A DNA stretch of 64,000 nucleotides from Butyrivibrio sp. AE2015. Lineage in GTDB: Bacteria > Bacillota > Clostridia > Lachnospirales > Lachnospiraceae. Below, piece after piece: positions 1 to 64,000 of the stretch. The notes beneath the pieces were generated by a model, which ran no database searches, was not told where the DNA came from, and saw only the letters and a program-made list of their open reading frames with translations. The number at the start of each line of letters is the position of its first letter. Position 1 is the first letter of the stretch. Where the stretch lies: the NCBI RefSeq assembly GCF_000420825.1, contig NZ_ATVR01000004.1, positions 1 to 64,000 of the forward strand. The letters are read 5' to 3'. The position numbers were made by a program, and so were the translations under genes.

Positions 1-288
1 GTTCCATTTAGGAAAATAGTCAATGATTATGGTTTACGTCAATCAATGTCTCGCCGGGGTAACTGTTGGGATAACGCACCACAGGAAAGTTTTTTTGGAC
101 ATATGAAACAGGAGCTTGGCATAAAATCACGTAAATGGAATTCTGTAAATGACATAAGAAACGCCATAGATGATTGGATTGACTACTACAACAATGACCG
201 ATATAAACTTAGTCTTAATAAACTATCACCAAATGAATACTACAGATACATAAAAACCGGAGAATATCCAAAGAAGATGCTGGTCTAA
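1..288 (+). CDS. IS3-family transposase (OrfB), C-terminal part
   Basis: The reading frame is open from base 1 to a stop at 286-288, so this is the 3' part of a longer gene cut by the window edge. The peptide carries the end of the DDE integrase core: SRRGNCWDNAPQESFFG, in which the Glu of QESFF matches the third catalytic residue of IS3/IS150 OrfB proteins, followed by the usual YYNNDRY and LSPNEY motifs. These enzymes cut and join the ends of their own insertion sequence. The first in-window ATG (46) is internal to the domain and not a true start. Whether the element is intact cannot be judged from this side. Confidence 0.9.
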   Translation, partial: VPFRKIVNDYGLRQSMSRRGNCWDNAPQESFFGHMKQELGIKSRKWNSVNDIRNAIDDWIDYYNNDRYKLSLNKLSPNEYYRYIKTGEYPKKMLV

Positions 289-335
289 AAAATGGGTGTA
301 AATTTCAAATACTGTCCTTGACATGGGTAGTAGTT
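289..335 (+). mobile_element. Probable right end of the IS3-family element
   Basis: The bases after the transposase stop include GTCCTTGACATGGGTAGTAG at 314-333. This resembles the terminal inverted repeats of IS150-group elements, which lie just after orfB. The exact end and any target duplication cannot be set because the left end is outside the window. Confidence 0.4.
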
Positions 336-345
336 TACTATGATG

Positions 346-681
346 AGGGGTGGCTGCAAGCTCGATATCATGCTATATGCCCAAAGCCGGGTGGACGAGC
401 TATCTAAACATGACCTAGGCTTATGAAATCTGTTGATTAGGTCATGGATTCTGTAATCGCGGGGCGATATCATGACAAAAAATATGACCTAGACTTATGA
501 AATCCACTGATTAGGTCATGGATTCTGTAATAGCAGAGCGATTCCATGATAAAAAACATGACCTAGACTTATGAAATCCGTTGATTAGGTCATGAATTCT
601 GTAATCGCAGGGCGTAGCATAATAAATTGTCACAGTGAAATGAGCATATAGCCCTGCACACTCTTGAAAGTAGCCGCCCCT
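346..681. repeat. Palindromic element bracketed by inverted repeats
   Basis: The left side has AGGGGTGGCT (346-355) then GCTATATGC (372-380). The right side has the inverted counterparts GCATATAGC (644-652) and AGCCGCCCCT (672-681, one mismatch). These nested pairs flank three tandem hairpin units. No ORF here looks like a real protein: the short reverse-strand ORFs only translate the repeats. This looks like a non-coding MITE-like or REP-like element next to the IS, which is inference. Confidence 0.5.
410..616. repeat. Three tandem ~74-bp hairpin repeats
   Basis: Near-identical units begin at 410, 484 and 558, a period of exactly 74 bp; the third decays after about 616. Each starts with ATGACCTA, runs through a TTATGAAATC segment and reaches TAGGTCAT, the exact reverse complement of the first 8 bases (410-417 with 438-445 in unit 1). 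Each unit can therefore form an 8-bp stem. The units differ at a few positions, so they are diverged copies. Confidence 0.85.
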
Positions 682-737
682 ACTGTTCTCGGAATTGGAT
701 CCTGAGGCATAAAAACCAGCCACACCGTAGGTGCTTG

Positions 738-861
738 CCATTGACGGGTTCTGAGGAAAACGCTACAATACTGAATCCGACGGTGAGATAAGATCTACTG
801 TTCCCATCATCCTCACCGTCGGCGAGGTATAGACGGCGTTTTCCTCAGGTTCAGTCAATGG
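738..861. repeat. Large nested imperfect palindrome
   Basis: The outer arms 738-763 and 836-861 are reverse complements at about 22 of 26 positions (CCATTGAC...CTGAGGAAAACGC against its inverse). An inner pair, CCGACGGTGAG (777-787) and CTCACCGTCGG (812-822), is perfect over 11 bp. The whole 124 bp could form a long hairpin or cruciform. No U-run follows, so it does not look like a terminator. From 862 to 1025 nothing else is recognisable apart from the convergent 3' end of the iron-uptake genes. Confidence 0.75.
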
Positions 862-1025
862 TGGCGTACTCAGCCGCAATCTAAGCTTTTCTTATAATAA
901 TAGAATCGTCCCTCTGTCCACATTTACTTACGCATATACAAAAAGAGAGTATCCTGATGTATGCTTATCGTATTCAACAGAATACTCTCCCTAATCTCTT
1001 CAATTTAAATAACTTGGAGATACCC

Positions 1026-1829
1026 TTAACTTGCCTTGCTTCTTGGGATCACATAAGGATCACCGGTTTCAGGGTCAAGTATGATGGAACTGTCCATTCC
1101 GTATATTTCCTGCATGAGTTCAGGGGTTATGATATCTTTTGGGTTACCGCTTGCTACAAGCTTTCCCTTTTTCATAGCAAATATGTGATCAGCATATCTG
1201 ATTGAGAGATTAATGTCGTGCAGTATTGCAACGATTGTAACTTTCTTTATCTCATTTAGCTTGGCAAGACAGTCAAGAATTTCTACCTGATATGCAATGT
1301 CAAGATATGTGGTAGGTTCGTCAAGCAGCAGTATATCTGTGTCCTGGGCAAGGGCAAGCGCAATCCATACACGCTGTCTTTGTCCACCTGAAAGAGAATC
1401 TACCTGTTTATCTGCAAGTTCTGTTATTCCCATTGCACACATTGCTGAGGAGATGGCTTCATAGTCAGCCTTGGTGAGCTGGCCAAAAAGATTCTGATAG
1501 GGAAATCTTCCTCTGGCAACAAGGTCAGCTACAGTTATTCCTGCAGGAACGATAGGTGACTGTGGTAGAAGACCAACTTTTTTAGCAAGCTGCTTTGTGG
1601 GGAGTTCGCAGATTGGATTTCCATCAAGAAGGATATTTCCCTTTGAAGGAGACAGAAGCCTTGCAAAACTCTTAAGCAGCGTGGATTTGCCGCATCCGTT
1701 GGGACCGATCAAAACGCTGAACTTTCCTGCGGGAATGCTCAAATTCATATCTTCTATAATTAGTTTATTGTCATAGCCTGCATATATCCCATTTGCAGTG
1801 AAAGTGTGACTTTGTGCGATCTTACTCAT
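1026..1829 (-). CDS. Ferric-siderophore ABC importer, ATP-binding protein
   Basis: This 267-residue FepC/FecE-type ATPase energises uptake of an iron chelate (heme or cobalamin cannot be excluded). Walker A GPNGCGKST is at 42-50, the signature LSGGQRQ at 146-152, Walker B ILLLDE at 166-171 and the switch His at 204. It is the last gene of a binding protein-permease-permease-ATPase operon on the minus strand. Its start codon overlaps the upstream stop by one base (TGATG), which implies coupled translation. Family assignment is firm; the substrate is inferred from the FecCD and FepB-like partners. Confidence 0.93.
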   Translation of the reverse strand: MSKIAQSHTFTANGIYAGYDNKLIIEDMNLSIPAGKFSVLIGPNGCGKSTLLKSFARLLSPSKGNILLDGNPICELPTKQLAKKVGLLPQSPIVPAGITVADLVARGRFPYQNLFGQLTKADYEAISSAMCAMGITELADKQVDSLSGGQRQRVWIALALAQDTDILLLDEPTTYLDIAYQVEILDCLAKLNEIKKVTIVAILHDINLSIRYADHIFAMKKGKLVASGNPKDIITPELMQEIYGMDSSIILDPETGDPYVIPRSKAS

Positions 1830-2863
1830 CAGATCTTTTCTCCTTTTTTATTGATATTAAGTAAAAGCAGTAGCAGGTATGGGGCTCCCAAAAGTCCTGT
1901 TACAACTCCCACAGGGTAGCTGGTTTCAAAAAGATTTTTGCCTATAAGCTCGGAAGCGTAAACAAGTATTACTCCAACAAATCCGGAAGTCAGCATTGCA
2001 ATAGATCCATTCCTTGTTAGTTTTGTTGCTATAGGGCCTGATAAAAAAGCTACAGAAGCAATAGGACCTGTTGCGGCGGTTGCTACAGAGGATAAGAGCA
2101 AAGCGCAGATAAGGCAACATATCCTGATAATATTTATCGATGCACCAAGAGTAGTAGCATATTCGTCTCCAAGCTGCATGATCCTGAGTTCTTTGTTGCA
2201 GAATAGGAGAGCTCCACCTGCAAGAACAGTCATTATTGTTATAGCCGGAACATCAGACATCTGAACGGGATTGAGACTTCCACGCAGCCATCGAAGCGCT
2301 GTTCCTACATCGTATTCAGAACCAACAAGAAGCATCCAGGAAATAAGGGCATTCAAAACTGCTTGAAAACCGATTCCTATGAGGATCATTCTGCTGCTGA
2401 AGGCATTTCCTTTACCGGATAGTAAAAGAATAAGTCCGGTAACCAAAAGCCCTGCAACTACTGAGAATACCGAAGCAACGGCTCCACTGATACCAAGTAT
2501 CAGAATGCAGAAGACTGCAGCGGCAGAGGAACCTGCGGTGACTCCGATAATGTCAGGAGACGCGAGAGGATTCCTTAAAAGGTTTTGAAAAGTGTAACCT
2601 GCAAGTCCAAAAGAAAAACCGGCAAGACCTCCAACAATAAGCTTTGGAAGCCTTAGACTTTTTATTGTGTAGGCAGCCCCTTTTGTCTCATTGCTTAGAA
2701 GTGCATTTATAACTTCGCTCAGTGAATAATTTGTATTTCCTATTGTCATCATGAGGACTGCGAGAATAGCAATGATAACAATGAAGAATAGAACACATGC
2801 GATATTTCTTTTTCGCTGCTTTGAATATATATTTTTTAAATCTGTTTCTAGTTTGGTCGTCAT
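1829..2863 (-). CDS. Ferric-siderophore ABC importer, permease (FecCD family)
   Basis: A multi-pass FecCD/BtuC-family permease of 344 residues when started at the ATG at 2863. That start forms an ATGA overlap with the stop of the preceding permease gene and has AAAGG about 10 bases upstream. An in-frame ATG 24 bases earlier has no good ribosome site. Family features include the SLRLPKLIVGGLAGFSFGLAG segment near the N-terminus and GPIASVAFLSGPIA near the C-terminus. It pairs with the adjacent paralogous permease to form the heterodimeric channel. Confidence 0.92.
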   Translation of the reverse strand: MTTKLETDLKNIYSKQRKRNIACVLFFIVIIAILAVLMMTIGNTNYSLSEVINALLSNETKGAAYTIKSLRLPKLIVGGLAGFSFGLAGYTFQNLLRNPLASPDIIGVTAGSSAAAVFCILILGISGAVASVFSVVAGLLVTGLILLLSGKGNAFSSRMILIGIGFQAVLNALISWMLLVGSEYDVGTALRWLRGSLNPVQMSDVPAITIMTVLAGGALLFCNKELRIMQLGDEYATTLGASINIIRICCLICALLLSSVATAATGPIASVAFLSGPIATKLTRNGSIAMLTSGFVGVILVYASELIGKNLFETSYPVGVVTGLLGAPYLLLLLLNINKKGEKI

Positions 2864-3876
2864 ATATTTTTGGCCTTTGTCATCCATACAATTGCTACAA
2901 ATACCGGTGCACCAAGGATGGCTGTGATGATTCCAACCTCAAGTTCTCCCGGACTTCCAAGAATCCTTCCTAAAACATCCGAAATTGTCAAAAGAGCTGC
3001 TCCACCTATTGCAGATAGCGGAACGATGATTCTCATGTCATTGTCAAAAAGCTGCCTTATAACATGGGGTAGCATGAGCCCCACAAATCCAATGGGCCCT
3101 GCAAGGGCGGTTACAGATGCACAGAGAAGAACTCCTGCAAATGCGGATACTATCCTTATCTGTCCGACTTTTACCCCCAGTGAGATAGCCATTTCATCGC
3201 CAAGTGACAATGCATTAAGTGGTGATGAACAAAATAAAGAGAGGATAAGTCCTGCCAAAAAGAAAGGAAGGAGCAGTTTTACATTTTCCCAGCTTCCACC
3301 ACTGATGCTTCCAACCTGCCAGAAGCGAAATTCCTTCATGACCTGTGAGTCAGGGAGCATGATAGTATTAACAATGGCTCCAAGGGCAGTTGACACGGCT
3401 GTTCCAGCAAGGGCCAGCTTTAAAGAAGTTGCTCCGCCATAGCCTACGCTTGCAATTCCGTAGACAAAAAATGCAGTGGCCATAGCCCCTACGAAAGATA
3501 GCCCTATAAGCCCAATTCCGGAAGAAATATTAAGGTATGCAATGCCTATGACTACCATGAGAGAAGCGCCTGTGTTTACACCAAGAATGCTTGGGTCTGC
3601 TATTGGGTTCCTTGTGATAGACTGCATCATTGCACCGGAAACGCCAAGGCAGCCCCCGGCTATGAGGCCGAAGACTGTCCTTGGAACTCTGGCAGCAATT
3701 ACAGCTGCAATGAACTTATCTGTTTCTTTTCCGGCAAAATAGCTGACTATATCAGCAATGGGTACGTTCTTACTGCCATATACTATTGAAAGAATGGCAC
3801 CGGCAATTGTCAGAATGATCAGTATTATTGTTCCTATGATTAGTTTTGTATTACTGTATCTTTTTTGCTGCTTCAT
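2860..3876 (-). CDS. Ferric-siderophore ABC importer, permease (FecCD family)
   Basis: 338 residues. The N-terminal membrane helix (about 10-32) is followed by ARVPRTVFGLIAGGCLGVSG and NPIADPSILGVNTGAS, both hallmarks of FecCD permeases; the C-terminal half has GPIGFVGLMLPHVIRQL. It is the second permease of the iron-chelate importer. Its start lies 26 bp inside the end of the upstream binding-protein gene, and it overlaps the next permease by four bases, so the genes are tightly coupled. Confidence 0.93.
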   Translation of the reverse strand: MKQQKRYSNTKLIIGTIILIILTIAGAILSIVYGSKNVPIADIVSYFAGKETDKFIAAVIAARVPRTVFGLIAGGCLGVSGAMMQSITRNPIADPSILGVNTGASLMVVIGIAYLNISSGIGLIGLSFVGAMATAFFVYGIASVGYGGATSLKLALAGTAVSTALGAIVNTIMLPDSQVMKEFRFWQVGSISGGSWENVKLLLPFFLAGLILSLFCSSPLNALSLGDEMAISLGVKVGQIRIVSAFAGVLLCASVTALAGPIGFVGLMLPHVIRQLFDNDMRIIVPLSAIGGAALLTISDVLGRILGSPGELEVGIITAILGAPVFVAIVWMTKAKNI

Positions 3877-4954
3877 TTAACACTTCCAGATAGTCATCAA
3901 TTGCATAAGGGATAGAAAGAACTGTTGGTGTGCTTGCTGCTGCAAGGGCGTCATTTGAGTCAAGTAAAACAAATGCGCCGTTGTTTACAGCAGGAATATT
4001 TGAAAATCTTCCATCGTTTTGCATAGCTGTAACTAAGGATTCTGTTCCATATGTGATGATGATATCAACGTCGCTAAGAACATCAGCATTTTCAGCACTT
4101 ACTGTTATTGAAAAAGCATTTGGATCATCAATAAGTCCAGTTACGCTCTCTGGAGTTACAAATCCAAGATCTCCAAGAAATGCTGCTCTTGGATCATTGT
4201 TTGTATAAATATAGAAGGTTCCAAGGTCATCTTCTGAGAGCCAGAAAAATGCAACTCTTTTTCCATTGAGGTCAGGATACTGTGAAAGCTTGTCGGAAAT
4301 AAGCTGTTCAACATCAGCAACAAGGGCTCTTCCTTCAGCTTCAAGGCCAAGGGCTGTAGCATCATTTATGGTCTCTTCCTGCCAAGTAGTTGTCCATGCG
4401 ATTGTAGGATATGCAACAACAGGAGCAATTTCGCTGAGTCTGTCATATTCTTCCTGACTAAGTCCTGAGTAAGCTGCAAGGATTACATCAGGCTGGCAGT
4501 CTGAGATAGCTTCGTAGTCCCATCCGTCTGTATCATCAAATACATTAGGAGTAGCACCGAGATCTTCAAATGCTTTTGCTGTCCATGCAAGAAGGCTGTT
4601 TTCATCCCTTGGTCCGAAATTTGCTTCTGAAATTCCAACAGGTACAATTCCAAGAGCGAGAGGAACATCAGGATTTCCCCATGCAATTGCTACAACGTTT
4701 TCAGGCTTTTCCTCGATAACGGTCTCACCAAGTCCATGAGTGATCGTGAGTGGGAAAGTTGCATCGCTATTAGAAGCGCTGTCTTCAGAAACTGAAGAAG
4801 ATCCTTCTGTTGATTCTGATCCGGAAACAGTTGCTGCTTCTGAACTGTCAGTTGCTACAGTATCTACTGTGGCAGTTTCGGATGTTGTTCCACAAGCCAC
4901 AACGCTAAGGCCAAGGAGGCCTGCGAATAAAGCTGAAATAAGTTTGTTCTTCAT
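3851..4954 (-). CDS. Iron-siderophore binding lipoprotein
   Basis: 367 residues. A lipoprotein signal ends in the lipobox SVVAC, with Cys21 as the lipidation site, followed by a Ser/Thr/Glu-rich linker of about 45 residues and a FepB/FhuD-type (class III) binding fold. Motifs such as ENVVAIAWGNPDVPLALGI and QPDVILAAYSGLSQEEYDRL are typical of ferric-siderophore receptors. GAGGAG precedes the ATG at 4954. This is the first gene of the minus-strand operon and would deliver the chelate to the two permeases and ATPase that follow. Confidence 0.93.
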   Translation of the reverse strand: MKNKLISALFAGLLGLSVVACGTTSETATVDTVATDSSEAATVSGSESTEGSSSVSEDSASNSDATFPLTITHGLGETVIEEKPENVVAIAWGNPDVPLALGIVPVGISEANFGPRDENSLLAWTAKAFEDLGATPNVFDDTDGWDYEAISDCQPDVILAAYSGLSQEEYDRLSEIAPVVAYPTIAWTTTWQEETINDATALGLEAEGRALVADVEQLISDKLSQYPDLNGKRVAFFWLSEDDLGTFYIYTNNDPRAAFLGDLGFVTPESVTGLIDDPNAFSITVSAENADVLSDVDIIITYGTESLVTAMQNDGRFSNIPAVNNGAFVLLDSNDALAAASTPTVLSIPYAIDDYLEVLNEAAKKIQ

Positions 4955-4981
4955 AATTTTACTCCTCTAGTGTTATTATAA

Positions 4982-5016
4982 TTAGCTGCTGCTAACGTAA
5001 CGTTAGCAAGTGCTAA
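4982..5016. promoter_or_regulatory. Two TTAGC-N4-GCTAA palindromes (candidate metal-repressor operators)
   Basis: TTAGC-TGCT-GCTAA (4982-4995) and TTAGC-AAGT-GCTAA (5003-5016) are identical in both arms and spaced 21 bp, two helical turns. Between and overlapping them lies a 19-bp palindrome, TGCTAACGT-A-ACGTTAGCA (4990-5008). They sit at the predicted transcription start of the iron importer operon. The architecture resembles DtxR/IdeR iron boxes (TTAGG...CCTAA), but the bases are not identical, so the regulator is inferred. Confidence 0.65.
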
Positions 5017-5018
5017 CA

Positions 5019-5047
5019 ATAATCTCATAGAAATCACGAGTTGTCAA
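5019..5047 (-). promoter_or_regulatory. Promoter of the iron-siderophore importer operon
   Basis: On the minus strand TTGACA (5047-5042) is separated by 17 bp from GATTAT (5024-5019). This is a near-consensus sigma-A promoter with a predicted start around 5012, inside the paired palindromes and about 58 bases before the ATG. Confidence 0.6.
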
Positions 5048-5092
5048 CAATTAAATCTAATAAAATCGATTAACCGGGATAAAAAATATTTG

Positions 5093-5191
5093 AGGAGTAC
5101 GGCTCGCCAAGAATTTATTCAGGAAAAGATTGTAGGAAAAATGGATAGAGCAGAAAAGTACTGGAAAAAGATTTACAATAGCAACAAATAA
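5093..5191 (+). pseudogene. Orphan 3' end of a gene
   Basis: The frame ending at TAA 5189-5191 encodes a charged C-terminal tail with KIVGKMDRAEKYWKKIYNS. It sits directly before a strong rho-independent terminator but has no credible start or ribosome site upstream, where the iron operon control region lies. It looks like the surviving end of a deleted gene. The family is not recognised. Confidence 0.35.
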
Positions 5192-5203
5192 AGTGTAAAA
5201 CAG

Positions 5204-5234
5204 GCCTGATTAAGTGTAATCAGGCTTTTTTTTT
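5204..5234 (+). terminator. Rho-independent terminator
   Basis: Perfect 9-bp stem GCCTGATTA / TAATCAGGC (5204-5212, 5217-5225), AGTG loop, then nine T residues. It serves whatever was transcribed rightwards before 5204 and isolates the efflux operon. From 5235 to 5407 the DNA is AT-rich, with no clearly placed promoter, and leads into that operon. Confidence 0.9.
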
Positions 5235-5407
5235 AATTGTGTGGTATATTTCGAAAAGTGTTTCGACTTTATGTTTACTTTATTAAATTTTTATAATTTA
5301 AATTGTTAAAGCTTGATTTTAATTGGCAATTAGCGCATGATAAAGAGTGACGTGGGATTTAATTGTGCAAAAGAGGCGTAAGAAAGATTCTTACGTTGAG
5401 GGATGTT

Positions 5408-6109
5408 ATGAAAAAACTAGTAGAGATCAAGGATGTATGTAAAATATATAATCCTGGTGAAAATGAGGTAAGGGCGCTTAATCATGTTAACCTTACTATC
5501 GGAGAGGGCGAATTTGTCGCCATAATAGGTCAATCCGGTTCCGGAAAATCTACCCTTATGAATATGCTTGGGTGTTTGGATACGCCAACCAGTGGGAAAT
5601 ATTATCTGCATGGTCAGGACGTTTCTCATATGACAGATGATGAGCAGTCTGACGTGCGTAACAGGGAAATTGGTTTCATATTTCAAGGGTTTAACCTGAT
5701 ACCATCTCTTACAGCTTTGGAAAATGTGGAGCTTCCACTTATCTACCGCGGAGTTGGTAAAAAAGAAAGAGACAGGCTTGCCAATGCTGCTTTAAACAGC
5801 GTCGGCCTTGAAAAAAGAAAGACTCATAAACCCAATGAAATGTCAGGTGGTCAGCAGCAGAGAGTTGCTATAGCCAGAGCTATTGCGCAGGCACCTCCGA
5901 TTCTTTTGGCAGATGAGCCAACAGGTAACCTGGATACAGCTTCAACCAAAGAGATAATCAGTATTATCAAGAGGCTATATAAAGAAGGAAGAACTGTAAT
6001 AATAATCACTCATGACCCGGGAATAGCAGAACAGGCAAAGAGAATAATCACAATCTCAGATGGTCAGATAAAGAGTGATGTGATCAATAAGAATTATAAG
6101 GATGATTGA
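5408..6109 (+). CDS. ABC exporter ATP-binding protein (MacB/LolD type)
   Basis: 233 residues from the ATG at 5408, chosen because GAGGG lies just upstream and the protein then starts at the family's normal place (MKKLVEIKDVCKIY). Walker A GQSGSGKST is at 41-49, QGFNLIPSLT in the Q-loop, the signature SGGQQ at 146-150 and Walker B ILLADE at 165-170. This family powers mechanotransmission-type exporters such as MacAB and peptide or antibiotic efflux systems. It heads an operon with a membrane fusion protein and two FtsX-type permeases. Confidence 0.94.
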   Translation: MKKLVEIKDVCKIYNPGENEVRALNHVNLTIGEGEFVAIIGQSGSGKSTLMNMLGCLDTPTSGKYYLHGQDVSHMTDDEQSDVRNREIGFIFQGFNLIPSLTALENVELPLIYRGVGKKERDRLANAALNSVGLEKRKTHKPNEMSGGQQQRVAIARAIAQAPPILLADEPTGNLDTASTKEIISIIKRLYKEGRTVIIITHDPGIAEQAKRIITISDGQIKSDVINKNYKDD

Positions 6110-6153
6110 TCTGCTTTAATAAAAACCGATATTGAAAAGTATGGAGGAGAAAA

Positions 6154-7794
6154 ATGTCAGAGAACAAGAAAGACAAAAATCTTGAAGAAAATAAAGAAGT
6201 TGTGACAAATGAAGCTGTTAAGGAAGATGCAGCTGAAACTGCAGTTATAAAGGAAACAACAGGAAGTACTGCAGCAGAGGTTTATGATGATTATGAGGAG
6301 GCAACACCTCCTGAAGAAGTTACAGGTAAAAAGAAATTCAAATTAAAGAAAAGATATATAGTTGGCGGCGTGGCAGCTGTTTTGATACTTGGCGCCATAG
6401 GAAGACAGTTCCTTGTTGGACAGAATCAGGTGACAATGGTTGAGACTTCACCTGTTGTACTTGGAAACATAGAAAATGTTATTTCTATTTCAGGAACTGT
6501 TCAGAGTGCTGAGACAAAGACTTACTTTTCAGAAGTAGCTGCACCAATTGAAACTCTTGATATCAAGGTTGGTGATAAGGTGTCAAGCGGCGATCTTTTG
6601 TATACATATGATACAGAGGCACTTGACCTTGCCGAGAAAACAGCGCAGCTTGCAATCACTCAGGCAAAGGGCAGTTATAGTGCGCTTTATTCAGCTGTTG
6701 GGGCTGCAGACAGAAAATATGCTGAGGGCATGACTGCTCAGCAGATCAACGACAGACTTGATGCTATCACTGCAGAAATTGATTCTCTTAATAACAAGAT
6801 TACCGAGAAGACAAACAGGATCAATCAGACTCTCAAAGATATTCAGAATACTCAGTACGACATAAACCAGAACAGTATTGATGATAAATATGAGGGATAC
6901 TTTGACGCCGGAAATAATACTTATATTACAAGAAATGAATCCGGAGATAAGAAGGATGGTGCGTATAAAGAGCCATCTGAGAGCGATAGACAGATGATCC
7001 TTGCTCTTGAGCAGACATACAATGATGTTTCATATGCTCTTAAGACTGATGCCGAGATCAAGTCATGGAATGACCAGATCACAGCCCTTAAAGAGGAACA
7101 AAGTCACCTTTCATCTGCTAAAGCGGCACAGGTAAATGGAGGATCTGCAGCACAGGCGAAGGCTTCATATGAGTCAACTCAGCTTACTCAGCAGGACACA
7201 ATTGATAAGCTTGAAGCAGCAAAAGATGGCGTGAAGGCTGACTTTAATGGCGTAGTTACAGAGGTTGCTGTAGTAGAAGGCGCCACAGTTACTGCAGGAG
7301 CCAAGATGATCACAATGGCAAATCTTGAAGATGTTCAGGTTGCTCTTTCTGTTTCAAAGAGTGATCTTCCTAAGATTGCACTTGGCCAGAAGGTTGATAT
7401 TACTATTAACGGAAAGTCATATAACGGCGAAGTTACCAAGATTTCAGGTAATGCTACAAAGAATAGCAATGGCGTAGCAGTAGTAGAGACAATCATAAAG
7501 GTTACCAATCCGGACAATGACATAATCCTTGGTGTTGAAGCAACAAATAAGATCCATGCTGAAAAGGCCGACAACACTATCGTTCTTCCATATGAATATA
7601 TTCAGACAGATGCAGAAGGCGACTATGTATATGTTGTTGAAAATGGCGTAGTAACAAGAAAGAATGTAACAGTTGGTATTTCAACCAGCACAGAGGCACA
7701 GGTAATTGAAGGATTATCTGAGGGGGATGAAGTTATCTCATCAGATGTATCAATTCTCACAGAAGGCATGGCAGTAGCTGTTAATAATATGTAA
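6154..7794 (+). CDS. Membrane fusion protein of a MacAB-like exporter
   Basis: 546 residues. A strongly acidic cytoplasmic head (1-57) and a basic patch precede a single membrane helix (about 68-88). The rest is an extracellular HlyD/MacA-type adaptor: a split lipoyl half (PIETLDIKVGDKVSSGDLLY), a long Gln- and Lys-rich coiled-coil hairpin, the second lipoyl half (GVKADFNGVVTEVAVVEGA) and beta-barrel domains. GGAGGAG precedes the ATG. In a Gram-positive cell it would extend the exporter into the wall. The acidic head is longer than in MacA. Confidence 0.9.
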   Translation: MSENKKDKNLEENKEVVTNEAVKEDAAETAVIKETTGSTAAEVYDDYEEATPPEEVTGKKKFKLKKRYIVGGVAAVLILGAIGRQFLVGQNQVTMVETSPVVLGNIENVISISGTVQSAETKTYFSEVAAPIETLDIKVGDKVSSGDLLYTYDTEALDLAEKTAQLAITQAKGSYSALYSAVGAADRKYAEGMTAQQINDRLDAITAEIDSLNNKITEKTNRINQTLKDIQNTQYDINQNSIDDKYEGYFDAGNNTYITRNESGDKKDGAYKEPSESDRQMILALEQTYNDVSYALKTDAEIKSWNDQITALKEEQSHLSSAKAAQVNGGSAAQAKASYESTQLTQQDTIDKLEAAKDGVKADFNGVVTEVAVVEGATVTAGAKMITMANLEDVQVALSVSKSDLPKIALGQKVDITINGKSYNGEVTKISGNATKNSNGVAVVETIIKVTNPDNDIILGVEATNKIHAEKADNTIVLPYEYIQTDAEGDYVYVVENGVVTRKNVTVGISTSTEAQVIEGLSEGDEVISSDVSILTEGMAVAVNNM

Positions 7795-7831
7795 TAAGAA
7801 TGTTTTAACAGAGATGTTTGGATAAAAGATA

Positions 7832-9040
7832 ATGGGACAGTTTGGTGAATATTTTAAAAGTGCGATCAAGCAGATAATAGGCAACGGCTATCGCACTCTT
7901 ATGACGATGCTTGGAATTGTCATAGGTATAGCAGCAGTAATTGCTGTTGTTGCTCTGGGAAATGGCATGACTGAGTTTGTACAAAGTCAGCTTAACGGAA
8001 TAACGGGCAACTACGGAATAATCAGTATAAATACAAAGAAAACCTCTGATTTTTTTACCACAGAAGATATGAAAATTGTTGAGGATGAGCTTCCTGATAT
8101 AAAGGGTGTATCTCCTGAGTTTTCCGGATATGGAAAGGTGAAGGCGAAAAAAGGTACTTTTGAAGCAAATGTAAGTGCCGGAACAGAAGCTTTTGAATAT
8201 GCTCTTGGAAATGGAATTGTAAAGGGGTCTTATTTTACAAGGCAGCAGGTTGAAGGCGGACAAAGAGTGTGTGTCATGCTCATAGATGATGCTATAAAAC
8301 TCTTTGGAACAGATGAGTGTATTGGCAATGAAATAGAGATAACCTTGTGGGGGAAGACTGCAACCTATACTGTTGTAGGGCTTCGTGATCACATGAATGA
8401 AATGTATACTTTTCTCATGGAGGGGCAGGACTACTACGCTCAGATAGAAGCTCCATATACAGCATTTTGCGCGGATTTTGATTATGAGGCAGATAAGCTT
8501 TATAGTCTGGTTCTTTTTGCTGATCAGGGGATACTAAATGACAGAGTTACAGAGGCCAAAAATATCCTTATGAACACTCATGGCCTTAGGGGAACTAATG
8601 CCATATCAGGATATAGTATGGCTGATTTTTCAAAACAGCTTGATCAGATTCTTGGCTATGCATCTTCGTTTCTTTTACTGGTTTCAGTTATTTCCCTGGT
8701 AGTTGGTGGAATTGGCGTAATGAACATTATGCTTGTTTCTGTAACGGAGAGAACAAGAGAAATAGGCATAAGAAAATCTATTGGTGCCAAGACTGCAGCT
8801 ATCATGTCGCAGTTTCTGTTTGAGGCGTCTATCCTTACTTTCCTGGGAGGAATAGTTGGGATTATTTTGGGAATAATTCTTGCGCATATAATATGCACTG
8901 CTATAGGATTTAACGTTATCATTACACCTTCATCAGTACTTGGAGCAGCGTTTTTCTCTATTTTAGTGGGACTGTTTTTTGGACTGTACCCGGCAAGAAA
9001 AGCTGCCAAAATGAAGCCAATCGATGCGCTGAGATTATAA
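7832..9040 (+). CDS. MacB-like ABC permease (first copy)
   Basis: 402 residues with the MacB arrangement: one N-terminal helix after a short amphipathic stretch (TMLGIVIGIAAVIAVVALG, about 25-43), a large extracellular MacB_PCD domain, then three C-terminal helices with the FtsX signature (GGIGVMNIMLVSVTERTREI, IGIRKSIGAKT). It ends in YPARKAAKMKPIDALR, typical of the family. The ribosome site is weak (GGATAAAAGATA), suggesting coupling to the upstream gene. With the next gene it probably forms a heterodimeric permease. Confidence 0.93.
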   Translation: MGQFGEYFKSAIKQIIGNGYRTLMTMLGIVIGIAAVIAVVALGNGMTEFVQSQLNGITGNYGIISINTKKTSDFFTTEDMKIVEDELPDIKGVSPEFSGYGKVKAKKGTFEANVSAGTEAFEYALGNGIVKGSYFTRQQVEGGQRVCVMLIDDAIKLFGTDECIGNEIEITLWGKTATYTVVGLRDHMNEMYTFLMEGQDYYAQIEAPYTAFCADFDYEADKLYSLVLFADQGILNDRVTEAKNILMNTHGLRGTNAISGYSMADFSKQLDQILGYASSFLLLVSVISLVVGGIGVMNIMLVSVTERTREIGIRKSIGAKTAAIMSQFLFEASILTFLGGIVGIILGIILAHIICTAIGFNVIITPSSVLGAAFFSILVGLFFGLYPARKAAKMKPIDALRL

Positions 9041-9050
9041 GGAATATGAA

Positions 9051-10262
9051 ATGGGAACTTTTGGAGAATATATAAAAAGTGCGCTTTCAAGCATAAGGAA
9101 TAATAAAGGAAGATCTTTTCTTACAATGCTTGGAATCATAATAGGAATTGCAGCTGTTTTGACCGTTCTGATCATCGGAGATGGTATGAAGGCTACGGTA
9201 AACAGTGAGATGGATTCTATTGGAGCTACCACAATAACTGTATCTTTGGATAACACAAAGACTGACAAGCTTTTTACAAAAGATGATTTAGACAGGATAG
9301 AAGCAGGACTTGATAATATTTATGGTGTATCTCCCAGCATCAGTATATGGGGAGAAACAATGGTACGTGGCGAGAGCTTTGACATGAATTTAAGCGGCGG
9401 AAGCCAGGCAATGGAATATGGTGCCGGTGTAAAAATGGTTCATGGCCGTTACTTCAATGCCGCAGATGTGGAAGATGGTAAAAAAGTCTGTGTACTTAGC
9501 CAGTCTGCTGCGAAAAAGCTTTTTGGATATGAAGAAGCAATAGGAGAGACTGTTACTATCACTGCTTATGATCTTACCGGAGAGTTTTTGGTAATAGGAA
9601 TAAGAGAAGATACATCAATGGACATAGCTTATGCAAGTTTCGGTGATGAGCCTGTGTATATGGGGGATGTTCCCTATACTGCAGCTGCTGGTGTATACAG
9701 TCTGAATCTGGATACTCTGGAGAGCTTTACAATTTATCTTGACAGTGAGTACAAAAATGCTGTTTTGTCTCAGGCAAGGTCGGTTGTTGAAAATGTCATG
9801 GGACTTAGAGGCGAAGGTGCTGTAAAGGTGTCTTCCGGTTATGGATTTGATCAGACTACAGATACTATTCTTACGATCATCACCTCTGTTGTTGCCATAA
9901 TTGCTGCCATATCTCTTTTGGTTGGAGGTATCGGCGTTATGAATATCATGACTGTTTCTGTTACAGAAAGGACAAGAGAGATCGGTATCAGAAAGTCTCT
10001 CGGAGCCCGCACATCATCAATACTTACACAGTTTTTGGCGGAGGCATCCATACTTACATTTACGGGTGGTATCATAGGCATTATCCTGGGACTTTCCCTG
10101 GCGTACCTTATCTGCACGGTGATAGGATTTGCGTTCTCTGTAAATCCGCTGTTGGTGCTGCTTGTAGTAGCTATTTCTACAGCTATAGGTCTTTTCTTTG
10201 GAATATATCCTGCAAAGCGCGCTGCTGCGCTTGATCCAATTGAAGCCCTTAGAACGGAGTAA
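9051..10262 (+). CDS. MacB-like ABC permease (second copy)
   Basis: 403 residues, paralogous along its length to the preceding permease: N-terminal helix TMLGIIIGIAAVLTVLIIG, extracellular domain, then GGIGVMNIMTVSVTERTREI and IGIRKSLGARTSS before the last two helices, ending YPAKRAAALDPIEALR. It starts 11 bases after the previous stop with AAGGAA upstream. Separate ATPase, fusion and two permease genes are common in Firmicutes. The substrate is unknown; an antimicrobial peptide or a secreted peptide are the usual options. Confidence 0.93.
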   Translation: MGTFGEYIKSALSSIRNNKGRSFLTMLGIIIGIAAVLTVLIIGDGMKATVNSEMDSIGATTITVSLDNTKTDKLFTKDDLDRIEAGLDNIYGVSPSISIWGETMVRGESFDMNLSGGSQAMEYGAGVKMVHGRYFNAADVEDGKKVCVLSQSAAKKLFGYEEAIGETVTITAYDLTGEFLVIGIREDTSMDIAYASFGDEPVYMGDVPYTAAAGVYSLNLDTLESFTIYLDSEYKNAVLSQARSVVENVMGLRGEGAVKVSSGYGFDQTTDTILTIITSVVAIIAAISLLVGGIGVMNIMTVSVTERTREIGIRKSLGARTSSILTQFLAEASILTFTGGIIGIILGLSLAYLICTVIGFAFSVNPLLVLLVVAISTAIGLFFGIYPAKRAAALDPIEALRTE

Positions 10263-10308
10263 AGTTAGTTTCACTGTCACTCCATGAGTACTAAAAACAG
10301 CCTTTGTG

Positions 10309-10317
10309 TGATATACT
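10309..10317 (+). promoter_or_regulatory. Extended -10 promoter of the four-gene cluster
   Basis: TG at 10309-10310 and TATACT at 10312-10317 form an extended -10 element with no convincing -35. It lies in the 85-bp gap after the permease gene, and the predicted start is about 25 bases before the GTG start codon. Confidence 0.45.
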
Positions 10318-10347
10318 AGGTAGTAAGAATGTTTTTGGGGTGAGCTT

Positions 10348-13300
10348 GTGAGAGAGATAGTGGAGAGACTCCTTAAGGGGCAGTTTGAATATGATGATAA
10401 GAGCCTGGATTTTTCTGTGCCCAGAGTTGAGATCGCTTTGGGCCCGGATGAAGAAGTCGAAGGCTCTTTTACTATATTCGGACCTGAGAACAGGTTTGTC
10501 ACCGGCAGGATCTCCTCTACAGATCTTAGGATGGAGGTCATAACTCCTGAATTTTCAGGTTCACCATATGAAGTTTCTTACAGGTATGATGCAAGAGGTC
10601 TTTCCAAGGGCGATGTTCACCAGGGGGATTTCAGGATCATATCCAATCAGGGAGAGTATGTTCTTCCGTTTGTAGTCACTGTAAAGCATGATCATATAGC
10701 ATCAAGTCTTGGTGATATCAAAAATCTTTTCCATTTTGCAAATTTAGCCAAAACAGATTGGAAGGAGGCAGTTGACCTCTTTTATTCCAAGGATTTTATA
10801 AGCGTTTTTCAGGGGAATGACAGCCAGTACGAGAGTCTTTACAGAGGCCTTTCTGTGGGTGGGGTCAATGAGCAGAACGTAGAAGAGTTTCTCATAAGCA
10901 TCAATAAAAAACAGCCTGTCGAATATATTATCGATCAGGAAGAGATACATATCGATTTTACAGGCACACTTCATGACTATGGAATCCTCATAACAAGAAA
11001 TGGTTGGGGATATACTGATCTTCATGCAGATGTGGATGGGGATTTTATAAGCCTTGATAAAACAGATTTAAATGATGAGAGTTTTAGCGGAAGTTCATGC
11101 CATATAAAAATAAGGCTAAGGACTGAGATGCTCCATGAGGGCAATAATTTTGGCAGGATTACTTTCAGAAATGCCTTTTTTAAGACGGAACTTCCTGTAA
11201 CTGTGGCAGTTGAACTTACCGGCAGGCACCCTACAGCGGACTACCAGGAAAAGAAACAGCTAAAGGTTGACCTTGTAAAGGCCTATGAGAATTACAGATG
11301 TAAAAAGATTACAGCCAGAGCCTGGGTTTCAGATACCGGCAAGATAATTGCCAAGATGAATGCGATCGATGATAAGGACCTGGAGTTCAGACTCTATACG
11401 GCCCATTACTATATTACGGCAGGAAGAGTTAATGAGGGCAAGTGGATCCTTGACAGAACGGAAAAAGAGGCCCTTGATTCGCCCGGAGATACACTATATA
11501 GCTACTTTCTCTATCTCTCTACTCTGTGTAGTAAGGAAGAGAGCTATCTGAATGATGTGGCTGAGAGACTTGAGGGGATCTTCAGGCGCAATCCAGACAA
11601 CTGGCGTATTGCCTGGCTTATTCAGTATGTGGCTGATGAGTATGCGTCATCAAGCCCCAGAAAGTGGATGAGTATCGAAGAACAGTTTGCACTTGGATGC
11701 AGGAGTCCGATACTTTACCTCGAAGCAATGGGGCTGCTTAATGAGACGCCTTCAATCCTCACAAGACTTGAGGATTTTGAACTATATGTTCTTGAGTATG
11801 GCGCTAAAAAACAGATCATAAGCCTTAATCTGATAGACCAGATAGTATATCTTTCAACTCGCGTTCGCGGCTATAGCGACAGGCTCTACAGGATTTTGAA
11901 GGCCTGCTACGAGGTAAAAGAAAATGATCTTGTCCTTGAAGCTATCGTATCTCTTTTGATAAAGGGAGGTAAGACTTCAAAGACAGCTTTTGAGTGGTAT
12001 GTTCTTGGTGTTGACAGACAGCTTCGCATAACAAGGCTCTATGAGTATTACATGATGTCCATCTATGTAACTGATGAGGGAACTCTTCCGTGTGAGATCA
12101 GCAAGATGGTGCTCATGTACTTCTCTTACCAGAGCGACCTTGAATATGATAAAAACGCTATTCTTTACAGATATATCCATGAGAGAAGGCAGGACTACCC
12201 TGAGCTCTACGAAACTTACCTGCCACAGATCGAGAAGTTTCTTATGGCTCAGCTTGACAGGGGCAGGGTCAATAAGGACCTTGGATATCTTTACAAGAAT
12301 CTGCTCACAAAGCAGATGGTTGATGCAGCCAATGCACCAAAAGTTTTGTATGTCATCAACACTGCTGAGATAAAGACCGCAGATAAAAGAGTCAACAGCG
12401 TCTGCGTTATTTACGACAAGTGTGCAAAGGAAATGCGTTATCAGGTAACTGATGGCAGGGCTTATGTTCCTTTGTATGGCAATGATTACACAGTTCTTTT
12501 GACAGACAGGGATGATAACAGGTACGCGACTACAATTCCCTATACCAATATCAGAATGATGATACCCGGGAAGCTGACAGACTACGCGATTCCTTATATT
12601 CAGAAGGGAAAAGAGAACCTGGATCTGTTTTTGTGTGATCTTGGCAAGAATGCTTACACCATCGATATGGACAATGTGAGCAGATACAGAGATCTTGCTG
12701 ATTCAGAGTATGTCAGAAAAAAGGTAAAGAATGAGATAAGAAATAATCTTATCAGGTTCTACTATGACAATGATTTTACAAGGCAGCTTACTGAGTATCT
12801 TGTGAATATCGATCCGCTTGATATAAGCACCACGGAGCGCGATGAGCTATTGGAGCTTATGGTAATGGCAGGACTTTACGATAAGGCCATGGAGTGGATA
12901 AAGACCTATGGAACCTATTCACTTGATCCTAAGGTTATCCTTCGCATGTGCTCAAGGATGCTTGACAGGGATATATATGACAATGGACCACAGGAAGTTG
13001 AGATAGCTTATTATGCCTTTTCCAAGGCAAAATATGATGAGCAGCTGTTAAAGTATCTGGTGGCAAACTTTAACGGTACCATCAAAGAGATGAGGGATGT
13101 GTTCAGGGCAGCGCAGTCTTTTGGCCTTGATACCTATCCACTTGCTGAGCGAATGCTTCTGCAGATGCTCTATAGCGGTTCCTTTGTAGGTGAAAAAATC
13201 GAGATCTTTAAATCCTATGTAAAGAGCGGAGCCAGCACTGATATTGAGGTTGCCTTCCTTTCACAGTGTGCATATGACAGTTTTGTTCGTGGAAAAGTCA

Positions 13301-13938
13301 CCGACGGATTTGTCTATCAGAGGATAGAGAGTCTTGCTCTAATGGGAGTTCCACTTCTTGATGTGTGCAAGCTGGCATATCTTAGGTATTACGCCAACGA
13401 GAAAAAGACTGGCGAAGAATATAATCAGGATGTGGCTATAGCATTCCTCAGAGAACTTGTGGATAAAAATACATATTTCCCGTTCTTTACAGAGTATGAA
13501 GAGCTTCTTCCTGAAATGGTGCAGTTTACCGATAAGACCATGCTTGAATACAGGACATTGCCGCAGAAGCACTGCTATGTCCATTACAGACTTGCAGGGG
13601 ATGAGGACAATGAGTACAAGAGCATGGAAATGCACGAGATGTATGAAGGAATATTCGTTGCTTCTTTTGTTCTTTTCTTTGGAGAACAGCTCCAGTACTA
13701 CATCACAGAAGACTCAGAAAATGGAGAGGATGTTCTCACAGAGAGTGGAACCATTCAGAAGAGCGATATTATCAAGACTCATACAGGCAGCAGGTTCAGC
13801 TATATCAACGATATCATGATCGGAGAGACTCTCCAGGATTATGACACTGTGGATAAGCTTCTTTTGGAGCTTGGTAAAAAGAGATTTGTTTGTGACAGGC
13901 TGTTTACGGCCTTTTTAGATAATGGCGAAGAAGGATGA
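10348..13938 (+). CDS. Large cytoplasmic helical-repeat protein (resembles DUF5717 family)
   Basis: 1196 residues, GTG start supported by GGGGTGAG about 5 bases upstream. There is no signal peptide or membrane helix. The N-terminus (about 1-120) and a segment at about 200-300 look like all-beta, Ig-like domains. Residues 310-1050 are almost entirely helical with TPR/HEAT-like spacing. A last beta-rich part (about 1065-1150, around HCYVHYRLAG and EQLQYYITED) precedes the end. From memory it resembles the Lachnospiraceae family annotated DUF5717, of unknown function. It is first of four co-directional genes with gaps of 6, 12 and 16 bases, so it is probably the scaffold of a multi-protein complex (inference). 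Confidence 0.8.
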   Translation: MREIVERLLKGQFEYDDKSLDFSVPRVEIALGPDEEVEGSFTIFGPENRFVTGRISSTDLRMEVITPEFSGSPYEVSYRYDARGLSKGDVHQGDFRIISNQGEYVLPFVVTVKHDHIASSLGDIKNLFHFANLAKTDWKEAVDLFYSKDFISVFQGNDSQYESLYRGLSVGGVNEQNVEEFLISINKKQPVEYIIDQEEIHIDFTGTLHDYGILITRNGWGYTDLHADVDGDFISLDKTDLNDESFSGSSCHIKIRLRTEMLHEGNNFGRITFRNAFFKTELPVTVAVELTGRHPTADYQEKKQLKVDLVKAYENYRCKKITARAWVSDTGKIIAKMNAIDDKDLEFRLYTAHYYITAGRVNEGKWILDRTEKEALDSPGDTLYSYFLYLSTLCSKEESYLNDVAERLEGIFRRNPDNWRIAWLIQYVADEYASSSPRKWMSIEEQFALGCRSPILYLEAMGLLNETPSILTRLEDFELYVLEYGAKKQIISLNLIDQIVYLSTRVRGYSDRLYRILKACYEVKENDLVLEAIVSLLIKGGKTSKTAFEWYVLGVDRQLRITRLYEYYMMSIYVTDEGTLPCEISKMVLMYFSYQSDLEYDKNAILYRYIHERRQDYPELYETYLPQIEKFLMAQLDRGRVNKDLGYLYKNLLTKQMVDAANAPKVLYVINTAEIKTADKRVNSVCVIYDKCAKEMRYQVTDGRAYVPLYGNDYTVLLTDRDDNRYATTIPYTNIRMMIPGKLTDYAIPYIQKGKENLDLFLCDLGKNAYTIDMDNVSRYRDLADSEYVRKKVKNEIRNNLIRFYYDNDFTRQLTEYLVNIDPLDISTTERDELLELMVMAGLYDKAMEWIKTYGTYSLDPKVILRMCSRMLDRDIYDNGPQEVEIAYYAFSKAKYDEQLLKYLVANFNGTIKEMRDVFRAAQSFGLDTYPLAERMLLQMLYSGSFVGEKIEIFKSYVKSGASTDIEVAFLSQCAYDSFVRGKVTDGFVYQRIESLALMGVPLLDVCKLAYLRYYANEKKTGEEYNQDVAIAFLRELVDKNTYFPFFTEYEELLPEMVQFTDKTMLEYRTLPQKHCYVHYRLAGDEDNEYKSMEMHEMYEGIFVASFVLFFGEQLQYYITEDSENGEDVLTESGTIQKSDIIKTHTGSRFSYINDIMIGETLQDYDTVDKLLLELGKKRFVCDRLFTAFLDNGEEG

Positions 13939-13944
13939 TAGGAT

Positions 13945-15246
13945 ATGCTTTTTGGTAGTTCGGATGAAAAGCGCTTTGTGCTGGGATATGATTTGGGCGA
14001 GAAGGTTTCGCAGATAAGCTATCTGGCTTCTGACGCGGATATGCCTGAGACTCTCTCAGTACTGGCCGGAGCAGAACTGTATAATATTCCTACCGTGCTG
14101 TGCAAAAGAAATGATGTAAATCAGTGGTTTTATGGAAAAGAGGCAGTGCGCCATATTCAAGAGGGGGATGCAACTGCTGCTCCTGATCTTTTGGCATCGG
14201 CAAGGGCTGGTAAACCTGTTATGGTGGCAGGGGCTGAGTATGACCCCATAGCTCTTTTGACCCTGTTTGTCAAAAGGAGTTTGTCTCTTTTATCTATGGA
14301 GCTTTCACTTGATAATGTGGATGCCATAATGATAACAACAAGTAGCCTTGACCACAGAATGGTGCAGGTTCTAAATGCTGTTACCTCAGCTCTTGAGCTT
14401 AAGACAAAGAACATTTTTTATCAGAGTCACCAGGAGAGCTTTTATAATTACATGCTGTACCAGCCGGATGAACTGATGCATCATGTGATCCTTGCCTGCG
14501 ACTACGACATGGAAAAACTTCGTGTCTATGAAATGACTCTAAACCACAATACAACGCCTATTGTGGCAACTATTGAAGACAGCTCTTTTGACAATTTAAG
14601 GATTGATCCGGCTGGATTTCCCAAGGAAGCTGCTTTGTACCACAAGACCTGCGAGAGGCTTGATGATGAGTTCCTTACGATAATGCAGAAGGTCTGCGGT
14701 GAAAAAATCATATCTACTGTGTTCCTGCTAGGGGACGGCTTCAGGGACAAATGGGCAAAAAGGTCTTTGGAGTTTTTGTGCAGGACAAGAAGGGTTTTCC
14801 AGGGCAATAATCTCTTTAGCAAGGGAGCCAGTATTGCAGCAAGAGAAAGGATAAAACCTTCGGAGCATTCCAAAAAATATGTATTCCTTGGAGAGGATAA
14901 ATTAAAATCCAATCTCGGAATGAAGCTGATGAAATGCGGAACAGAAGTGTATTGTGCACTTCTTGATGCGGGAACCAACTGGTATGAAGCAGAGGTTTCT
15001 ATCGAGATAATCATGGATCCAAGTGGAATACTTAATGTTGAAGTTACTCCGCTCACAGGAAAGATGCCCAAAATGGTGCAGCTTTATCTTGACGGTCTTG
15101 AAAAACGACCTGAAGGAACAACGAGACTTAGAATTTCCATGAAGATGAACTCTGTAAATGAGGTTGGCGTCAAGGTTCAGGATTTGGGCTTTGGAGAGCT
15201 GTTCCCATCTTCGGGAAAGACCTGGGAGCAGATAATTGAACTGTAA
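13945..15246 (+). CDS. Actin/Hsp70-fold protein (resembles DUF5716 family)
   Basis: 433 residues. The motif order is that of the ASKHA (actin-hexokinase-Hsp70) superfamily: a phosphate-1-like LGYDLGEKVSQISY (D16, G18), a strand AIMITTSS (128-134), a phosphate-2-like segment VILACDYDMEKLRVYEM (181-197) in which the usual glycines are replaced, an adenosine-type loop VFLLGDGF (259-266) and a helix cap SKGASIAA (292-299). The last 90 residues are beta-rich and contain IIMDPSGILNVEVTPL, close to the DANGILNV strand of the Hsp70 substrate-binding domain. I infer an Hsp70-like protein with a degenerate phosphate-2 loop. Its partners are the flanking genes. Confidence 0.75.
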   Translation: MLFGSSDEKRFVLGYDLGEKVSQISYLASDADMPETLSVLAGAELYNIPTVLCKRNDVNQWFYGKEAVRHIQEGDATAAPDLLASARAGKPVMVAGAEYDPIALLTLFVKRSLSLLSMELSLDNVDAIMITTSSLDHRMVQVLNAVTSALELKTKNIFYQSHQESFYNYMLYQPDELMHHVILACDYDMEKLRVYEMTLNHNTTPIVATIEDSSFDNLRIDPAGFPKEAALYHKTCERLDDEFLTIMQKVCGEKIISTVFLLGDGFRDKWAKRSLEFLCRTRRVFQGNNLFSKGASIAARERIKPSEHSKKYVFLGEDKLKSNLGMKLMKCGTEVYCALLDAGTNWYEAEVSIEIIMDPSGILNVEVTPLTGKMPKMVQLYLDGLEKRPEGTTRLRISMKMNSVNEVGVKVQDLGFGELFPSSGKTWEQIIEL

Positions 15247-15258
15247 TGAGGCTATGTT

Positions 15259-16101
15259 ATGAGTAAACCAATTCTTTGTATCGGAACATATGCGAAGACT
15301 CCCTTTCATATAGAAAAGGTGGGCAAAAATGTCTACTGCATTGAGGAACTTTGCTACATACTTGTAAATAATGCTTTCCTTTTGGATGAGGACAGCTTTG
15401 GAAATGACCTTTTTGACTGGATCGAGAAGGAGTGTTCTCTTGAGAGGCTATCGGATGAGCTTCGGAGCATGTACATGAAGAAGTGCTCGATTGCTTCTCT
15501 TGCAGGAACCATTCTTGACTATGTTGGCTATAACAGCAAAAAGGAAGTTGACAGGACTGAAGAGATACTCAGAGCCAATGCAGGAATGGATGTCTACAGG
15601 AAAAAGATGGCCCGTGCGGATTATCTTTTGAAAAATAACCGCTATAGCATGGCATTCAAGGAATATGAATTTCTTTTAAATAATACGGACGAACTTGATA
15701 AGAAGACGAAAGCAAAGATAGAACACAATGAAGGCGTTATGTATGCTAGACTCTTCCTCTTTGAAAGAGCAGCGGATATGTTTCTAAAAGCCTACAGGGA
15801 TGGTGGCGATGAGGCTTCGCTTATTCAGTATCTTGGTGCTGTGAGAATGAATCTTTCCGACAAGGAATATGTTTCATTTGTGGCGGATAATGAAGATATG
15901 TATGAGGCTTCAATGGTTCTTGAGAAAAGAGTAAATGAGCTTGAAGAACTGTTTGGAAGCAGCAAGTCCAATCTTGCGGTGGGAACTCTTTCTGTCTACA
16001 AGGCAGAGGGCAAGATGGGCGAGTATTATGATGTAGTGGGGAAGATCACAGATGAGCTGAAAACCGAGTACAGAGATCTCGTCAAAAGTAAAGTAGGATA
16101 A
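15259..16101 (+). CDS. TPR-like protein of the four-gene cluster
   Basis: 280 residues, no signal peptide or membrane helix. The N-terminal 100 residues form a mixed domain (starting MSKPILCIGTYAKTPFHI), then helical hairpins with TPR-like character (about 113-190: ADYLLKNNRYSMAFKEYEFLL, FERAADMFLKAY), and a charged helical C-terminus. No family is recognised. It starts 12 bases after the actin-fold gene, with TGAGG upstream, and is followed 16 bases later by the membrane protein, so it probably links the soluble and membrane parts of the complex (inference). Confidence 0.7.
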   Translation: MSKPILCIGTYAKTPFHIEKVGKNVYCIEELCYILVNNAFLLDEDSFGNDLFDWIEKECSLERLSDELRSMYMKKCSIASLAGTILDYVGYNSKKEVDRTEEILRANAGMDVYRKKMARADYLLKNNRYSMAFKEYEFLLNNTDELDKKTKAKIEHNEGVMYARLFLFERAADMFLKAYRDGGDEASLIQYLGAVRMNLSDKEYVSFVADNEDMYEASMVLEKRVNELEELFGSSKSNLAVGTLSVYKAEGKMGEYYDVVGKITDELKTEYRDLVKSKVG

Positions 16102-16117
16102 GCTGGGGGACTTACGT

Positions 16118-17311
16118 ATGGGACTTTTGGATGACATTTTTGGAAGAAATAAACCAGATGACAGGGTGATGCAGGAAGAACTTCAGGACTGGAATGATAT
16201 TGTCTATACCAGAAAAGACCTGGATATGGACGACCCGGTTCAGAGAAGAGAGTATATAGGGAGCTGTCTTCAGCAGATGGAAGAAGCATCCAGGCAGCTT
16301 GATGCCCTTGAAGTAGAATATGCAGATGTTACCAGCCATTTGAGGGATATGGAGGAAATTGATTCACTTCCGCCTGAACAGAGGGCTGAAGTCACTGATT
16401 GTGCCCAGAGAATAATCGAATCCCAGGAGCAGCAGGAAAAATTTGTAAAGCGCAAGAGCAAAATGAGCGATGAAGACTTTGAACATATGGAAAGGCTTCA
16501 GGCTCAGGCACAGATCGGAGCAGAGAAGCTCCTTGAAGCAGAAAGCTTTCAAAAGAAGATAAAGAATGATCTAAAGAGGCTTGATTCAGAGCATCAGGCA
16601 TATCTTTTCAGAGAAGAGGAACTTGAGAAAACTATCGAGAGTTCCAAGACCCTTACTATAGTAATAGGAGTAACTCTCTGTCTTATAATTATTTTTTTAC
16701 TGATATTACAGTTTGGACTTAAGCTTAATGTTACCTATGGCTTTATGATAAGCATTCTTTTATCTGCCATAGTGATAACTGTGCTGTATGTTCAGAGTAC
16801 CGGAGCGGTGGTTGAATTAAAGGGCGTAAAAAAGTCTATTTCAAGGCTTATAATGCTTCAGAATTCAGTAAAGATAAGGTATGTAAACAATACCAATCTT
16901 ATAGATTATCTCTGTATGAAGTACAGAGTTATGAATTCTTCAGAGCTCAGCGGCATGTACGATAAGTACCTTAAGGAGAAAAAAGAGCGCGAGAAATACG
17001 AGGACTCAAGAAGAAGCCTTGATGCCAACCAAAAGGATCTTATTTATATCCTCAGGCACTACCGGGTAAAAGATCCTGATATATGGGTTCATCAGGTGGA
17101 GGCTCTTATAAGCCACAATGAGGAGGTTGAAATAAGGCACAGCCTCAATGTACAAAGACAGTCACTTAGAAAGCGAATGGAATACAACAGAAATATCGTA
17201 GCAGGTAATGCCAAAAGAGAAATTGAAGACACTGCAAAGCTTTATCCGCAGTATGCTCAGGAAATACTTGATATGGTTTCAAGATACGAAGAAATGTACC
17301 CAAATGTGTAA
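16118..17311 (+). CDS. Coiled-coil protein with two membrane helices
   Basis: 397 residues. Residues 15-175 are charged heptad-rich helix (Glu, Gln, Lys, Arg), interrupted near 82-90. Two membrane helices follow (about 178-200 and 205-227) joined by a short loop, then another long helical coiled region. Both coiled arms should face the cytoplasm, giving a hairpin anchored in the membrane. No family is recognised. It is the last gene of the cluster, preceded by GGGGG. Its stop codon lies within the loop of the terminator hairpin. Confidence 0.75.
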   Translation: MGLLDDIFGRNKPDDRVMQEELQDWNDIVYTRKDLDMDDPVQRREYIGSCLQQMEEASRQLDALEVEYADVTSHLRDMEEIDSLPPEQRAEVTDCAQRIIESQEQQEKFVKRKSKMSDEDFEHMERLQAQAQIGAEKLLEAESFQKKIKNDLKRLDSEHQAYLFREEELEKTIESSKTLTIVIGVTLCLIIIFLLILQFGLKLNVTYGFMISILLSAIVITVLYVQSTGAVVELKGVKKSISRLIMLQNSVKIRYVNNTNLIDYLCMKYRVMNSSELSGMYDKYLKEKKEREKYEDSRRSLDANQKDLIYILRHYRVKDPDIWVHQVEALISHNEEVEIRHSLNVQRQSLRKRMEYNRNIVAGNAKREIEDTAKLYPQYAQEILDMVSRYEEMYPNV

Positions 17312-17329
17312 ACATTTGGGTATTTTTTT
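17298..17329 (+). terminator. Terminator of the four-gene cluster
   Basis: Perfect 10-bp stem ACCCAAATGT / ACATTTGGGT (17298-17307, 17312-17321) with loop GTAA that includes the TAA stop of the preceding gene, followed by A and seven T residues. The last codons of the gene are part of the terminator. Confidence 0.93.
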
Positions 17330-17331
17330 CA

Positions 17332-17360
17332 TTGTCAGCAAAAAAGATAGATGGTATTAT
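17332..17360 (+). promoter_or_regulatory. Promoter of purF-purB-metF
   Basis: TTGTCA (17332-17337), 17-bp spacer, TATTAT (17355-17360). It is the only well-spaced promoter between the preceding terminator and purF. The untranslated leader would be about 40 bases, too short for a purine riboswitch. Confidence 0.55.
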
Positions 17361-17408
17361 TTTGGTGTTTGAGCATTCATTACGTATTTAGTATTTGAGG
17401 AGAACCAA

Positions 17409-18854
17409 ATGGTGGGAGAAAACAGATTGGAGAATTACAAACACCTCGGCGAAGAGTGCGGTGTCTTTGGCATGTACGATTTCGACGGTGGTGATGTAGC
17501 AGAATCTATCTACTATGGGCTCGTTTCGCTCCAGCACAGAGGACAGGAAAGCTGTGGTATTGCTGTGAGTCAGACAAATGGCCCCAAAGGCAAGGTTTCC
17601 AGCTATAAAGACATGGGACTTGTCAACGAAGCGTTTACGCCGGATATTTTAGATGGGCTAAAGGGTGATATTGGTGTAGGTCACGTCCGCTATTCTACAG
17701 CAGGAAGCAGCACCAGAGAAAATGCTCAGCCCTTAGTTCTTAATTATGTAAAAGGTACCCTGGCACTAGCCCATAATGGTAACCTAGTCAATGCACCGGA
17801 GCTGCGTCAAGAGCTCGCTTATACAGGTGCGATTTTCCAAACAACTATTGATTCAGAAGTAATTGCATATCATATTGCACGAGAGAGGCTTGTTTCAAAC
17901 TCGGTAGAAGAGGCAGTGGGAAAGGCTATGCTCAAGATAAAAGGCGCATACAGTCTTGTTATCATGTCTCCGAGAAAGCTTATCGGCGCAAGAGATCCTT
18001 ATGGATTTAAACCTCTTGTAATAGGAAGAAGAGATAACTGTTATGTACTGGCTTCTGAGACCTGTGCCCTTGACACAATAGGAGCTACATTTATCAGAGA
18101 TGTTGAGCCGGGTGAGATAGTTACTATTTCTCCTGAAAAGGGAATTGTTTCTGACAAATCAATGTGCATCGAGAAGGAAAAACATGCCAGATGCATATTT
18201 GAATACATTTATTTCTCAAGACCTGACAGTTCAATAGATGGAATCAGCGTCTATGATGCCAGGATTGCAGCCGGAAGATTTTTGGCCAAGGATTCACCTG
18301 TTGACGCAGACATGGTTGTAGGCGTTCCTGAATCAGGTAACGTTGCGGCCCTTGGATATGCCATGGAATCAGGAATTCCATACGGACAGGCCTTCGTCAA
18401 AAACTCTTATATCGGAAGAACATTCATCAAACCAAAGCAGAAGAACAGAGAGTCCAGCGTTCAGGTTAAGCTCAATGCGCTGACAAGCGGAGTTAAGGGT
18501 AAGAGGATCATCATGATAGATGATTCAATCGTCAGAGGAACAACATCTGACAGGATTGTGAGAATGCTTCGCGATGCAGGAGCAAAAGAGGTACACATGA
18601 GAGTAAGCTCACCACCATTCTTGTGGCCGTGCTATTTTGGAACAGACGTACCTGCAAGAGATCAGCTTATAGCTTACAACAGGAATGTTGAGGATATCTG
18701 TAAGATAATCGGAGCAGATTCACTAGCTTACCTTAAGATTGAGAGATTAGAGGAGATGGTCGGCGGGAAGCTTGGCATCTGTAAGGGATGCTTTACAGGC
18801 AAATATCCAATAGAACCACCAAAAAATGATATTCGCGGAGACTACGAGCGATAA
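17409..18854 (+). CDS. purF: Amidophosphoribosyltransferase
   Basis: 481 residues. It catalyses the first committed step of purine synthesis, PRPP plus glutamine to phosphoribosylamine. The catalytic nucleophile is Cys17 in EECGVFG, so a 16-residue propeptide is expected to be removed, as in the B. subtilis enzyme class. RGQESCGIA and [10 protein letters not shown] mark the glutaminase domain; [14 protein letters not shown] is the PRPP-binding loop. Cysteines at HARCIF, LWPCYF and GICKGC match the Fe-S ligand pattern. GAGGAG precedes the ATG. It is followed by purB and metF. Confidence 0.98.
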
Positions 18855-18883
18855 AAATACCAGGATTGATCAGGAGGAATAAA

Positions 18884-20317
18884 ATGAATACAGACAGATA
18901 CACAAGCCCATTATCAGAGCGTTATGCAAGTAAGGAAATGCAGTATATCTTTTCACAGGATATGAAGTTTAAGACATGGAGAAAACTGTGGATCGCTCTT
19001 GCGGAGATAGAGAAAGACCTGGGACTTAATATTACTCAGGAGCAGATAGATGAACTTAAAGAGCACCAGGATGACATCAACTATGATGTTGCAAGAGCAA
19101 GAGAAAAAGAAGTTCGTCATGATGTTATGAGCCATGTATATGCTTATGGTCAGCAGTGCCCAAAGGCTAAAGGAATCATTCACCTTGGCGCAACAAGCTG
19201 CTATGTTGGTGACAACACAGATGTTATTGTCATGACTGAGGCTTTAAAGCTCGTGCGCAAGAAGCTTGTAAATGTTATCTATGAGCTTTCTAAGTTTGCT
19301 GACAAGTACAAGGATCTTCCAACACTTGGATTTACTCATTTTCAGCCTGCACAGCCAACAACTGTAGGAAAAAGAGCTTCTCTCTGGCTTCAGGATTTTA
19401 CAATTGATCTTGAGGATCTTGACTATGTCATTGATAATATGAAGCTTTTGGGGTCAAAAGGAACAACAGGTACACAGGCTTCTTTCCTTGAGCTCTTTGA
19501 CGGAGACCTCACAAAGGTTGATAAGCTTGATCCTATGCTTGCTGAAAAGATGGGATTTAAGGGCTGCATGTCTGTTTCAGGTCAGACCTATAGCAGAAAG
19601 ATAGACATGAAGGTTATAAATGTTCTTGCAGGTATTGCATCATCTGCAACAAAGATGGCACAGGACATCAGACTCCTTCAGCATTTAAAAGAAGTTGAGG
19701 AACCATTTGAAAAGAGCCAGATCGGTTCATCAGCTATGGCCTATAAGAGAAATCCTATGAGAAGTGAAAGGATATGTTCTCTCTCAAGATATGTTATAAT
19801 AGATACTCTTAATCCTGCTATTACTGAAGTGTCACAGTGGTTTGAAAGAACACTTGACGATTCAGCAAATAAGAGACTTTCAATTCCTGAAGGATTCCTT
19901 GCAACAGACGGTATCCTTGACCTTTGCCTCAATGTAGTGGATGGTCTTGTAGTTTACCCTAAGGTTATTGAGAAGCATCTTTTGGCAGAGCTTCCATTCA
20001 TGGCTACAGAGAATATCATGATGGATGCTGTTAAGGCAGGCGGAGACAGACAGGAACTCCATGAAAAGATCCGTGAGCTTTCTATGGAAGCCGGAAAGAC
20101 AGTTAAGGTTGAGGGTAAGGAAAACAACCTCCTTGAGCTTATAGCTGCTGATCCTGCATTCCATCTTTCACTTGATGATCTCAAGGCATCAATGGATCCT
20201 AAGAAATATGTTGGATGCAGTGCACATCAGGTAGAGAAGTTCCTTGCAGAGGTAGTTAACCCTATCATCGAGGAAAACAAAGATCTTCTTGGAGTTACAG
20301 CTGAAATTAATGTATAA
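18884..20317 (+). CDS. purB: Adenylosuccinate lyase
   Basis: 477 residues from the ATG at 18884, which has AGGAGG (18872-18877) six bases upstream; an earlier in-frame TTG lacks such a site. The enzyme splits succinyl-AICAR and adenylosuccinate in purine and AMP synthesis. The fumarase-superfamily signature [15 protein letters not shown] holds the catalytic Ser loop, and [16 protein letters not shown]-like residues ([16 protein letters not shown]) supply the active-site His. It sits 29 bases after purF, in the same transcript. Confidence 0.98.
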
Positions 20318-20328
20318 AGGGCGAAAAT

Positions 20329-21192
20329 ATGAAGATTACAGAAATTTTTAAAGAAAAGGAAGTGACCCTTTCATTCGAGGTATTTCCACCAAAGACAGAT
20401 AATGGATATCCCGCTGTCGAGAAGGCTGCAGCTGAAATTGCAGCCCTCGGCCCGGATTTTATGAGCGTAACTTACGGAGCCGGCGGCGGAACAAGTAAAA
20501 ACACAGCAAGTATTGCGGCAGATCTTCAGGATAAATATCATGTGCCGGTACTTGCTCATCTGACTTGCGTTTCATCGGACAAGGACCATGTGAGGTCAAT
20601 GATCAATACTTATAAGGAAAAAGGTATTGAGAATATCATGGCGCTTCGAGGTGACATACCTAAAGAGGGAAGAACTCATTTTGATTACAACCATGCGACA
20701 GAGCTTATCTATGACATTAAGTCTATAGATCCGGATATCTGTATTGGAGGAGCGTGCTATCCTGAGGGACATGTGGAGTGCGCAAGACAGTCAGAGGATA
20801 TTCAGCACCTGAAAGAAAAGGTTGAGGCCGGATGTGACTTTTTGACTACTCAGATGTTTTTTGACAACTCCACTCTTTATCAGTTTTTATATCGCATAAA
20901 GGATAAGGGCATTGATGTTCCTGTAATTCCTGGTATCATGCCTATCACTAATGAAAAACAGGTAGCCAGAAGTGTGGCTCTGTCAGGATCAACTATTCCA
21001 CAGAAGATGAAGATCATGGTGGACAGATTTCAGGATAATCCTGAAAAGCTTAAAGAGGCGGGAATTATCTATGCATGTGATCAGATAATTGATCTTATTT
21101 CAAACGGCGTTAGCCATATTCATGTTTATTCCATGAATAAGCCGGACATTGCAGCAGGCATAATGCGCAATCTAGGGGCTATCATAAAGTAA
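20329..21192 (+). CDS. metF: Methylenetetrahydrofolate reductase
   Basis: 287 residues, the normal length of the catalytic domain. It reduces 5,10-methylene-THF to 5-methyl-THF for methionine synthesis, using FAD. Seen: LSFEVFPPKTD at the N-terminus, the MALRGD loop, TQMFFDN and PVIPGIMPI, all conserved in MetF. It begins 12 bases after purB and shares one-carbon metabolism with it. No S-box or T-box is visible in the short gap. Confidence 0.96.
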   Translation: MKITEIFKEKEVTLSFEVFPPKTDNGYPAVEKAAAEIAALGPDFMSVTYGAGGGTSKNTASIAADLQDKYHVPVLAHLTCVSSDKDHVRSMINTYKEKGIENIMALRGDIPKEGRTHFDYNHATELIYDIKSIDPDICIGGACYPEGHVECARQSEDIQHLKEKVEAGCDFLTTQMFFDNSTLYQFLYRIKDKGIDVPVIPGIMPITNEKQVARSVALSGSTIPQKMKIMVDRFQDNPEKLKEAGIIYACDQIIDLISNGVSHIHVYSMNKPDIAAGIMRNLGAIIK

Positions 21193-21214
21193 TATTGTTA
21201 GGGGAAAATAAAAA

Positions 21215-22210
21215 ATGAACATTCAGAACAACATAAACCAAGAGGACTTTGACTATTCACAGGATGTAATAAAAAAGCTTTCTGACTATTTTGATTCAAA
21301 AGTTGTAGGTCAAAAGGGGCTTAAATTCTCACTTATCGCATCAATCATTGCGGACGGACATATTCTTGTAGAGTCAGTGCCTGGTCTTGCAAAGACTACA
21401 GCAGCAAAAGCTATTTCAGATGCTGTAGATGGCAAATTTGCAAGAATCCAGTGTACACCGGATCTTTTACCGGGTGATATTGTAGGTACTCAGATCTATA
21501 ATCAGGCTACACAGAAGTTTGAAACAATCCTAGGACCTGTATTTGCTAACTTCGTTCTTCTTGATGAGGTAAACAGATCAAGTGCCAAGACACAGTCAGC
21601 CATGCTTGAAGCCATGCAGGAGAAGCAGGTCACTATCGGTGGCAAGGCTTATCACATGCCTGAGGATATCTTTATTGTAATTGCTACTCAGAACCCAATT
21701 GAGCAGGAAGGTACATATCCTCTATCAGAGGCTCAGACAGACAGATTCCTGATAAAAGAGGTGATCACATATCCTACAGCTGCTGAGGAAGTAGAGATAC
21801 TTAGCAGGATCGAGTCAGGAACTATCTCAAGAGTTGATCCACCTGTTCTTACGATCAAAGATGTTGATAAGGTTCAGGATATTGTGGATAAGGTTTATGT
21901 AGACGATGCCATTAAGTGGTATATATCAAGTATTGTTGTTGCCAGCAGAAGAGCAAATCAGATCCCTGATTTTGAACTTGGTAAATATGTAAGAATCGGT
22001 GTCAGCCCTCGTGCTTCCATCGCTTTCCTTAAGATGTCCAAGGCAGCAGCACTTATGCAGGGAAGAACCTATGTTACTCCTGAAGATGTCAAGCTTGTTC
22101 GTCATCAGGTATTAAGACACAGAATTGGTCTTAACTATTCAGCAGTTGCGGACAATATTTCTGTTGAGATGGTAATTGACGGAATCGTTAATTCCGTAAA
22201 AACTCCATGA
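21215..22210 (+). CDS. MoxR-family AAA+ ATPase
   Basis: 331 residues. The P-loop is VPGLAKTT (a variant of GVPGLGKT) near residues 54-61, Walker B is FVLLDEVNR near 109, the sensor-1 Asn is in ATQNPIEQEGTYPL, and PEAQTDRF-type arginine-finger context appears as SEAQTDRF. MoxR ATPases act as chaperones that mature or activate VWA-domain partners. Here the partners are encoded directly downstream (DUF58 and two VWA proteins), the standard Bat-type operon layout. Confidence 0.96.
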   Translation: MNIQNNINQEDFDYSQDVIKKLSDYFDSKVVGQKGLKFSLIASIIADGHILVESVPGLAKTTAAKAISDAVDGKFARIQCTPDLLPGDIVGTQIYNQATQKFETILGPVFANFVLLDEVNRSSAKTQSAMLEAMQEKQVTIGGKAYHMPEDIFIVIATQNPIEQEGTYPLSEAQTDRFLIKEVITYPTAAEEVEILSRIESGTISRVDPPVLTIKDVDKVQDIVDKVYVDDAIKWYISSIVVASRRANQIPDFELGKYVRIGVSPRASIAFLKMSKAAALMQGRTYVTPEDVKLVRHQVLRHRIGLNYSAVADNISVEMVIDGIVNSVKTP

Positions 22211-22226
22211 TAGAGAGCTGACAAAA

Positions 22227-23126
22227 ATGAACATAGATTATGAGTATTTATCAAGAATAAGAAGGGCGGTAGCTCTTTATACCACAAAGAAGACCTCCAA
22301 TATTCTTGAGGGAGATTTCCACTCTATCCATAAAGGAAGAAGCATGGATTTTGAGGACCTTAAGGAGTACACTCCGGGCGATGAAGTCCATGATATAGAC
22401 TGGAAGTCATCTTCTAGAATGGGGACAATCCTTGTGCGAAGATATATGACCGACAGAAGGCACAATATGATGTTTGTGTGCGACAGTGGTCTTAAAATGA
22501 AGGGCGATACTCCTTGTGGGGATTCAAAAAAGGAGATTGCCCTTATGACATTTGGAACTCTTGCATATATCGCCGGAAGAAACGGCTCTGATTTTGCCAT
22601 GGCTTATTCTAAGGCAGATCAGCCAAGTATTAGTCTCTTTAAGTCGGGTCCTGACCATCTTGAGGGACTTTTGTATGAGTATGAAAAGCATATCTGCGAG
22701 GACAACCAAAGGACAATAAGCCAGACTCTGATGGACGTTGTAAGCATGGTCCATAAGAGGATGATCATCGTTCTTATTACAGATATGGAGGGGCTTGCCG
22801 GCATAAGCAAGGATACAGTCAGAGCAATAACGAAAGATCATGATCTCCTTGCTTTTGGAATTGAGGATGCGTCTTTATTTGGAGAGAACGTATATGATCT
22901 GGAGAGCAGCCGGTATGAGAGATTTTTCTTTTCCCACAGCAGGAAGTTAAAAGAGTTTGATAAAGAGCTGAGGAAAGAGCTGGGAGATCAGGTGCATGAT
23001 ACCTGTAAGCAGAGCCGCGTGGCAGCAGTATCCCTTAAGACCGAAAGTGAGATAATAGACAAGGCAATTGTTCTGTTTGAAAGGTATAGACATGGAAACT
23101 ACGGTTACATTACAACCACCCTTTGA
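22227..23126 (+). CDS. DUF58 protein (VWA-like)
   Basis: 299 residues. The DUF58 signature is clear: KGRSMDFEDLKEYTPGDEV, then HDIDWKSSSRMGTILVRRY, followed by a VWA-like fold with MMFVCDSGLKMKGD at the metal-site position (the canonical DxSxS Ser residues are altered). There is no membrane helix. DUF58 proteins always accompany MoxR ATPases; the biochemical role is undefined. It starts 17 bases after moxR and overlaps the next gene by 35 bases. Confidence 0.93.
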   Translation: MNIDYEYLSRIRRAVALYTTKKTSNILEGDFHSIHKGRSMDFEDLKEYTPGDEVHDIDWKSSSRMGTILVRRYMTDRRHNMMFVCDSGLKMKGDTPCGDSKKEIALMTFGTLAYIAGRNGSDFAMAYSKADQPSISLFKSGPDHLEGLLYEYEKHICEDNQRTISQTLMDVVSMVHKRMIIVLITDMEGLAGISKDTVRAITKDHDLLAFGIEDASLFGENVYDLESSRYERFFFSHSRKLKEFDKELRKELGDQVHDTCKQSRVAAVSLKTESEIIDKAIVLFERYRHGNYGYITTTL

Positions 23127-23592
23127 GTATGAAATATGGGTGCTTGTAGTTTTTAGCATCTTGTTAGTGGCAGGAATAGCAGGAGTCATTTTTGCCATTA
23201 TTAAAATGAAAAACAAGGATACTGTCCGTGAAGTAACTTCTGAAGAAAAGGCTGTTTACAAGAAAGCCGGACAGATTACCCTTTATAATGCAAAAAGAAA
23301 GTATGTTTTGCAGACACAGCGCTTAATTGCTGATTATAAAGCAAAAAGAATCTCAAAGAGAGATGGCTATCAGAAGCTGAGCCTGATAATCAGGGGATTT
23401 GTGTTTGAGACAACTACGATAGATGTCACAAAATACACATTAAGAGATTTGAAAGAATTAAAGCTTTCTAAGCTGGATACTCTTATTGAGGAATATTATG
23501 TGCCTGAATTTGGTGAGGATGAGAGATCAAAGAATATGAATCTTGAAGCTTCATGCAACAGGGCAATGGGAGTGATCAAAACATGGAACTGA
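23092..23592 (+). CDS. Small membrane protein of the MoxR operon
   Basis: 166 residues from the ATG at 23092, chosen because GAAAGG lies upstream and the protein then begins with METTVTLQPP before a single membrane helix (about 15-37). The rest is a basic helical cytoplasmic domain. Its position between DUF58 and the first VWA gene matches the small DUF4381-type membrane subunit of other Bat operons, but sequence identity to that family is not evident. It overlaps both neighbours. Confidence 0.75.
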   Translation: METTVTLQPPFEYEIWVLVVFSILLVAGIAGVIFAIIKMKNKDTVREVTSEEKAVYKKAGQITLYNAKRKYVLQTQRLIADYKAKRISKRDGYQKLSLIIRGFVFETTTIDVTKYTLRDLKELKLSKLDTLIEEYYVPEFGEDERSKNMNLEASCNRAMGVIKTWN

Positions 23593-24680
23593 TGTATGGA
23601 AAGGTGGTTGTCTTTGGCTTAATAGCCGTTGCACTTTTTGTAGCCGGGCTTTTCTATATAAAGAGGAAAACGAGTTTTATATATGCCACGGGGATCAAGG
23701 CAGCCAACACCAAAAGATTAAAGCAGTCAAAGATATATAAGAGACTTGAACAAAGGTATCTTGTGCTCAGATGCATTCTTATAGCGGGGATAATTGGAAG
23801 TATTGTTTCATCTTTGGTTCTTATAGCAAGACCTTACAAAAAAGATGATATATATAGTGGGGTAAAGAAAAGAGATATTATTCTTTGTTTGGACGTATCC
23901 TATTCTCTTTATGATCTTAACTATGAGATAACAGATTATCTTAAGGAAGTGGTTAAGGGACTTGAAGGAGACAGGATAGGAATAAACATCTTTAACACAT
24001 CTACAGTCACATATGTCCCTTTAACTGATGATTATGAATATGTTCTTCAAAAGCTCGATGAGCTTAGTGAGTACTTTGCGCTTCAGAAGGAATATCAGGA
24101 TAAGTACGGAGAGTACATGTATATTCCTGACGAGTTGTATGAGGAGTATAAAGAACTGGCTTTTAAGCTTGATTATTATGATGCGGGAACTCTTTACAAT
24201 AATCAGAGCAAGGGTTCATCCCTTGTGGGTGAAGGCCTTGGAACAGCTCTGTATTCATTCCCTTATCTTGGAGAGTCTGACAGGACCAGAGTTATCATCA
24301 TGTGCACGGACAATGAGTTAAATGCCAGAAAGCAGCAGATCATGGATCTTGATGACGCAGCTAAAGCCTGCGCTCAGAATAAGGTTACTGTGTTTGGAAT
24401 ATTCCCAAGTGAAGAAGCTTTCTATGCTCCTGATGAATATAATTATAATTCCTGTAAGGAAGAGTTCAAAGCAGCTGTTGAATCAACCGGCGGCAAGTTC
24501 TATGTCCGCACGCAGGATCAGGCTGTATCAGAGATTGTAAAAGATATACAGAAACAGGAAGCAATGCTGGTTAAGGTTGTTATGTCCAGGCAGTATGTGG
24601 ATCTTCCTTACATTCCGTTTACTATTTTAATAATATGTCTGGCACTTGGATTGTCAGCAGGATTGGTGTTACAAAGATGA
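23583..24680 (+). CDS. VWA-domain membrane protein (BatA/BatB type, first)
   Basis: 365 residues from the ATG at 23583, which has GGGAG upstream and overlaps the previous stop by 10 bases. Two N-terminal helices (about 8-25 and 61-82) flank a basic loop. The VWA domain starts IILCLDVSYSLYD with an intact MIDAS triad D104-S106-S108, and a C-terminal helix closes the protein. The domain contains an insertion (about 155-205, Tyr- and Glu-rich). The metal-binding VWA face is extracellular if the helices are placed as in BatA. Confidence 0.88.
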   Translation: MELMYGKVVVFGLIAVALFVAGLFYIKRKTSFIYATGIKAANTKRLKQSKIYKRLEQRYLVLRCILIAGIIGSIVSSLVLIARPYKKDDIYSGVKKRDIILCLDVSYSLYDLNYEITDYLKEVVKGLEGDRIGINIFNTSTVTYVPLTDDYEYVLQKLDELSEYFALQKEYQDKYGEYMYIPDELYEEYKELAFKLDYYDAGTLYNNQSKGSSLVGEGLGTALYSFPYLGESDRTRVIIMCTDNELNARKQQIMDLDDAAKACAQNKVTVFGIFPSEEAFYAPDEYNYNSCKEEFKAAVESTGGKFYVRTQDQAVSEIVKDIQKQEAMLVKVVMSRQYVDLPYIPFTILIICLALGLSAGLVLQR

Positions 24681-25639
24681 GTATTAGGCCTATATTTCCA
24701 GTTGTAGTTATGGTGTTTGTTCTTCTTGTGGTAGCAGCAGTTACAATAACCATAATTTCCAGGAATCCATTAAAACTAAAAGATAAGATATTGACCATTA
24801 TCAGGCTTGGACTTATATATGCTTTGGTCTTTTGCATAGGGTTAAGGCCTGTAACTACGGATGATGAATATGAATTCTCAACAAAGAATCTCGATGTTCT
24901 TTTTGTTGTGGACACTACCATAAGTATGTGGGCTTGCGACTACAACGGGTCAAAAGAAAGAATGGATGGAGTTATTGCCGATGCCGGATTCATAATAGAT
25001 GAACTTGCAGGCTCTAATTTTGCACTGGTCACCTTTGATGATCAGGCCCATGTACTTGCTCCGTTTACACAGGATTTTCAGTATATAGAGAATCTGTTTG
25101 AAACGTTTTCTTCTCCTGACAGCACAATGGCAACAGGAAGCGACCTTTCTCTTCCATATAAGGATATTGAGTCACTTCTTTTGTCATCATCAAGAAAAGA
25201 AAATAGAAAGACCATAGTCTTTTACATAAGCGATGGTGAGATAACAAACGGCACAAAACTTTCTTCATATAAAGATCTTGCCCAGTATGTGGATGGCGGT
25301 GCTGTCTTTGGATATGGTACAGAAGCCGGCGGCAAAATGAAGGACGGCAGTTGGGGTTATATCTATGATTATGATACTCATCAGGATGCAATATCCAAAA
25401 TTGATGAGGCTAACCTGAAGCAGGTAGCAGAGGATCTGGGAATAAATTATTACAATGTAAATGATGGTAATGCTGCAATAAAGGGTGAGATAGAACTGAT
25501 CAAGCAAAGCAGCAAGACTATTGTTGAAAAGGGTATGGGAGCTGAAGCTTTTCAGGATACATATTTTTACTTTGCTATAGCTTTGGCACTTGTTCTTCTT
25601 TGGGAGCTTTTTGTAATTATAAGGAAAGGGAGGCTCTGA
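24677..25639 (+). CDS. VWA-domain membrane protein (BatA/BatB type, second)
   Basis: 320 residues from the ATG at 24677, in an ATGA overlap with the preceding VWA gene. Two helices at about 8-27 and 40-57, then a VWA domain beginning LDVLFVVDTTISMW with MIDAS residues D79, T81 and S83 (a DxTxS variant), FALVTFDDQA, and a C-terminal helix near 295-313. Together with the first VWA protein it probably forms the MoxR-activated membrane complex. Substrate and process are unknown. Confidence 0.88.
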   Translation: MSIRPIFPVVVMVFVLLVVAAVTITIISRNPLKLKDKILTIIRLGLIYALVFCIGLRPVTTDDEYEFSTKNLDVLFVVDTTISMWACDYNGSKERMDGVIADAGFIIDELAGSNFALVTFDDQAHVLAPFTQDFQYIENLFETFSSPDSTMATGSDLSLPYKDIESLLLSSSRKENRKTIVFYISDGEITNGTKLSSYKDLAQYVDGGAVFGYGTEAGGKMKDGSWGYIYDYDTHQDAISKIDEANLKQVAEDLGINYYNVNDGNAAIKGEIELIKQSSKTIVEKGMGAEAFQDTYFYFAIALALVLLWELFVIIRKGRL

Positions 25640-25641
25640 TC

Positions 25642-26469
25642 ATGAAAAAGACACCTATAAAGTATCTTGCGATACTTATCGTATCAGTGGCTGTCGTGGT
25701 TATATCAGTTTCAGCTCTGGCCAGAGTCTTTGTGAATAAAGGGTTTGTTGTTTCCTATGAACAGGGAATATATGATACTTCAAAAGAAAAGACACTGTTT
25801 TTGATGAATTTTCCTCAGGGGTATATTCCTTATTATAATGTGGGAAATGCTGCATATCAGCAAAGTGATTACATTAGTGCCATAAGCTATTACTATGATG
25901 CTCTGAAATTTAATCCAAAGGAGCCATGGGACTGTCAGATAAGGATCAACCTTGCTCTTGCGCTCCTTCATATGATTGATTTTGAAAACCTTGATTCTGA
26001 AGAAAAAGTACAGAATGCTCTTTCTGTTTTGTATCAGGCAAGAGGTGTGCTGATAGAACATGGCTGTGCTGAAGATAAGGGTGAGAATGGCCACAATAAA
26101 GATGCGCAGCAGTTAAAAGACGATATCGACAAGATGATCGAAAAACTTCAAAAGAATGGTTCTGGTGATGGAGAAGGTGAACAGGACCAAAATGAATCAG
26201 AAGGCGAAGATAAAAAAGAACAGTCTGGTGGTTCATCTGATTCCAATAAGCAGAAGCAGCAACAACAGGCTCTTGAGCAGAATAAAAAGAATGCTATGCA
26301 GGAGAGACAGGAAGAAATAGATCAGCTAGAGGAGCATGAAAAGTATTCTGGCAAAAATTCAGGTAGTGGAGAGTCAGGAGACGGCGACGCGGAGAATGGT
26401 GATGGCAACGGCGGTTCAGAAGAAGGAGATGGAGACGGCTCTTCTTCAGGACCCAAGCACCCTTGGTAA
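25642..26469 (+). CDS. Membrane-anchored TPR protein with acidic Gly/Ser tail (BatC-like position)
   Basis: 275 residues from the ATG at 25642, three bases after the previous stop, with GGGAGG upstream. A signal-anchor helix (about 7-27), then TPR-type helices (VGNAAYQQSDYISAISYYYDAL, about 72-110) and a second helical hairpin. The last hundred residues are low-complexity Glu/Asp/Gly/Ser/Gln. TPR proteins close many Bat operons. The tail is likely disordered and strongly negative. No terminator is evident directly after it. Confidence 0.8.
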   Translation: MKKTPIKYLAILIVSVAVVVISVSALARVFVNKGFVVSYEQGIYDTSKEKTLFLMNFPQGYIPYYNVGNAAYQQSDYISAISYYYDALKFNPKEPWDCQIRINLALALLHMIDFENLDSEEKVQNALSVLYQARGVLIEHGCAEDKGENGHNKDAQQLKDDIDKMIEKLQKNGSGDGEGEQDQNESEGEDKKEQSGGSSDSNKQKQQQQALEQNKKNAMQERQEEIDQLEEHEKYSGKNSGSGESGDGDAENGDGNGGSEEGDGDGSSSGPKHPW

Positions 26470-26523
26470 CTCAAAATCTTTGAAAATTCTGTTAAATCTG
26501 AGGCTTTGACGCTTGAAGATACT

Positions 26524-26551
26524 TTGAATTGCATACAAGATGATGTATAAT
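26524..26551 (+). promoter_or_regulatory. Promoter of the secreted repeat protein gene
   Basis: TTGAAT (26524-26529), 16-bp spacer, TATAAT (26546-26551), about 35 bases before the AAAGGGG ribosome site. Confidence 0.6.
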
Positions 26552-26593
26552 ATATCTTGAAAAAGTGAATATATTGTGTGAAAGGGGAAAACT

Positions 26594-27643
26594 ATGAAAA
26601 AAAGTTTGTCAGCTACTTTAGGCGTGCTGCTTACAATGATGCTTGTAGCTATCATGGGGCTTTTAGTTCCTAGTGTTTCAATGGCTGCTGAGACTACATT
26701 TTCTGGTACTGTTTCCGATAAAACAACAACAGATCTGCTATATTTGTCCACTAGCGGTGGAACAATGGAAGTAAAGATAGACAGCAATACTACGATCAGT
26801 GGCACAAAGCTTATTCTTCCGGGAACTACAATTAGTTGTTCCTGTTATAGAGGAAGCGATGAGTATTGGCATGCATCTTCTATCTCTGGAACGAGCCAGG
26901 TTGGAAAAGTAACTTTGGATGCTTCTACAAAGGCAACTGTCACAGGAAGTATTGCGAAGGGCACTTCAGAGAGCCTTTTATACCTTGTCACTGACAATGG
27001 AACAATGCAGATAAAGATGGATGATGATACTGACCTTAGTGGTGTTACGATGCTTATAATTGGCCAAAAGGTAAAAGTTGTTGTTGAGAGAGGATCTGAT
27101 GCTTATATGCATGCAATTTCCATTACGGATACTTCAAACGGTTCATCTTCAACAACATCTACAGTGACAACTACGAGTACTTCTTCAGGAAACAGCGTAA
27201 CGGGAACTGTTGAAAAAGGAACAACATCTTCAATACTATATCTGACAACTTCAGCTGGAACAATGGAGTTTGTCCTGGATCTTGGAACTGATGCCAGTGC
27301 ATGCAGAGTACTGGTACCCGGGCAGAAGATAACAGTAAGCTTTTATAGGGGCAGTGATGCGTGGAACCATACATCAAAGCTGGTTAATAATACAGATAGC
27401 GCATCTGCTACAGCAACTTTGGACTCATCAACTCAGGCTACTATTACAGGTACAGTTGATGGTGACACTGATGAGGGAATGCTGTTTTTGGATACTAACG
27501 ATGGTTTGATGGAAATCAAGCTTGATTCCAATACTAATTTTTCAAAGTGTCCGGTACTTTTACTTGATAAGAAAGTTACAGTAGTTGCCCAACGTGGTAA
27601 TGATGCATATTATCATGCAGTAACAATAACAGCGAATTATTAA
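26594..27643 (+). CDS. Secreted protein with four ~70-residue beta repeats
   Basis: 349 residues with a signal peptide (hydrophobic 5-27, likely cut near SMA-AE at 31). The mature part is four tandem repeats starting near 35, 113, 198 and 281. Each has the pattern (V/I)TG(T/S)(V/I)..GT....L(L/F)(Y/L)L.T..GTM(E/Q).K(L/M/I)D..T, then a strand pair and RG(S/N)D.Y.HA. A Ser/Thr-rich linker joins repeats 2 and 3. The short beta repeats suggest small barrels; I do not recognise the family. There is no sortase motif. It is monocistronic, between its own promoter and terminator. Confidence 0.85.
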   Translation: MKKSLSATLGVLLTMMLVAIMGLLVPSVSMAAETTFSGTVSDKTTTDLLYLSTSGGTMEVKIDSNTTISGTKLILPGTTISCSCYRGSDEYWHASSISGTSQVGKVTLDASTKATVTGSIAKGTSESLLYLVTDNGTMQIKMDDDTDLSGVTMLIIGQKVKVVVERGSDAYMHAISITDTSNGSSSTTSTVTTTSTSSGNSVTGTVEKGTTSSILYLTTSAGTMEFVLDLGTDASACRVLVPGQKITVSFYRGSDAWNHTSKLVNNTDSASATATLDSSTQATITGTVDGDTDEGMLFLDTNDGLMEIKLDSNTNFSKCPVLLLDKKVTVVAQRGNDAYYHAVTITANY

Positions 27644-27651
27644 ATAAAAAA

Positions 27652-27686
27652 GCAATGATCAGAAGATCATTGCTTTTTTTTTTTTT
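27652..27686 (+). terminator. Bidirectional terminator
   Basis: Perfect stem GCAATGATC / GATCATTGC (27652-27660, 27665-27673), AGAA loop, long T-run on the plus strand and A-run on the other side. It therefore serves both the repeat-protein gene and the convergent methyltransferase gene. Confidence 0.93.
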
Positions 27687-27687
27687 A

Positions 27688-28551
27688 TTATTTAGCAGTC
27701 CAGCGTCCGCTTGCACCGCAAGGAAGGACGAGACCATTTCCTTTTACAGGAAGACCAATTTCATTTGCCTCTACAGTACCTTTGTGAATAGGATCAAGAA
27801 CTGTGTGGAGCATATAAGAAAGAACCGCTGGCTGTAACCCTGTTGTATAAGAATTAATAAGGAAGAAAAGAGGATCATCTGAAAGAAGTTTTGATGAAAG
27901 CTGTATAAATGGAAAAACAGATTCTTCAATCTTCCATATTTCTCCCTTTGGACCTCTTCCATATGAAGGAGGATCCATTATGATTCCGTCGTACTTGTTA
28001 CCTCTTCTTATTTCTCTTTCTACAAACTTAACGCAGTCATCAACAAGGTATCTGATAGGTGCATTAGCAAGACCTGAAGAAGCAGCATTTTCTTTTGCCC
28101 ATGCGACCATACCCTTCGCAGCATCTACGTGTGTTACGCTTGCTCCAGCCTTAGCTGCTGAAATAGTAGCGCCACCTGTATAAGCAAAAAGATTGAGAAC
28201 TTTAATCGGTCTGTTTGCGTTCTCTATTAATGAAGAGAACCAGTCCCAGTTAGTAGCCTGCTCAGGGAAAAGACCTGTGTGCTTGAAACTAAATGGCTTA
28301 AGATTAAATGTAAGTTCATTATAATTAATGGTCCATTCTTCCGGAAGCTTATGAAACTCCCATTCGCCACCACCTTTATTACTTCTATGATAATGTCCGT
28401 TTGGCTTTTTCCATCCAAAGTGTTTTTTCTCTGTATTCCAGATAACCTGAGGATCAGGACGAACAAGGAGGTAGTCTCCCCATCTTTCAAGCTTCTCGCC
28501 GCTTGAAGTGTCCAGAACTTCATAGTCTTTCCAACCATCTGCAATCCACAT
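27688..28551 (-). CDS. Class I SAM-dependent RNA methyltransferase (RlmI/RlmL-like C-terminal domain)
   Basis: 287 residues. The SAM-binding motif I is VLNLFAYTGGATISAAKAGA, followed by HVDAAKGMVAWAKENA, and motif IV is DGIIMDPPSYGRG. These match the 23S rRNA cytosine methyltransferase RlmI group, but the N-terminal PUA domain is absent, as in several Firmicutes homologues. It converges on the repeat-protein gene and shares its terminator. The substrate (rRNA) is inferred. Confidence 0.88.
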   Translation of the reverse strand: MWIADGWKDYEVLDTSSGEKLERWGDYLLVRPDPQVIWNTEKKHFGWKKPNGHYHRSNKGGGEWEFHKLPEEWTINYNELTFNLKPFSFKHTGLFPEQATNWDWFSSLIENANRPIKVLNLFAYTGGATISAAKAGASVTHVDAAKGMVAWAKENAASSGLANAPIRYLVDDCVKFVEREIRRGNKYDGIIMDPPSYGRGPKGEIWKIEESVFPFIQLSSKLLSDDPLFFLINSYTTGLQPAVLSYMLHTVLDPIHKGTVEANEIGLPVKGNGLVLPCGASGRWTAK

Positions 28552-28783
28552 ATTATTATGCCTTTCTTCTATATATTAATTTGTAATGCATAAAACATGC
28601 ATTTATAGTTCACTTTTTTACGCAGCCCAGCAGCACAGTGCTGGCTGCTGAATGAATAGTAATCATTGTACTACAGCAATCAGTTTTTCGTCATCATAAT
28701 AGCATAAGAGATTAAAAAACATCAAGAAAAACAGTTGAAAAAGGCTGATTTCACGATAAAAGTGATTAATTTTAAAAAAGTGG

Positions 28784-28812
28784 TTGCATTATAAAATAAA
28801 ATGCTTTATAGT
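28784..28812 (+). promoter_or_regulatory. Promoter of the S10 ribosomal operon
   Basis: TTGCAT (28784-28789), 17-bp spacer, TATAGT (28807-28812). It lies 286 bases before rpsJ and is the best-spaced promoter in the 546-bp gap after the methyltransferase gene. Confidence 0.55.
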
Positions 28813-28818
28813 AACATA

Positions 28819-29097
28819 TGCTGTGACATGATAGCTATGAAGCGTGAGGTTGCTGCTTTATCCAGTTAAGCAGGTTTTCCGTGGAGCGAATGTCTAGAGG
28901 CCAGTTGCTTTGGCCAACCAAACTGACGACAAGTCACTGTACAGTTAATTCAATGTCTGCCGACTAACCCAAGGCAGAAACGACGTGTAGAGATCCAGGA
29001 CCTTATTATGTATTTGAGGTTAGGACACACACGGGAGAGTGTACAGTCACCGCTTGTCGTACTTCATTAAAAGTGCGAAAAGGAGGCGACTTTTTTT
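28819..29097 (+). promoter_or_regulatory. Long structured 5' leader of the S10 operon
   Basis: About 280 bases of non-coding, less AT-rich sequence separate the promoter from rpsJ. Local hairpins are visible, for example GGCCAGTTG...TTGGCC near 28910 and TCTGCC/GGCAGA around 28954-28976. AGGAGG lies at 29081-29086. Long leaders of r-protein operons commonly bind an r-protein for feedback control; which protein would bind here is unknown. Confidence 0.45.
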
Positions 29098-29409
29098 ATG
29101 GCAAATCAGGTAATGAGAATTACACTTAAGGCATATGATCATCAGCTCGTTGATGCATCTGCCAAGAAGATTATCGAGACAGTCAAGAAGAACGGTTCTC
29201 AGGTAAGTGGACCAGTACCTCTTCCTACAAAGAAGGAAGTTGTTACTATTCTTAGAGCGGTTCACAAGTACAAAGATTCTAGAGAACAGTTCGAGCAGAG
29301 AACACACAAGAGACTTATCGATATCATCACACCTACATCAAAGACAGTTGAGGCTCTTCAGAGACTCGAGATGCCAGCAGGTGTAAACATAAACATCAAG
29401 ATGAAATAA
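29098..29409 (+). CDS. rpsJ: Ribosomal protein S10
   Basis: 103 residues, the standard size. It is a 30S head protein that also serves as NusE in antitermination. [19 protein letters not shown] and GPVPLPTKK are diagnostic. It heads the S10 operon, with AGGAGG 11 bases upstream. It is separated from rplC by an unusually long 143-base spacer. Confidence 0.99.
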
Positions 29410-29552
29410 TTAAAATTGATTCACCTCTACTAGTATGATGCGAGACGCATGATGCCGTGACTAACTGGATAATTGACACAAAGGTGCAATTTAAGCGACA
29501 TTGCGAACGAAACAAGCATCCGCTGTAGACGTAATAAGGAGGTAAAACAAAC
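29410..29552 (+). other. Long non-coding spacer between rpsJ and rplC
   Basis: 143 bases without an ORF. It contains a small hairpin ATGCG-AGA-CGCAT near 29437-29449 and the AAGGAGG site of rplC. No poly-U terminator and no clear promoter. It may be an mRNA control or processing element. Confidence 0.4.
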
Positions 29553-30236
29553 ATGAAGAAGGCTATTTTAGCTACAAAAGTTGGAATGACTCAGATCTTC
29601 AAGGAAGACGGTTCATTAGTACCTGTAACTGTTCTTCAGGCAGGTCCATGCGTAGTAACACAGGTTAAGACTGTTGAGAACGATGGTTACAGCGCTGTTC
29701 AGGTTGGTTTTGTTGACAAGAAGGAAAAAGTTGTTAACAAGGACAAGAACGGAAGCAAGACAATTTACCACCGTCACGGTGCTACAAAGGCTGAGCAGGG
29801 ACATTTCAAAAAGGCTGGAGTTTCTTGCAAGAGATATGTAAGAGAGTTCAAGCTTGAGAACGCAGCTGAGTATGCACTTGGTGCTGAGATCAAGGCTGAT
29901 ATCTTTGCTGAAGGCGACAAGATTGATGCTACAGCAATATCAAAGGGAAAAGGATTCCAGGGTGCTATTAAGAAAAACGGTCAGCACAGAGGACCTATGG
30001 CACACGGTTCTAAGTTCCACCGTCATCAGGGTTCTAATGGTTCAAGTTCAGATCCTAGCCGCGTATTTAAGGGCAAGGGAATGCCTGGTCACATGGGCAG
30101 CGTAAAGGTAACAGTTCAGAATCTTGAGGTAGTAAGAGTAGATGCTGACAAGAATCTTATTCTTGTTAAGGGTGCTATTCCAGGACCTAAGAAGGGACTT
30201 GTTACTATCAAGGAAACAGTTAAAGTGGTAGGCTAA
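29553..30236 (+). CDS. rplC: Ribosomal protein L3
   Basis: 227 residues, somewhat longer than the roughly 209 of E. coli. It is an early-assembly 50S protein reaching the peptidyl transferase centre. [16 protein letters not shown] at the N-terminus and [15 protein letters not shown] in the extended loop identify it. AAGGAGG is upstream. It is second in the S10 operon. Confidence 0.99.
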
Positions 30237-30262
30237 TAGAACGCGAAAGGAGGACCATACAG

Positions 30263-30886
30263 ATGGCTAATGTATCTGTTTATAATATGGAAGGCAAAGA
30301 AGTTGGCAAGATCGATTTAAGCGATGCTATCTTCGGAGTTGAAGTAAATGAACATCTCGTACACATGGCAGTTCTTCAGCAGCTCGCTGACAAGCGCCAG
30401 GGTACACAGAAAGCAAAAACACGTTCTGAAGTTTCCGGAGGCGGAAGAAAGCCTTGGAGACAGAAAGGAACCGGTCATGCAAGACAGGGTTCTATCAGAG
30501 CTCCTCAGTGGAAGGGCGGCGGAGTTGTATTCGCTCCAGTTCCAAGAGATTATTCTTTCAAGATGAACAAGAAGGAAAAGAGAGCTGCTCTTAAGTCTGC
30601 ACTTACAGACAAGGCTCAGGCAGGCAACATCATCGTTGTTGATGAGCTCAAGTTTGATGAGATCAAGACAAAGAGATTCGCAGAGGTTATGAACAACCTT
30701 AAGGCAACACGTAAGGCTCTTGTAGTACTTGCTGATAACGACAAGAACGTAGTTCTTTCAGCTAGAAATCTTGTTGAGGCAAATACAACACTTACAAATA
30801 CACTTAATGTATATGATATCGTAAACGCTAGAACACTCGTCCTTACAAAGGATGCAGTTGCTAAGATAGAGGAGGTGTATTGCTAA
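30263..30886 (+). CDS. rplD: Ribosomal protein L4
   Basis: 207 residues. This is a 50S protein whose loop lines the exit tunnel, and an autoregulator of the S10 operon in E. coli. [25 protein letters not shown] is the tunnel loop; only short parts of it are diagnostic, such as [24 protein letters not shown] precedes the ATG. Its stop overlaps the rplW start by one base (TAATG). Confidence 0.99.
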
Positions 30887-31185
30887 TGGCAGCATTACAG
30901 TATTATGACGTAATCCTTAAGCCAGTTCTTACAGAGAAGAGCATGGCAGGCATGAGCGAGAAGAAGTACACTTTCCTTGTTAATCCTGAAGCTAACAAGA
31001 CACAGATCAAGGAAGCTGTAGAGAAGATGTTCGAAGGTGCTAAGGTTGCTAAAGTTAACACAATCAACGCAGCTGGCAAGATGAAGAGACGTGGAATGAC
31101 AGTCGGATTCACAGCTAAGACAAAGAAAGCAATCGTACAGCTTACAGAAGATAGCAAGGACATCGAGATCTTCCAGGGACTCTAA
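30886..31185 (+). CDS. rplW: Ribosomal protein L23
   Basis: 99 residues from the ATG at 30886 ([10 protein letters not shown]), supported by AGGAGG at 30869-30874 and the TAATG overlap with rplD. An in-frame codon two positions earlier is less likely. L23 sits at the tunnel exit and docks trigger factor and [12 protein letters not shown] and [19 protein letters not shown] are typical. Confidence 0.98.
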
Positions 31186-31282
31186 TTTAGATAATGATGA
31201 TTATACGTGCGAATCCAATACAGAGTCCGGGATTCAAGTGAAAGTTCACTAGTCACGTGATAAAGAAAAAGGAGAAAAAATC
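31186..31282 (+). other. Spacer between rplW and rplB with hairpin
   Basis: 97 non-coding bases with a 6-bp stem GAATCC/GGATTC (31211-31216, 31230-31235) and a second small inverted repeat GTGAA...TTCAC just after. The AAGGAG of rplB follows. No terminator. Confidence 0.35.
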
Positions 31283-32125
31283 ATGGGAATTAAGAAATAC
31301 GGCCCATATACCCCATCCAGAAGAAACATGACTGGATCTGATTTCTCAGAGATTACGAAAGCAACTCCAGAGAAGTCACTTGTTGTTTCAAAGAACAGCA
31401 AAGCTGGTCGTAACAACCAGGGTAAGATCACTGTTAGACATCGTGGATGCGGCGGCAGAGTTAAGTACAGAATCATTGATTTCAAGAGAAATAAGGACGA
31501 TATGCCTGCAAAGGTTATCGGAATTGAGTATGATCCTAACAGATCAGCTAATATTGCACTTATTCAGTACGAGGATGGCACAAAGGCTTATATCCTTGCA
31601 CCTAACGGTTTAACTGATGGAATGACAGTTATGAACGGAGCAGGCGCTGAAATTCGTGTTGGTAACTGCCTCCCACTTTCAGAGATTCCTGTCGGTGAAA
31701 ACGTACACAACATTGAGCTTTATCCTGGAAAGGGCGGCCAGATGGTTCGTTCAGCAGGAAACGCTGCACAGCTCATGGCTAAAGAAGGAAAGTATGCAAC
31801 ACTTCGTCTTCCTTCAGGTGAAATGAGAATGGTTCCTATCGAGTGCAGAGCAACAATCGGTGTTGTAGGAAATGGTGATCACAACCTTATTAACTATGGT
31901 AAGGCCGGAAGAATTCGTCACATGGGTATCCGCCCAACAGTTCGTGGTTCTGTTATGAACCCTAATGACCATCCACACGGTGGTGGTGAAGGTAGAGCTC
32001 CTATCGGACGTTCTGGTCCTAGCACACCTTGGGGTAAGCCAGCTCTTGGTTATAAGACACGTAAGGCTAAGAAGGCTTCTAACAAGCTCATCGTAAGAAG
32101 AAGAAACGGTAAAGCCATCAAATAA
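31283..32125 (+). CDS. rplB: Ribosomal protein L2
   Basis: 280 residues, standard length. L2 is needed for subunit joining and peptidyl transfer. [16 protein letters not shown]-type sequence (here [12 protein letters not shown], with Cys replacing a glycine) and [14 protein letters not shown] with the catalytic-centre His are present. It starts behind AAAAAGGAG after a 97-base spacer. Confidence 0.99.
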
Positions 32126-32136
32126 GGAGGAATAAA

Positions 32137-32427
32137 ATGTCTAGATCACTTAAAAAGGGACCTTTTGCAGACGCAAGCCTGCTTAAGAAGATAGATGCTA
32201 TGAACGCTGAGGGCCAGAAGCAGATAGTTAAGACATGGTCACGTCGTTCTACAATTTTCCCGTCTTTTGTTGGACACACAATCGCTGTTCATGACGGAAG
32301 AAAGCATATTCCTGTATATGTTACTGAAGATATGGTTGGACACAAGCTCGGTGAGTTTGTTCCTACAAGAACATTCAGAGGACATGCTGGAAATTCTCCC
32401 GCTGAGAGAAAGAGCAGCATAAACTAA
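32137..32427 (+). CDS. rpsS: Ribosomal protein S19
   Basis: 96 residues. This 30S head protein contacts the 50S A-site finger. It starts [12 protein letters not shown] and includes [21 protein letters not shown]. It begins 11 bases after rplB, with AAGGAGG upstream. Confidence 0.99.
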
Positions 32428-32457
32428 TTATTCGTTCGATGAAAGGAGGAAATTTCC

Positions 32458-32853
32458 ATGGAAATGGAGATCAAGCATAGATCAAAGATTAAAAGAGAAA
32501 GAAATCGTGACAATAAAGAAACAAGACCTTTTGCAAAGTTATCTTACGCAAGAATACCAGTTCAGAAGGCATGCTTTGTCATGGATGCTATCAGAGGAAA
32601 GGATGTTGAGACTGCACTTGCAATCCTTCAGTACAATCCTAGATATGCTTCAAGCGTAATCTACAAGCTCCTCAACAGTGCTGTAGCAAACGCTGAGAAC
32701 AACAAAGGTATGAACAGATCAAACCTCTACATTGCTGAGTGTACAGCTAGCAACGGCCCTATTATGAAGAGAATTCAGCCTAGAGCACAGGGCAGAGCGT
32801 ACAGAATCAACAAGAGAATGAGTCATCTGACTGTTATTTTGGACGAAAGATAA
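32458..32853 (+). CDS. rplV: Ribosomal protein L22
   Basis: 131 residues, about 20 longer than E. coli L22 because of a basic N-terminal extension before ARIPVQKACFVMDAIRGK. The tunnel loop and the end GRAYRINKRMSHLTVIL are conserved; this loop is where macrolide-resistance changes arise. GAAAGGAGG is upstream. Confidence 0.98.
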   Translation: MEMEIKHRSKIKRERNRDNKETRPFAKLSYARIPVQKACFVMDAIRGKDVETALAILQYNPRYASSVIYKLLNSAVANAENNKGMNRSNLYIAECTASNGPIMKRIQPRAQGRAYRINKRMSHLTVILDER

Positions 32854-32872
32854 TTGAAAGGAGAACCTAAGA

Positions 32873-33544
32873 ATGGGACAGAAAGTTAATCCTCATGGCC
32901 TCAGAGTTGGTGTTATCGCTGACTGGGATTCCAAGTGGTATGCTGAATCTGGCGATTTCGCCAATAATCTTGTAGAAGATTATAATATCAGAAAATTTCT
33001 GAAGAAGAAGTTATATGCAGCTGGTGTTTCAAAGATTGAGATCGAGAGAGCATCAGATAGAGTTAAGGTTATCGTTTACACAGCTAAGCCTGGTGTTGTA
33101 ATTGGTAAGGGCGGCGCTGAAATCGAGGTAACTAAGAAAGAGCTTTCAAAGCTTACAGACAAGAAAGTTCTTGTTGATATTAAAGAAATCAAGAAGCCTG
33201 ATAAGGATGCACAGCTTGTTGCAGAGAATATCGCTCAGCAGCTTGAGAACCGTGTATCATTCAGAAGAGCTATGAAGTCATGCATGAGCAGAACAATGAA
33301 GACAGATGCACTTGGTATCAAGGCATGCTGCTCAGGTCGTCTTGGCGGCGCTGATATCGCTCGTTCAGAGTTCTACAGCGAGGGAACTATTCCTCTTCAG
33401 ACACTCAGAGCAGATATCGATTACGGTTTTGCTGAAGCAGATACAACCTACGGTAAGGTTGGTGTAAAGGTATGGATCTACAAGGGTGAAGTACTTCCAA
33501 CTAAAGCAGGTGAGAGTTCAGATAAGGAAGGGAGCGATAAATAA
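32873..33544 (+). CDS. rpsC: Ribosomal protein S3
   Basis: 223 residues. S3 is part of the mRNA entry channel. [15 protein letters not shown] at the start and the KH motif [11 protein letters not shown] identify it. It ends in a charged tail (KEGSDK) and its stop overlaps the start of rplP by one base (TAATG). Confidence 0.99.
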
Positions 33545-33981
33545 TGTTAATGCCAAAGAGAGTTAAGCACCGCAAGCAGTTCCGCGGTTCAATGGCTCAT
33601 AAAATTACTCGTGGTACCACAATCACTTATGGTGAGTATGGAATTGTTGCGCTTGAGCCTTGCTGGATCAATTCAAACCAGATTGAGGCAGCCCGTGTAG
33701 CTATGACACGTTTCATCAAGCGTGGTGGTCAGGTTTGGATCAAAATCTTCCCTGACAAGCCTATCACTTTGAAGCCACTTGGAACTCGTATGGGTTCTGG
33801 TAAGGGCGCAGTTGATAGATGGGTAGCTGTTGTTAAGCCAGGTCGTGTAATGTTCGAAATCGGCGGAGTTGCCGAGGCCGATGCAAGAGAAGCACTTCGT
33901 CTTGCAACACATAAACTTCCTTGCAAGTGCAAGATCGTTTCAAAGGCTGATTTGGAAGGCGGTGTATCTAATGAAAACTAA
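33544..33981 (+). CDS. rplP: Ribosomal protein L16
   Basis: 145 residues; an alternative start two codons later gives [11 protein letters not shown]16 shapes the A-site tRNA position. [11 protein letters not shown] and [18 protein letters not shown] are diagnostic. AAGGAAGGGAG precedes it. Its last 11 bases overlap rpmC. Confidence 0.99.
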
Positions 33982-34180
33982 TAAGTATGTAGAAGAGCTT
34001 CTGGCAAAGTCTGCTGATGAACTTCAGACAGAGCTTGTTTCAGCTAAAAAGGAACTTTTCAACTTAAAATTCCAGAACGCTACAAACCAGTTGGATAATA
34101 CAGCAAGAATTAAAGAAGTAAGAAGAAATATTGCAAGAATCCAGACTGTAATCACACAGAATGCAAAGGCAGCTAACTAA
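33971..34180 (+). CDS. rpmC: Ribosomal protein L29
   Basis: 69 residues from the ATG at 33971 ([11 protein letters not shown]), inside the end of rplP. The motif [21 protein letters not shown] is the conserved two-helix core of L29; a short diagnostic part is KELFNLKFQ. It binds near the tunnel exit next to L23. Confidence 0.98.
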
Positions 34181-34212
34181 GCACTTTGTTTAATCTAAAA
34201 GGAGAAAAGATC

Positions 34213-34467
34213 GTGGAAAGAAATTTAAGAAAAACGCGTGTTGGTAAAGTAACAAGCGATAAGATGGACAAGACCATCACAGTTTCCATTGAGGACCATG
34301 TTAAGCATCCTCTTTACAAGAAGATCGTAAAGAGAACATATAAGCTTAAGGCTCATGACGAGAACAATGAGTGCCGTATTGGTGACACAGTTAAGGTCAT
34401 GGAGACAAAGCCTATCTCCAAAGATAAGAGATGGAGACTTGTATCCATTATTGAACGTGCAAAGTAA
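34213..34467 (+). CDS. rpsQ: Ribosomal protein S17
   Basis: 84 residues with a GTG start at 34213, chosen because AAAGGAG lies just upstream and the product then begins [13 protein letters not shown], as in other S17 proteins. It is a primary 16S rRNA binder. Also seen: DKMDKTITV and [11 protein letters not shown]. Confidence 0.97.
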
Positions 34468-34488
34468 TTCGAAAAAAGGAGAAATATC

Positions 34489-34857
34489 ATGATTCAGCAG
34501 GAAAGTAGACTGAAGGTCGCTGATAACACTGGTGCTAAAGAGCTCCTTACAATTCGTGTTATGGGTGGATCTACAAGAAGATATGCGAGAATCGGCGACA
34601 CAATCGTTGCTTCTGTTAAAGAAGCAACACCCGGTGGAGTTGTAAAGAAGGGTGATGTAGTTAAGGCTGTTGTCGTTCGTACAGTAAAAGAGACACGTCG
34701 TAAGGACGGTTCCTACATCAGATTTGATGAGAACGCTGCTGTTGTTATCAATGAAGATGGTACGCCTAAGGGAACACGTATTTTTGGACCCGTAGCTAGA
34801 GAGCTTCGTGAGAAGAAATTCATGAAGATCCTTTCTCTTGCTCCGGAAGTATTATAA
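34489..34857 (+). CDS. rplN: Ribosomal protein L14
   Basis: 122 residues, standard length. It forms inter-subunit bridges and is the RsfS target. [18 protein letters not shown] and [15 protein letters not shown] are diagnostic. This is the first gene of the classical spc group; it follows S17 by 21 bases with no terminator, so S10 and spc form one transcript here. Confidence 0.99.
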
Positions 34858-34869
34858 GGAGGCGCCCAG

Positions 34870-35199
34870 ATGTCAACAAGTAAGATTAAGAAGGGTGATA
34901 TGGTTAAAGTTATCGCCGGAAGAGAAATCGATAAAGAAGGAAAGGTTCTTTCTGTTGATACTAAGAACGGAAAGGTCGTTGTTGAGGGCCTTAACAAGGT
35001 TACAAAGCACGAGAAGCCTTCTGCTAAGAATCCTAATGGCGGTATTGTAGAGCGCGAAGCTGCTCTTGATATCTCAAACGTTGTGTATCTTCATAACGGA
35101 CAGCCTACCAAGATCGGATTCAAGGTTGAAAAGGATGAGAATGGTAAGGTTGTAAAGAAAAACCGCATCGCTAAAAAGACTGGTGAGGTTATCGACTAA
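34870..35199 (+). CDS. rplX: Ribosomal protein L24
   Basis: 109 residues. The KOW domain is at the N-terminus: IKKGDMVKVIAGREIDKEGKV; short diagnostic part KGDMVKVIAG. It is an early assembly initiator at the tunnel exit. AAGGAGGCG lies upstream. Confidence 0.98.
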   Translation: MSTSKIKKGDMVKVIAGREIDKEGKVLSVDTKNGKVVVEGLNKVTKHEKPSAKNPNGGIVEREAALDISNVVYLHNGQPTKIGFKVEKDENGKVVKKNRIAKKTGEVID

Positions 35200-35221
35200 T
35201 TTAGGAAGGAGGTATTAAGCG

Positions 35222-35761
35222 TTGAGTAGATATAAAGATTTATACAAGAACGAGATCGTTGATGCAATGACAAAGAAGTTCGGTTATAAGAATGTAATGG
35301 AAGTTCCAAAGCTTGACAAGATCGTTATCAATATGGCAGTTGGTGAAGCAAAAGAGAATGCTAAGCTTCTTGAGAATGCTGCTAACGATATGGCTATTAT
35401 TTCAGGTCAGAAGCCTGTTTACACAAAGGCTAAGAAGTCAATCGCTAACTTCAAATTAAGAGAGGGTATGCCAATCGGATGTAAGGTTACTCTTCGTGGC
35501 GACAAGATGTACGATTTCCTTGATCGTCTCGTAAACCTTGCTCTTCCTCGTGTACGTGACTTCAGAGGAATCAACCCTAACTCTTTCGATGGAAGAGGAA
35601 ACTATGCTCTTGGTATCAAAGAGCAGCTTATCTTCCCTGAAATCGAGTATGATAAGATTGACAAGACAAGAGGTATGGACATTATTTTCACAACAACAGC
35701 AAAGACAGATGAAGAGGCTCGTGAGCTTCTTACACTGTTCAATATGCCTTTTGCAAAGTAA
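35222..35761 (+). CDS. rplE: Ribosomal protein L5
   Basis: 179 residues with a TTG start at 35222, strongly supported by AAGGAGG about 9 bases upstream. L5 binds 5S rRNA. Seen: [29 protein letters not shown] and [16 protein letters not shown]. Confidence 0.98.
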
Positions 35762-35782
35762 TTAAGGAGGGAATAGGACAAA

Positions 35783-35968
35783 ATGGCTAAATTATCCATG
35801 AAGTTAAAACAGCAGATGAAACCAAAGTTCTCTACACGTGCATACAATCGTTGTAAGATCTGTGGTCGTCCTCATGCTTACCTTAGAAAATACGGAATCT
35901 GCAGAATTTGCTTCCGTGAACTTGCATATAAGGGCGAAATCCCAGGTGTTCGTAAGGCATCTTGGTAA
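35783..35968 (+). CDS. rpsN: Ribosomal protein S14, zinc-binding type
   Basis: 61 residues, the short zinc-dependent form. Two CxxC pairs, CKIC and CRIC, lie on either side of [12 protein letters not shown]. This type is standard in Firmicutes; the longer zinc-free paralogue is not in the window. Confidence 0.99.
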
Positions 35969-36100
35969 ACATCGTTTGCTGATAAGTGGTCCGGGATGGG
36001 GGCCACGAAATATTAAAATGATTCCATTGCGGCTTCGTGTCTCTGCTCAATTTGGGGAGTAGTAAGGCGAAGCAAGAATAATTAAGGAGGCAATTATAAA
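35969..36100 (+). other. Spacer between rpsN and rpsH with hairpin
   Basis: 132 non-coding bases. CACGAA (36004-36009) pairs with TTCGTG (36034-36039), next to a G-rich run (GGATGGGGGCC). No U-run follows. In E. coli the spc repressor S8 binds just here, ahead of rplE, so an S8-responsive role is possible but untested. Confidence 0.35.
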
Positions 36101-36502
36101 ATGGCAATGAATGATCCTATTGCAGATATGCTTACAAGAATTCGTAATGCAAATACTGCTAAGCATGACACAGTTGATGTTCCTTCATCAAAGATGAAGC
36201 TTGCAATCGCAAACATTCTTCTTGAAGAAGGTTATATTAAGAAGCTTGATGTTGTAGAAGATGGTGTATTCAAGACTCTTCACATCACTCTTAAGTACGG
36301 TGCTGACAGAAATGATAAAGTTATCACAGGTCTTAAGAGAATCTCAAAGCCTGGTCTTCGTGTATACGCAGGCAAGGATGAGCTTCCTAGAGTATTAGGC
36401 GGTCTTGGTATTGCAATCATTTCTACAAACCAGGGCGTTGTAACTGATAAAAAAGCAAGAGAGCTCCAGGTTGGTGGCGAAGTTCTTGCATTCATTTGGT
36501 AA
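36101..36502 (+). CDS. rpsH: Ribosomal protein S8
   Basis: 133 residues. S8 is a central 16S rRNA binder and translational repressor of the spc operon in E. coli. It begins [18 protein letters not shown] and ends GGEVLAFIW. The spacing to the 132-base upstream spacer and AAGGAGG is clear. Confidence 0.99.
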
Positions 36503-36517
36503 ATTGGAGGTACGGGC

Positions 36518-37057
36518 ATGTCACGAATCGGAAAAATGCCAATCGCAATTCCTGCAGGCGTAACTGTAGAGGTTGCAGAAAATAATAAGGTGACTGTAAA
36601 GGGACCTAAGGGCACTCTTACAAGAGTTTTCCCAGCTGAGATTATCTTCTCACAGGAAAACGGACAGATCGAGGTTAAGAGACCTGACGATCAGAAGAAG
36701 ACTAGAGCTTTACATGGTCTTTCAAGAAGCCTTCTTAACAACATGGTTATTGGTGTTACAGATGGCTATGAAAAGAAGCTTGAGGTTAACGGTGTAGGTT
36801 ACAGAGCTGCTAAGAATGGTAAGACACTCTCTCTGACACTTGGTTATTCACACCCTGTAGAACTTGTTGATCCAGAAGGAATCGAGACAGTTGTTGAGGG
36901 TCAGGTAATTACAGTTAAGGGAATTGATAAGGAAGCAGTTGGACAGCACGCTGCAATCATCAGAGAAAAGAGAGCTCCAGAGCCATATAAGGGCAAGGGT
37001 ATCAAGTACGCTGATGAGGTTATCAGACGTAAAGTTGGTAAGACTGGTAAGAAATAA
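36518..37057 (+). CDS. rplF: Ribosomal protein L6
   Basis: 179 residues, two repeated alpha/beta domains. [15 protein letters not shown] at the start and [19 protein letters not shown] at the end are diagnostic. It lies at the factor-binding site of the 50S subunit. TGGAGG precedes it. Confidence 0.99.
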
Positions 37058-37078
37058 TTAAGATAAGGAGAGTGCAAA

Positions 37079-37447
37079 ATGGTTAGTAAGGAATCAAGAT
37101 CAAAAATTCGTGCTAAAAAGCACATGAGGATTCGTAATCGTTTCAGCGGCACAGCTGAAAGACCACGTCTCGCAGTTTTTAGAAGCAATAATCATGTATA
37201 TGCACAGGTTATTGATGATGTAGCCGGCAAAACAATTGTATCTGCTTCAACTCTTGAGAAAGATATCAAGGCTGAGCTTAAAAATACAGATGACATTGAT
37301 GCTGCTTCAAAGGTAGGAAGCGTTGTTGCTCAGAGAGCAATGGAAAAGGGTATCAAAGCCGTTGTATTTGACAGAGGTGGATATATCTACCACGGCAAGG
37401 TAAAAGCACTTGCTGATGCTGCCAGAGAAGCTGGCCTGGAATTCTAA
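37079..37447 (+). CDS. rplR: Ribosomal protein L18
   Basis: 122 residues. A 5S rRNA binder. [20 protein letters not shown] and [20 protein letters not shown] identify it. AAGGAG upstream. Confidence 0.99.
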
Positions 37448-37465
37448 GAAGGGAGAAAACACATA

Positions 37466-37975
37466 ATGAAGCGTACAATCGTAGATGCTAGTCAGCTCGA
37501 ATTGACAGATAAAGTTGTAACCATCAAACGTGTTACAAAGGTTGTTAAGGGTGGACGTAACATGAAGTTCACAGCACTTGTTGTAGTTGGTGACAACAAT
37601 GGACACGTTGGTGTTGGTCTGGGCAAATCAACAGAAATCCCAGATGCTATCCGTAAGGGTAAGGAAGATGCTACAAAGAACCTTATTACTGTTCCTCTTG
37701 ATGAGAACAACAGTATTACACATGATTTCGTAGGTAAGTTCGGTTCAGCCGAAGTATTACTTAAGAGATCTCCAGAAGGTACTGGTATCATCGCTGGTGG
37801 TCCTGCTCGTTCCGTATGTGAGCTTGCTGGAATCAGAAATATCAGAACTAAGTCACTTGGTTCAAACAACAAGCAGAACGTTGTTTATGCTACAATCAAT
37901 GGTCTTGCTCAGTTAAAGACACCTGAAGAAGTTGCAGCAAAGCGCGGTAAGTCAGTTTCAGAAGTAACCGCATAA
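37466..37975 (+). CDS. rpsE: Ribosomal protein S5
   Basis: 169 residues. S5 influences decoding fidelity and is the spectinomycin-resistance protein. Seen: [20 protein letters not shown] and [21 protein letters not shown] precedes the ATG. Confidence 0.99.
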
Positions 37976-37989
37976 TAGGAGGAAGAGTG

Positions 37990-38178
37990 ATGGCAAGCGA
38001 GAAGAAACTTAAAATCACATTGGTTAAGTCCACAATCGGTGCTGTACCTAAGCAGGTAGCAACAGTAAAATCAATGGGATTCAAGAAACTTAACAGTTCT
38101 GTTGAACTTCCTGACAACTCAGCTACTAGAGGTCAGATTCAGCAGATCAGACACCTTGTTAAGGTTGAAGAAATCTAA
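37990..38178 (+). CDS. rpmD: Ribosomal protein L30
   Basis: 62 residues from the ATG at 37990 (a GTG one codon earlier is also possible). LKITLVKSTIGAVPKQVATV and LGFK-type MGFKKLNSSVE are conserved. AGGAGGAAG lies just upstream. A 117-base structured spacer follows. Confidence 0.98.
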   Translation: MASEKKLKITLVKSTIGAVPKQVATVKSMGFKKLNSSVELPDNSATRGQIQQIRHLVKVEEI

Positions 38179-38203
38179 TAAGGAAAACGAAACATAAAAT
38201 GTA

Positions 38204-38276
38204 ACTGGAGCTGTATTACGTACGCGCGAGTGGTGTATAATGATTATATGCTGCGCATAGCGGTATAAGCTCCAGT
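38204..38276 (+). other. Structured 73-base element between rpmD and rplO
   Basis: ACTGGAGCT (38204-38212) and AGCTCCAGT (38268-38276) are perfect reverse complements, extended inwards by TAT...ATA with a bulge. Inside lie GC-rich segments (GTACGCGCG, GCTGCGCATAGC) and a TATAAT (38236-38241). It can form a closed multi-stem RNA without a poly-U tail. An internal promoter is an alternative reading. Confidence 0.55.
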
Positions 38277-38295
38277 ATTTATAAGGAGGAATATC

Positions 38296-38736
38296 ATGGA
38301 ATTATCCAACTTAAGACCTGCTGAAGGTTCAGTTCAGAGCGATAATTTTAGAAGAGGCCGTGGTCATGGTTCAGGAAACGGCAAGACTGCTGGTAAGGGA
38401 CACAAGGGTCAGAAGGCTCGTTCAGGAGCTCCAAGACTTGGTTTCGAAGGTGGTCAGATGCCACTTTTCAGAAGACTTCCTAAGAGAGGCTTCAAGAACA
38501 TCAATCGTAAGAATATCGTAGGTATCAACGTAAGCGTACTTGAAGTATTCGACAACGGAGCAGTTGTTGATGTTCAGGCACTTAAGGATATGGGCATCAT
38601 TAAGAAAGAGCTTGATGGTGTAAAGATTCTTGGAAATGGTGAATTTACTAAGAAGCTTACGGTTAAGGCTAATGCTTTCAGTGCATCAGCTAAAGAAAAA
38701 ATCGAGGCACTTGGTGGAACAACAGAGGTGATCTAA
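38296..38736 (+). CDS. rplO: Ribosomal protein L15
   Basis: 146 residues. The Gly/Arg-rich N-terminal arm ([20 protein letters not shown]; core [15 protein letters not shown]) and [18 protein letters not shown] are diagnostic. AAGGAGG follows the structured spacer. Its stop overlaps the secY start by one base. Confidence 0.99.
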
Positions 38737-40055
38737 TGTTTAAGTCCCTAATGAATGCATTAAAAGTAAAAGAAATTCGTTTGAAAATTCTATTTACTCT
38801 TGCAATGCTAGCCCTGATCAGACTTGGTTCTGCAATTCCAGTACCTGGAATGAATACATCAGTATTTAGAAATTGGTTTCAGGGTTTGACAGAGAGTGAT
38901 GCATTTGGCTTTATGGATCGATTTACCGGTGGATCATTTGAGAACATGTCAATTTTGGCACTCAATATCACACCATACATTACATCTTCTATCATTATTC
39001 AGCTTCTCACAATTGCTATTCCTAAGTTTGAGGAGTGGCAGAGAGATGGTGAAGATGGAAGAAAGAAGCTTACAGCTCTTACAAGATATATAACTGTAGC
39101 TTTAGCACTTATCGAATCCATCGCAATGTCAATCGGATTCTACAGAAATACAGGCTTCTTAACATCACAGTCTATTTTCCTTGTAGTTCAGATTGTAGCA
39201 GCACTCACAGCTGGTAGTGCATTCCTGATGTGGATTGGTGAAAGAATCACAGAAAATGGGGTTGGAAACGGTATATCAATAGTTCTGACTATCAACATTC
39301 TTTCAAGAATGCCGTCAGATATTAGCTCACTTTTCGGTCAGTTTGTGAGCGGAAAGCCTATTGCAAGGGGAGTAGTATCAGCAATTGTTATTATTGCAGT
39401 TATTATTGCAATGGTAGTATTGGTCGTTCTTCTTAATGGTGCTGAGCGCAGAATTCCTGTTCAGTATGCTAAGAAGATCCAGGGAAGAAAAACTTACGGT
39501 GGAAGCCGTTCAGAGATTCCTCTCAAGGTCAATACAGCAGGCGTTATGCCTATCATTTTTGCAATGTCACTCTTCCAGTTCCCTATCATTATTAGTCAGC
39601 TCGTTGGCTATAATGGCTCAGGATTCTGGGGACAGTTTATTGCATATTTAAACCAGAGTAACTGGTGCAATCCTAACCATTGGAATTATTCAATTGGTTT
39701 GGTTGTTTACATTTTACTGCTTATCTTTTTTGCATATTTCTACACATCAATCACATTTAATCCGATTGAGATTGCAGATAATATGAAAAAGCAGGGCGGC
39801 TTTATTCCTGGAATCAGACCAGGTAAGCCTACAAGTGATTACCTTACAAGCATTCTGAACTATATCATTTTTATTGGAGCATGTGGTCTTACAATCATTG
39901 GTGTATTACCTATCTTCTTTAATGGTATGTTCGGTGCAAGTGTTTCATTTGGTGGAACAAGCCTTATCATCGTGGTAAGCGTTATCTTAGAGACAATCAA
40001 GCAGATTGAATCTCAGATGCTTGTACGTAATTACAAAGGATTCCTGGAAGATTAA
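38736..40055 (+). CDS. secY: Protein translocase subunit SecY
   Basis: 439 residues, ten membrane helices. It is the central channel of Sec-dependent export. Seen: ITPYITSSIIIQLL, GNGISI, RRIPVQYAKKIQGR and IPLKVNTAGVMPIIFA, all canonical. It starts at the TAATG junction with rplO. The next gene is adk, after a 108-base spacer. Confidence 0.99.
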   Translation: MFKSLMNALKVKEIRLKILFTLAMLALIRLGSAIPVPGMNTSVFRNWFQGLTESDAFGFMDRFTGGSFENMSILALNITPYITSSIIIQLLTIAIPKFEEWQRDGEDGRKKLTALTRYITVALALIESIAMSIGFYRNTGFLTSQSIFLVVQIVAALTAGSAFLMWIGERITENGVGNGISIVLTINILSRMPSDISSLFGQFVSGKPIARGVVSAIVIIAVIIAMVVLVVLLNGAERRIPVQYAKKIQGRKTYGGSRSEIPLKVNTAGVMPIIFAMSLFQFPIIISQLVGYNGSGFWGQFIAYLNQSNWCNPNHWNYSIGLVVYILLLIFFAYFYTSITFNPIEIADNMKKQGGFIPGIRPGKPTSDYLTSILNYIIFIGACGLTIIGVLPIFFNGMFGASVSFGGTSLIIVVSVILETIKQIESQMLVRNYKGFLED

Positions 40056-40069
40056 TTGGTAACTTAAAA

Positions 40070-40112
40070 GAGGTCGCAGGGGAGCATATGCGCCCTTGCT
40101 GCCTCTTATTTG
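40070..40112 (+). other. Hairpin between secY and adk
   Basis: AAGAGG...GCCTCTT encloses GCA-GGGGAGC/GCGCCC-TGC pairs, giving a long imperfect stem followed by a T-rich but not continuous tract. It could be a weak terminator or an mRNA processing site that tunes adk-map-infA relative to secY. Confidence 0.5.
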
Positions 40113-40148
40113 TCTTTAATCAGAAAATAATGATATCATTTAACATAA

Positions 40149-41559
<1,411 letters not shown>

Positions 41560-41582
41560 TAGTAAAGGATAGGAGGAAAGAA

Positions 41583-41801
41583 ATGTCTAAGGCTGATGTA
41601 ATTGAAATTGAAGGAAAGGTTATTGAGAAGCTTCCTAACACAATGTTCCAGGTTGAGCTTGAGAATGGTCATGTTGTTCTTGCTCATATCAGTGGAAAGC
41701 TTCGTCAGAACTTCATCAGAATCTTACCTGGTGATAAGGTAACTCTTGAACTTTCACCATATGACCTTACAAAAGGAAGAATTATTTGGAGAGACAAATA
41801 A
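41583..41801 (+). CDS. infA: Translation initiation factor IF-1
   Basis: 72 residues from the ATG at 41583, with AGGAGG at 41571-41576; an upstream in-frame TTG is discounted. It has the OB fold with [38 protein letters not shown] and KGRIIWR. Usually rpmJ and rpsM follow directly; here a terminator does. Confidence 0.99.
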
Positions 41802-41812
41802 TTTTGAAATCG

Positions 41813-41842
41813 TCCGTGGCAAATTTGCCACGGATTTTTTTT
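41813..41842 (+). terminator. Terminator of the S10-spc operon
   Basis: TCCGTGGCAAATTTGCCACGGA (41813-41834) is a perfect palindrome followed by eight T residues. It ends the operon after infA. Confidence 0.95.
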
Positions 41843-41869
41843 GCCACATGTTTTTCTCCTTCGTATAAA
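41841..41869 (+). promoter_or_regulatory. Promoter of the TRAP leader
   Basis: TTGCCA (41841-41846), 17-bp spacer, TATAAA (41864-41869). The -35 overlaps the tail of the infA terminator. Predicted start near 41876, giving a leader of about 228 bases before the TRAP binding protein. Confidence 0.6.
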
Positions 41870-41912
41870 TAATCAGAAAACAAAAATCACTCATGAAAAG
41901 GAGGATAACAAT

Positions 41913-41990
41913 ATGGTAAGTTTAATGGCAAAAGCATTTATAATTGCAACGTTAGTATGTGAGGTTATCCTCGTGTTAAAAATATGCTAG
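41913..41990 (+). CDS. 25-residue hydrophobic leader ORF
   Basis: MVSLMAKAFIIATLVCEVILV then LKIC, stop TAG. It has one of the strongest ribosome sites in the window (AAAAGGAGG, 7-8 bases before ATG) and would form a single membrane helix. GAGGATAAC in that site (41901-41909) is the exact reverse complement of GTTATCCTC (41964-41972) within codons 18-20, so the ORF can mask its own ribosome site. It could be a real small membrane protein or a sensing leader peptide for the TRAP genes. Confidence 0.5.
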   Translation: MVSLMAKAFIIATLVCEVILVLKIC

Positions 41991-42018
41991 TCAATGATAA
42001 TAATGTCCGATTTTACTG

Positions 42019-42095
42019 CCTCCCGCGGTAACATATAATGGCATTGTCGAAAAGACAATGCCATTTTTTTAGTTGATTTTCAAGAAAACGGGAGG
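42019..42095 (+). promoter_or_regulatory. Anti-Shine-Dalgarno pairing in the TRAP leader
   Basis: CCTCCCG (42019-42025) is the exact reverse complement of CGGGAGG (42089-42095), the ribosome site of the TRAP binding-protein gene. The pairing would enclose the terminator hairpin and block translation. It suggests control of TRAP expression by RNA structure. Confidence 0.5.
42037..42070 (+). terminator. Terminator/attenuator upstream of the TRAP genes
   Basis: AATGGCATTGTC / GACAATGCCATT stem (42037-42048, 42054-42065), GAAAA loop, run of T to 42070. Only 33 bases separate it from the TRAP start codon, too few for another promoter. TRAP transcription must therefore read through it, or begin elsewhere. 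Confidence 0.9.
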
Positions 42096-42103
42096 TTACA
42101 CAA

Positions 42104-43189
42104 ATGAAAAAAAGAGTTGTATCAGTATTTATGGCACTGGCAATGGGGCTTTCTATTGTTGCATGTGGAGTAACAGCGCCAGAGGCACCTGCTGCAGAAC
42201 CAGCAGCTGAGCAGAAAGAAGAAACTGCAGCTGAGCAGACTAAGGCACCTGAAGCAGTTACACCTGATGCAGATGCTATCACACTTGTTATGGCAGAGGT
42301 AAACCCTCTTGATACCATAGTAGGTATGACAGATCAGAAGTTTAAAGAAGAAGTAGAAGCTAGATCTAACGGATCAATCATTATTGATCTTCAGGCTAGT
42401 GGTGTTCTTGGCTCAGAGAACGATGTTCTTGACACAATGCTTGGTGGTGGCGGAACAATTGATATGTCCAGAATCTCAGCTTTCGCTCTTACAAGCTATG
42501 GCGGACAGAAGTCAATGCTTCTTTCACTTCCTTATATCTTTACAAGCCGTGATCATTTTTGGAATTTTGCTACATCAGACCTTGCACAGGAATTCCTTCA
42601 GGAGCCTTCAGAGAACGGTAGTGGTGTAAGAGGTCTTTTCTACGGAGAAGAAGGATTCCGTCATTTCTTTACAGTTAATGAAATCTCAGATATCAATTCA
42701 TTCAAGGGAATGAAACTTCGTGTTTCAAATGACCCTATCATGAATGGTCTTGTAGAAGGACTTGGAGCATCTCCTACAGTAGTAAGCTTTGGTGAACTTT
42801 ATTCAGCACTTCAGACAGGAGTTGTAGATGGCGCTGAACAGCCAATTGCAAACTATAAGTCAAATGCATTCCCTGAGGTTGCTCCTTATATGATCCTTGA
42901 TGGACATACTCTTGGTGCTATCCAGGTAATCATCACAGATGAAGCTTGGAATAAGCTTTCTGCTGAACAGCAGCAGGTTCTTGTCGACGCAGGTAAGGCT
43001 GCTTCTGAGTACAACCGCTCAATCTCAGAAGAAAAAGAGAATGCTGTATTAGAAGAACTTAAGGCTGATGGAGTTACAATCATTGAGGTTGAAGATATCA
43101 CACCTTGGCAGGAAGCAGTTAAGCCTGTAATTGAGGAAAACATTAAAGGTCTTGAAGATTATTACCAGAAGTTAGTTGATATGAAGTAA
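42104..43189 (+). CDS. TRAP transporter substrate-binding lipoprotein (DctP family)
   Basis: 361 residues. Lipoprotein signal with lipobox SIVAC, Cys21, then an Ala/Glu-rich linker to about 58. The DctP fold shows GSIIIDLQASGVLGSE, the conserved Arg region GMKLRVSNDPIMNG that binds the carboxylate of ligands, and TGVVDGAEQP. CGGGAGG is the ribosome site. It delivers an organic acid to the DctQ-DctM permease that follows. The ligand is unknown. Confidence 0.94.
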   Translation: MKKRVVSVFMALAMGLSIVACGVTAPEAPAAEPAAEQKEETAAEQTKAPEAVTPDADAITLVMAEVNPLDTIVGMTDQKFKEEVEARSNGSIIIDLQASGVLGSENDVLDTMLGGGGTIDMSRISAFALTSYGGQKSMLLSLPYIFTSRDHFWNFATSDLAQEFLQEPSENGSGVRGLFYGEEGFRHFFTVNEISDINSFKGMKLRVSNDPIMNGLVEGLGASPTVVSFGELYSALQTGVVDGAEQPIANYKSNAFPEVAPYMILDGHTLGAIQVIITDEAWNKLSAEQQQVLVDAGKAASEYNRSISEEKENAVLEELKADGVTIIEVEDITPWQEAVKPVIEENIKGLEDYYQKLVDMK

Positions 43190-43207
43190 TAAATATAAAG
43201 GGGAAAT

Positions 43208-43732
43208 ATGGAATCATTTTTTAAAACAGTTGATAGTATTAAGCCTTTATATGATGTGACATACAAGATTATGCTTGTGATATGTAAGATTCTTCTTGTG
43301 GCAGACATCATTATCACAAGTATGAGCGTTTTTGGCAGATATATCCCTTTTATCCCGGATCCATCCTGGACAGAAGAAATAGTTCTTACCCTGATGGCAT
43401 ATATGGCAGTGTTATCTGCAGCCCTTGCCATCAGGAGGGGCGCTCATATCAGAATGACAGCCCTTGACAGATATCTTCCAACTAAACTCATTAAAATATT
43501 AGATCTGTTATCTGATGTATGCATCATGTTTTTGGCTTTTGTAATGCTTATAGTTGGTTGGCAGTATGCTTCTACCATTGGAAGTAAGGGTGTATATGTA
43601 TCTCTTCCTAAATTATCAAGATTTTGGATGTATTTTCCAATTCCTGTGGCTGGTCTTGCTATGATCATTTTTGAACTTGAAGCAATATACAACCACATCA
43701 AAGGATTTTTTGTAAAGGAGGAGAAAAACTGA
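43208..43732 (+). CDS. TRAP transporter small permease (DctQ family)
   Basis: 174 residues with four membrane helices (about 20-40, 55-75, 92-112, 133-155). SWTEEIVLTLMAYMAVLSAALAIRRGAHIRM carries the typical RxGxHI-like motif (RRGAHI). It pairs with DctM. Its stop shares a base with the dctM start. Confidence 0.93.
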   Translation: MESFFKTVDSIKPLYDVTYKIMLVICKILLVADIIITSMSVFGRYIPFIPDPSWTEEIVLTLMAYMAVLSAALAIRRGAHIRMTALDRYLPTKLIKILDLLSDVCIMFLAFVMLIVGWQYASTIGSKGVYVSLPKLSRFWMYFPIPVAGLAMIIFELEAIYNHIKGFFVKEEKN

Positions 43733-45027
43733 TGACTGCTAATTCTACAGCAATTGCTATATTGCTAATTAGCTTTCTGGTCATGATCTTTTTGAGATTC
43801 CAGATAGCGTATGCAGTAGCATTATCCTCAATCCTTTGCCTTTTGTATCAGGGACTTCCTCTTACAACTGTTTGTCAGCAGATGGTAAAGGGAATAAGTT
43901 CTTTTTCACTCATGGCAGTACCGTTCTTTATAACCATGGGATGTATCATGGGAAGTGGAGGAATTTCTGAAAAGCTGATTGCTTTGGCCGATGCCTGCGT
44001 AGGCTGGATGACCGGCGGTATGGCCATGGTAAACATAGTTGCTTCCTATTTCTTTGGAGGAATTTCTGGTTCTGCAGCAGCAGATACTGCCTCTCTTGGA
44101 AGTATTTTGATCCCTATGATGGTTGATCAGGGATATGACGATGACTTTTCAACTGCGGTAACAATTACTTCATCTTGCGAAGGTTTGCTGGTTCCTCCCA
44201 GTCATAATATGGTCATTTATGCGATGAGTGCAGGTGGAGTCTCCGTAGGAAGCCTGTTTTTGGCAGGTTACATTCCCGGAGCACTTCTTGCAGCTTCACT
44301 TATGATAGGCTCTTACATTATTTCAAAAAGACGCCACTATCCAAAAGGTGAGGCATTTAGCATAAAGAAATTTGGAAAACAGCTCGGAATATCTTTCTGG
44401 GCCCTTGCCGCAGTAGTTATCGTTGTAATTGGTGTTGTTGGAGGTCTTTTCACAGCTACTGAGTCTGCAGCTGTCGCAGTAATCTACAGCCTTATAGTCA
44501 GCGTATTTATCTATAAGGGCCTTGACCTTAAAGGAGTATGGAAAACTCTTGAGCAGTGCGTAGACACACTTTCAATAGTTCTTATCCTTATTTCAACATC
44601 AAGCATTTTTGGTTACTGCCTTACAACCCTTCATGTACCTGATCTTGCAGCTAATGCAATCATAGGACTTACAAGAAACCCAATACTGATCGCGCTTTTA
44701 TTGAACTTAATCCTGCTGGTACTTGGATGTATCATGGATATGGCGCCGATCATTTTGATTGCAACACCAATTCTTTTACCTATTGCTACATCAATTGGAA
44801 TCAATCCGATACAGTTCGGTATAATGATCATCTTAAACTGCGGTATTGGACTTCTGACACCACCTGTTGGAGCAGTTCTTTTCATAGGCTCTGCGGTTGG
44901 CAAGGTAAAGATGGAAAAAGTAGTAAAGGCTACATTGCCATTCTATCTCTGCATGATATTAGTTCTTTTACTGCTTACCTTTATTCCAGAGATCAGTATG
45001 TTCCTGCCGAACCTGCTTATGAAATGA
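43732..45027 (+). CDS. TRAP transporter large permease (DctM family)
   Basis: 431 residues, about twelve helices. Seen: GISGSAAADTASLGSILIPMM, PPSHNMVIYAMSAGG and PILLPIATSIGINPIQFGIM, followed by GLLTPPVGAVLF, all signature segments of DctM. It uses the sodium or proton gradient to import the ligand caught by the binding protein. AAAGGAGGAG overlaps the end of dctQ. Confidence 0.96.
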   Translation: MTANSTAIAILLISFLVMIFLRFQIAYAVALSSILCLLYQGLPLTTVCQQMVKGISSFSLMAVPFFITMGCIMGSGGISEKLIALADACVGWMTGGMAMVNIVASYFFGGISGSAAADTASLGSILIPMMVDQGYDDDFSTAVTITSSCEGLLVPPSHNMVIYAMSAGGVSVGSLFLAGYIPGALLAASLMIGSYIISKRRHYPKGEAFSIKKFGKQLGISFWALAAVVIVVIGVVGGLFTATESAAVAVIYSLIVSVFIYKGLDLKGVWKTLEQCVDTLSIVLILISTSSIFGYCLTTLHVPDLAANAIIGLTRNPILIALLLNLILLVLGCIMDMAPIILIATPILLPIATSIGINPIQFGIMIILNCGIGLLTPPVGAVLFIGSAVGKVKMEKVVKATLPFYLCMILVLLLLTFIPEISMFLPNLLMK

Positions 45028-45048
45028 TCGTTATTTGAAAGGCTTTTT

Positions 45049-45519
45049 ATGGAGTATAGATATAATTGTGATGTTAAAACTTCAGACATATGGAAAATGG
45101 CTATGCGTCGTACTTACAAGTCATTTGTTGGCATTATAAACGTTGTGTTTACGGTTGCAATGATCCTTTTGACTATCAGATTCTGGGGTGCTTCTTCAGG
45201 ATTTATAAAAAGTCTCATGATCTTTGGATGCACTCTTTTTCCTGTGATCCAGCCTCTTGCAACATATGGCATGAGCGCAAAGCAGCTTGAAAATCTGCCC
45301 AAGGACATGGTACTAACATTTAATGATAAGGGCGTTTTGGTGGAAACCGGAGGCAGATTTGAGAACATTAAGTGGAAAAATATATCAAATGCCATAAAAA
45401 GAAATAATATGATCATTGTTATGTCAGATGACAGACATGGTTATATGATCACTGACAGAGTATTGGGCAAGGAAAAAGACTTATTTTTTGATTATCTTTG
45501 CTCAAAAATAACAGCTTAG
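45049..45519 (+). CDS. YcxB-like membrane protein
   Basis: 156 residues. Two membrane helices (about 27-45, 51-70) are followed by the YcxB-like pleckstrin-type domain: VLTFNDKGVLVETGGRFENIKWKNI, then HGYMITDRVLGKEKDLFF-like end. Function of the family is unknown. It starts 21 bases after dctM, with AAAGGC upstream, and is probably co-transcribed. Confidence 0.75.
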   Translation: MEYRYNCDVKTSDIWKMAMRRTYKSFVGIINVVFTVAMILLTIRFWGASSGFIKSLMIFGCTLFPVIQPLATYGMSAKQLENLPKDMVLTFNDKGVLVETGGRFENIKWKNISNAIKRNNMIIVMSDDRHGYMITDRVLGKEKDLFFDYLCSKITA

Positions 45520-45535
45520 TTTGAATAGTTTTTTT

Positions 45536-45590
45536 AAAGAGGCGGCGCTATAATTATAACAATAACTATAACGAAGCCTCTTTATTTTTT
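45536..45590 (+). terminator. Hairpin/terminator ahead of the histidine kinase gene
   Basis: AAAGAGGC (45536-45543) pairs with GCCTCTTT (45576-45583), followed by A and six T residues. The 32-base loop contains TATAATTATAAC, which could include the -10 of the kinase promoter. Confidence 0.6.
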
Positions 45591-45598
45591 ACCCATTT

Positions 45599-47119
45599 AT
45601 GAATAAAATTAGACAATTCTGGAATAATCTCAAGATCATAAACAAAATAAAAGTTTTTACAGGCAGCGTATTTTTTGCTATTTTGGCAATTCTTCTTTTT
45701 GATGTCTGGATCATTAAGCTCTTTATGATGGATTTCAATGACATTATGGAGGATAACTCCAAAAGCGGTGAGGTAATAAGCGCTCTGAATAAGGAAATAG
45801 AAACATTTGATATGTACGTTCACAGTGCAGATCCTTCCAATAAAACGGAATGGACCACGTGTGTCAACGAAAGCGAAAAGACTCTGAATAAAGTACCACT
45901 TGATTATGGGCGACTTGGGCAAGAGCGCTATGCGCTTATGTTTTCCTTTAAGACTGCTTATGGCGAATATAGCGTGGAAAGAGATAAGGTCATAGAGGAT
46001 TTTCAGGATGGAAACGTTCTGATAGCAGATCTTTACAGGGTATATGGAATGCAAAAGTATCTGCTTCAGTACGCGCAGCATTTTGTTGACGTGACAATGA
46101 AGGAAGGCAATGCCAATTACCAAAAGCTCATGCCCGTCATCATAAGTGTCCCATTTTTGGTTTCAGCTATCGGCATCGTGGTATTTTTTATAATATTTGA
46201 AATCTCAAAGATCGTGAACGCGTCAATTACCACTCCTGTGCTGACTCTTGCAAACGCTTCACGTAAAATTGCTGCAAATGACTTTTTTATTGATGACATT
46301 GAAGTCAGCAGCCAGGATGAGATTGGCGAGCTCGTAACTGCTTTTAACAAAATGAAATTTGCTACAGGCGAGTATATAAAGGCATTGGAAGACAAGCGAG
46401 TAGCGCTTGATCAGCTTCATGAGCAGGAGATGGAAAACCTAAAGATTGAAAAGCAGCTTGAGACAATGAACCTTGAGCTTTTGAAGAGCCAGATAAACCC
46501 GCATTTTCTTTTTAATACACTCAATGCTATAGCGGGAACCGCGAATCTGGAGGATGCGCCTACCACAGAGCAGATGATAGAAGCCTTAAGCTCATTGTTT
46601 AGATATAACCTAAAGACCCAGGCAAAAGAAACTTTGCTTTCGCAGGAACTAAAAATATCAAAAGATTATATGTATCTTCAGAAAATGAGATTTGGTGAGA
46701 GAGTTCAATTTGAAATTGACTCAGAGGTGGATGAAAATGCAGTTATAGTGCCAACTTTCACCTTTCAGCCTCTTTTGGAAAATGCAATTATTCATGGCAT
46801 ATCCAAGAAAGTTGAGGGAGGAAAAGTGACCATAAAGATACGGCATGTAGGTGGAAGGCTGCATATAAATGTGGAAGATACCGGAGTTGGCATGGATGAG
46901 ATAACTCTGTGGAATATAAATAAGCAGCTCTATGATCAGGAACGTGATAAGAATCATGAAAAATCAGTGGGAATTGGACTTGGTAATATATGTAAGCGCA
47001 TCAGAGCGATGTACAGCGATGGACATTTCGAGATTACCAGTAAAGAAGGAGAGGGAACAGTGATCTTCATAGACATTCCTTTCTTATACCCTCAGATGCA
47101 GGTGGATAGCAATGTATAG
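45599..47119 (+). CDS. Sensor histidine kinase, YesM/LytS type
   Basis: 506 residues. Helices at about 17-44 and 177-200 bracket an extracellular sensor loop; HAMP follows (about 201-255), then coiled coil and the His_kinase domain with phospho-acceptor His302 in SQINPHFLFNTLNAIAG. ATPase boxes: PLLENAIIHGI, DTGVGMDE, GIGLGNICKRI. No Shine-Dalgarno is visible before the ATG at 45599, although the first helix requires a start near here. It is partnered by the next gene and probably controls the TRAP genes. Confidence 0.94.
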   Translation: MNKIRQFWNNLKIINKIKVFTGSVFFAILAILLFDVWIIKLFMMDFNDIMEDNSKSGEVISALNKEIETFDMYVHSADPSNKTEWTTCVNESEKTLNKVPLDYGRLGQERYALMFSFKTAYGEYSVERDKVIEDFQDGNVLIADLYRVYGMQKYLLQYAQHFVDVTMKEGNANYQKLMPVIISVPFLVSAIGIVVFFIIFEISKIVNASITTPVLTLANASRKIAANDFFIDDIEVSSQDEIGELVTAFNKMKFATGEYIKALEDKRVALDQLHEQEMENLKIEKQLETMNLELLKSQINPHFLFNTLNAIAGTANLEDAPTTEQMIEALSSLFRYNLKTQAKETLLSQELKISKDYMYLQKMRFGERVQFEIDSEVDENAVIVPTFTFQPLLENAIIHGISKKVEGGKVTIKIRHVGGRLHINVEDTGVGMDEITLWNINKQLYDQERDKNHEKSVGIGLGNICKRIRAMYSDGHFEITSKEGEGTVIFIDIPFLYPQMQVDSNV

Positions 47120-47897
47120 AATATTAGTGGCAGACGATGAACCAATTGAACGACAGGTTATTAATAAGAAGATAAAAGCTTTTTTTCCGAATCTGGTTGA
47201 AGTTTTTGTGGCTGAGAATGGAATTGAGGCTGTGAAGAAATATACCGAGAATATGTGCAATATAGCTGTTCTTGACATTGAGATGCCTGGAATGAACGGA
47301 CTTGAAGCAGCAACGCAGATCAGAAACCTTGATAAAGACTGTAGCATTATCTTTCTCACGGCATTTGATGAATTCAGCTATGCCAAAAGAGCTATTGAAG
47401 TAAGGGCCCTGGATTATCTTTTAAAACCTGGTTCTGATGAGGAACTGATCAATATTTTGGAAGAGGCCTTCAGAATTTGCGATAGTAACAGCAAAGCCCC
47501 CAAAGCAGAGGTTTCTCAAAAGGATTCAGAATCAACGCCTTCCTTGGAATATAGCGAAGTTGATATACATAGCAATACTCTCATCAGGGATATTACCGGG
47601 TATATAGAAAGCCATTATATGGAAGACATAGCTCTTCAGGATATCGCAGGATATCTGAATTATTCCGACGTTTATTTCTGTAAACTTTTCAAACAGAACT
47701 TTGGTAAGAATTTTATTACTTACCTGAATGAGTTCAGAATGGCCCGGGCAAAAGATCTTTTGGCTGATCCAGGAATCAATATAAAAGATGTCGGATATAA
47801 GGCGGGATTTAGAGATCCCAACTATTTTACCAGGATATTTAAGCGGATGGTTGGGATGACACCAAGCGAGTATAGGAGCGGAGCTTTGGAAAAATGA
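47112..47897 (+). CDS. Response regulator, YesN type (receiver plus AraC HTH)
   Basis: 261 residues. The receiver domain has the acidic pair D8-D9, phospho-acceptor Asp55 (AVLDIEMPG), Thr83 and Lys105. A linker (110-150) leads to two AraC-type helix-turn-helix motifs (DIALQDIAGYLNYSDVYFCKLFKQ and IKDVGYKAGFRDPNYFTRIFK; core GFRDPNYFTRIFKR). It overlaps the kinase by eight bases and the next gene by four. Confidence 0.96.
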   Translation: MYRILVADDEPIERQVINKKIKAFFPNLVEVFVAENGIEAVKKYTENMCNIAVLDIEMPGMNGLEAATQIRNLDKDCSIIFLTAFDEFSYAKRAIEVRALDYLLKPGSDEELINILEEAFRICDSNSKAPKAEVSQKDSESTPSLEYSEVDIHSNTLIRDITGYIESHYMEDIALQDIAGYLNYSDVYFCKLFKQNFGKNFITYLNEFRMARAKDLLADPGINIKDVGYKAGFRDPNYFTRIFKRMVGMTPSEYRSGALEK

Positions 47898-48910
47898 CAA
47901 AGAGATGGATATATGGCCTAGTGCTGTCTGTTTTGGGAATCATAGCTGCTGTTGCAGGCTTAAGGCTATTGCTTGTGCTTAGCAGTGATCATATGAATAA
48001 AGAGCCGGAGTTTGTTCTTTTGTATGCGGAAAATCAGACTGAGGATTATCCCACTACCCTGGGGGCCTGGAAGTTTGCGGATCTTGTTTACGAGCGGACA
48101 GATGGAAGGATAAAAATACTTGTTAAGTATGATGCTGAACTTGGAAGTGAGATGCAGGTTATAGAGCAGATGAAGTTTGGAGGAATTGCATTTGCAAGAG
48201 TGTCTCTGTCACAGCTTGCTGAGTTTGCTCCGGCGCTTAATGCTCTGCAACTTCCTTACTTGTACAGCGACTCGCAACATATGTGGAGAGTCCTGGATGG
48301 AAGTATCGGCGATGAATTCCTTAATAGCGTTGAACCTCGGGGAATTGTCGGGTTATCCTGGTATGATGCTGGGGCAAGGAATTTCTATAGTACAACTCCT
48401 ATAAGAAAGCTGGAAGATCTTCAGAATATGAATATAAGAGTGCAGGAGTCAGATATGATGGCTGATATGGTTTCAGCTCTGGGCGGCAATCCTGTAAAGA
48501 TAGTTTATTCTGATGTGTATTCGGCTTTTGAACAGAAAATAGTGGATTGCGCAGAAAACAACTGGCCTTCCTTTGAGGCAATGAAGCATTATGATGTGGC
48601 AAGGTATTATACATTGGATGAACATACACGAGTGCCGGAACTACAGATATGTTCAAAGGTTATCTGGGACAAGATAGATGAAAGAGACAGAGATATAATC
48701 CGTGACTGTGCGAAAGCGTCAGCAATTTATGAAAGACAGCTCTGGCAGGAAAGAGAAAAGTCATCAAGGGAAGTTGCTGAAAAAAGAGGGGTCACAGTGA
48801 TAGAACTTTCGGCAAACGAAAAAATAAGATTCAGGGAAGCTGTTTCTTCGGTATATGAAAAATATGGCGGAGATCAGATGGATATCATTAAGAGAATAAT
48901 GGAGTACTAA
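47894..48910 (+). CDS. Membrane-anchored TRAP-type binding protein (probable sensor subunit)
   Basis: 338 residues. DctP family by ADLVYERTDGRIKILVKYD, EDLQNMNIRVQESDMMADMV (Arg at the ligand-carboxylate position) and KIVDCAENNWPS. The N-terminal helix (about 5-28) has no lipobox Cys and no clear cleavage site, so it is likely anchored. It overlaps the response regulator gene and lies apart from dctQM, suggesting that it presents ligand to the kinase. That role is inference. Confidence 0.88.
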   Translation: MTKRWIYGLVLSVLGIIAAVAGLRLLLVLSSDHMNKEPEFVLLYAENQTEDYPTTLGAWKFADLVYERTDGRIKILVKYDAELGSEMQVIEQMKFGGIAFARVSLSQLAEFAPALNALQLPYLYSDSQHMWRVLDGSIGDEFLNSVEPRGIVGLSWYDAGARNFYSTTPIRKLEDLQNMNIRVQESDMMADMVSALGGNPVKIVYSDVYSAFEQKIVDCAENNWPSFEAMKHYDVARYYTLDEHTRVPELQICSKVIWDKIDERDRDIIRDCAKASAIYERQLWQEREKSSREVAEKRGVTVIELSANEKIRFREAVSSVYEKYGGDQMDIIKRIMEY

Positions 48911-48937
48911 AAAAGGGAGGTTTGATCCTCCCTTTTT
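48910..48937 (+). terminator. Terminator after the two-component/binding-protein operon
   Basis: AAAAAGGGAGG / CCTCCCTTTTT stem (48910-48920, 48927-48937) with TTTGAT loop. Its flanking A- and T-runs let it serve the convergent reductase gene as well. Confidence 0.92.
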
Positions 48938-48940
48938 GAA

Positions 48941-49930
48941 TTATATTGAATATTTATCTATTTCTTTTAACTCATCTTCTGTAAATGTGGTGTTCTCGAT
49001 GGCTTTTATATTATCAAGAATCTGAGAAGATCTGGATGCGCCGATGATTACGGAAGTTATATAGTCATCCTTAAGGTTCCATGCAAGCGCCATTTCAGCA
49101 AGTGTCTGACCACGCCTTTTGGCAATTTCATTTAAAGCCTTTATATTGGCGAGCTTTTCTTCTGTGAGCTGACCTTCCTTAAGGAAACGGCCATCAGTGC
49201 GGATTCTGCTGTCCTCTGGAATACCATTTAGATATCTGTCTGTTAAAAGACCCTGCGCAAGAGGAGAGAAGCAGATGATTCCGGTTCCCACTTCCCTGGA
49301 CTTTTCTTTCAGACCGTTTTTCTCAATTGTTCTGTCAAAAATATTGTAGCGGTTCTGATTGATGATGAATGGAACATGAAGCTCTTTTAATATAGCGTGA
49401 GCTCTTTCAAGAGTAGGTCCATCATAATTGGAAATACCAACATAAAGAGCCTTGCCGCTTCTTACAATCTGGGCAAGAGCCTCCATTGTCTCTTCTAAAG
49501 GTGTCTCGGGATCCATTCTGTGATGGTAAAAGATATCCACATATTCAAGTCCCATTCTCTTAAGTGACTGGTCAAGGCTTGCAATAAGATACTTGCGGCT
49601 GCCCCAGTCACCATAAGGGCCTGGCCACATATAGTATCCGGCTTTTGTTGAGATGACCATTTCATCTCTATAGCTCTTAAAGTTTTCTTTAAGTATTTTA
49701 CCGAAGTTTTGCTCAGCAGCTCCGTCTGCCGGTCCATAGTTATTGGCAAGATCAAAATGTGTGATGCCGTTGTCAAATGCGGTCTTACACATGTCCACCA
49801 TGTTGTTGTAATCGGAGTTATCACCGAAGTTGTGCCATAGTCCAAGAGATACGGCAGGAAGCTTCAGACCGCTTTTTCCACAACGATTGTATGTCATGCT
49901 TTCGTAACGAGTAGTATTTGCAGTGTACAT
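48941..49930 (-). CDS. Aldo/keto reductase (YghZ-like)
   Basis: 329 residues from the ATG at 49930, which has AGGGAGGG upstream; a longer frame exists but lacks such a site. It starts YTANTTRYESMTYNRCGKSG, like L-glyceraldehyde 3-phosphate reductases. Catalytic tetrad: Asp and Tyr in FDLANNYGPADG, Lys in VISTKAGYY, His in DIFYHHRMD. The C-terminal IIGASRSSQI motif binds NADPH. It reduces an aldehyde; the physiological substrate is not shown by the sequence. Confidence 0.93.
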   Translation of the reverse strand: MYTANTTRYESMTYNRCGKSGLKLPAVSLGLWHNFGDNSDYNNMVDMCKTAFDNGITHFDLANNYGPADGAAEQNFGKILKENFKSYRDEMVISTKAGYYMWPGPYGDWGSRKYLIASLDQSLKRMGLEYVDIFYHHRMDPETPLEETMEALAQIVRSGKALYVGISNYDGPTLERAHAILKELHVPFIINQNRYNIFDRTIEKNGLKEKSREVGTGIICFSPLAQGLLTDRYLNGIPEDSRIRTDGRFLKEGQLTEEKLANIKALNEIAKRRGQTLAEMALAWNLKDDYITSVIIGASRSSQILDNIKAIENTTFTEDELKEIDKYSI

Positions 49931-50063
49931 ATAACCCTCCCTAGATAAAACTTTGTTATAGTTTAATACATTTTTAGGAAAAAAGCACAGAAAAAAAGCG
50001 CGATTTCTGTTAAAAAACAATCATATTTTTTAGTGAAAAATTAATGCACATAATGTGACATCA

Positions 50064-50072
50064 TGCTATAAT
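50064..50072 (+). promoter_or_regulatory. Extended -10 promoter of the uracil permease gene
   Basis: TG-C-TATAAT (50064-50072), a consensus extended -10, 50 bases before the ATG. The 191-bp gap from 49931 holds the divergent reductase and permease control regions; no pyrimidine attenuator is evident. Confidence 0.6.
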
Positions 50073-50121
50073 TCACTTTGGTAAAAAACAACCTTTCAGG
50101 TTAATAAAACGGAGGAGAAAA

Positions 50122-51504
50122 ATGGGAGAAAAACGACAGGCTATCTATGATGCCACGACTCTGGGGAAACCCAAAATGGCGCTCTTGGGATTGCAGCATA
50201 TGTTTGCAATGTTTGGGGCGACGATCTTAGTTCCAATTTTAGTTAATGGTTATTTTAATGGGGAAGGACTTTCCGTTCAGGTCACACTTTTCTTTGCAGG
50301 TATTGGTACACTTCTTTTTCATCTTTTTTCTAAATTCAAGGTTCCCGCATTTCTGGGATCATCATTCGCATTCCTTGGTGGCTTTGCTACCGTAGCTAAT
50401 TTAAATTCAGGTAAGTACGCTGATATGACATATGGAGAAAAACTTCCTTATGCTTGCGGTGGTATTGTTGTTGCAGGACTTCTTTATCTTATCCTTGCAG
50501 TAGTCATAAAGCTTGTAGGAGTAAAGAAGGTTATGCATTTCCTTCCTCCTGTAGTAACAGGACCTATTATTATCTGCATTGGTCTTTCACTTGCACCATC
50601 TGCTGTTTCTAATGCTTCAGCGAACTGGTTCCTTGCTCTTGTAGCACTTTCAGTAGTTGTTATCTTTAATATCTGGGGCAAAGGAATGTTCAAGATCATT
50701 CCTATCCTTATGGGAGTAGTTATTTCATACTGTGTTGCCCTTATTATGAATGCGATAGGCTTTACAAATGCAGATGGCAGTGCAATCCTTGATTTTGCGC
50801 CTGTTGCTGCAGCTAATTGGGTTGGACTTCCTCCTTTCCAGTTCGCAAAATTTGATCTTACAGCGATTCTTGTTATGGCTCCTATAGCAATTGCAACTAT
50901 GATGGAGCATGTTGGTGATATCTCAGCTATTTCAGCTACTACAGACAAAAACTTTATCGAAGATCCGGGTCTTCACAGAACACTCTTTGGAGATGGACTT
51001 GCAACAGCAGTTGCAGGACTTTTCGGAGGACCTGCAAATACAACTTACGGAGAGAACACCGGTGTTCTTGAGCTCTCTAAGGTATATGATCCAAAGGTTG
51101 TTGAAATCGCAGCTGTATATGCTATCGTAGTAAGCTTCATTCCTAAGATTTCAGACATCATTGGCACAATGCCAACAGCTATCATCGGTGGTATAAGCTT
51201 CATATTATATGGAATGATCTCAGCAATTGGTGTTAGAAATGTAGTAGAGAACAATGTTGATTTCACAAAATCAAGAAATCTTATTGTTGCAGCAGTTATC
51301 CTTGTATCAGGACTTGGATTCTCTGATGGTATTACATTTACAATTGGAAATACTCCTGTAACTCTTACATCTCTTGCTATAGCAGCTCTTCTTGGAATCG
51401 TGCTTAATGCAGTATTACCTGGAAATGATTATGACTTCGGTGTTAATCATAAGGGCGACATCAATAGGGGCGTAAGCTTCAATAATCACGAAGAAGCAGG
51501 CTGA
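50122..51504 (+). CDS. Uracil/xanthine permease (NCS2 family, UraA-like)
   Basis: 460 residues, about 14 helices. LGLQHMFAMFGATILVPIL, KVPAFLGSSFAFLG, MEHVGDISAISATT and GLFGGPANTTYGENTG are the NCS2 signatures; the MEHVGD and GPANTTYGEN segments are those of uracil-type rather than xanthine-type transporters. It imports a nucleobase by proton symport. GGAGGAG is upstream. It has its own promoter and terminator. Confidence 0.95.
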   Translation: MGEKRQAIYDATTLGKPKMALLGLQHMFAMFGATILVPILVNGYFNGEGLSVQVTLFFAGIGTLLFHLFSKFKVPAFLGSSFAFLGGFATVANLNSGKYADMTYGEKLPYACGGIVVAGLLYLILAVVIKLVGVKKVMHFLPPVVTGPIIICIGLSLAPSAVSNASANWFLALVALSVVVIFNIWGKGMFKIIPILMGVVISYCVALIMNAIGFTNADGSAILDFAPVAAANWVGLPPFQFAKFDLTAILVMAPIAIATMMEHVGDISAISATTDKNFIEDPGLHRTLFGDGLATAVAGLFGGPANTTYGENTGVLELSKVYDPKVVEIAAVYAIVVSFIPKISDIIGTMPTAIIGGISFILYGMISAIGVRNVVENNVDFTKSRNLIVAAVILVSGLGFSDGITFTIGNTPVTLTSLAIAALLGIVLNAVLPGNDYDFGVNHKGDINRGVSFNNHEEAG

Positions 51505-51521
51505 TAAACGTGTAATATCCT

Positions 51522-51568
51522 ACCAGGATTTCGGTAAAAGATTTTATCGAAATCCTGGTATTTTTTTT
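51522..51568 (+). terminator. Terminator after the uracil permease gene
   Basis: Stem ACCAGGATTTCG / CGAAATCCTGGT (51522-51533, 51548-51559), with inner GTAAAA/TTTTAT pairs, then A and eight T residues. It separates the accessory block from the alpha operon. Confidence 0.95.
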
Positions 51569-51579
51569 GTAAAAACCTG

Positions 51580-51608
51580 TTGATTATTGATTTGATATAT
51601 GCTATGAT
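51580..51608 (+). promoter_or_regulatory. Promoter of the alpha operon
   Basis: TTGATT (51580-51585), 17-bp spacer, TATGAT (51603-51608), followed by an AAAAGGG/CCCTTTT hairpin in the leader, 82 bases before rpmJ. The alpha operon thus has its own promoter after the inserted block. Confidence 0.6.
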
Positions 51609-51689
51609 GTTAAATGGTCTTTTTAGGAAAAGGGATATTTGTGCCCTTTTTCAGGCATTATTCTGTTACCATGCAGGAAAGGAGAAACA

Positions 51690-51803
51690 ATGAAAGTTAG
51701 GTCTTCTGTTAAGCCTATGTGCGAAAAGTGCAAGGTTATTAAGAGAAAGGGCGTTATCAGAGTAATCTGTGACAACCCTAAGCACAAACAGAGACAGGGT
51801 TAA
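51690..51803 (+). CDS. rpmJ: Ribosomal protein L36
   Basis: 37 residues: [20 protein letters not shown] then [17 protein letters not shown]. The zinc ligands are Cys11, Cys14, Cys27 and His32, the zinc-binding form. GGAAAGGAG precedes the ATG. It is normally the gene directly after infA; here it opens a separate operon. Confidence 0.98.
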
Positions 51804-51991
51804 TTCGAGCCGTTTCGGATTACTTTTTGATACCAATAATGAATTGAGTATTGGAAAGATCGGATTAAGTACTGTCCGATTGGGCGTTAGATGCCCCAAT
51901 CAAACAAGTAACAGCTCTGGCAAAAGTCTGGAGCAAGAGGAGTAAAGCTTCTCATTAAACTATTATTTATTTGTTAAATGGAGGAATTAAA
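51804..51991 (+). other. Spacer between rpmJ and rpsM with alternative hairpins
   Basis: 188 non-coding bases. ATCGGA/TCCGAT (51859-51864, 51875-51880) and GATTGGG/CCCAATC (51878-51884, 51895-51901) share bases 51878-51880, so the two stems exclude each other. A third small stem GCTC...GAGC follows. In E. coli the S4-binding alpha-operon leader lies at this position ahead of rpsM; equivalence here is only a suggestion. Confidence 0.45.
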
Positions 51992-52360
51992 ATGGCTCGT
52001 ATTGCAGGTGTAGATTTACCTAGAGATAAGCGAGTAGAGATCGGTTTGACATACATCTACGGTATCGGTAGAACAAGCTCAAACAAGATTCTTGAAGCAG
52101 CAAAAGTAAATCCGGACACACGTGTTCGCGATCTTACAGACGAAGAAGTAAAGAGAATTGCCGAGATCATCGGTAACGACTACGAAGTAGAGGGTGACCT
52201 TAGAAGAGAAGTTGCTATGAACATCAAGAGACTCACTGAGATCGGATGCTTCAGAGGAATGCGTCACAGAAGAGGACTTCCTTGCCGTGGTCAGAGAACT
52301 AAGACAAATGCAAGAACAAGAAAAGGACCAAAGAGAACAATCGCTAATAAGAAGAAGTAA
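51992..52360 (+). CDS. rpsM: Ribosomal protein S13
   Basis: 122 residues from the ATG at 51992 ([14 protein letters not shown]), with TGGAGG upstream. Helix-two-turn-helix part [14 protein letters not shown] and the tail [18 protein letters not shown] are typical. It is a 30S head protein contacting P-site tRNA. Confidence 0.99.
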
Positions 52361-52460
52361 TTCTTTCCAGAGGCTATTGGGACCAGTTGAATTTGTGCAT
52401 GGCGAATTCATAAGTAACATTATAACTAGTATTTATAGGAAGAAAGTAGGTTAGTTTAAA

Positions 52461-52871
52461 ATGGCAAATCAGAAATCAGCTACAGCTGCAAAGAAGGCAG
52501 CTGCAAAAAAGCGTGTCAAGAAAAACGTTGAACACGGACAGGCACATATCCAGTCATCTTTCAATAACACAATCGTTACATTGACAGATGCTGCAGGAAA
52601 CGCTCTTAGCTGGGCAAGTGCCGGCGGTCTGGGATTTAAGGGTTCAAGGAAATCTACTCCTTATGCTGCACAGGTAGCTGCAGAGACAGCAACTAAGGCT
52701 GCACTTGTACATGGCCTTAAGACTGTTGATGTATTCGTTAAGGGACCAGGATCAGGAAGAGAAGCTGCTATCAGAGCTCTTGCTGCAAGCGGTCTTACAG
52801 TTACATCTATCACAGACGTAACACCTGTACCACATAACGGATGCCGCCCACCTAAGCGTCGTAGAGTATAA
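52461..52871 (+). CDS. rpsK: Ribosomal protein S11
   Basis: 136 residues with a Lys/Ala-rich N-terminus. [22 protein letters not shown] and [15 protein letters not shown] are diagnostic. It forms the platform near the E site. A 100-base spacer separates it from rpsM. Confidence 0.99.
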
Positions 52872-53011
52872 TCGCTGGTCTAAGATCACGATTATAAGCA
52901 GTTATTTGTGCATATATAAATGTAAACAATAACTCGTTGGACGAAGGTGCTTAACACTGTAAACAACATCAGAATGTGAAAACAATCTGAGAATAAGAAA
53001 GGAGCCAAAAA
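52872..53011 (+). other. Spacer between rpsK and rpsD
   Basis: 140 AT-rich non-coding bases ending in AAAGGAG. Small inverted repeats (TTAAC...GTTTA type) are weak. In B. subtilis the rpsD leader is where S4 represses itself; no such fold can be confirmed by eye. Confidence 0.3.
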
Positions 53012-53605
53012 ATGGCAGTAAACAGAGTTCCCGTATTAAAGAGATGCAGATCACTTGATTTGGATCCAACATTCCTTGGATATGACAAGAAGTCCAAGAG
53101 AACATCAGCTAGAGCTGGTAAGAAAATGAGTGAGTATGGACTTCAGCTCCGTGAGAAGCAGAAGGCTAAGTTTATCTATGGCGTTCTTGAGAAGCCTTTC
53201 AGAAATTATTATGTTCGTGCTGATAGAATGAAGGGTCAGACAGGTTCAAACCTTATGACAATTCTTGAGAGCAGACTTGACAACGTAATCTTCAGAATGG
53301 GATTCGCTAGAACAAGAAGAGAAGCTAGACAGGTTGTTCTTCATAAGTTCATCACAGTTAATGGAAAGATGATCAACATCCCTTCATATCTTATCAAGGC
53401 TGGCGATGTAATCGAAGTTAAAGAAGCAGCTAAGAATATCCAGAGATTCAAGGATATTTCAGAGATCACAGCAGGAAGACTTGTTCCTGAATGGCTTGAT
53501 GTTAACAAGGAAGGCCTTAAGGGTACAGTTAAAGAACTTCCTTCAAGAGAAGTTATTGATGTACCAGTTGACGAAATGCTTATCGTCGAGTTGTACTCAA
53601 AATAA
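53012..53605 (+). CDS. rpsD: Ribosomal protein S4
   Basis: 197 residues. It begins MAVNRVPVLKRCRSLDLDP; a four-cysteine N-terminal zinc motif is absent, so this is the zinc-free form. The S4 domain is SRLDNVIFRMGFARTRREARQ (core RLDNVIFRMGFA). S4 nucleates 30S assembly. Confidence 0.98.
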   Translation: MAVNRVPVLKRCRSLDLDPTFLGYDKKSKRTSARAGKKMSEYGLQLREKQKAKFIYGVLEKPFRNYYVRADRMKGQTGSNLMTILESRLDNVIFRMGFARTRREARQVVLHKFITVNGKMINIPSYLIKAGDVIEVKEAAKNIQRFKDISEITAGRLVPEWLDVNKEGLKGTVKELPSREVIDVPVDEMLIVELYSK

Positions 53606-53650
53606 TGATATAATTAACTTGTTAACAAACCACTTAAGGAGGGTATATCA

Positions 53651-54607
53651 GTGTTTGATTTTGAAAGACCAAATATTGAAGTTGCTGAAATCTCAGATGA
53701 TAAGAAGTATGGTAAATTCGTAGTAGAGCCTCTTGAGAGAGGATACGGTATTACACTGGGCAATTCCCTTCGCAGGATTATGCTCTCTTCATTACCTGGA
53801 GCAGCAGTGAGCCAGGTTAAGATTGAAGGCGTTCTGCATGAGTTCAGTTCTATTCCTGGTGTTAAGGAAGATGTAACTGAGATCATTATGAATATCAAGA
53901 ATCTTTCAATTAAGAATTCTTCTGACACAAACGAACCAAAGACTGCTTACATAGAGTTCAATGGTGAAGGTGTTGTGAAAGCTTCTGATATTCAGGTAGA
54001 TCAGGATATCGAGATCATGAATCCTGATCAGGTAATCGCTACACTTTCCGGAAAAGATGCTAAGCTTTACATGGAGCTTACTATCACAAAGGGAAGAGGT
54101 TATGTAAGCTCAGACAAGAATAAGACTGGCGATCTTCCAATCGGAGTTATCGCTATCGATTCTATCTACACACCTGTAGAGAGAGTAAACGTAACTGTTG
54201 AGAATACTCGTGTAGGTCAGGTTACTGATTTTGATAAGCTTACACTTGATGTTCACACTGATGGAACACTTGCTCCAGACGAGGCTGTAAGCCTTGCTGC
54301 AAAGGTTCTTTCAGAGCATCTTAGCCTCTTCATCGATCTTTCAGAGAATGCCAAGACTGCAGAAGTTATGGTAGAGAAGGAAGATGATGAGAAGGGTAAG
54401 GTTCTTGAGATGTCAATTGATGAACTTGAGCTTTCAGTTCGTTCATTCAACTGCCTCAAGAGAGCTGGAATCAATACAGTTCAGGAACTTGCTAACAAGA
54501 CTCCTGATGATATGATGAAGGTTCGTAATCTTGGCCGTAAGTCACTTGAGGAAGTTCTTGCAAAGCTTGACGAGCTTGGACTTTCACTGAGAGCAGATGG
54601 CGAATAA
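53651..54607 (+). CDS. rpoA: RNA polymerase alpha subunit
   Basis: 318 residues with a GTG start behind AGGAGGGTATATCA. The assembly domain includes [22 protein letters not shown]; the C-terminal domain has [19 protein letters not shown] and [10 protein letters not shown], which bind UP elements and activators. It lies between rpsD and rplQ, as in other bacteria. Confidence 0.99.
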
Positions 54608-54769
54608 TTACTAATATCATTCAAATGAATATCCGGATCAGGTAAAGCCGATGTGTACTGATCCGGGTTCTCATATGTAACATTTACAGCATCTGGAAAG
54701 TAAGACCGATGGGCATTTCCTCATGTTAACTGGCAGGGGAATCCTGCAGATGAGAAAGGAATTAAAACA
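54608..54769 (+). other. Spacer between rpoA and rplQ with two hairpins
   Basis: 162 non-coding bases. CCGGATCAG (54633-54641) pairs perfectly with CTGATCCGG (54658-54666), and GCAGG (54733-54737) with CCTGC (54743-54747) just before the ribosome site. No poly-U follows either stem. Confidence 0.5.
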
Positions 54770-55306
54770 ATGGCAATGTACAGAAAGCTTGGAAAAGCAA
54801 CAAAACCTAGAAGAGCACTTCTTCGTAACCAGGTAACAGCACTTCTTTACAATGGTAAGATCATTACTACAGAAGCAAGAGCAAAAGAAATCAAGAAGAT
54901 CGTAGAACCTATGATCACTCTTGCAGCTAAAGAGAAGGACAACTTCGAGACACTTACAGTTGACTGCAAAGTTCCTGAGAAGGACAAAGACGGCAGAAGA
55001 GTAAAAGAAGTTGTTGATGGCAAGAAGGTTACAAAGTATACAACAGTTAAGAAGGAAATCAAGAAAGATATGCCTTCACGTATGCACGCAAGAAGACAGC
55101 TTCTCAAGACTCTTTATCCTGTAGTTGAAGTTCCACAGGAGAACAAGGGAAGAAAGAGAAACACAAAGGAAATCGATCTTGTAGCAAAACTTTTCGATGA
55201 GTATGGTCCTAAGTATGCAGACCGTAAGGGTGGATACACAAGAATCATCAAGATTGGTCAGAGAAAAGGCGATGCAGCAATGATGGTTGTTCTTGAGTTA
55301 GTATAA
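54770..55306 (+). CDS. rplQ: Ribosomal protein L17, long form
   Basis: 178 residues, about 50 more than E. coli or B. subtilis L17. The conserved core is [20 protein letters not shown]...[14 protein letters not shown] and the end [23 protein letters not shown] (core RKGDAAMM). Between them lies a Lys/Glu/Asp-rich insertion (about 62-135). Such extended L17 proteins occur in clostridia. It lies at the tunnel exit, so the insertion should be surface-exposed. Confidence 0.97.
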
Positions 55307-55319
55307 TTCAGAGCTTTTT

Positions 55320-55350
55320 AAAAGGGATTAGCATTTTGCTAATCCCTTTT
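55320..55350 (+). terminator. Terminator of the alpha operon
   Basis: Perfect stem AAAAGGGATTAGCA / TGCTAATCCCTTTT (55320-55333, 55337-55350), TTT loop, T-rich arm. Confidence 0.93.
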
Positions 55351-55404
55351 ATATTGCTTATGGCTACGCCATGCGTTCCACTCGAAATTTTTATTGCGCA
55401 TGGC

Positions 55405-56253
55405 TCATTTTGAACGCTCAAAGTGCTGATAATCTTTTACTGAATTCCAATTGCCGCCCCATGTAAAACCATGCTCTTTAAAAAGTTTATAGGCAAGGTC
55501 ATTTTCATCAATCTTATATGGAAAACTGGAACTTCTGTCTGCAAAGGCTTCACTTCCTTTGGGTGAGATATTTATAGAACCGTCTTTGTTGTATGTAATA
55601 TAAGGGTTGTAAAATGGGTTTAGATCAATAGCGAGCCCTTTTGCGTGATTTGAAAGTCTTGTTGTGCCCTCAACGACGCGGTAATTGAAACAGGAAGTGT
55701 TGTTGGCAAGCATTGATGCTGTATCATCTCCGTTATACTCGTCAATGAGCTTAATGCTCTCAATCTGGTAACCGTTTTGATATAATTCGCAGAATATTTC
55801 CAATAAATCCTCTGCTATGGTCTTGTTACAGATTATCTCACCTGTCTGCGTATCACCGTTAAAGTCATTGTATAAGAGGCTGAGATACATGAGATCATCT
55901 AATGGTACTGAACAGTCTACAGGATAAGAAATCCCGGAAATTCTTTGGAAAATCTCATTTGAAATTGGTTCGTAGTAGAAACCATCCTTATATACAAATC
56001 TGTCTGCGGAGTCATCTGACAGAGCCTGCGTATCTTCCTGCGATGATGCTAAAGATGCTTCCTTATTAGAATTTTTAGAAGAAATGACTGAGTCCGCATC
56101 TGATGAAGCTACTGCGGAAACTTCAGGCAATTTATCATTTTTTTGTGCATATTCTTCCAAAGTTTCACCTCCGGCAAGGATTCGCGCAGCAATTGCGCAG
56201 AATATAATTACGCCGCCTAAAAAAGCAAAATCTTTTAAATATTTCTTGTTCAT
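55405..56253 (-). CDS. M15-family peptidase (VanY/endolysin type), membrane-anchored
   Basis: 282 residues from the ATG at 56253, which gives a proper signal-anchor helix (about 8-24) and has GCGAGG upstream; the much longer open frame runs through the divergent ecfA1 gene and is rejected. A Ser/Asp-rich linker (45-85) leads to the catalytic domain with metal ligands His203 and Asp210 (SNHAKGLAID) and His277 (DYQHFER), plus GFTWGGNW. It should cleave cell-wall peptides. It is the only minus-strand gene in the ribosomal region. Confidence 0.88.
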   Translation of the reverse strand: MNKKYLKDFAFLGGVIIFCAIAARILAGGETLEEYAQKNDKLPEVSAVASSDADSVISSKNSNKEASLASSQEDTQALSDDSADRFVYKDGFYYEPISNEIFQRISGISYPVDCSVPLDDLMYLSLLYNDFNGDTQTGEIICNKTIAEDLLEIFCELYQNGYQIESIKLIDEYNGDDTASMLANNTSCFNYRVVEGTTRLSNHAKGLAIDLNPFYNPYITYNKDGSINISPKGSEAFADRSSSFPYKIDENDLAYKLFKEHGFTWGGNWNSVKDYQHFERSK

Positions 56254-56284
56254 TTGAATAAACCTCGCATATAATACATAAATG

Positions 56285-56305
56285 ATATCACATTTGTGAT
56301 ATACT
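56285..56305. promoter_or_regulatory. Palindrome overlapping the ecfA1 promoter
   Basis: ATATCACA-TT-TGTGATAT (56285-56302) is a perfect inverted repeat. TG-A-TATACT, an extended -10 for ecfA1, occupies 56297-56305 and overlaps its right half. It lies in the 76-bp gap between the divergent peptidase gene and ecfA1, so a repressor bound here could affect both. Confidence 0.5.
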
Positions 56306-56329
56306 GTTGCAGTATGGTAGGTAAAAAAC

Positions 56330-57187
56330 ATGATACGTACTGATAATCTTGTATTTGAATATATTAGAAGAGATGAAGAAGGCAATGTAGAGGGCATTAC
56401 AAGGGCGATTGATAACGTTAACCTTGATATAAAGCCCGGACAGTTCATTGCCATTCTCGGACATAACGGCTCAGGTAAGTCTACTTTGGCCAAGCATTTT
56501 AATGCGCTTTTATATCCTACTGAAGGACAGGTATTCGTGGATGGCATGAATACTGAGGATGAGTCACATCTTTGGGACATCAGGCAGGAAGCTGGAATGG
56601 TATTCCAAAATCCTGATAACCAGATAATCGGGCAGGTCGTGGAAGAGGATGTTGGATTCGGACCTGAAAATATGGGCGTTCCGACTGATGAGATATGGGA
56701 AAGAGTGGAAGAGAGTCTTCGCACTGTGGGGATGCTCAAGTTTAGAAAATCATCGCCCAATCATCTCTCTGGCGGTCAGAAGCAGCGAGTGTCCATAGCA
56801 GGTGTAATAGCGATGCATCCGAAGTGTATTATTTTCGACGAGCCCACAGCCATGCTTGATCCTAATGGCCGTAAGGATGTTATCAGGGCTGCAAGAGCGC
56901 TTAATAGTGTTGAAGGAATAACCATAATACTTATTACACACTATATGGAAGAAGTAATATATGCCGACAAGGTCTTTGTTATGGATGGCGGCCATATAGA
57001 AATGCAGGGAACACCAAGAGAGATCTTTTCACAGGTTGATAAGTTAAAAGAACTTCGATTGGGGGTTCCGCAGGTTACTCTTTTGGCACATGAACTTAAA
57101 AAGAGCGGTTTGCCACTTCCTGATGGAATACTTTCAAGAGAAGAACTTGTTGATGAATTGAAAAAACTGAAACTTCAGCAGGGATAA
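56330..57187 (+). CDS. ecfA1: ECF transporter ATPase, EcfA1
   Basis: 285 residues. Walker A GHNGSGKST, Q-loop VFQNPDNQIIGQ, signature SGGQKQRVSIAG, Walker B CIIFDEP. It is one of the two ATPases of the group II energy-coupling-factor module that powers many vitamin S-components. It is followed by ecfA2 and ecfT, as in most Firmicutes. No S-component is encoded nearby. Confidence 0.97.
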   Translation: MIRTDNLVFEYIRRDEEGNVEGITRAIDNVNLDIKPGQFIAILGHNGSGKSTLAKHFNALLYPTEGQVFVDGMNTEDESHLWDIRQEAGMVFQNPDNQIIGQVVEEDVGFGPENMGVPTDEIWERVEESLRTVGMLKFRKSSPNHLSGGQKQRVSIAGVIAMHPKCIIFDEPTAMLDPNGRKDVIRAARALNSVEGITIILITHYMEEVIYADKVFVMDGGHIEMQGTPREIFSQVDKLKELRLGVPQVTLLAHELKKSGLPLPDGILSREELVDELKKLKLQQG

Positions 57188-57225
57188 CTTTTTCATCAAT
57201 AAGAGAATGAGAGAAACATATAACT

Positions 57226-58077
57226 ATGTCGATAATACTTGATCATGTTAATTACATATATGATGAAGACACTGCCATGGCTCATGCAGCGCTGATAGAC
57301 GTCAATCTTGAAATCCCTAAGGGGCAGTTTATCGGCCTTATTGGTCATACAGGGTCAGGAAAGTCTACACTTATCCAGCACATGAATGGACTTGTTAAGC
57401 CAACAAGCGGCAATGTTTATTTTGATGGAAAAGACATTTTTGATGCTGATTTTGATAAAAAAGCTTTAAGAGCCAAGGTTGGTCTTGTGTTTCAATATCC
57501 TGAACATCAGCTTTTTGAGATGGATTGCTTTAAGGATGTGTGTTTTGGGCCTAAGAACCTGGGACTTCCGCAAAAAGAGGTAGAGCTTAGAGCTTACGAG
57601 GCTTTAAAACAGGTTGGCTTTGATGATGAGTATTTTTATCAGTCACCATTTGACCTCTCTGGTGGACAAAAGAGGCGTGTGGCAATTGCAGGAGTACTTG
57701 CAATGAAGCCTGAAGTGCTTATCCTGGATGAGCCGACAGCGGGACTTGATCCAAAAGGCCGTGAAGATATACTTGGACTTATTTCAAAGCTGCATAAAGA
57801 GATGGGAATTACAGTTATTCTTGTAAGCCACAGTATGGATGATGTGGCGGATTATGTTCAGCGAATAATCGTAATGAACAAGGGAAAAGTAACCTTTGAC
57901 GGTGAACCCAAGGCAGTATTTAAGCACTACAAAGAACTTGAAGAAATAGGCCTGTCAGCCCCTACTGTTACTTATGTGATGCAGGAATTAAAAGCGGCAG
58001 GATTTGATGTTGATACAGAGGCTACCACCATTGAGGAAGCCAAAAATGAGATACTTAAGGTGTTTGGAAAATGTTAA
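57226..58077 (+). CDS. ecfA2: ECF transporter ATPase, EcfA2
   Basis: 283 residues. Walker A GHTGSGKST, Q-loop VFQYPEHQLFE (the YPEHQLF form marks EcfA2), signature SGGQKRRVAIAG, Walker B VLILDEP. It overlaps ecfT by seven bases. Confidence 0.97.
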   Translation: MSIILDHVNYIYDEDTAMAHAALIDVNLEIPKGQFIGLIGHTGSGKSTLIQHMNGLVKPTSGNVYFDGKDIFDADFDKKALRAKVGLVFQYPEHQLFEMDCFKDVCFGPKNLGLPQKEVELRAYEALKQVGFDDEYFYQSPFDLSGGQKRRVAIAGVLAMKPEVLILDEPTAGLDPKGREDILGLISKLHKEMGITVILVSHSMDDVADYVQRIIVMNKGKVTFDGEPKAVFKHYKELEEIGLSAPTVTYVMQELKAAGFDVDTEATTIEEAKNEILKVFGKC

Positions 58078-58877
58078 GAGACATTACGCTTGGACAATAT
58101 TATAGAACAGACTCGGTGATACACAGACTTGATCCAAGGGTTAAGCTGGTGGCGACATTTGCGTTTATCATATCTCTTTTTCTGGTGAAAAATGTGTGGG
58201 GATATGTTATCGCTGCAATATTTTTAGGAGCATGCATTGCGCTTTCAAATGTCCCTGTAAAGTTCATGTTCAGAGGAATGAAGACTATCTTTTTCCTTTT
58301 GATCATAACTATGGTGTTTAACCTGATTTTGACACCAGGAACGCCGATTGTGAGCATTTGGAAAATAAAGATCACCTACGAGGGACTAAGGCTTGCAATT
58401 TTGATGGCTATAAGGCTTGTTTTTCTTATAACTGGCTCATCAATAATGACACTTACAACTACGCCAAATAATCTTACAGATGGCTTGGAAAGCGTGTTAA
58501 AACCTCTTAAGGTTCTTCATGTTCCGGTACACGAGATAGCAATGATGATGTCTATTGCCCTCAGATTTATACCGATTCTTTTGGAAGAGACAGATAAGAT
58601 CATGAAGGCACAGATGGCAAGAGGTGCTGACTTTGAGAGCGGCTCGCTTATAAACAGAGCTAAGAGTCTGGTGCCCTTACTTGTTCCTCTTTTTATATCT
58701 GCATTCAGAAGAGCTCTTGACCTTGCTATGGCTATGGAGGCAAGGTGCTACCGTGGCGGCGAGGGAAGAACCAAGATGAAGCCGCTTATCTATCAGAACA
58801 GAGACAGAATTGCTTATGCGATTTTGGTTATATATCTTGTGGCTATAATTGTGTTTGGCAGACTACTGTTTAGGTAA
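58071..58877 (+). CDS. ecfT: ECF transporter transmembrane protein, EcfT
   Basis: 268 residues, five or six helices. The two Ala-Arg-Gly coupling motifs are visible as AQMARGADF and AMEARCYRGG (the latter with Cys in place of Gly). VHRLDPRVKLVATF-like start (VIHRLDPRVKLV) is conserved. It joins the ATPases to exchangeable S-components. Confidence 0.96.
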   Translation: MLRDITLGQYYRTDSVIHRLDPRVKLVATFAFIISLFLVKNVWGYVIAAIFLGACIALSNVPVKFMFRGMKTIFFLLIITMVFNLILTPGTPIVSIWKIKITYEGLRLAILMAIRLVFLITGSSIMTLTTTPNNLTDGLESVLKPLKVLHVPVHEIAMMMSIALRFIPILLEETDKIMKAQMARGADFESGSLINRAKSLVPLLVPLFISAFRRALDLAMAMEARCYRGGEGRTKMKPLIYQNRDRIAYAILVIYLVAIIVFGRLLFR

Positions 58878-58901
58878 TAATTTGGTTTTTAGGAGAGATA
58901 G

Positions 58902-59684
58902 TTGAAAAAACGCAGGATAATGCTGGTTGTTTCCTATGATGGAACAACTTATAACGGATGGGCGCTTCAAAAAAGTACCCATAATACAATTGAAGAAATG
59001 CTTAACAGGGCAATTCATGGACTGACCGGTGAGGAAGTGGAAGTTATCGGTGCAAGCCGCACGGATGCAGGAGTTCATGCCTATGGAAATATCGCGGTTT
59101 TTGATACTTCATCGTCAATTCCCGGGGACAGGTTCTCGTATGCGCTTAATCATATTCTTCCGCAGGATATATGCGTTACTGAGTCAAGAGAGGTACATCC
59201 GGATTTTCATCCAAGGCACTGTGATACCCTTAAAACATATGAGTACAGGGTGATGAATTCTAAGATGCCTGTTCCGACAAGGCGCTTTTATACTTATCAT
59301 TTTAGTATGCCTCTAGATATTGATGTTATGAACGAGGCAGCTCATTACCTCGAAGGAGAGCATGATTTTACCAGCTTTTGTAATGTTGAATCGCAGGCAG
59401 TCAGTCATGTTCGTACCATAAAAAAAGTTGAGGTATTTCGTCATGGTGATGAGGTGGTTATAAGGGTTATCGGAAATGGTTTTCTTTATAACATGGTAAG
59501 GATAATTGCAGGTACTCTTTTACAGATTGGACGAGGAAAAGGGAAACCATCAGATATTAAGGAAATGATCGATAAAAAGGATAGAAAAGCAGCAGGGCCT
59601 ACTGCTCCGGCATGTGGCCTTTTCCTGATAAAATATGAGTTTTTGGACGGGATTCCCGGACCGGAAACAACTGAAGATGACTGA
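58902..59684 (+). CDS. truA: tRNA pseudouridine38-40 synthase
   Basis: 260 residues with a TTG start, supported by AGGAG ten bases before it. The catalytic Asp is in SRTDAGVHAYGN; SYDGTTYNGWALQ and RMVRIIAG-type NMVRIIAGTLL are conserved. It modifies the anticodon arm. It lies between ecfT and rplM, the usual position. Confidence 0.97.
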   Translation: MKKRRIMLVVSYDGTTYNGWALQKSTHNTIEEMLNRAIHGLTGEEVEVIGASRTDAGVHAYGNIAVFDTSSSIPGDRFSYALNHILPQDICVTESREVHPDFHPRHCDTLKTYEYRVMNSKMPVPTRRFYTYHFSMPLDIDVMNEAAHYLEGEHDFTSFCNVESQAVSHVRTIKKVEVFRHGDEVVIRVIGNGFLYNMVRIIAGTLLQIGRGKGKPSDIKEMIDKKDRKAAGPTAPACGLFLIKYEFLDGIPGPETTEDD

Positions 59685-59727
59685 ATAAAAAATATAGATG
59701 TTTTATTCGAAAAAGAGGCAAAACATC

Positions 59728-59757
59728 TTGACAAATCTTTTGTTTGCGTCCTATAAT
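59728..59757 (+). promoter_or_regulatory. Promoter of rplM-rpsI
   Basis: TTGACA (59728-59733), 18-bp spacer, TATAAT (59752-59757): both hexamers are consensus. It is the strongest promoter seen in the window. Confidence 0.85.
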
Positions 59758-59763
59758 ATCTTA

Positions 59764-59924
59764 CTGTGTGACAAAGTTTATTCTATAACTATGCCCACAA
59801 AATTGTAAGTGACATATTGATGTCCCGGTAAGCTTCAATATGTTCATATATATACTGCAGGATCAGGTGAAGGGTTTTGCAGAGGTTACAAATTAAGTAT
59901 TAGTTTTAATTTGGAGGAAACATA
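59764..59924 (+). promoter_or_regulatory. Leader of the rplM-rpsI mRNA
   Basis: About 160 non-coding bases between the promoter and rplM. A CTGCA/TGCAG stem (near 59857 and 59877) is visible. Firmicutes rplM genes are known to have a conserved L13 leader at this position; equivalence is suggested by position only. Confidence 0.45.
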
Positions 59925-60353
59925 ATGAAAACTTATATGCCTAGTGCAACTACAGTAGAGAAAAAGTGGTATGTAGTTGATGCTACAGATATGACACTTG
60001 GACGTCTTGCTTCTAACGTTGCAAACGTACTTAGAGGAAAGAACAAGCCTATTTACACACCTAACATCGACACAGGTGATTATGTAATCGTAATCAATGC
60101 AGAGAAGATCAAAGTTTCTGGTAAGAAGCTTGATCAGAAGATGTATTGGCACCACACAGATTATGTTGGACATCACAAGGAGTTCTCACTTCGTCAGATG
60201 CTCAACGATAAGCCAGAGAGAGTTATCGAGCATGCTGTAAAGGGAATGCTTCCTAAGGGATCTCTTGGTAGAGAAATGTACACAAAGCTTCACGTATATG
60301 CTGGTTCAGAGCATCCACACGCAGCTCAGAAGCCTGAAGTATTAACATTTTAA
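59925..60353 (+). CDS. rplM: Ribosomal protein L13
   Basis: 142 residues. [17 protein letters not shown], the [16 protein letters not shown] strand pair and [12 protein letters not shown] are diagnostic. It is an early 50S assembly protein. TGGAGG is upstream; rpsI follows. Confidence 0.99.
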
Positions 60354-60379
60354 TCTGGTAAGTGAAGGAGAATAATAAA

Positions 60380-60778
60380 ATGGCAAAGTCAGCTAATTAC
60401 TATGGAACAGGTAGAAGAAAGAAATCAATCGCTAGAGTATACCTTGTTTCTGGAAATGGAAATATAACAATCAATAAGAGACCTATCGATGAGTATTTCG
60501 GACTTGAGACACTCAAGGTTATCGTTAGACAGCCTCTTGTAGCTACAGAGACAGCAGATAAGTTTGATGTAGTTGTTACTGTAAGAGGTGGCGGCACAAC
60601 AGGTCAGGCTGGTGCTATCAGACACGGTATTTCAAGAGCTCTTCTTCAGGCTGATTCAGATGAGTACAGACCTGTACTTAAGAAGGCTGGATACCTTACA
60701 AGAGATCCTCGTATGAAGGAAAGAAAGAAGTACGGCTTAAAGAAAGCTCGTCGTGCTCCACAGTTCTCAAAGAGATAA
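60380..60778 (+). CDS. rpsI: Ribosomal protein S9
   Basis: 132 residues from the ATG at 60380 ([20 protein letters not shown]), with GAAGGAG upstream. It ends with the tail [12 protein letters not shown], which reaches the P-site tRNA. Confidence 0.99.
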
Positions 60779-60802
60779 TCATCTGCAGTTGCAGATTTCA
60801 GA

Positions 60803-60832
60803 AGACTCGGTACATTGTACCGGGTCTTTTTT
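60803..60832 (+). terminator. Terminator of rplM-rpsI
   Basis: AGACTCGGTAC / GTACCGGGTCT stem (60803-60813, 60817-60827, one G-T pair), ATT loop, run of T. A small ATCTGCA/TGCAGAT hairpin precedes it. Confidence 0.92.
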
Positions 60833-60834
60833 GC

Positions 60835-60881
60835 GCCCGAAAGTGGACTAGGGGGACGGGGTTAGTGGTCCACTTTTGGGC
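60835..60881. repeat. Palindromic element with G-rich loop
   Basis: GCCCGAAAGTGGAC (60835-60848) and GTCCACTTTTGGGC (60868-60881) are inverted with one mismatch. The loop is TAGGGGGACGGGGTTAGTG. No U-run follows, so it is not a terminator. It resembles an intergenic REP-type element. 60882-60987 shows only an AT-rich promoter-like stretch. Confidence 0.6.
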
Positions 60882-60987
60882 TTAAAGATTAAGGATAAGG
60901 CTTGCCTATTTTGATATGACTTTATTAAAATGTAAGAAAGCAATATGGAATAATAATGCCGGATTAACCGATGAGAGAAGATAGATT

Positions 60988-62052
60988 ATGGACAAATCAT
61001 GGTCAGAAAACAATAAAGAAATACAGAAATTGCTGACGAAGGAAGCAACCTTTAAAGATGCTATTCAGAAGCTTTTGGCTTTCCGCGAGGAAATGTTTGA
61101 GCAGATTACTCAGATTGTGAGTGGATACCCGGATGAGGCCTTTGCCAAAATGCCTTTTGCGGGTGCAGATGGATATCACAGTAAAACCCTTGCCTATTCT
61201 ATCTGGCATATTTTCAGGATTGAAGATATAGTTGCCCATGAGATGATAGCAGGGGATAGTCAAATCCTTTTTACACATGACTTTCATAATCGCATTGGCG
61301 CACCTATTATTACTACGGGTAATGAACTTCAGGGAAACGAGATTGCAGAGTTTTCAGAAAAACTGAATATTAAAGAACTATATCTGTATGTAAAAGCTGT
61401 AAAGGAGTCTACGGATCAGATTCTTGGAGATCTGACATACAAGGATTTAAAGCAAAAATTCGGCGACGATGTAAAGGAAAAACTTATCCGGAGTAAATGT
61501 GTCAGTGAGAATGAGAATGCCTTTTGGCTGATTGATTACTGGTGCGGTAAGGATATAAAAGGACTGATTCAGATGCCATTTAGCCGTCACTGGATCATGC
61601 ATATCGAAGCCATGCGCCGCATCAAGAATAAACTCTGCAAGATAGCACGAAAGGGTGTTGATCCTGTTGCTTATTGTGGCTTTTCCTGTAATCACTGTTT
61701 CCTTTCAGAGTGGTGCGGATCCTGCAGAACGGAGTACAATGTCTGCTCTTTTGCCACCTGTGCTGAGGACAGAATATGTCCGAATGTGAAATGTTGTAAG
61801 GAAAAAGATTTTGACGGATGTTATGAGTGTGATGAGCTCGAAAATTGCAATAAAGGATTCTATATTCCATCAAATGACGGAGCAAATGCAGCAAAGGCTC
61901 AGGCAATATATATAAGGAAATACGGAAAGAAAGAGTTCTTAAAGGTTCATGACAGACTACATGAGAAGTATGACTTCCAAAAGACACAGGAAGTTTTGGG
62001 ACAGGATTATAAGGAAGGACTGAGAATTCTGGAGGAAAGCTATATGGAATAA
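60988..62052 (+). CDS. DinB-like domain fused to a Cys-rich DUF3795-like domain
   Basis: 354 residues. The N-terminal 205 residues are helical with His in SIWHIFRIEDIVAHEM and in SRHWIMHIEAMRR, the spacing of DinB/YfiT-type metal-dependent four-helix proteins. Residues about 222-290 contain 15 or more cysteines starting YCGFSCNHCFLSEWCGSC, as in DUF3795 zinc-binding proteins. The fusion suggests a metal-binding or thiol-dependent enzyme. Function unknown. It is monocistronic. Confidence 0.7.
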   Translation: MDKSWSENNKEIQKLLTKEATFKDAIQKLLAFREEMFEQITQIVSGYPDEAFAKMPFAGADGYHSKTLAYSIWHIFRIEDIVAHEMIAGDSQILFTHDFHNRIGAPIITTGNELQGNEIAEFSEKLNIKELYLYVKAVKESTDQILGDLTYKDLKQKFGDDVKEKLIRSKCVSENENAFWLIDYWCGKDIKGLIQMPFSRHWIMHIEAMRRIKNKLCKIARKGVDPVAYCGFSCNHCFLSEWCGSCRTEYNVCSFATCAEDRICPNVKCCKEKDFDGCYECDELENCNKGFYIPSNDGANAAKAQAIYIRKYGKKEFLKVHDRLHEKYDFQKTQEVLGQDYKEGLRILEESYME

Positions 62053-62111
62053 GGAATGTGGAAAAGGAGTTAAGATAATTAACGTTCAGGATAAATGACT
62101 GAGGAGATAAA

Positions 62112-62198
62112 ATGACAAAAATATACTTTGTTTGGCATGCAGCAAGGAAACTGCAAAAAAACTGTTACAAAGAAAAATTAAAGTATTTATTACGATGA
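62112..62198 (+). pseudogene. Stub of a histidine phosphatase gene
   Basis: Starts MTKIYFVWHAA, matching the N-terminus of phosphoglycerate-mutase-type phosphatases (MTKIYFVRHA), with the catalytic RH changed to WH. GAGGAG lies six bases upstream. After about 11 codons the similarity is lost, and the frame stops at 62196-62198. It looks like the remains of a deleted gene whose translation signals survive. Confidence 0.45.
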
Positions 62199-62227
62199 CA
62201 AAATGATGTTGACAGAGGAGACTGGAC

Positions 62228-62674
62228 ATGAATATAAGGCAAGCTAAGCCATCGGATGCTTCTAGAATTGCAGAAATGATTGTTACAAATTATAGAAAGA
62301 ATTTCTTTCCGATATTTAAAAATGAGCAATTTTATTTTGGGGAGTTAAATGTTGTTGATGTAGCTAAAGAGTACATTGATAACAAGAAAATACTGCAGGA
62401 TACGTATGTATATGATGATGGTGCTGTTAAAGGAGTTATTCGATTAAATCATGATGAAATAGTAAAGCTTTATGTTGAACCCCAGTTTCAAGGGGAGAAG
62501 ATTGGCAGTAAATTACTAAACTTTGCAATCTTAGACAAAGGAGCAAAATGGCTGTGGGTTTTAGAACAAAATGAGCGAGGCATTAAGTTTTATAAGAAAA
62601 ATGGATTTGATTTTACTGGCGATACAATGATAGAGGACGAATGGATCCCATTAAAGAAAATGTCGATTGAATGA
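62228..62674 (+). CDS. GNAT-family N-acetyltransferase (first of two)
   Basis: 148 residues. The acetyl-CoA region is IVKLYVEPQFQGEKIGSKLL (motif A, with QGEKIG for the pyrophosphate loop), then LWVLEQNERGIKFYKKNGF (motif B; core GIKFYKKNGF). The acceptor substrate is unknown. A close paralogue lies 85 bases downstream. Confidence 0.9.
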   Translation: MNIRQAKPSDASRIAEMIVTNYRKNFFPIFKNEQFYFGELNVVDVAKEYIDNKKILQDTYVYDDGAVKGVIRLNHDEIVKLYVEPQFQGEKIGSKLLNFAILDKGAKWLWVLEQNERGIKFYKKNGFDFTGDTMIEDEWIPLKKMSIE

Positions 62675-62759
62675 AAACTATGTATTTGTAGGGTAATGCG
62701 ATATGAAGATTTATAATGGCATTAGGAAAATGATTGAGATTTAAGGCGGATATAGAAAC

Positions 62760-63203
62760 GTGATAAGAAAAGCAGAACCGAAAGATATATCTAGAATTGC
62801 TGAAATCCTGGTGTTTACAAAAAGAATGAAGTACAGAGCAATATTTCACAATGATGATTACTCTTTTAACGAATTGCAGGTAGTAAAGGTCGCCAATGAA
62901 TTCAAGGATCCTGAACTTCTCAATAAAGTTTGGGTATATGATGATGGTATAGTTAAGGGAATGATGCATCTGGAGGGAAAAGAAATTTCGGAATTATATG
63001 TAGATTACTTCTTTTGGAACCAAGGCATAGGAGCCCAATTGATAGAGTTCGCAAAAGAAAAATATGATTGCAGATTTCTATGGACTCTGGAGAAGAACAA
63101 AGAAGCTATTCAATTTTATAATACACATGGTTTTAAGCTCAACGGAAAAAGACAATTAGAAGAAGGCACACCTGAATATATCGTGATGCTAGAGCGAGAC
63201 TGA
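62760..63203 (+). CDS. GNAT-family N-acetyltransferase (second of two)
   Basis: 147 residues with a GTG start preceded by AAGGCGG. Motif A is SELYVDYFFWNQGIGAQLI, motif B LWTLEKNKEAIQFYNTHGF. It aligns with the preceding gene throughout (shared IRxAxPxD, SRIAE, VYDDG, VKG and FY..GF), so the pair arose by duplication and diverged. The 85-bp gap between them holds nothing recognisable. Confidence 0.88.
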   Translation: MIRKAEPKDISRIAEILVFTKRMKYRAIFHNDDYSFNELQVVKVANEFKDPELLNKVWVYDDGIVKGMMHLEGKEISELYVDYFFWNQGIGAQLIEFAKEKYDCRFLWTLEKNKEAIQFYNTHGFKLNGKRQLEEGTPEYIVMLERD

Positions 63204-63264
63204 AACTAGGATCTTTTGATTCGATACATTGAATGAGAGATTATATATAAGGAGAAAATTTAGT

Positions 63265-64000
63265 ATGAAAATGGGTAGCAGTAACGATAAAGAGGCAGTA
63301 AAGGCACAGTATGCATCATCCAAAAGCCTTGATACCAGAATCAACTTCCATAATATGTATTCAACAAACAAGATGGGGTTTGGCCCCTGGCTTATATCTA
63401 ATTATGAGATTAAAGAGGGCATGAAAGTACTTGAGATTGGATGCGGAACAGGCGATATGTGGAAAGGGCACGGCGATCTCATCGTAAAGTGTGATAAGCT
63501 TGTTCTATCTGATTTTTCTGAAGCTATGCTTGACGCTGCAAGGAAGAACGTTGGAGAGTTTTCAAACATAGAATACAAGCAAATCGATGTTCAGAATATA
63601 CCTTTTGAAGACAGCTCTTTTGACATAGTAATTGCAAACATGATGCTCTATCATGTGCCGGATATAGATAAAGCAATCAGTGAGGTCAGAAGAGTACTTA
63701 AGGATGATGGTGTTTTTTACAGCGCTACATACGGTGAGCACAATTTCAATGATGTTATTGCTGAATGGTTTGGACTTGTTGGCAAGAACTATGATCCTAA
63801 CCATCTATTTACCCTTCAGCACGGAGGAGATGTTCTGGGAAAAGAGTTTGCGGATATAGAGGTGCGCCGATACGAGGATTCTCTTCATGTTACAAATATA
63901 GATGATCTTGCAGATTACCTTCAGAGTCTGAAGGCTCTTCATGGCATTGGAACTATGGAAAGAGAAGAGATTCTTAATATGCTGCTACCTCATGTAGAAG
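63265..64000 (+). CDS. Class I SAM-dependent methyltransferase (partial, runs off the window)
   Basis: Open from the ATG at 63265 (AAGGAG upstream) to the window edge, at least 245 residues. Motif I is VLEIGCGTGDMWKG, motif II-like VLSDFSEAMLDAAR, then QNIPFEDSSFDIVIANMMLYHV and a post-motif AISEVRRVLKDDGVFYSATYG. This is the UbiE/Methyltransf_11 type acting on a small molecule. The missing 3' end prevents a closer assignment. Confidence 0.9.
   Translation, partial: MKMGSSNDKEAVKAQYASSKSLDTRINFHNMYSTNKMGFGPWLISNYEIKEGMKVLEIGCGTGDMWKGHGDLIVKCDKLVLSDFSEAMLDAARKNVGEFSNIEYKQIDVQNIPFEDSSFDIVIANMMLYHVPDIDKAISEVRRVLKDDGVFYSATYGEHNFNDVIAEWFGLVGKNYDPNHLFTLQHGGDVLGKEFADIEVRRYEDSLHVTNIDDLADYLQSLKALHGIGTMEREEILNMLLPHVE

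Follow-up and report, generated by a model that had tools for sequence, protein, structure and literature searches.

The window, a 64,000-nucleotide stretch of the genome of Butyrivibrio sp. AE2015 (Lachnospiraceae), contains four open reading frames on one strand at positions 10348 to 17311, here called genes A to D. The frames, and the gaps of 6, 12, and 16 bases at A/B, B/C, and C/D, were found as an earlier sequence-only reading of this DNA had given them, and a hairpin with a T run, in keeping with the one terminator of that reading, lies at the end of the cluster (the scan of both strands of the region gave 12 such sites compared to 5.6 expected).

10348-13938, + strand: gene A, 1,196 aa, GTG start; DUF5717 scaffold, corresponding to a fusion of N and S of a longer operon
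13945-15246, + strand: gene B, 433 aa; DUF5716 pseudo-Hsp70 with NBD and SBD-beta, no lid, ATPase motifs gone
15259-16101, + strand: gene C, 280 aa; TPR-type adaptor, joined to B in some Butyrivibrio
16118-17311, + strand: gene D, 397 aa; membrane coiled-coil protein, accessory
17296-17323, + strand: strong terminator-like hairpin of 12 pairs with a T run, overlapping the 3′ end of gene D

The single promoter that had also been proposed was not recovered: the promoter scan, whose hit count was below chance (12 found compared to 18.2 expected), lists none in the 85-base gap upstream of gene A, and the gene upstream, a MacB/FtsX-type permease, is on the same strand. Therefore, read-through from the permease gene into A is possible. 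The ten neighbor genes scanned comprise four class I/II aminotransferases, two MgsA/RarA-type ATPases, and one each of a SAICAR synthetase, a PurF-like glutamine-amidotransferase/phosphoribosyltransferase, a valyl-type tRNA synthetase, and an ABC solute-binding protein.

A gene neighborhood survey bore out the view that the cluster is one conserved unit. When 200 Lachnospiraceae genomes were sampled, one per genus, DUF5717 (PF18984) was found in 196, and two of the four negative genomes carry DUF5716. All 40 sampled genera had A, B, and C, arranged in that order (the 40 family loci, drawn from the 196 matches, are biased to long contigs). D was present in 22 of these genera and absent in 18. 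A-B-C is the obligatory core, and D lies outside it. Among 80 named loci, which include records labeled Muribaculaceae, Clostridium, Ruminococcus, and uncultured bacterium, A-B-C-D were contiguous and in the same order in 77 by called frames, or 78 counting L171, whose D was masked in frame calling and later located; median gaps were 15, 18, and 12 bases. The locus sets are not independent, since for 15 of the 80 an exact piece of A recurs in a locus of the earlier set, and L138 and L057 share the same DNA. Individual loci vary: the contig of L163 ends 94 bases past C with no D by called frames, L174 has A alone without B or C, L127 has a second D, L147 has an extra called frame, L083 has a short A of 853 aa, and in L079, B lies between A and C but is masked by an overlapping called frame. 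Across genera, the median identity of A to the window protein is 27 to 29%.

DUF5717_N was matched in 11 of 291 genomes of the class Clostridia, 10 of them over the cut-off and all 10 Lachnospiraceae. The scaffold profile A4 was matched in 6 of 299 genomes of the phylum, 4 of them Lachnospiraceae and 2 marginal (E 8e-4 to 9e-4), which we take as chance. DUF5716 was matched order-wide in 89 of 196 genomes (82 over the cut-off) and is thus common within the order but far from universal. Sporulation or flagella as the main role were rejected, as their markers are much rarer than DUF5717 in the same genomes: among 100 family genomes, Spo0A_C was found in 66 and Flagellin_N in 53, whereas only three (G365, G373, and G435) were without DUF5717, and G365 has DUF5716. 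The window genome itself has flagellins and no Spo0A_C match.

The resemblance of A and B to DUF5717 and DUF5716 that had been noted earlier is borne out by Pfam scores far over the cut-offs: A matches DUF5717_N (PF18984) and DUF5717 (PF18983) with 1094.4 and 317.9 bits (cut-offs, 25 and 25), and B matches DUF5716_C (PF18980) with 355.7 bits (cut-off, 34.7). The AlphaFold model of A has a mean pLDDT of 86 and a pTM of only 0.55, so its overall shape is unsure. It holds beta domains at both ends, as previously described, with the following parts.

10399-10692, + strand: first PapD/ASH-like Ig domain (residues 18-115)
10918-11226, + strand: second PapD/ASH-like Ig domain (residues 191-293)
11230-12357, + strand: first alpha-solenoid, probably TPR-like (residues 295-670, model helices)
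12361-12555, + strand: middle beta domain (residues 672-736, model secondary structure)
12574-13527, + strand: second alpha-solenoid (residues 743-1060, model secondary structure)
13534-13758, + strand: C-terminal beta domain, then helices (residues 1063-1137, model secondary structure)

A PDB sequence search with profile A3 of A gave no match. Structure comparison, which bears mainly on residues 14-293 and 303-434 and leaves families outside its match list open, aligned the first Ig domain with FimC-type chaperones and SCS2 (Z 10.7 to 11.7, rmsd 1.8 to 2.1 over 92 to 95 residues) and with single HYDIN and CEP192 domains (Z 10.6 to 11.1, rmsd 3.1 to 5.3). The second matched SfaE, FimC, and a GH115 beta domain (Z 11.2 to 11.8, rmsd 1.9 to 2.3). 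The first solenoid matched 9rtt_Q and IFIT1 at Z 10 to 11 over 119 to 128 residues, a level that is attainable by repeats through a shared arrangement. This joining of Ig/ASH-like domains with solenoids, and the matches of the Ig part to ciliary central-pair proteins and CEP192, would suit a cytoskeletal or coat-like assembly in which A polymerizes by way of its Ig domains and solenoids, with B serving as an actin-like cap or spacer. We consider such an assembly unlikely, mainly from the features of B.

Residues 8-432 of the B model align with DnaK and Ssz1 chains (Z 22 to 23), giving an NBD plus SBD-beta fold. The top structural match was Ssz1 (4gni; Z 23.2, rmsd 3.3 over 276), tied with DnaK (7kru_B; Z 22.6, rmsd 6.9 over 394). 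The proposal that B is an ASKHA-fold protein with an Hsp70-like C-terminal domain thus stood. The helical lid (SBD-alpha) is absent from the model, as the last residues, 426-432, form a strand and no C-terminal helices follow. The Hsp70 link became visible through structure and through the H2 relatives described below, whereas a PDB sequence search with profile A2 of B failed, yielding one chance match (E 1.3). The phosphate motifs GTT and GGGT were intact in none of 40 B proteins. Therefore, neither an active Hsp70 nor an ATP-driven actin is a likely identity for B, and polymerization on nucleotide, as in MreB or ParM, is unlikely too. Remnants of the pocket persist, with the first Asp kept in 36 of 40 and the first adenosine-motif Gly in all 40; since the Ssz1 structure 4gni contains ATP, B may bind nucleotide without hydrolysis. 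The loss of the phosphate-binding motifs speaks against the cytoskeletal assembly too, as does the alignment to Hsp70 chains through SBD-beta, a domain that actins are not known to have; fold likeness, moreover, proves no function.

Elsewhere in the order, other families have a longer counterpart of the cluster, N-S-Hsp70-GrpE-H2-Hsp70-Hsp70/VWA-TPR(-D), in which the shared genes keep the same order. Its classes include three motif-intact Hsp70s (H1, H3, and H4, the last with a VWA domain after the SBD), a GrpE-domain protein (G), and a pseudo-Hsp70 (H2). GTT and GGGT were kept in 11 of 11 H1, 10 of 10 H3, and 8 of 9 H4 proteins, the one H4 row without N-terminal motifs being that of L042, which is split over two frames, compared to 0 of 11 H2 proteins. 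Of 36 fetched loci, picked nonrandomly from DUF matches, 19 have the run H1-G-H2-H3-H4-T without a break; many of the other 17 appear truncated at the end of a stretch or contig, L041 has called frames within the run, L051, L191, L192, and L201 are interrupted or broken up, and L054 is the reduced locus.

The window proteins match their own classes collinearly: A matches N and S (127.5 and 305.7 bits), B matches H2 and weakly H3, C matches T, and D matches M, and none of the four matches the H1, G, or H4 models. Likewise, 123 short-operon loci gave no H1, G, or H4 match, and the 77 frames that the H3 model matched there were in every case B itself. In a tree of 76 chosen rows, in which B and H2 have long branches, some of them paired with one another, 13 B rows formed one clade (100/100) among the pseudo-Hsp70s H2, sister to the H2 of L042, a locus that still has the longer operon. 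From these collinear matches, with N plus S corresponding to A and H2 to B, and from the place of B among H2, Lachnospiraceae appear to have lost the GrpE protein and all three Hsp70s with intact motifs, keeping the scaffold and a dead Hsp70. A second lineage, that of genome G051, appears to have undergone an independent reduction to N-S-H2; a genome-wide search covering the operon Hsp70s gave no other one there. The reverse direction, in which the short operon is ancestral and the Hsp70 and GrpE genes were inserted later in other families, would be compatible with gene counts, which alone give no polarity. We regard it as very improbable: B is a decayed Hsp70 paired in the tree with the H2 of a longer operon; if the tree is rooted on DnaK, the B branch is flanked on either side by longer operons; and N and S, fused in A, are encoded separately in most of the longer operons.

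The longer operon also informs C and D. Nothing scored over the cut-off in a Pfam scan of C, and its match to the T class (61.5 bits), whose member in the longer-operon locus L040 is TPR by Pfam, agrees with the earlier description of the third protein as TPR-like. B and C form one protein of 726 to 759 aa in L056, L057, and L058, and frames of 724 to 760 aa occur at the DUF5716 match in 4 of 37 Butyrivibrio genus genomes. D matches the M class with 97.7 bits (a model built from only two proteins) and is the only one of the four with a transmembrane-like stretch by hydropathy.

16634-16813, + strand: predicted two-helix transmembrane hairpin of D (residues 173-232, hydropathy)

D had been described as a two-helix membrane anchor with cytoplasmic coiled coils. 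The reading as a membrane coiled-coil protein stood, but the absence of D in 18 of 40 genera means that membrane tethering is not essential to the core.

Could a cellular Hsp70 supply the lost ATPase? The window genome has one DnaK, two short actin-like proteins, and one GrpE, with no further Hsp70 beyond DnaK. All 21 genomes scanned gave strong matches to both DnaK and GrpE; G390 and G493 (Lachnospiraceae) have a second DnaK-like gene, and that of G390 groups in the tree with DnaK, not with the operon classes. This ready supply would allow B to act as a co-chaperone in trans, with A-B-C recruiting DnaK and GrpE, and a precedent exists in Ssz1, which reportedly acts alongside the active Hsp70 Ssb (PMC8476630, PMC7083937). 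We think this arrangement possible but doubtful, as neither the four window proteins nor the L040 operon gave a DnaJ Pfam match (E 1 or better), and among the 47 N, S, G, T, and M proteins examined none has an HPD motif.

We infer a physical complex from the operon, the co-inheritance, and the B-C fusion. In our model, A would form one cytoplasmic complex with B and C, which D would tether to the membrane where present. The ancestor would have been a dedicated multi-Hsp70/GrpE machine whose ATP-using parts were shed collinearly. B would retain its NBD and peptide-binding beta domain but no longer cycle on ATP. Bound to A, either directly or via C, it may serve as a structural subunit, a client-binding subunit, or both, in a role analogous to that of Ssz1, the unusual Hsp70 subunit of the fungal ribosome-associated complex (RAC). 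The whole would most likely act without its own ATPase, as a holdase or adaptor or as an assembly scaffold near the membrane, and may pass clients to the housekeeping DnaK; client binding, the membrane site, and the hand-over to DnaK are our hypotheses. That such an ATPase-less scaffold complex of A, B, and C, with D as tether, derives by collinear loss from a multi-Hsp70/GrpE machine seems to us evenly balanced between true and false. We give about equal weight to belief and doubt for the broader reading, a dedicated membrane-linked chaperone machine without motors, in which a pseudo-Hsp70 is the ATP-independent client-binding core and the shedding occurred at least twice. In the original suggestion of a membrane-tethered chaperone or cytoskeletal assembly, the chaperone part fits the longer operon best; the membrane protein is not core, and B is probably no ATP-driven actin.

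Lachnospiraceae are among the commonest gut and rumen bacteria. An operon whose scaffold gene occurs in 196 of the 200 genera sampled, yet evolves fast and has been assigned no function, leaves a wide gap in the picture of their cell biology, and the link to the longer operon recasts two DUFs as a chaperone question that can be tested. It also offers a natural experiment on what remains of an Hsp70 machine once its motors are lost. If the broader reading is true, this would be a family-wide core complex of a kind so far undescribed in bacteria.

As for known systems, Pfam labels DUF5717 and DUF5716, to which A and B belong, function unknown; the link of DUF5716 to Hsp70, the longer operon, and genes C and D comes from the present analysis. 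The open-licence PMC literature yielded, by title, no characterized system of this composition, in line with the sequence-only reading, although this does not imply absence in print; it gave no paper for DUF5717 and, for DUF5716, one with a title on MMR pathways and curcuma derivatives. First, Ssz1 resembles B in keeping the Hsp70 fold as a complex subunit, as B would, and Ssz1 is not known to need ATP hydrolysis. However, Ssz1 in 4gni holds ATP, whereas B has lost GTT and GGGT; no J-domain (Zuo1-like) partner was seen in the B cluster, though one may be encoded elsewhere; and RAC is ribosome associated, whereas B has no known ribosome link. Second, the longer operon resembles DnaK-DnaJ-GrpE in its three motif-intact Hsp70s and GrpE-domain protein but differs in having no J-domain found and a VWA domain after the SBD of H4; an ATPase and a GrpE are both missing from the window cluster. 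Third, the parts list recalls the GAP1-N2-type conflict (immunity) systems described by Kaur et al. 2020, in which, in actinobacteria and firmicutes, HSP70 and GrpE occur together with a protein of FNIII repeats that is fused to DnaJ or TPR (PMC7159879). Of these, HSP70 and GrpE occur in the longer operon and are absent from the window, and the Ig domains of A look PapD/ASH-like. Descent from these systems is highly unlikely: the four window and nine L040 operon proteins gave no GAP1 or GTPase Pfam match (E 1), and a PADLOC scan of the four window proteins (E 0.01) gave none. A defense or mobile element more generally was rejected on the same PADLOC result, the neighbor genes, which include housekeeping genes, and the family-wide presence; one weak PADLOC match each to H1, H3, H4, and M of L040 was discounted as unspecific likeness to Hsp70s or coiled coils. 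Unlike the conflict systems, the cluster is a near-universal, chromosomal core of Lachnospiraceae.

The four genes of the cluster lie on the same strand, with a hairpin that overlaps the end of the last:

10348-13938, same strand as B, C and D: A, DUF5717 scaffold
13945-15246, same strand as A, C and D: B, DUF5716 protein
15259-16101, same strand as A, B and D: C, TPR-type protein
16118-17311, same strand as A, B and C: D, membrane coiled-coil protein
17296-17323: terminator-like hairpin

The sequence-only reading had described a tight cluster at 10348-17311, and all four genes are indeed present, with intergenic gaps of 6, 12, and 16 bases, and the hairpin fits the claimed terminator. The single promoter it also claimed was not demonstrated, and a co-directional MacB/FtsX-type gene lies 85 bases upstream. 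The nearest named locus is L099 of Butyrivibrio sp. Su6, whose A protein is 97% identical; NCBI taxonomy places Butyrivibrio in the family Lachnospiraceae, order Lachnospirales. The genomes surveyed below as belonging to the window's family and order are accordingly taken to be Lachnospiraceae and Lachnospirales. Elsewhere, the window encodes the following:

38736-40055: SecY
42104-43189: frame matching the same PHROG as the DctP-type protein
45599-47119: histidine kinase
47894-48910: DctP-type solute-binding protein
50122-51504: xanthine/uracil-type permease
53651-54607: RpoA

Since the DctP-type protein, histidine kinase, and permease lie between SecY and RpoA, an unrelated transport block seems to interrupt the ribosomal-protein region at 38736-54607.

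In the Pfam search, DUF5717 spans A almost entirely and DUF5716 covers B from residue 127, which bears out the suspected resemblance of the first two proteins to these families. C and D had no family above the cut-off in Pfam or NCBIfam, and a transmembrane-like stretch was found in D only. The AlphaFold model of B is confident (pLDDT 90, pTM 0.85) and consists of an Hsp70 NBD and SBD-beta, as anticipated for an Hsp70-like protein, with the lid absent. When the model was compared with known structures, Ssz1 (Z 23.2, rmsd 3.3, 276 residues) and DnaK (7kru_B; Z 22.6, rmsd 6.9, 394 residues, almost the whole chain) tied as the best matches. The model of A opens with two PapD/ASH-like Ig domains, which resemble FimC-type chaperones (Z near 11, rmsd near 2). 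Behind them come two solenoids, each followed by a beta domain, the latter of which is C-terminal, so that beta domains are found at both ends as claimed; given a pTM of 0.55, their relative placement is unsure.

Of 61 relatives, 49 carried DUF5717_N; within the family, sampled at one genome per genus, it was present in 196 of 200. Two of the four genomes without it carry DUF5716, so one or both domains occur in 198 of 200. Among 40 family loci fetched from the 196 matches, with a preference for long contigs, all 40 had A, B, and C in that order, but only 22 had D; the idea of the four genes as one unit therefore holds for A-B-C and only partly for D. By called frames, A-B-C-D was contiguous in 77 of 80 named loci (74 plain, one with B and C fused, one with an extra D, and one with an extra called frame), or 78 counting L171; an exact piece of A common to 15 of the 80 and to earlier-fetched loci means that the locus sets overlap. 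Median identity to the window is 27-29% for A, B, C, and D across family loci (23 to 41 rows), indicating fast drift. B and C form a single protein in L056, L057, and L058 (L138 repeats the L057 stretch), and frames of B-C fusion size (724-760 aa) were found at DUF5716 in 4 of 37 genus genomes. Such gene fusion argues for a physical association of B with C. A defence role is unlikely, given no PADLOC match for the four window proteins, housekeeping genes among the neighbours scanned, and the breadth of DUF5717_N in the family. Of 100 family genomes, 66 have Spo0A_C and 53 have flagellin, which makes sporulation or motility an unlikely main role.

PF18984 is found on two adjoining genes, N and S, rather than on one in several other families of the order, and these genes belong to a longer operon. 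At locus L040, this encodes N (427 aa), S (907 aa), the Hsp70 H1 (559 aa), the GrpE-domain protein G (645 aa), H2 (535 aa), which matches both DUF5716 and HSP70, the Hsp70 H3 (546 aa), the Hsp70-VWA protein H4 (719 aa), the TPR protein T (393 aa), and M (402 aa), a relative of D; L042 has the same gene set. Class models built from longer-operon loci were applied to 36 fetched loci from 31 genomes, of which 19 had an unbroken H1-G-H2-H3-H4-T and 5 had M/D. The window proteins match these classes collinearly: A matches N (127.5 bits) and S (305.7 bits), B matches H2 (185.1 bits versus 36.8 bits for H3), C matches T (61.5 bits), and D matches M (97.7 bits). The H1, G, and H4 classes had no match among the four window proteins.

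Some variation was apparent among the longer operons. L040 (12517-14676) and L042 (2340-3824) encode an Hsp70 with a C-terminal VWA domain at the usual lid position. L042 (99-13929, genome G039) has a half-decayed look, with H4 divided between frames of 494 and 198 aa, T between frames of 195 and 123 aa, and a short G (279 aa), representing either an intermediate of reduction or sequencing errors. Apparent N-S fusions (1326-1329 aa) occur in L185, L194, and L198 of family f24, and N and S are separate in L195 of the same family; the N-S fusion seen in A thus arose repeatedly or is unstable.

The GTT and GGGT phosphate motifs of Hsp70 are intact in 11 of 11 H1, 10 of 10 H3, and 8 of 9 H4 proteins (the exception is a fragment of a split frame), and in 0 of 11 H2 and 0 of 40 B proteins. 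Because the motifs are intact in none of these H2s, H2 was already a pseudo-Hsp70 inside the longer operon, and B descends from it according to a tree of 76 chosen rows. There, all 13 B proteins group in a single clade (support 100/100), with the H2 of L042 as sister (100/99) and those of L187 and L203 next (100/96), although several branches are long, the latter two H2s pair together, and the program warns of long-branch pairing. All three operons still encode H1, H3, and H4 (split in L042). With DnaK as root, longer operons fall on both sides of B, so the simplest reading is that Lachnospiraceae lost part of the longer operon.

The H1, G, and H4 models had no match in 123 short-operon loci, where all 77 frames matched by the H3 model were B. 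HSP70 matches in the window genome are DnaK and two short actin-like proteins, probably MreB from their length, and there is one GrpE match. Counted as match pieces rather than genes, HSP70 gave 2 to 4 in each of nine family genomes, with one GrpE each (G390 has a second below the cut-off), and 7 to 11 in each of ten longer-operon genomes, with two or three GrpE matches each. A second DnaK-like gene is present in G390 and G493, and the G390 copy groups with DnaK in the tree.

An independent reduced version was found in G051, a draft genome 96% complete. Its locus L054 (5816-10915) keeps only N, S, and H2 within the stretch; the genes after them are of WecG/TagA, YitT, and SecA type. Apart from DnaK, H2, and a pair of actin-like proteins, the genome has no HSP70 match. 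Family f16, to which G051 belongs, also includes G559 with the longer operon (L186). Since scaffold and pseudo-Hsp70 were twice retained upon loss of the motif-intact motors, they look like the functional core. Separately, L204 has A-B-C of the Lachnospiraceae type, but its genome, G668 (86% complete), is placed in another family, f8; the contamination value of that genome is 5, so L204 may be a stray contig.

The genes belong together and have the ancestry described; any mechanism beyond that is a proposal. Most likely, the A scaffold would retain B, directly or via C, and the B beta domain would be presented to a client or partner without ATP cycling. D, where encoded, would keep the complex at the membrane. 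Transfer to DnaK is a serious alternative to this scheme.

Searches of open-licence PMC papers surfaced no paper on the A-B-C-D operon, in keeping with the sequence-only reading, which knew of no characterised system with such a composition. We regard the short operon as a derivative, lacking ATPases, of a dedicated Hsp70 machine that is encoded by the longer operon and is itself apparently undescribed. GAP1-N2 systems combine HSP70 and GrpE with FNIII/TPR or FNIII/DnaJ proteins (PMC7159879), but differ in that GAP1 and GTPase matches are absent from the window proteins and the L040 operon. A subunit role for an unusual Hsp70 is known from fungi, where Ssz1 is found alongside Zuo1 and Ssb, an active Hsp70 (PMC8476630, PMC7083937).
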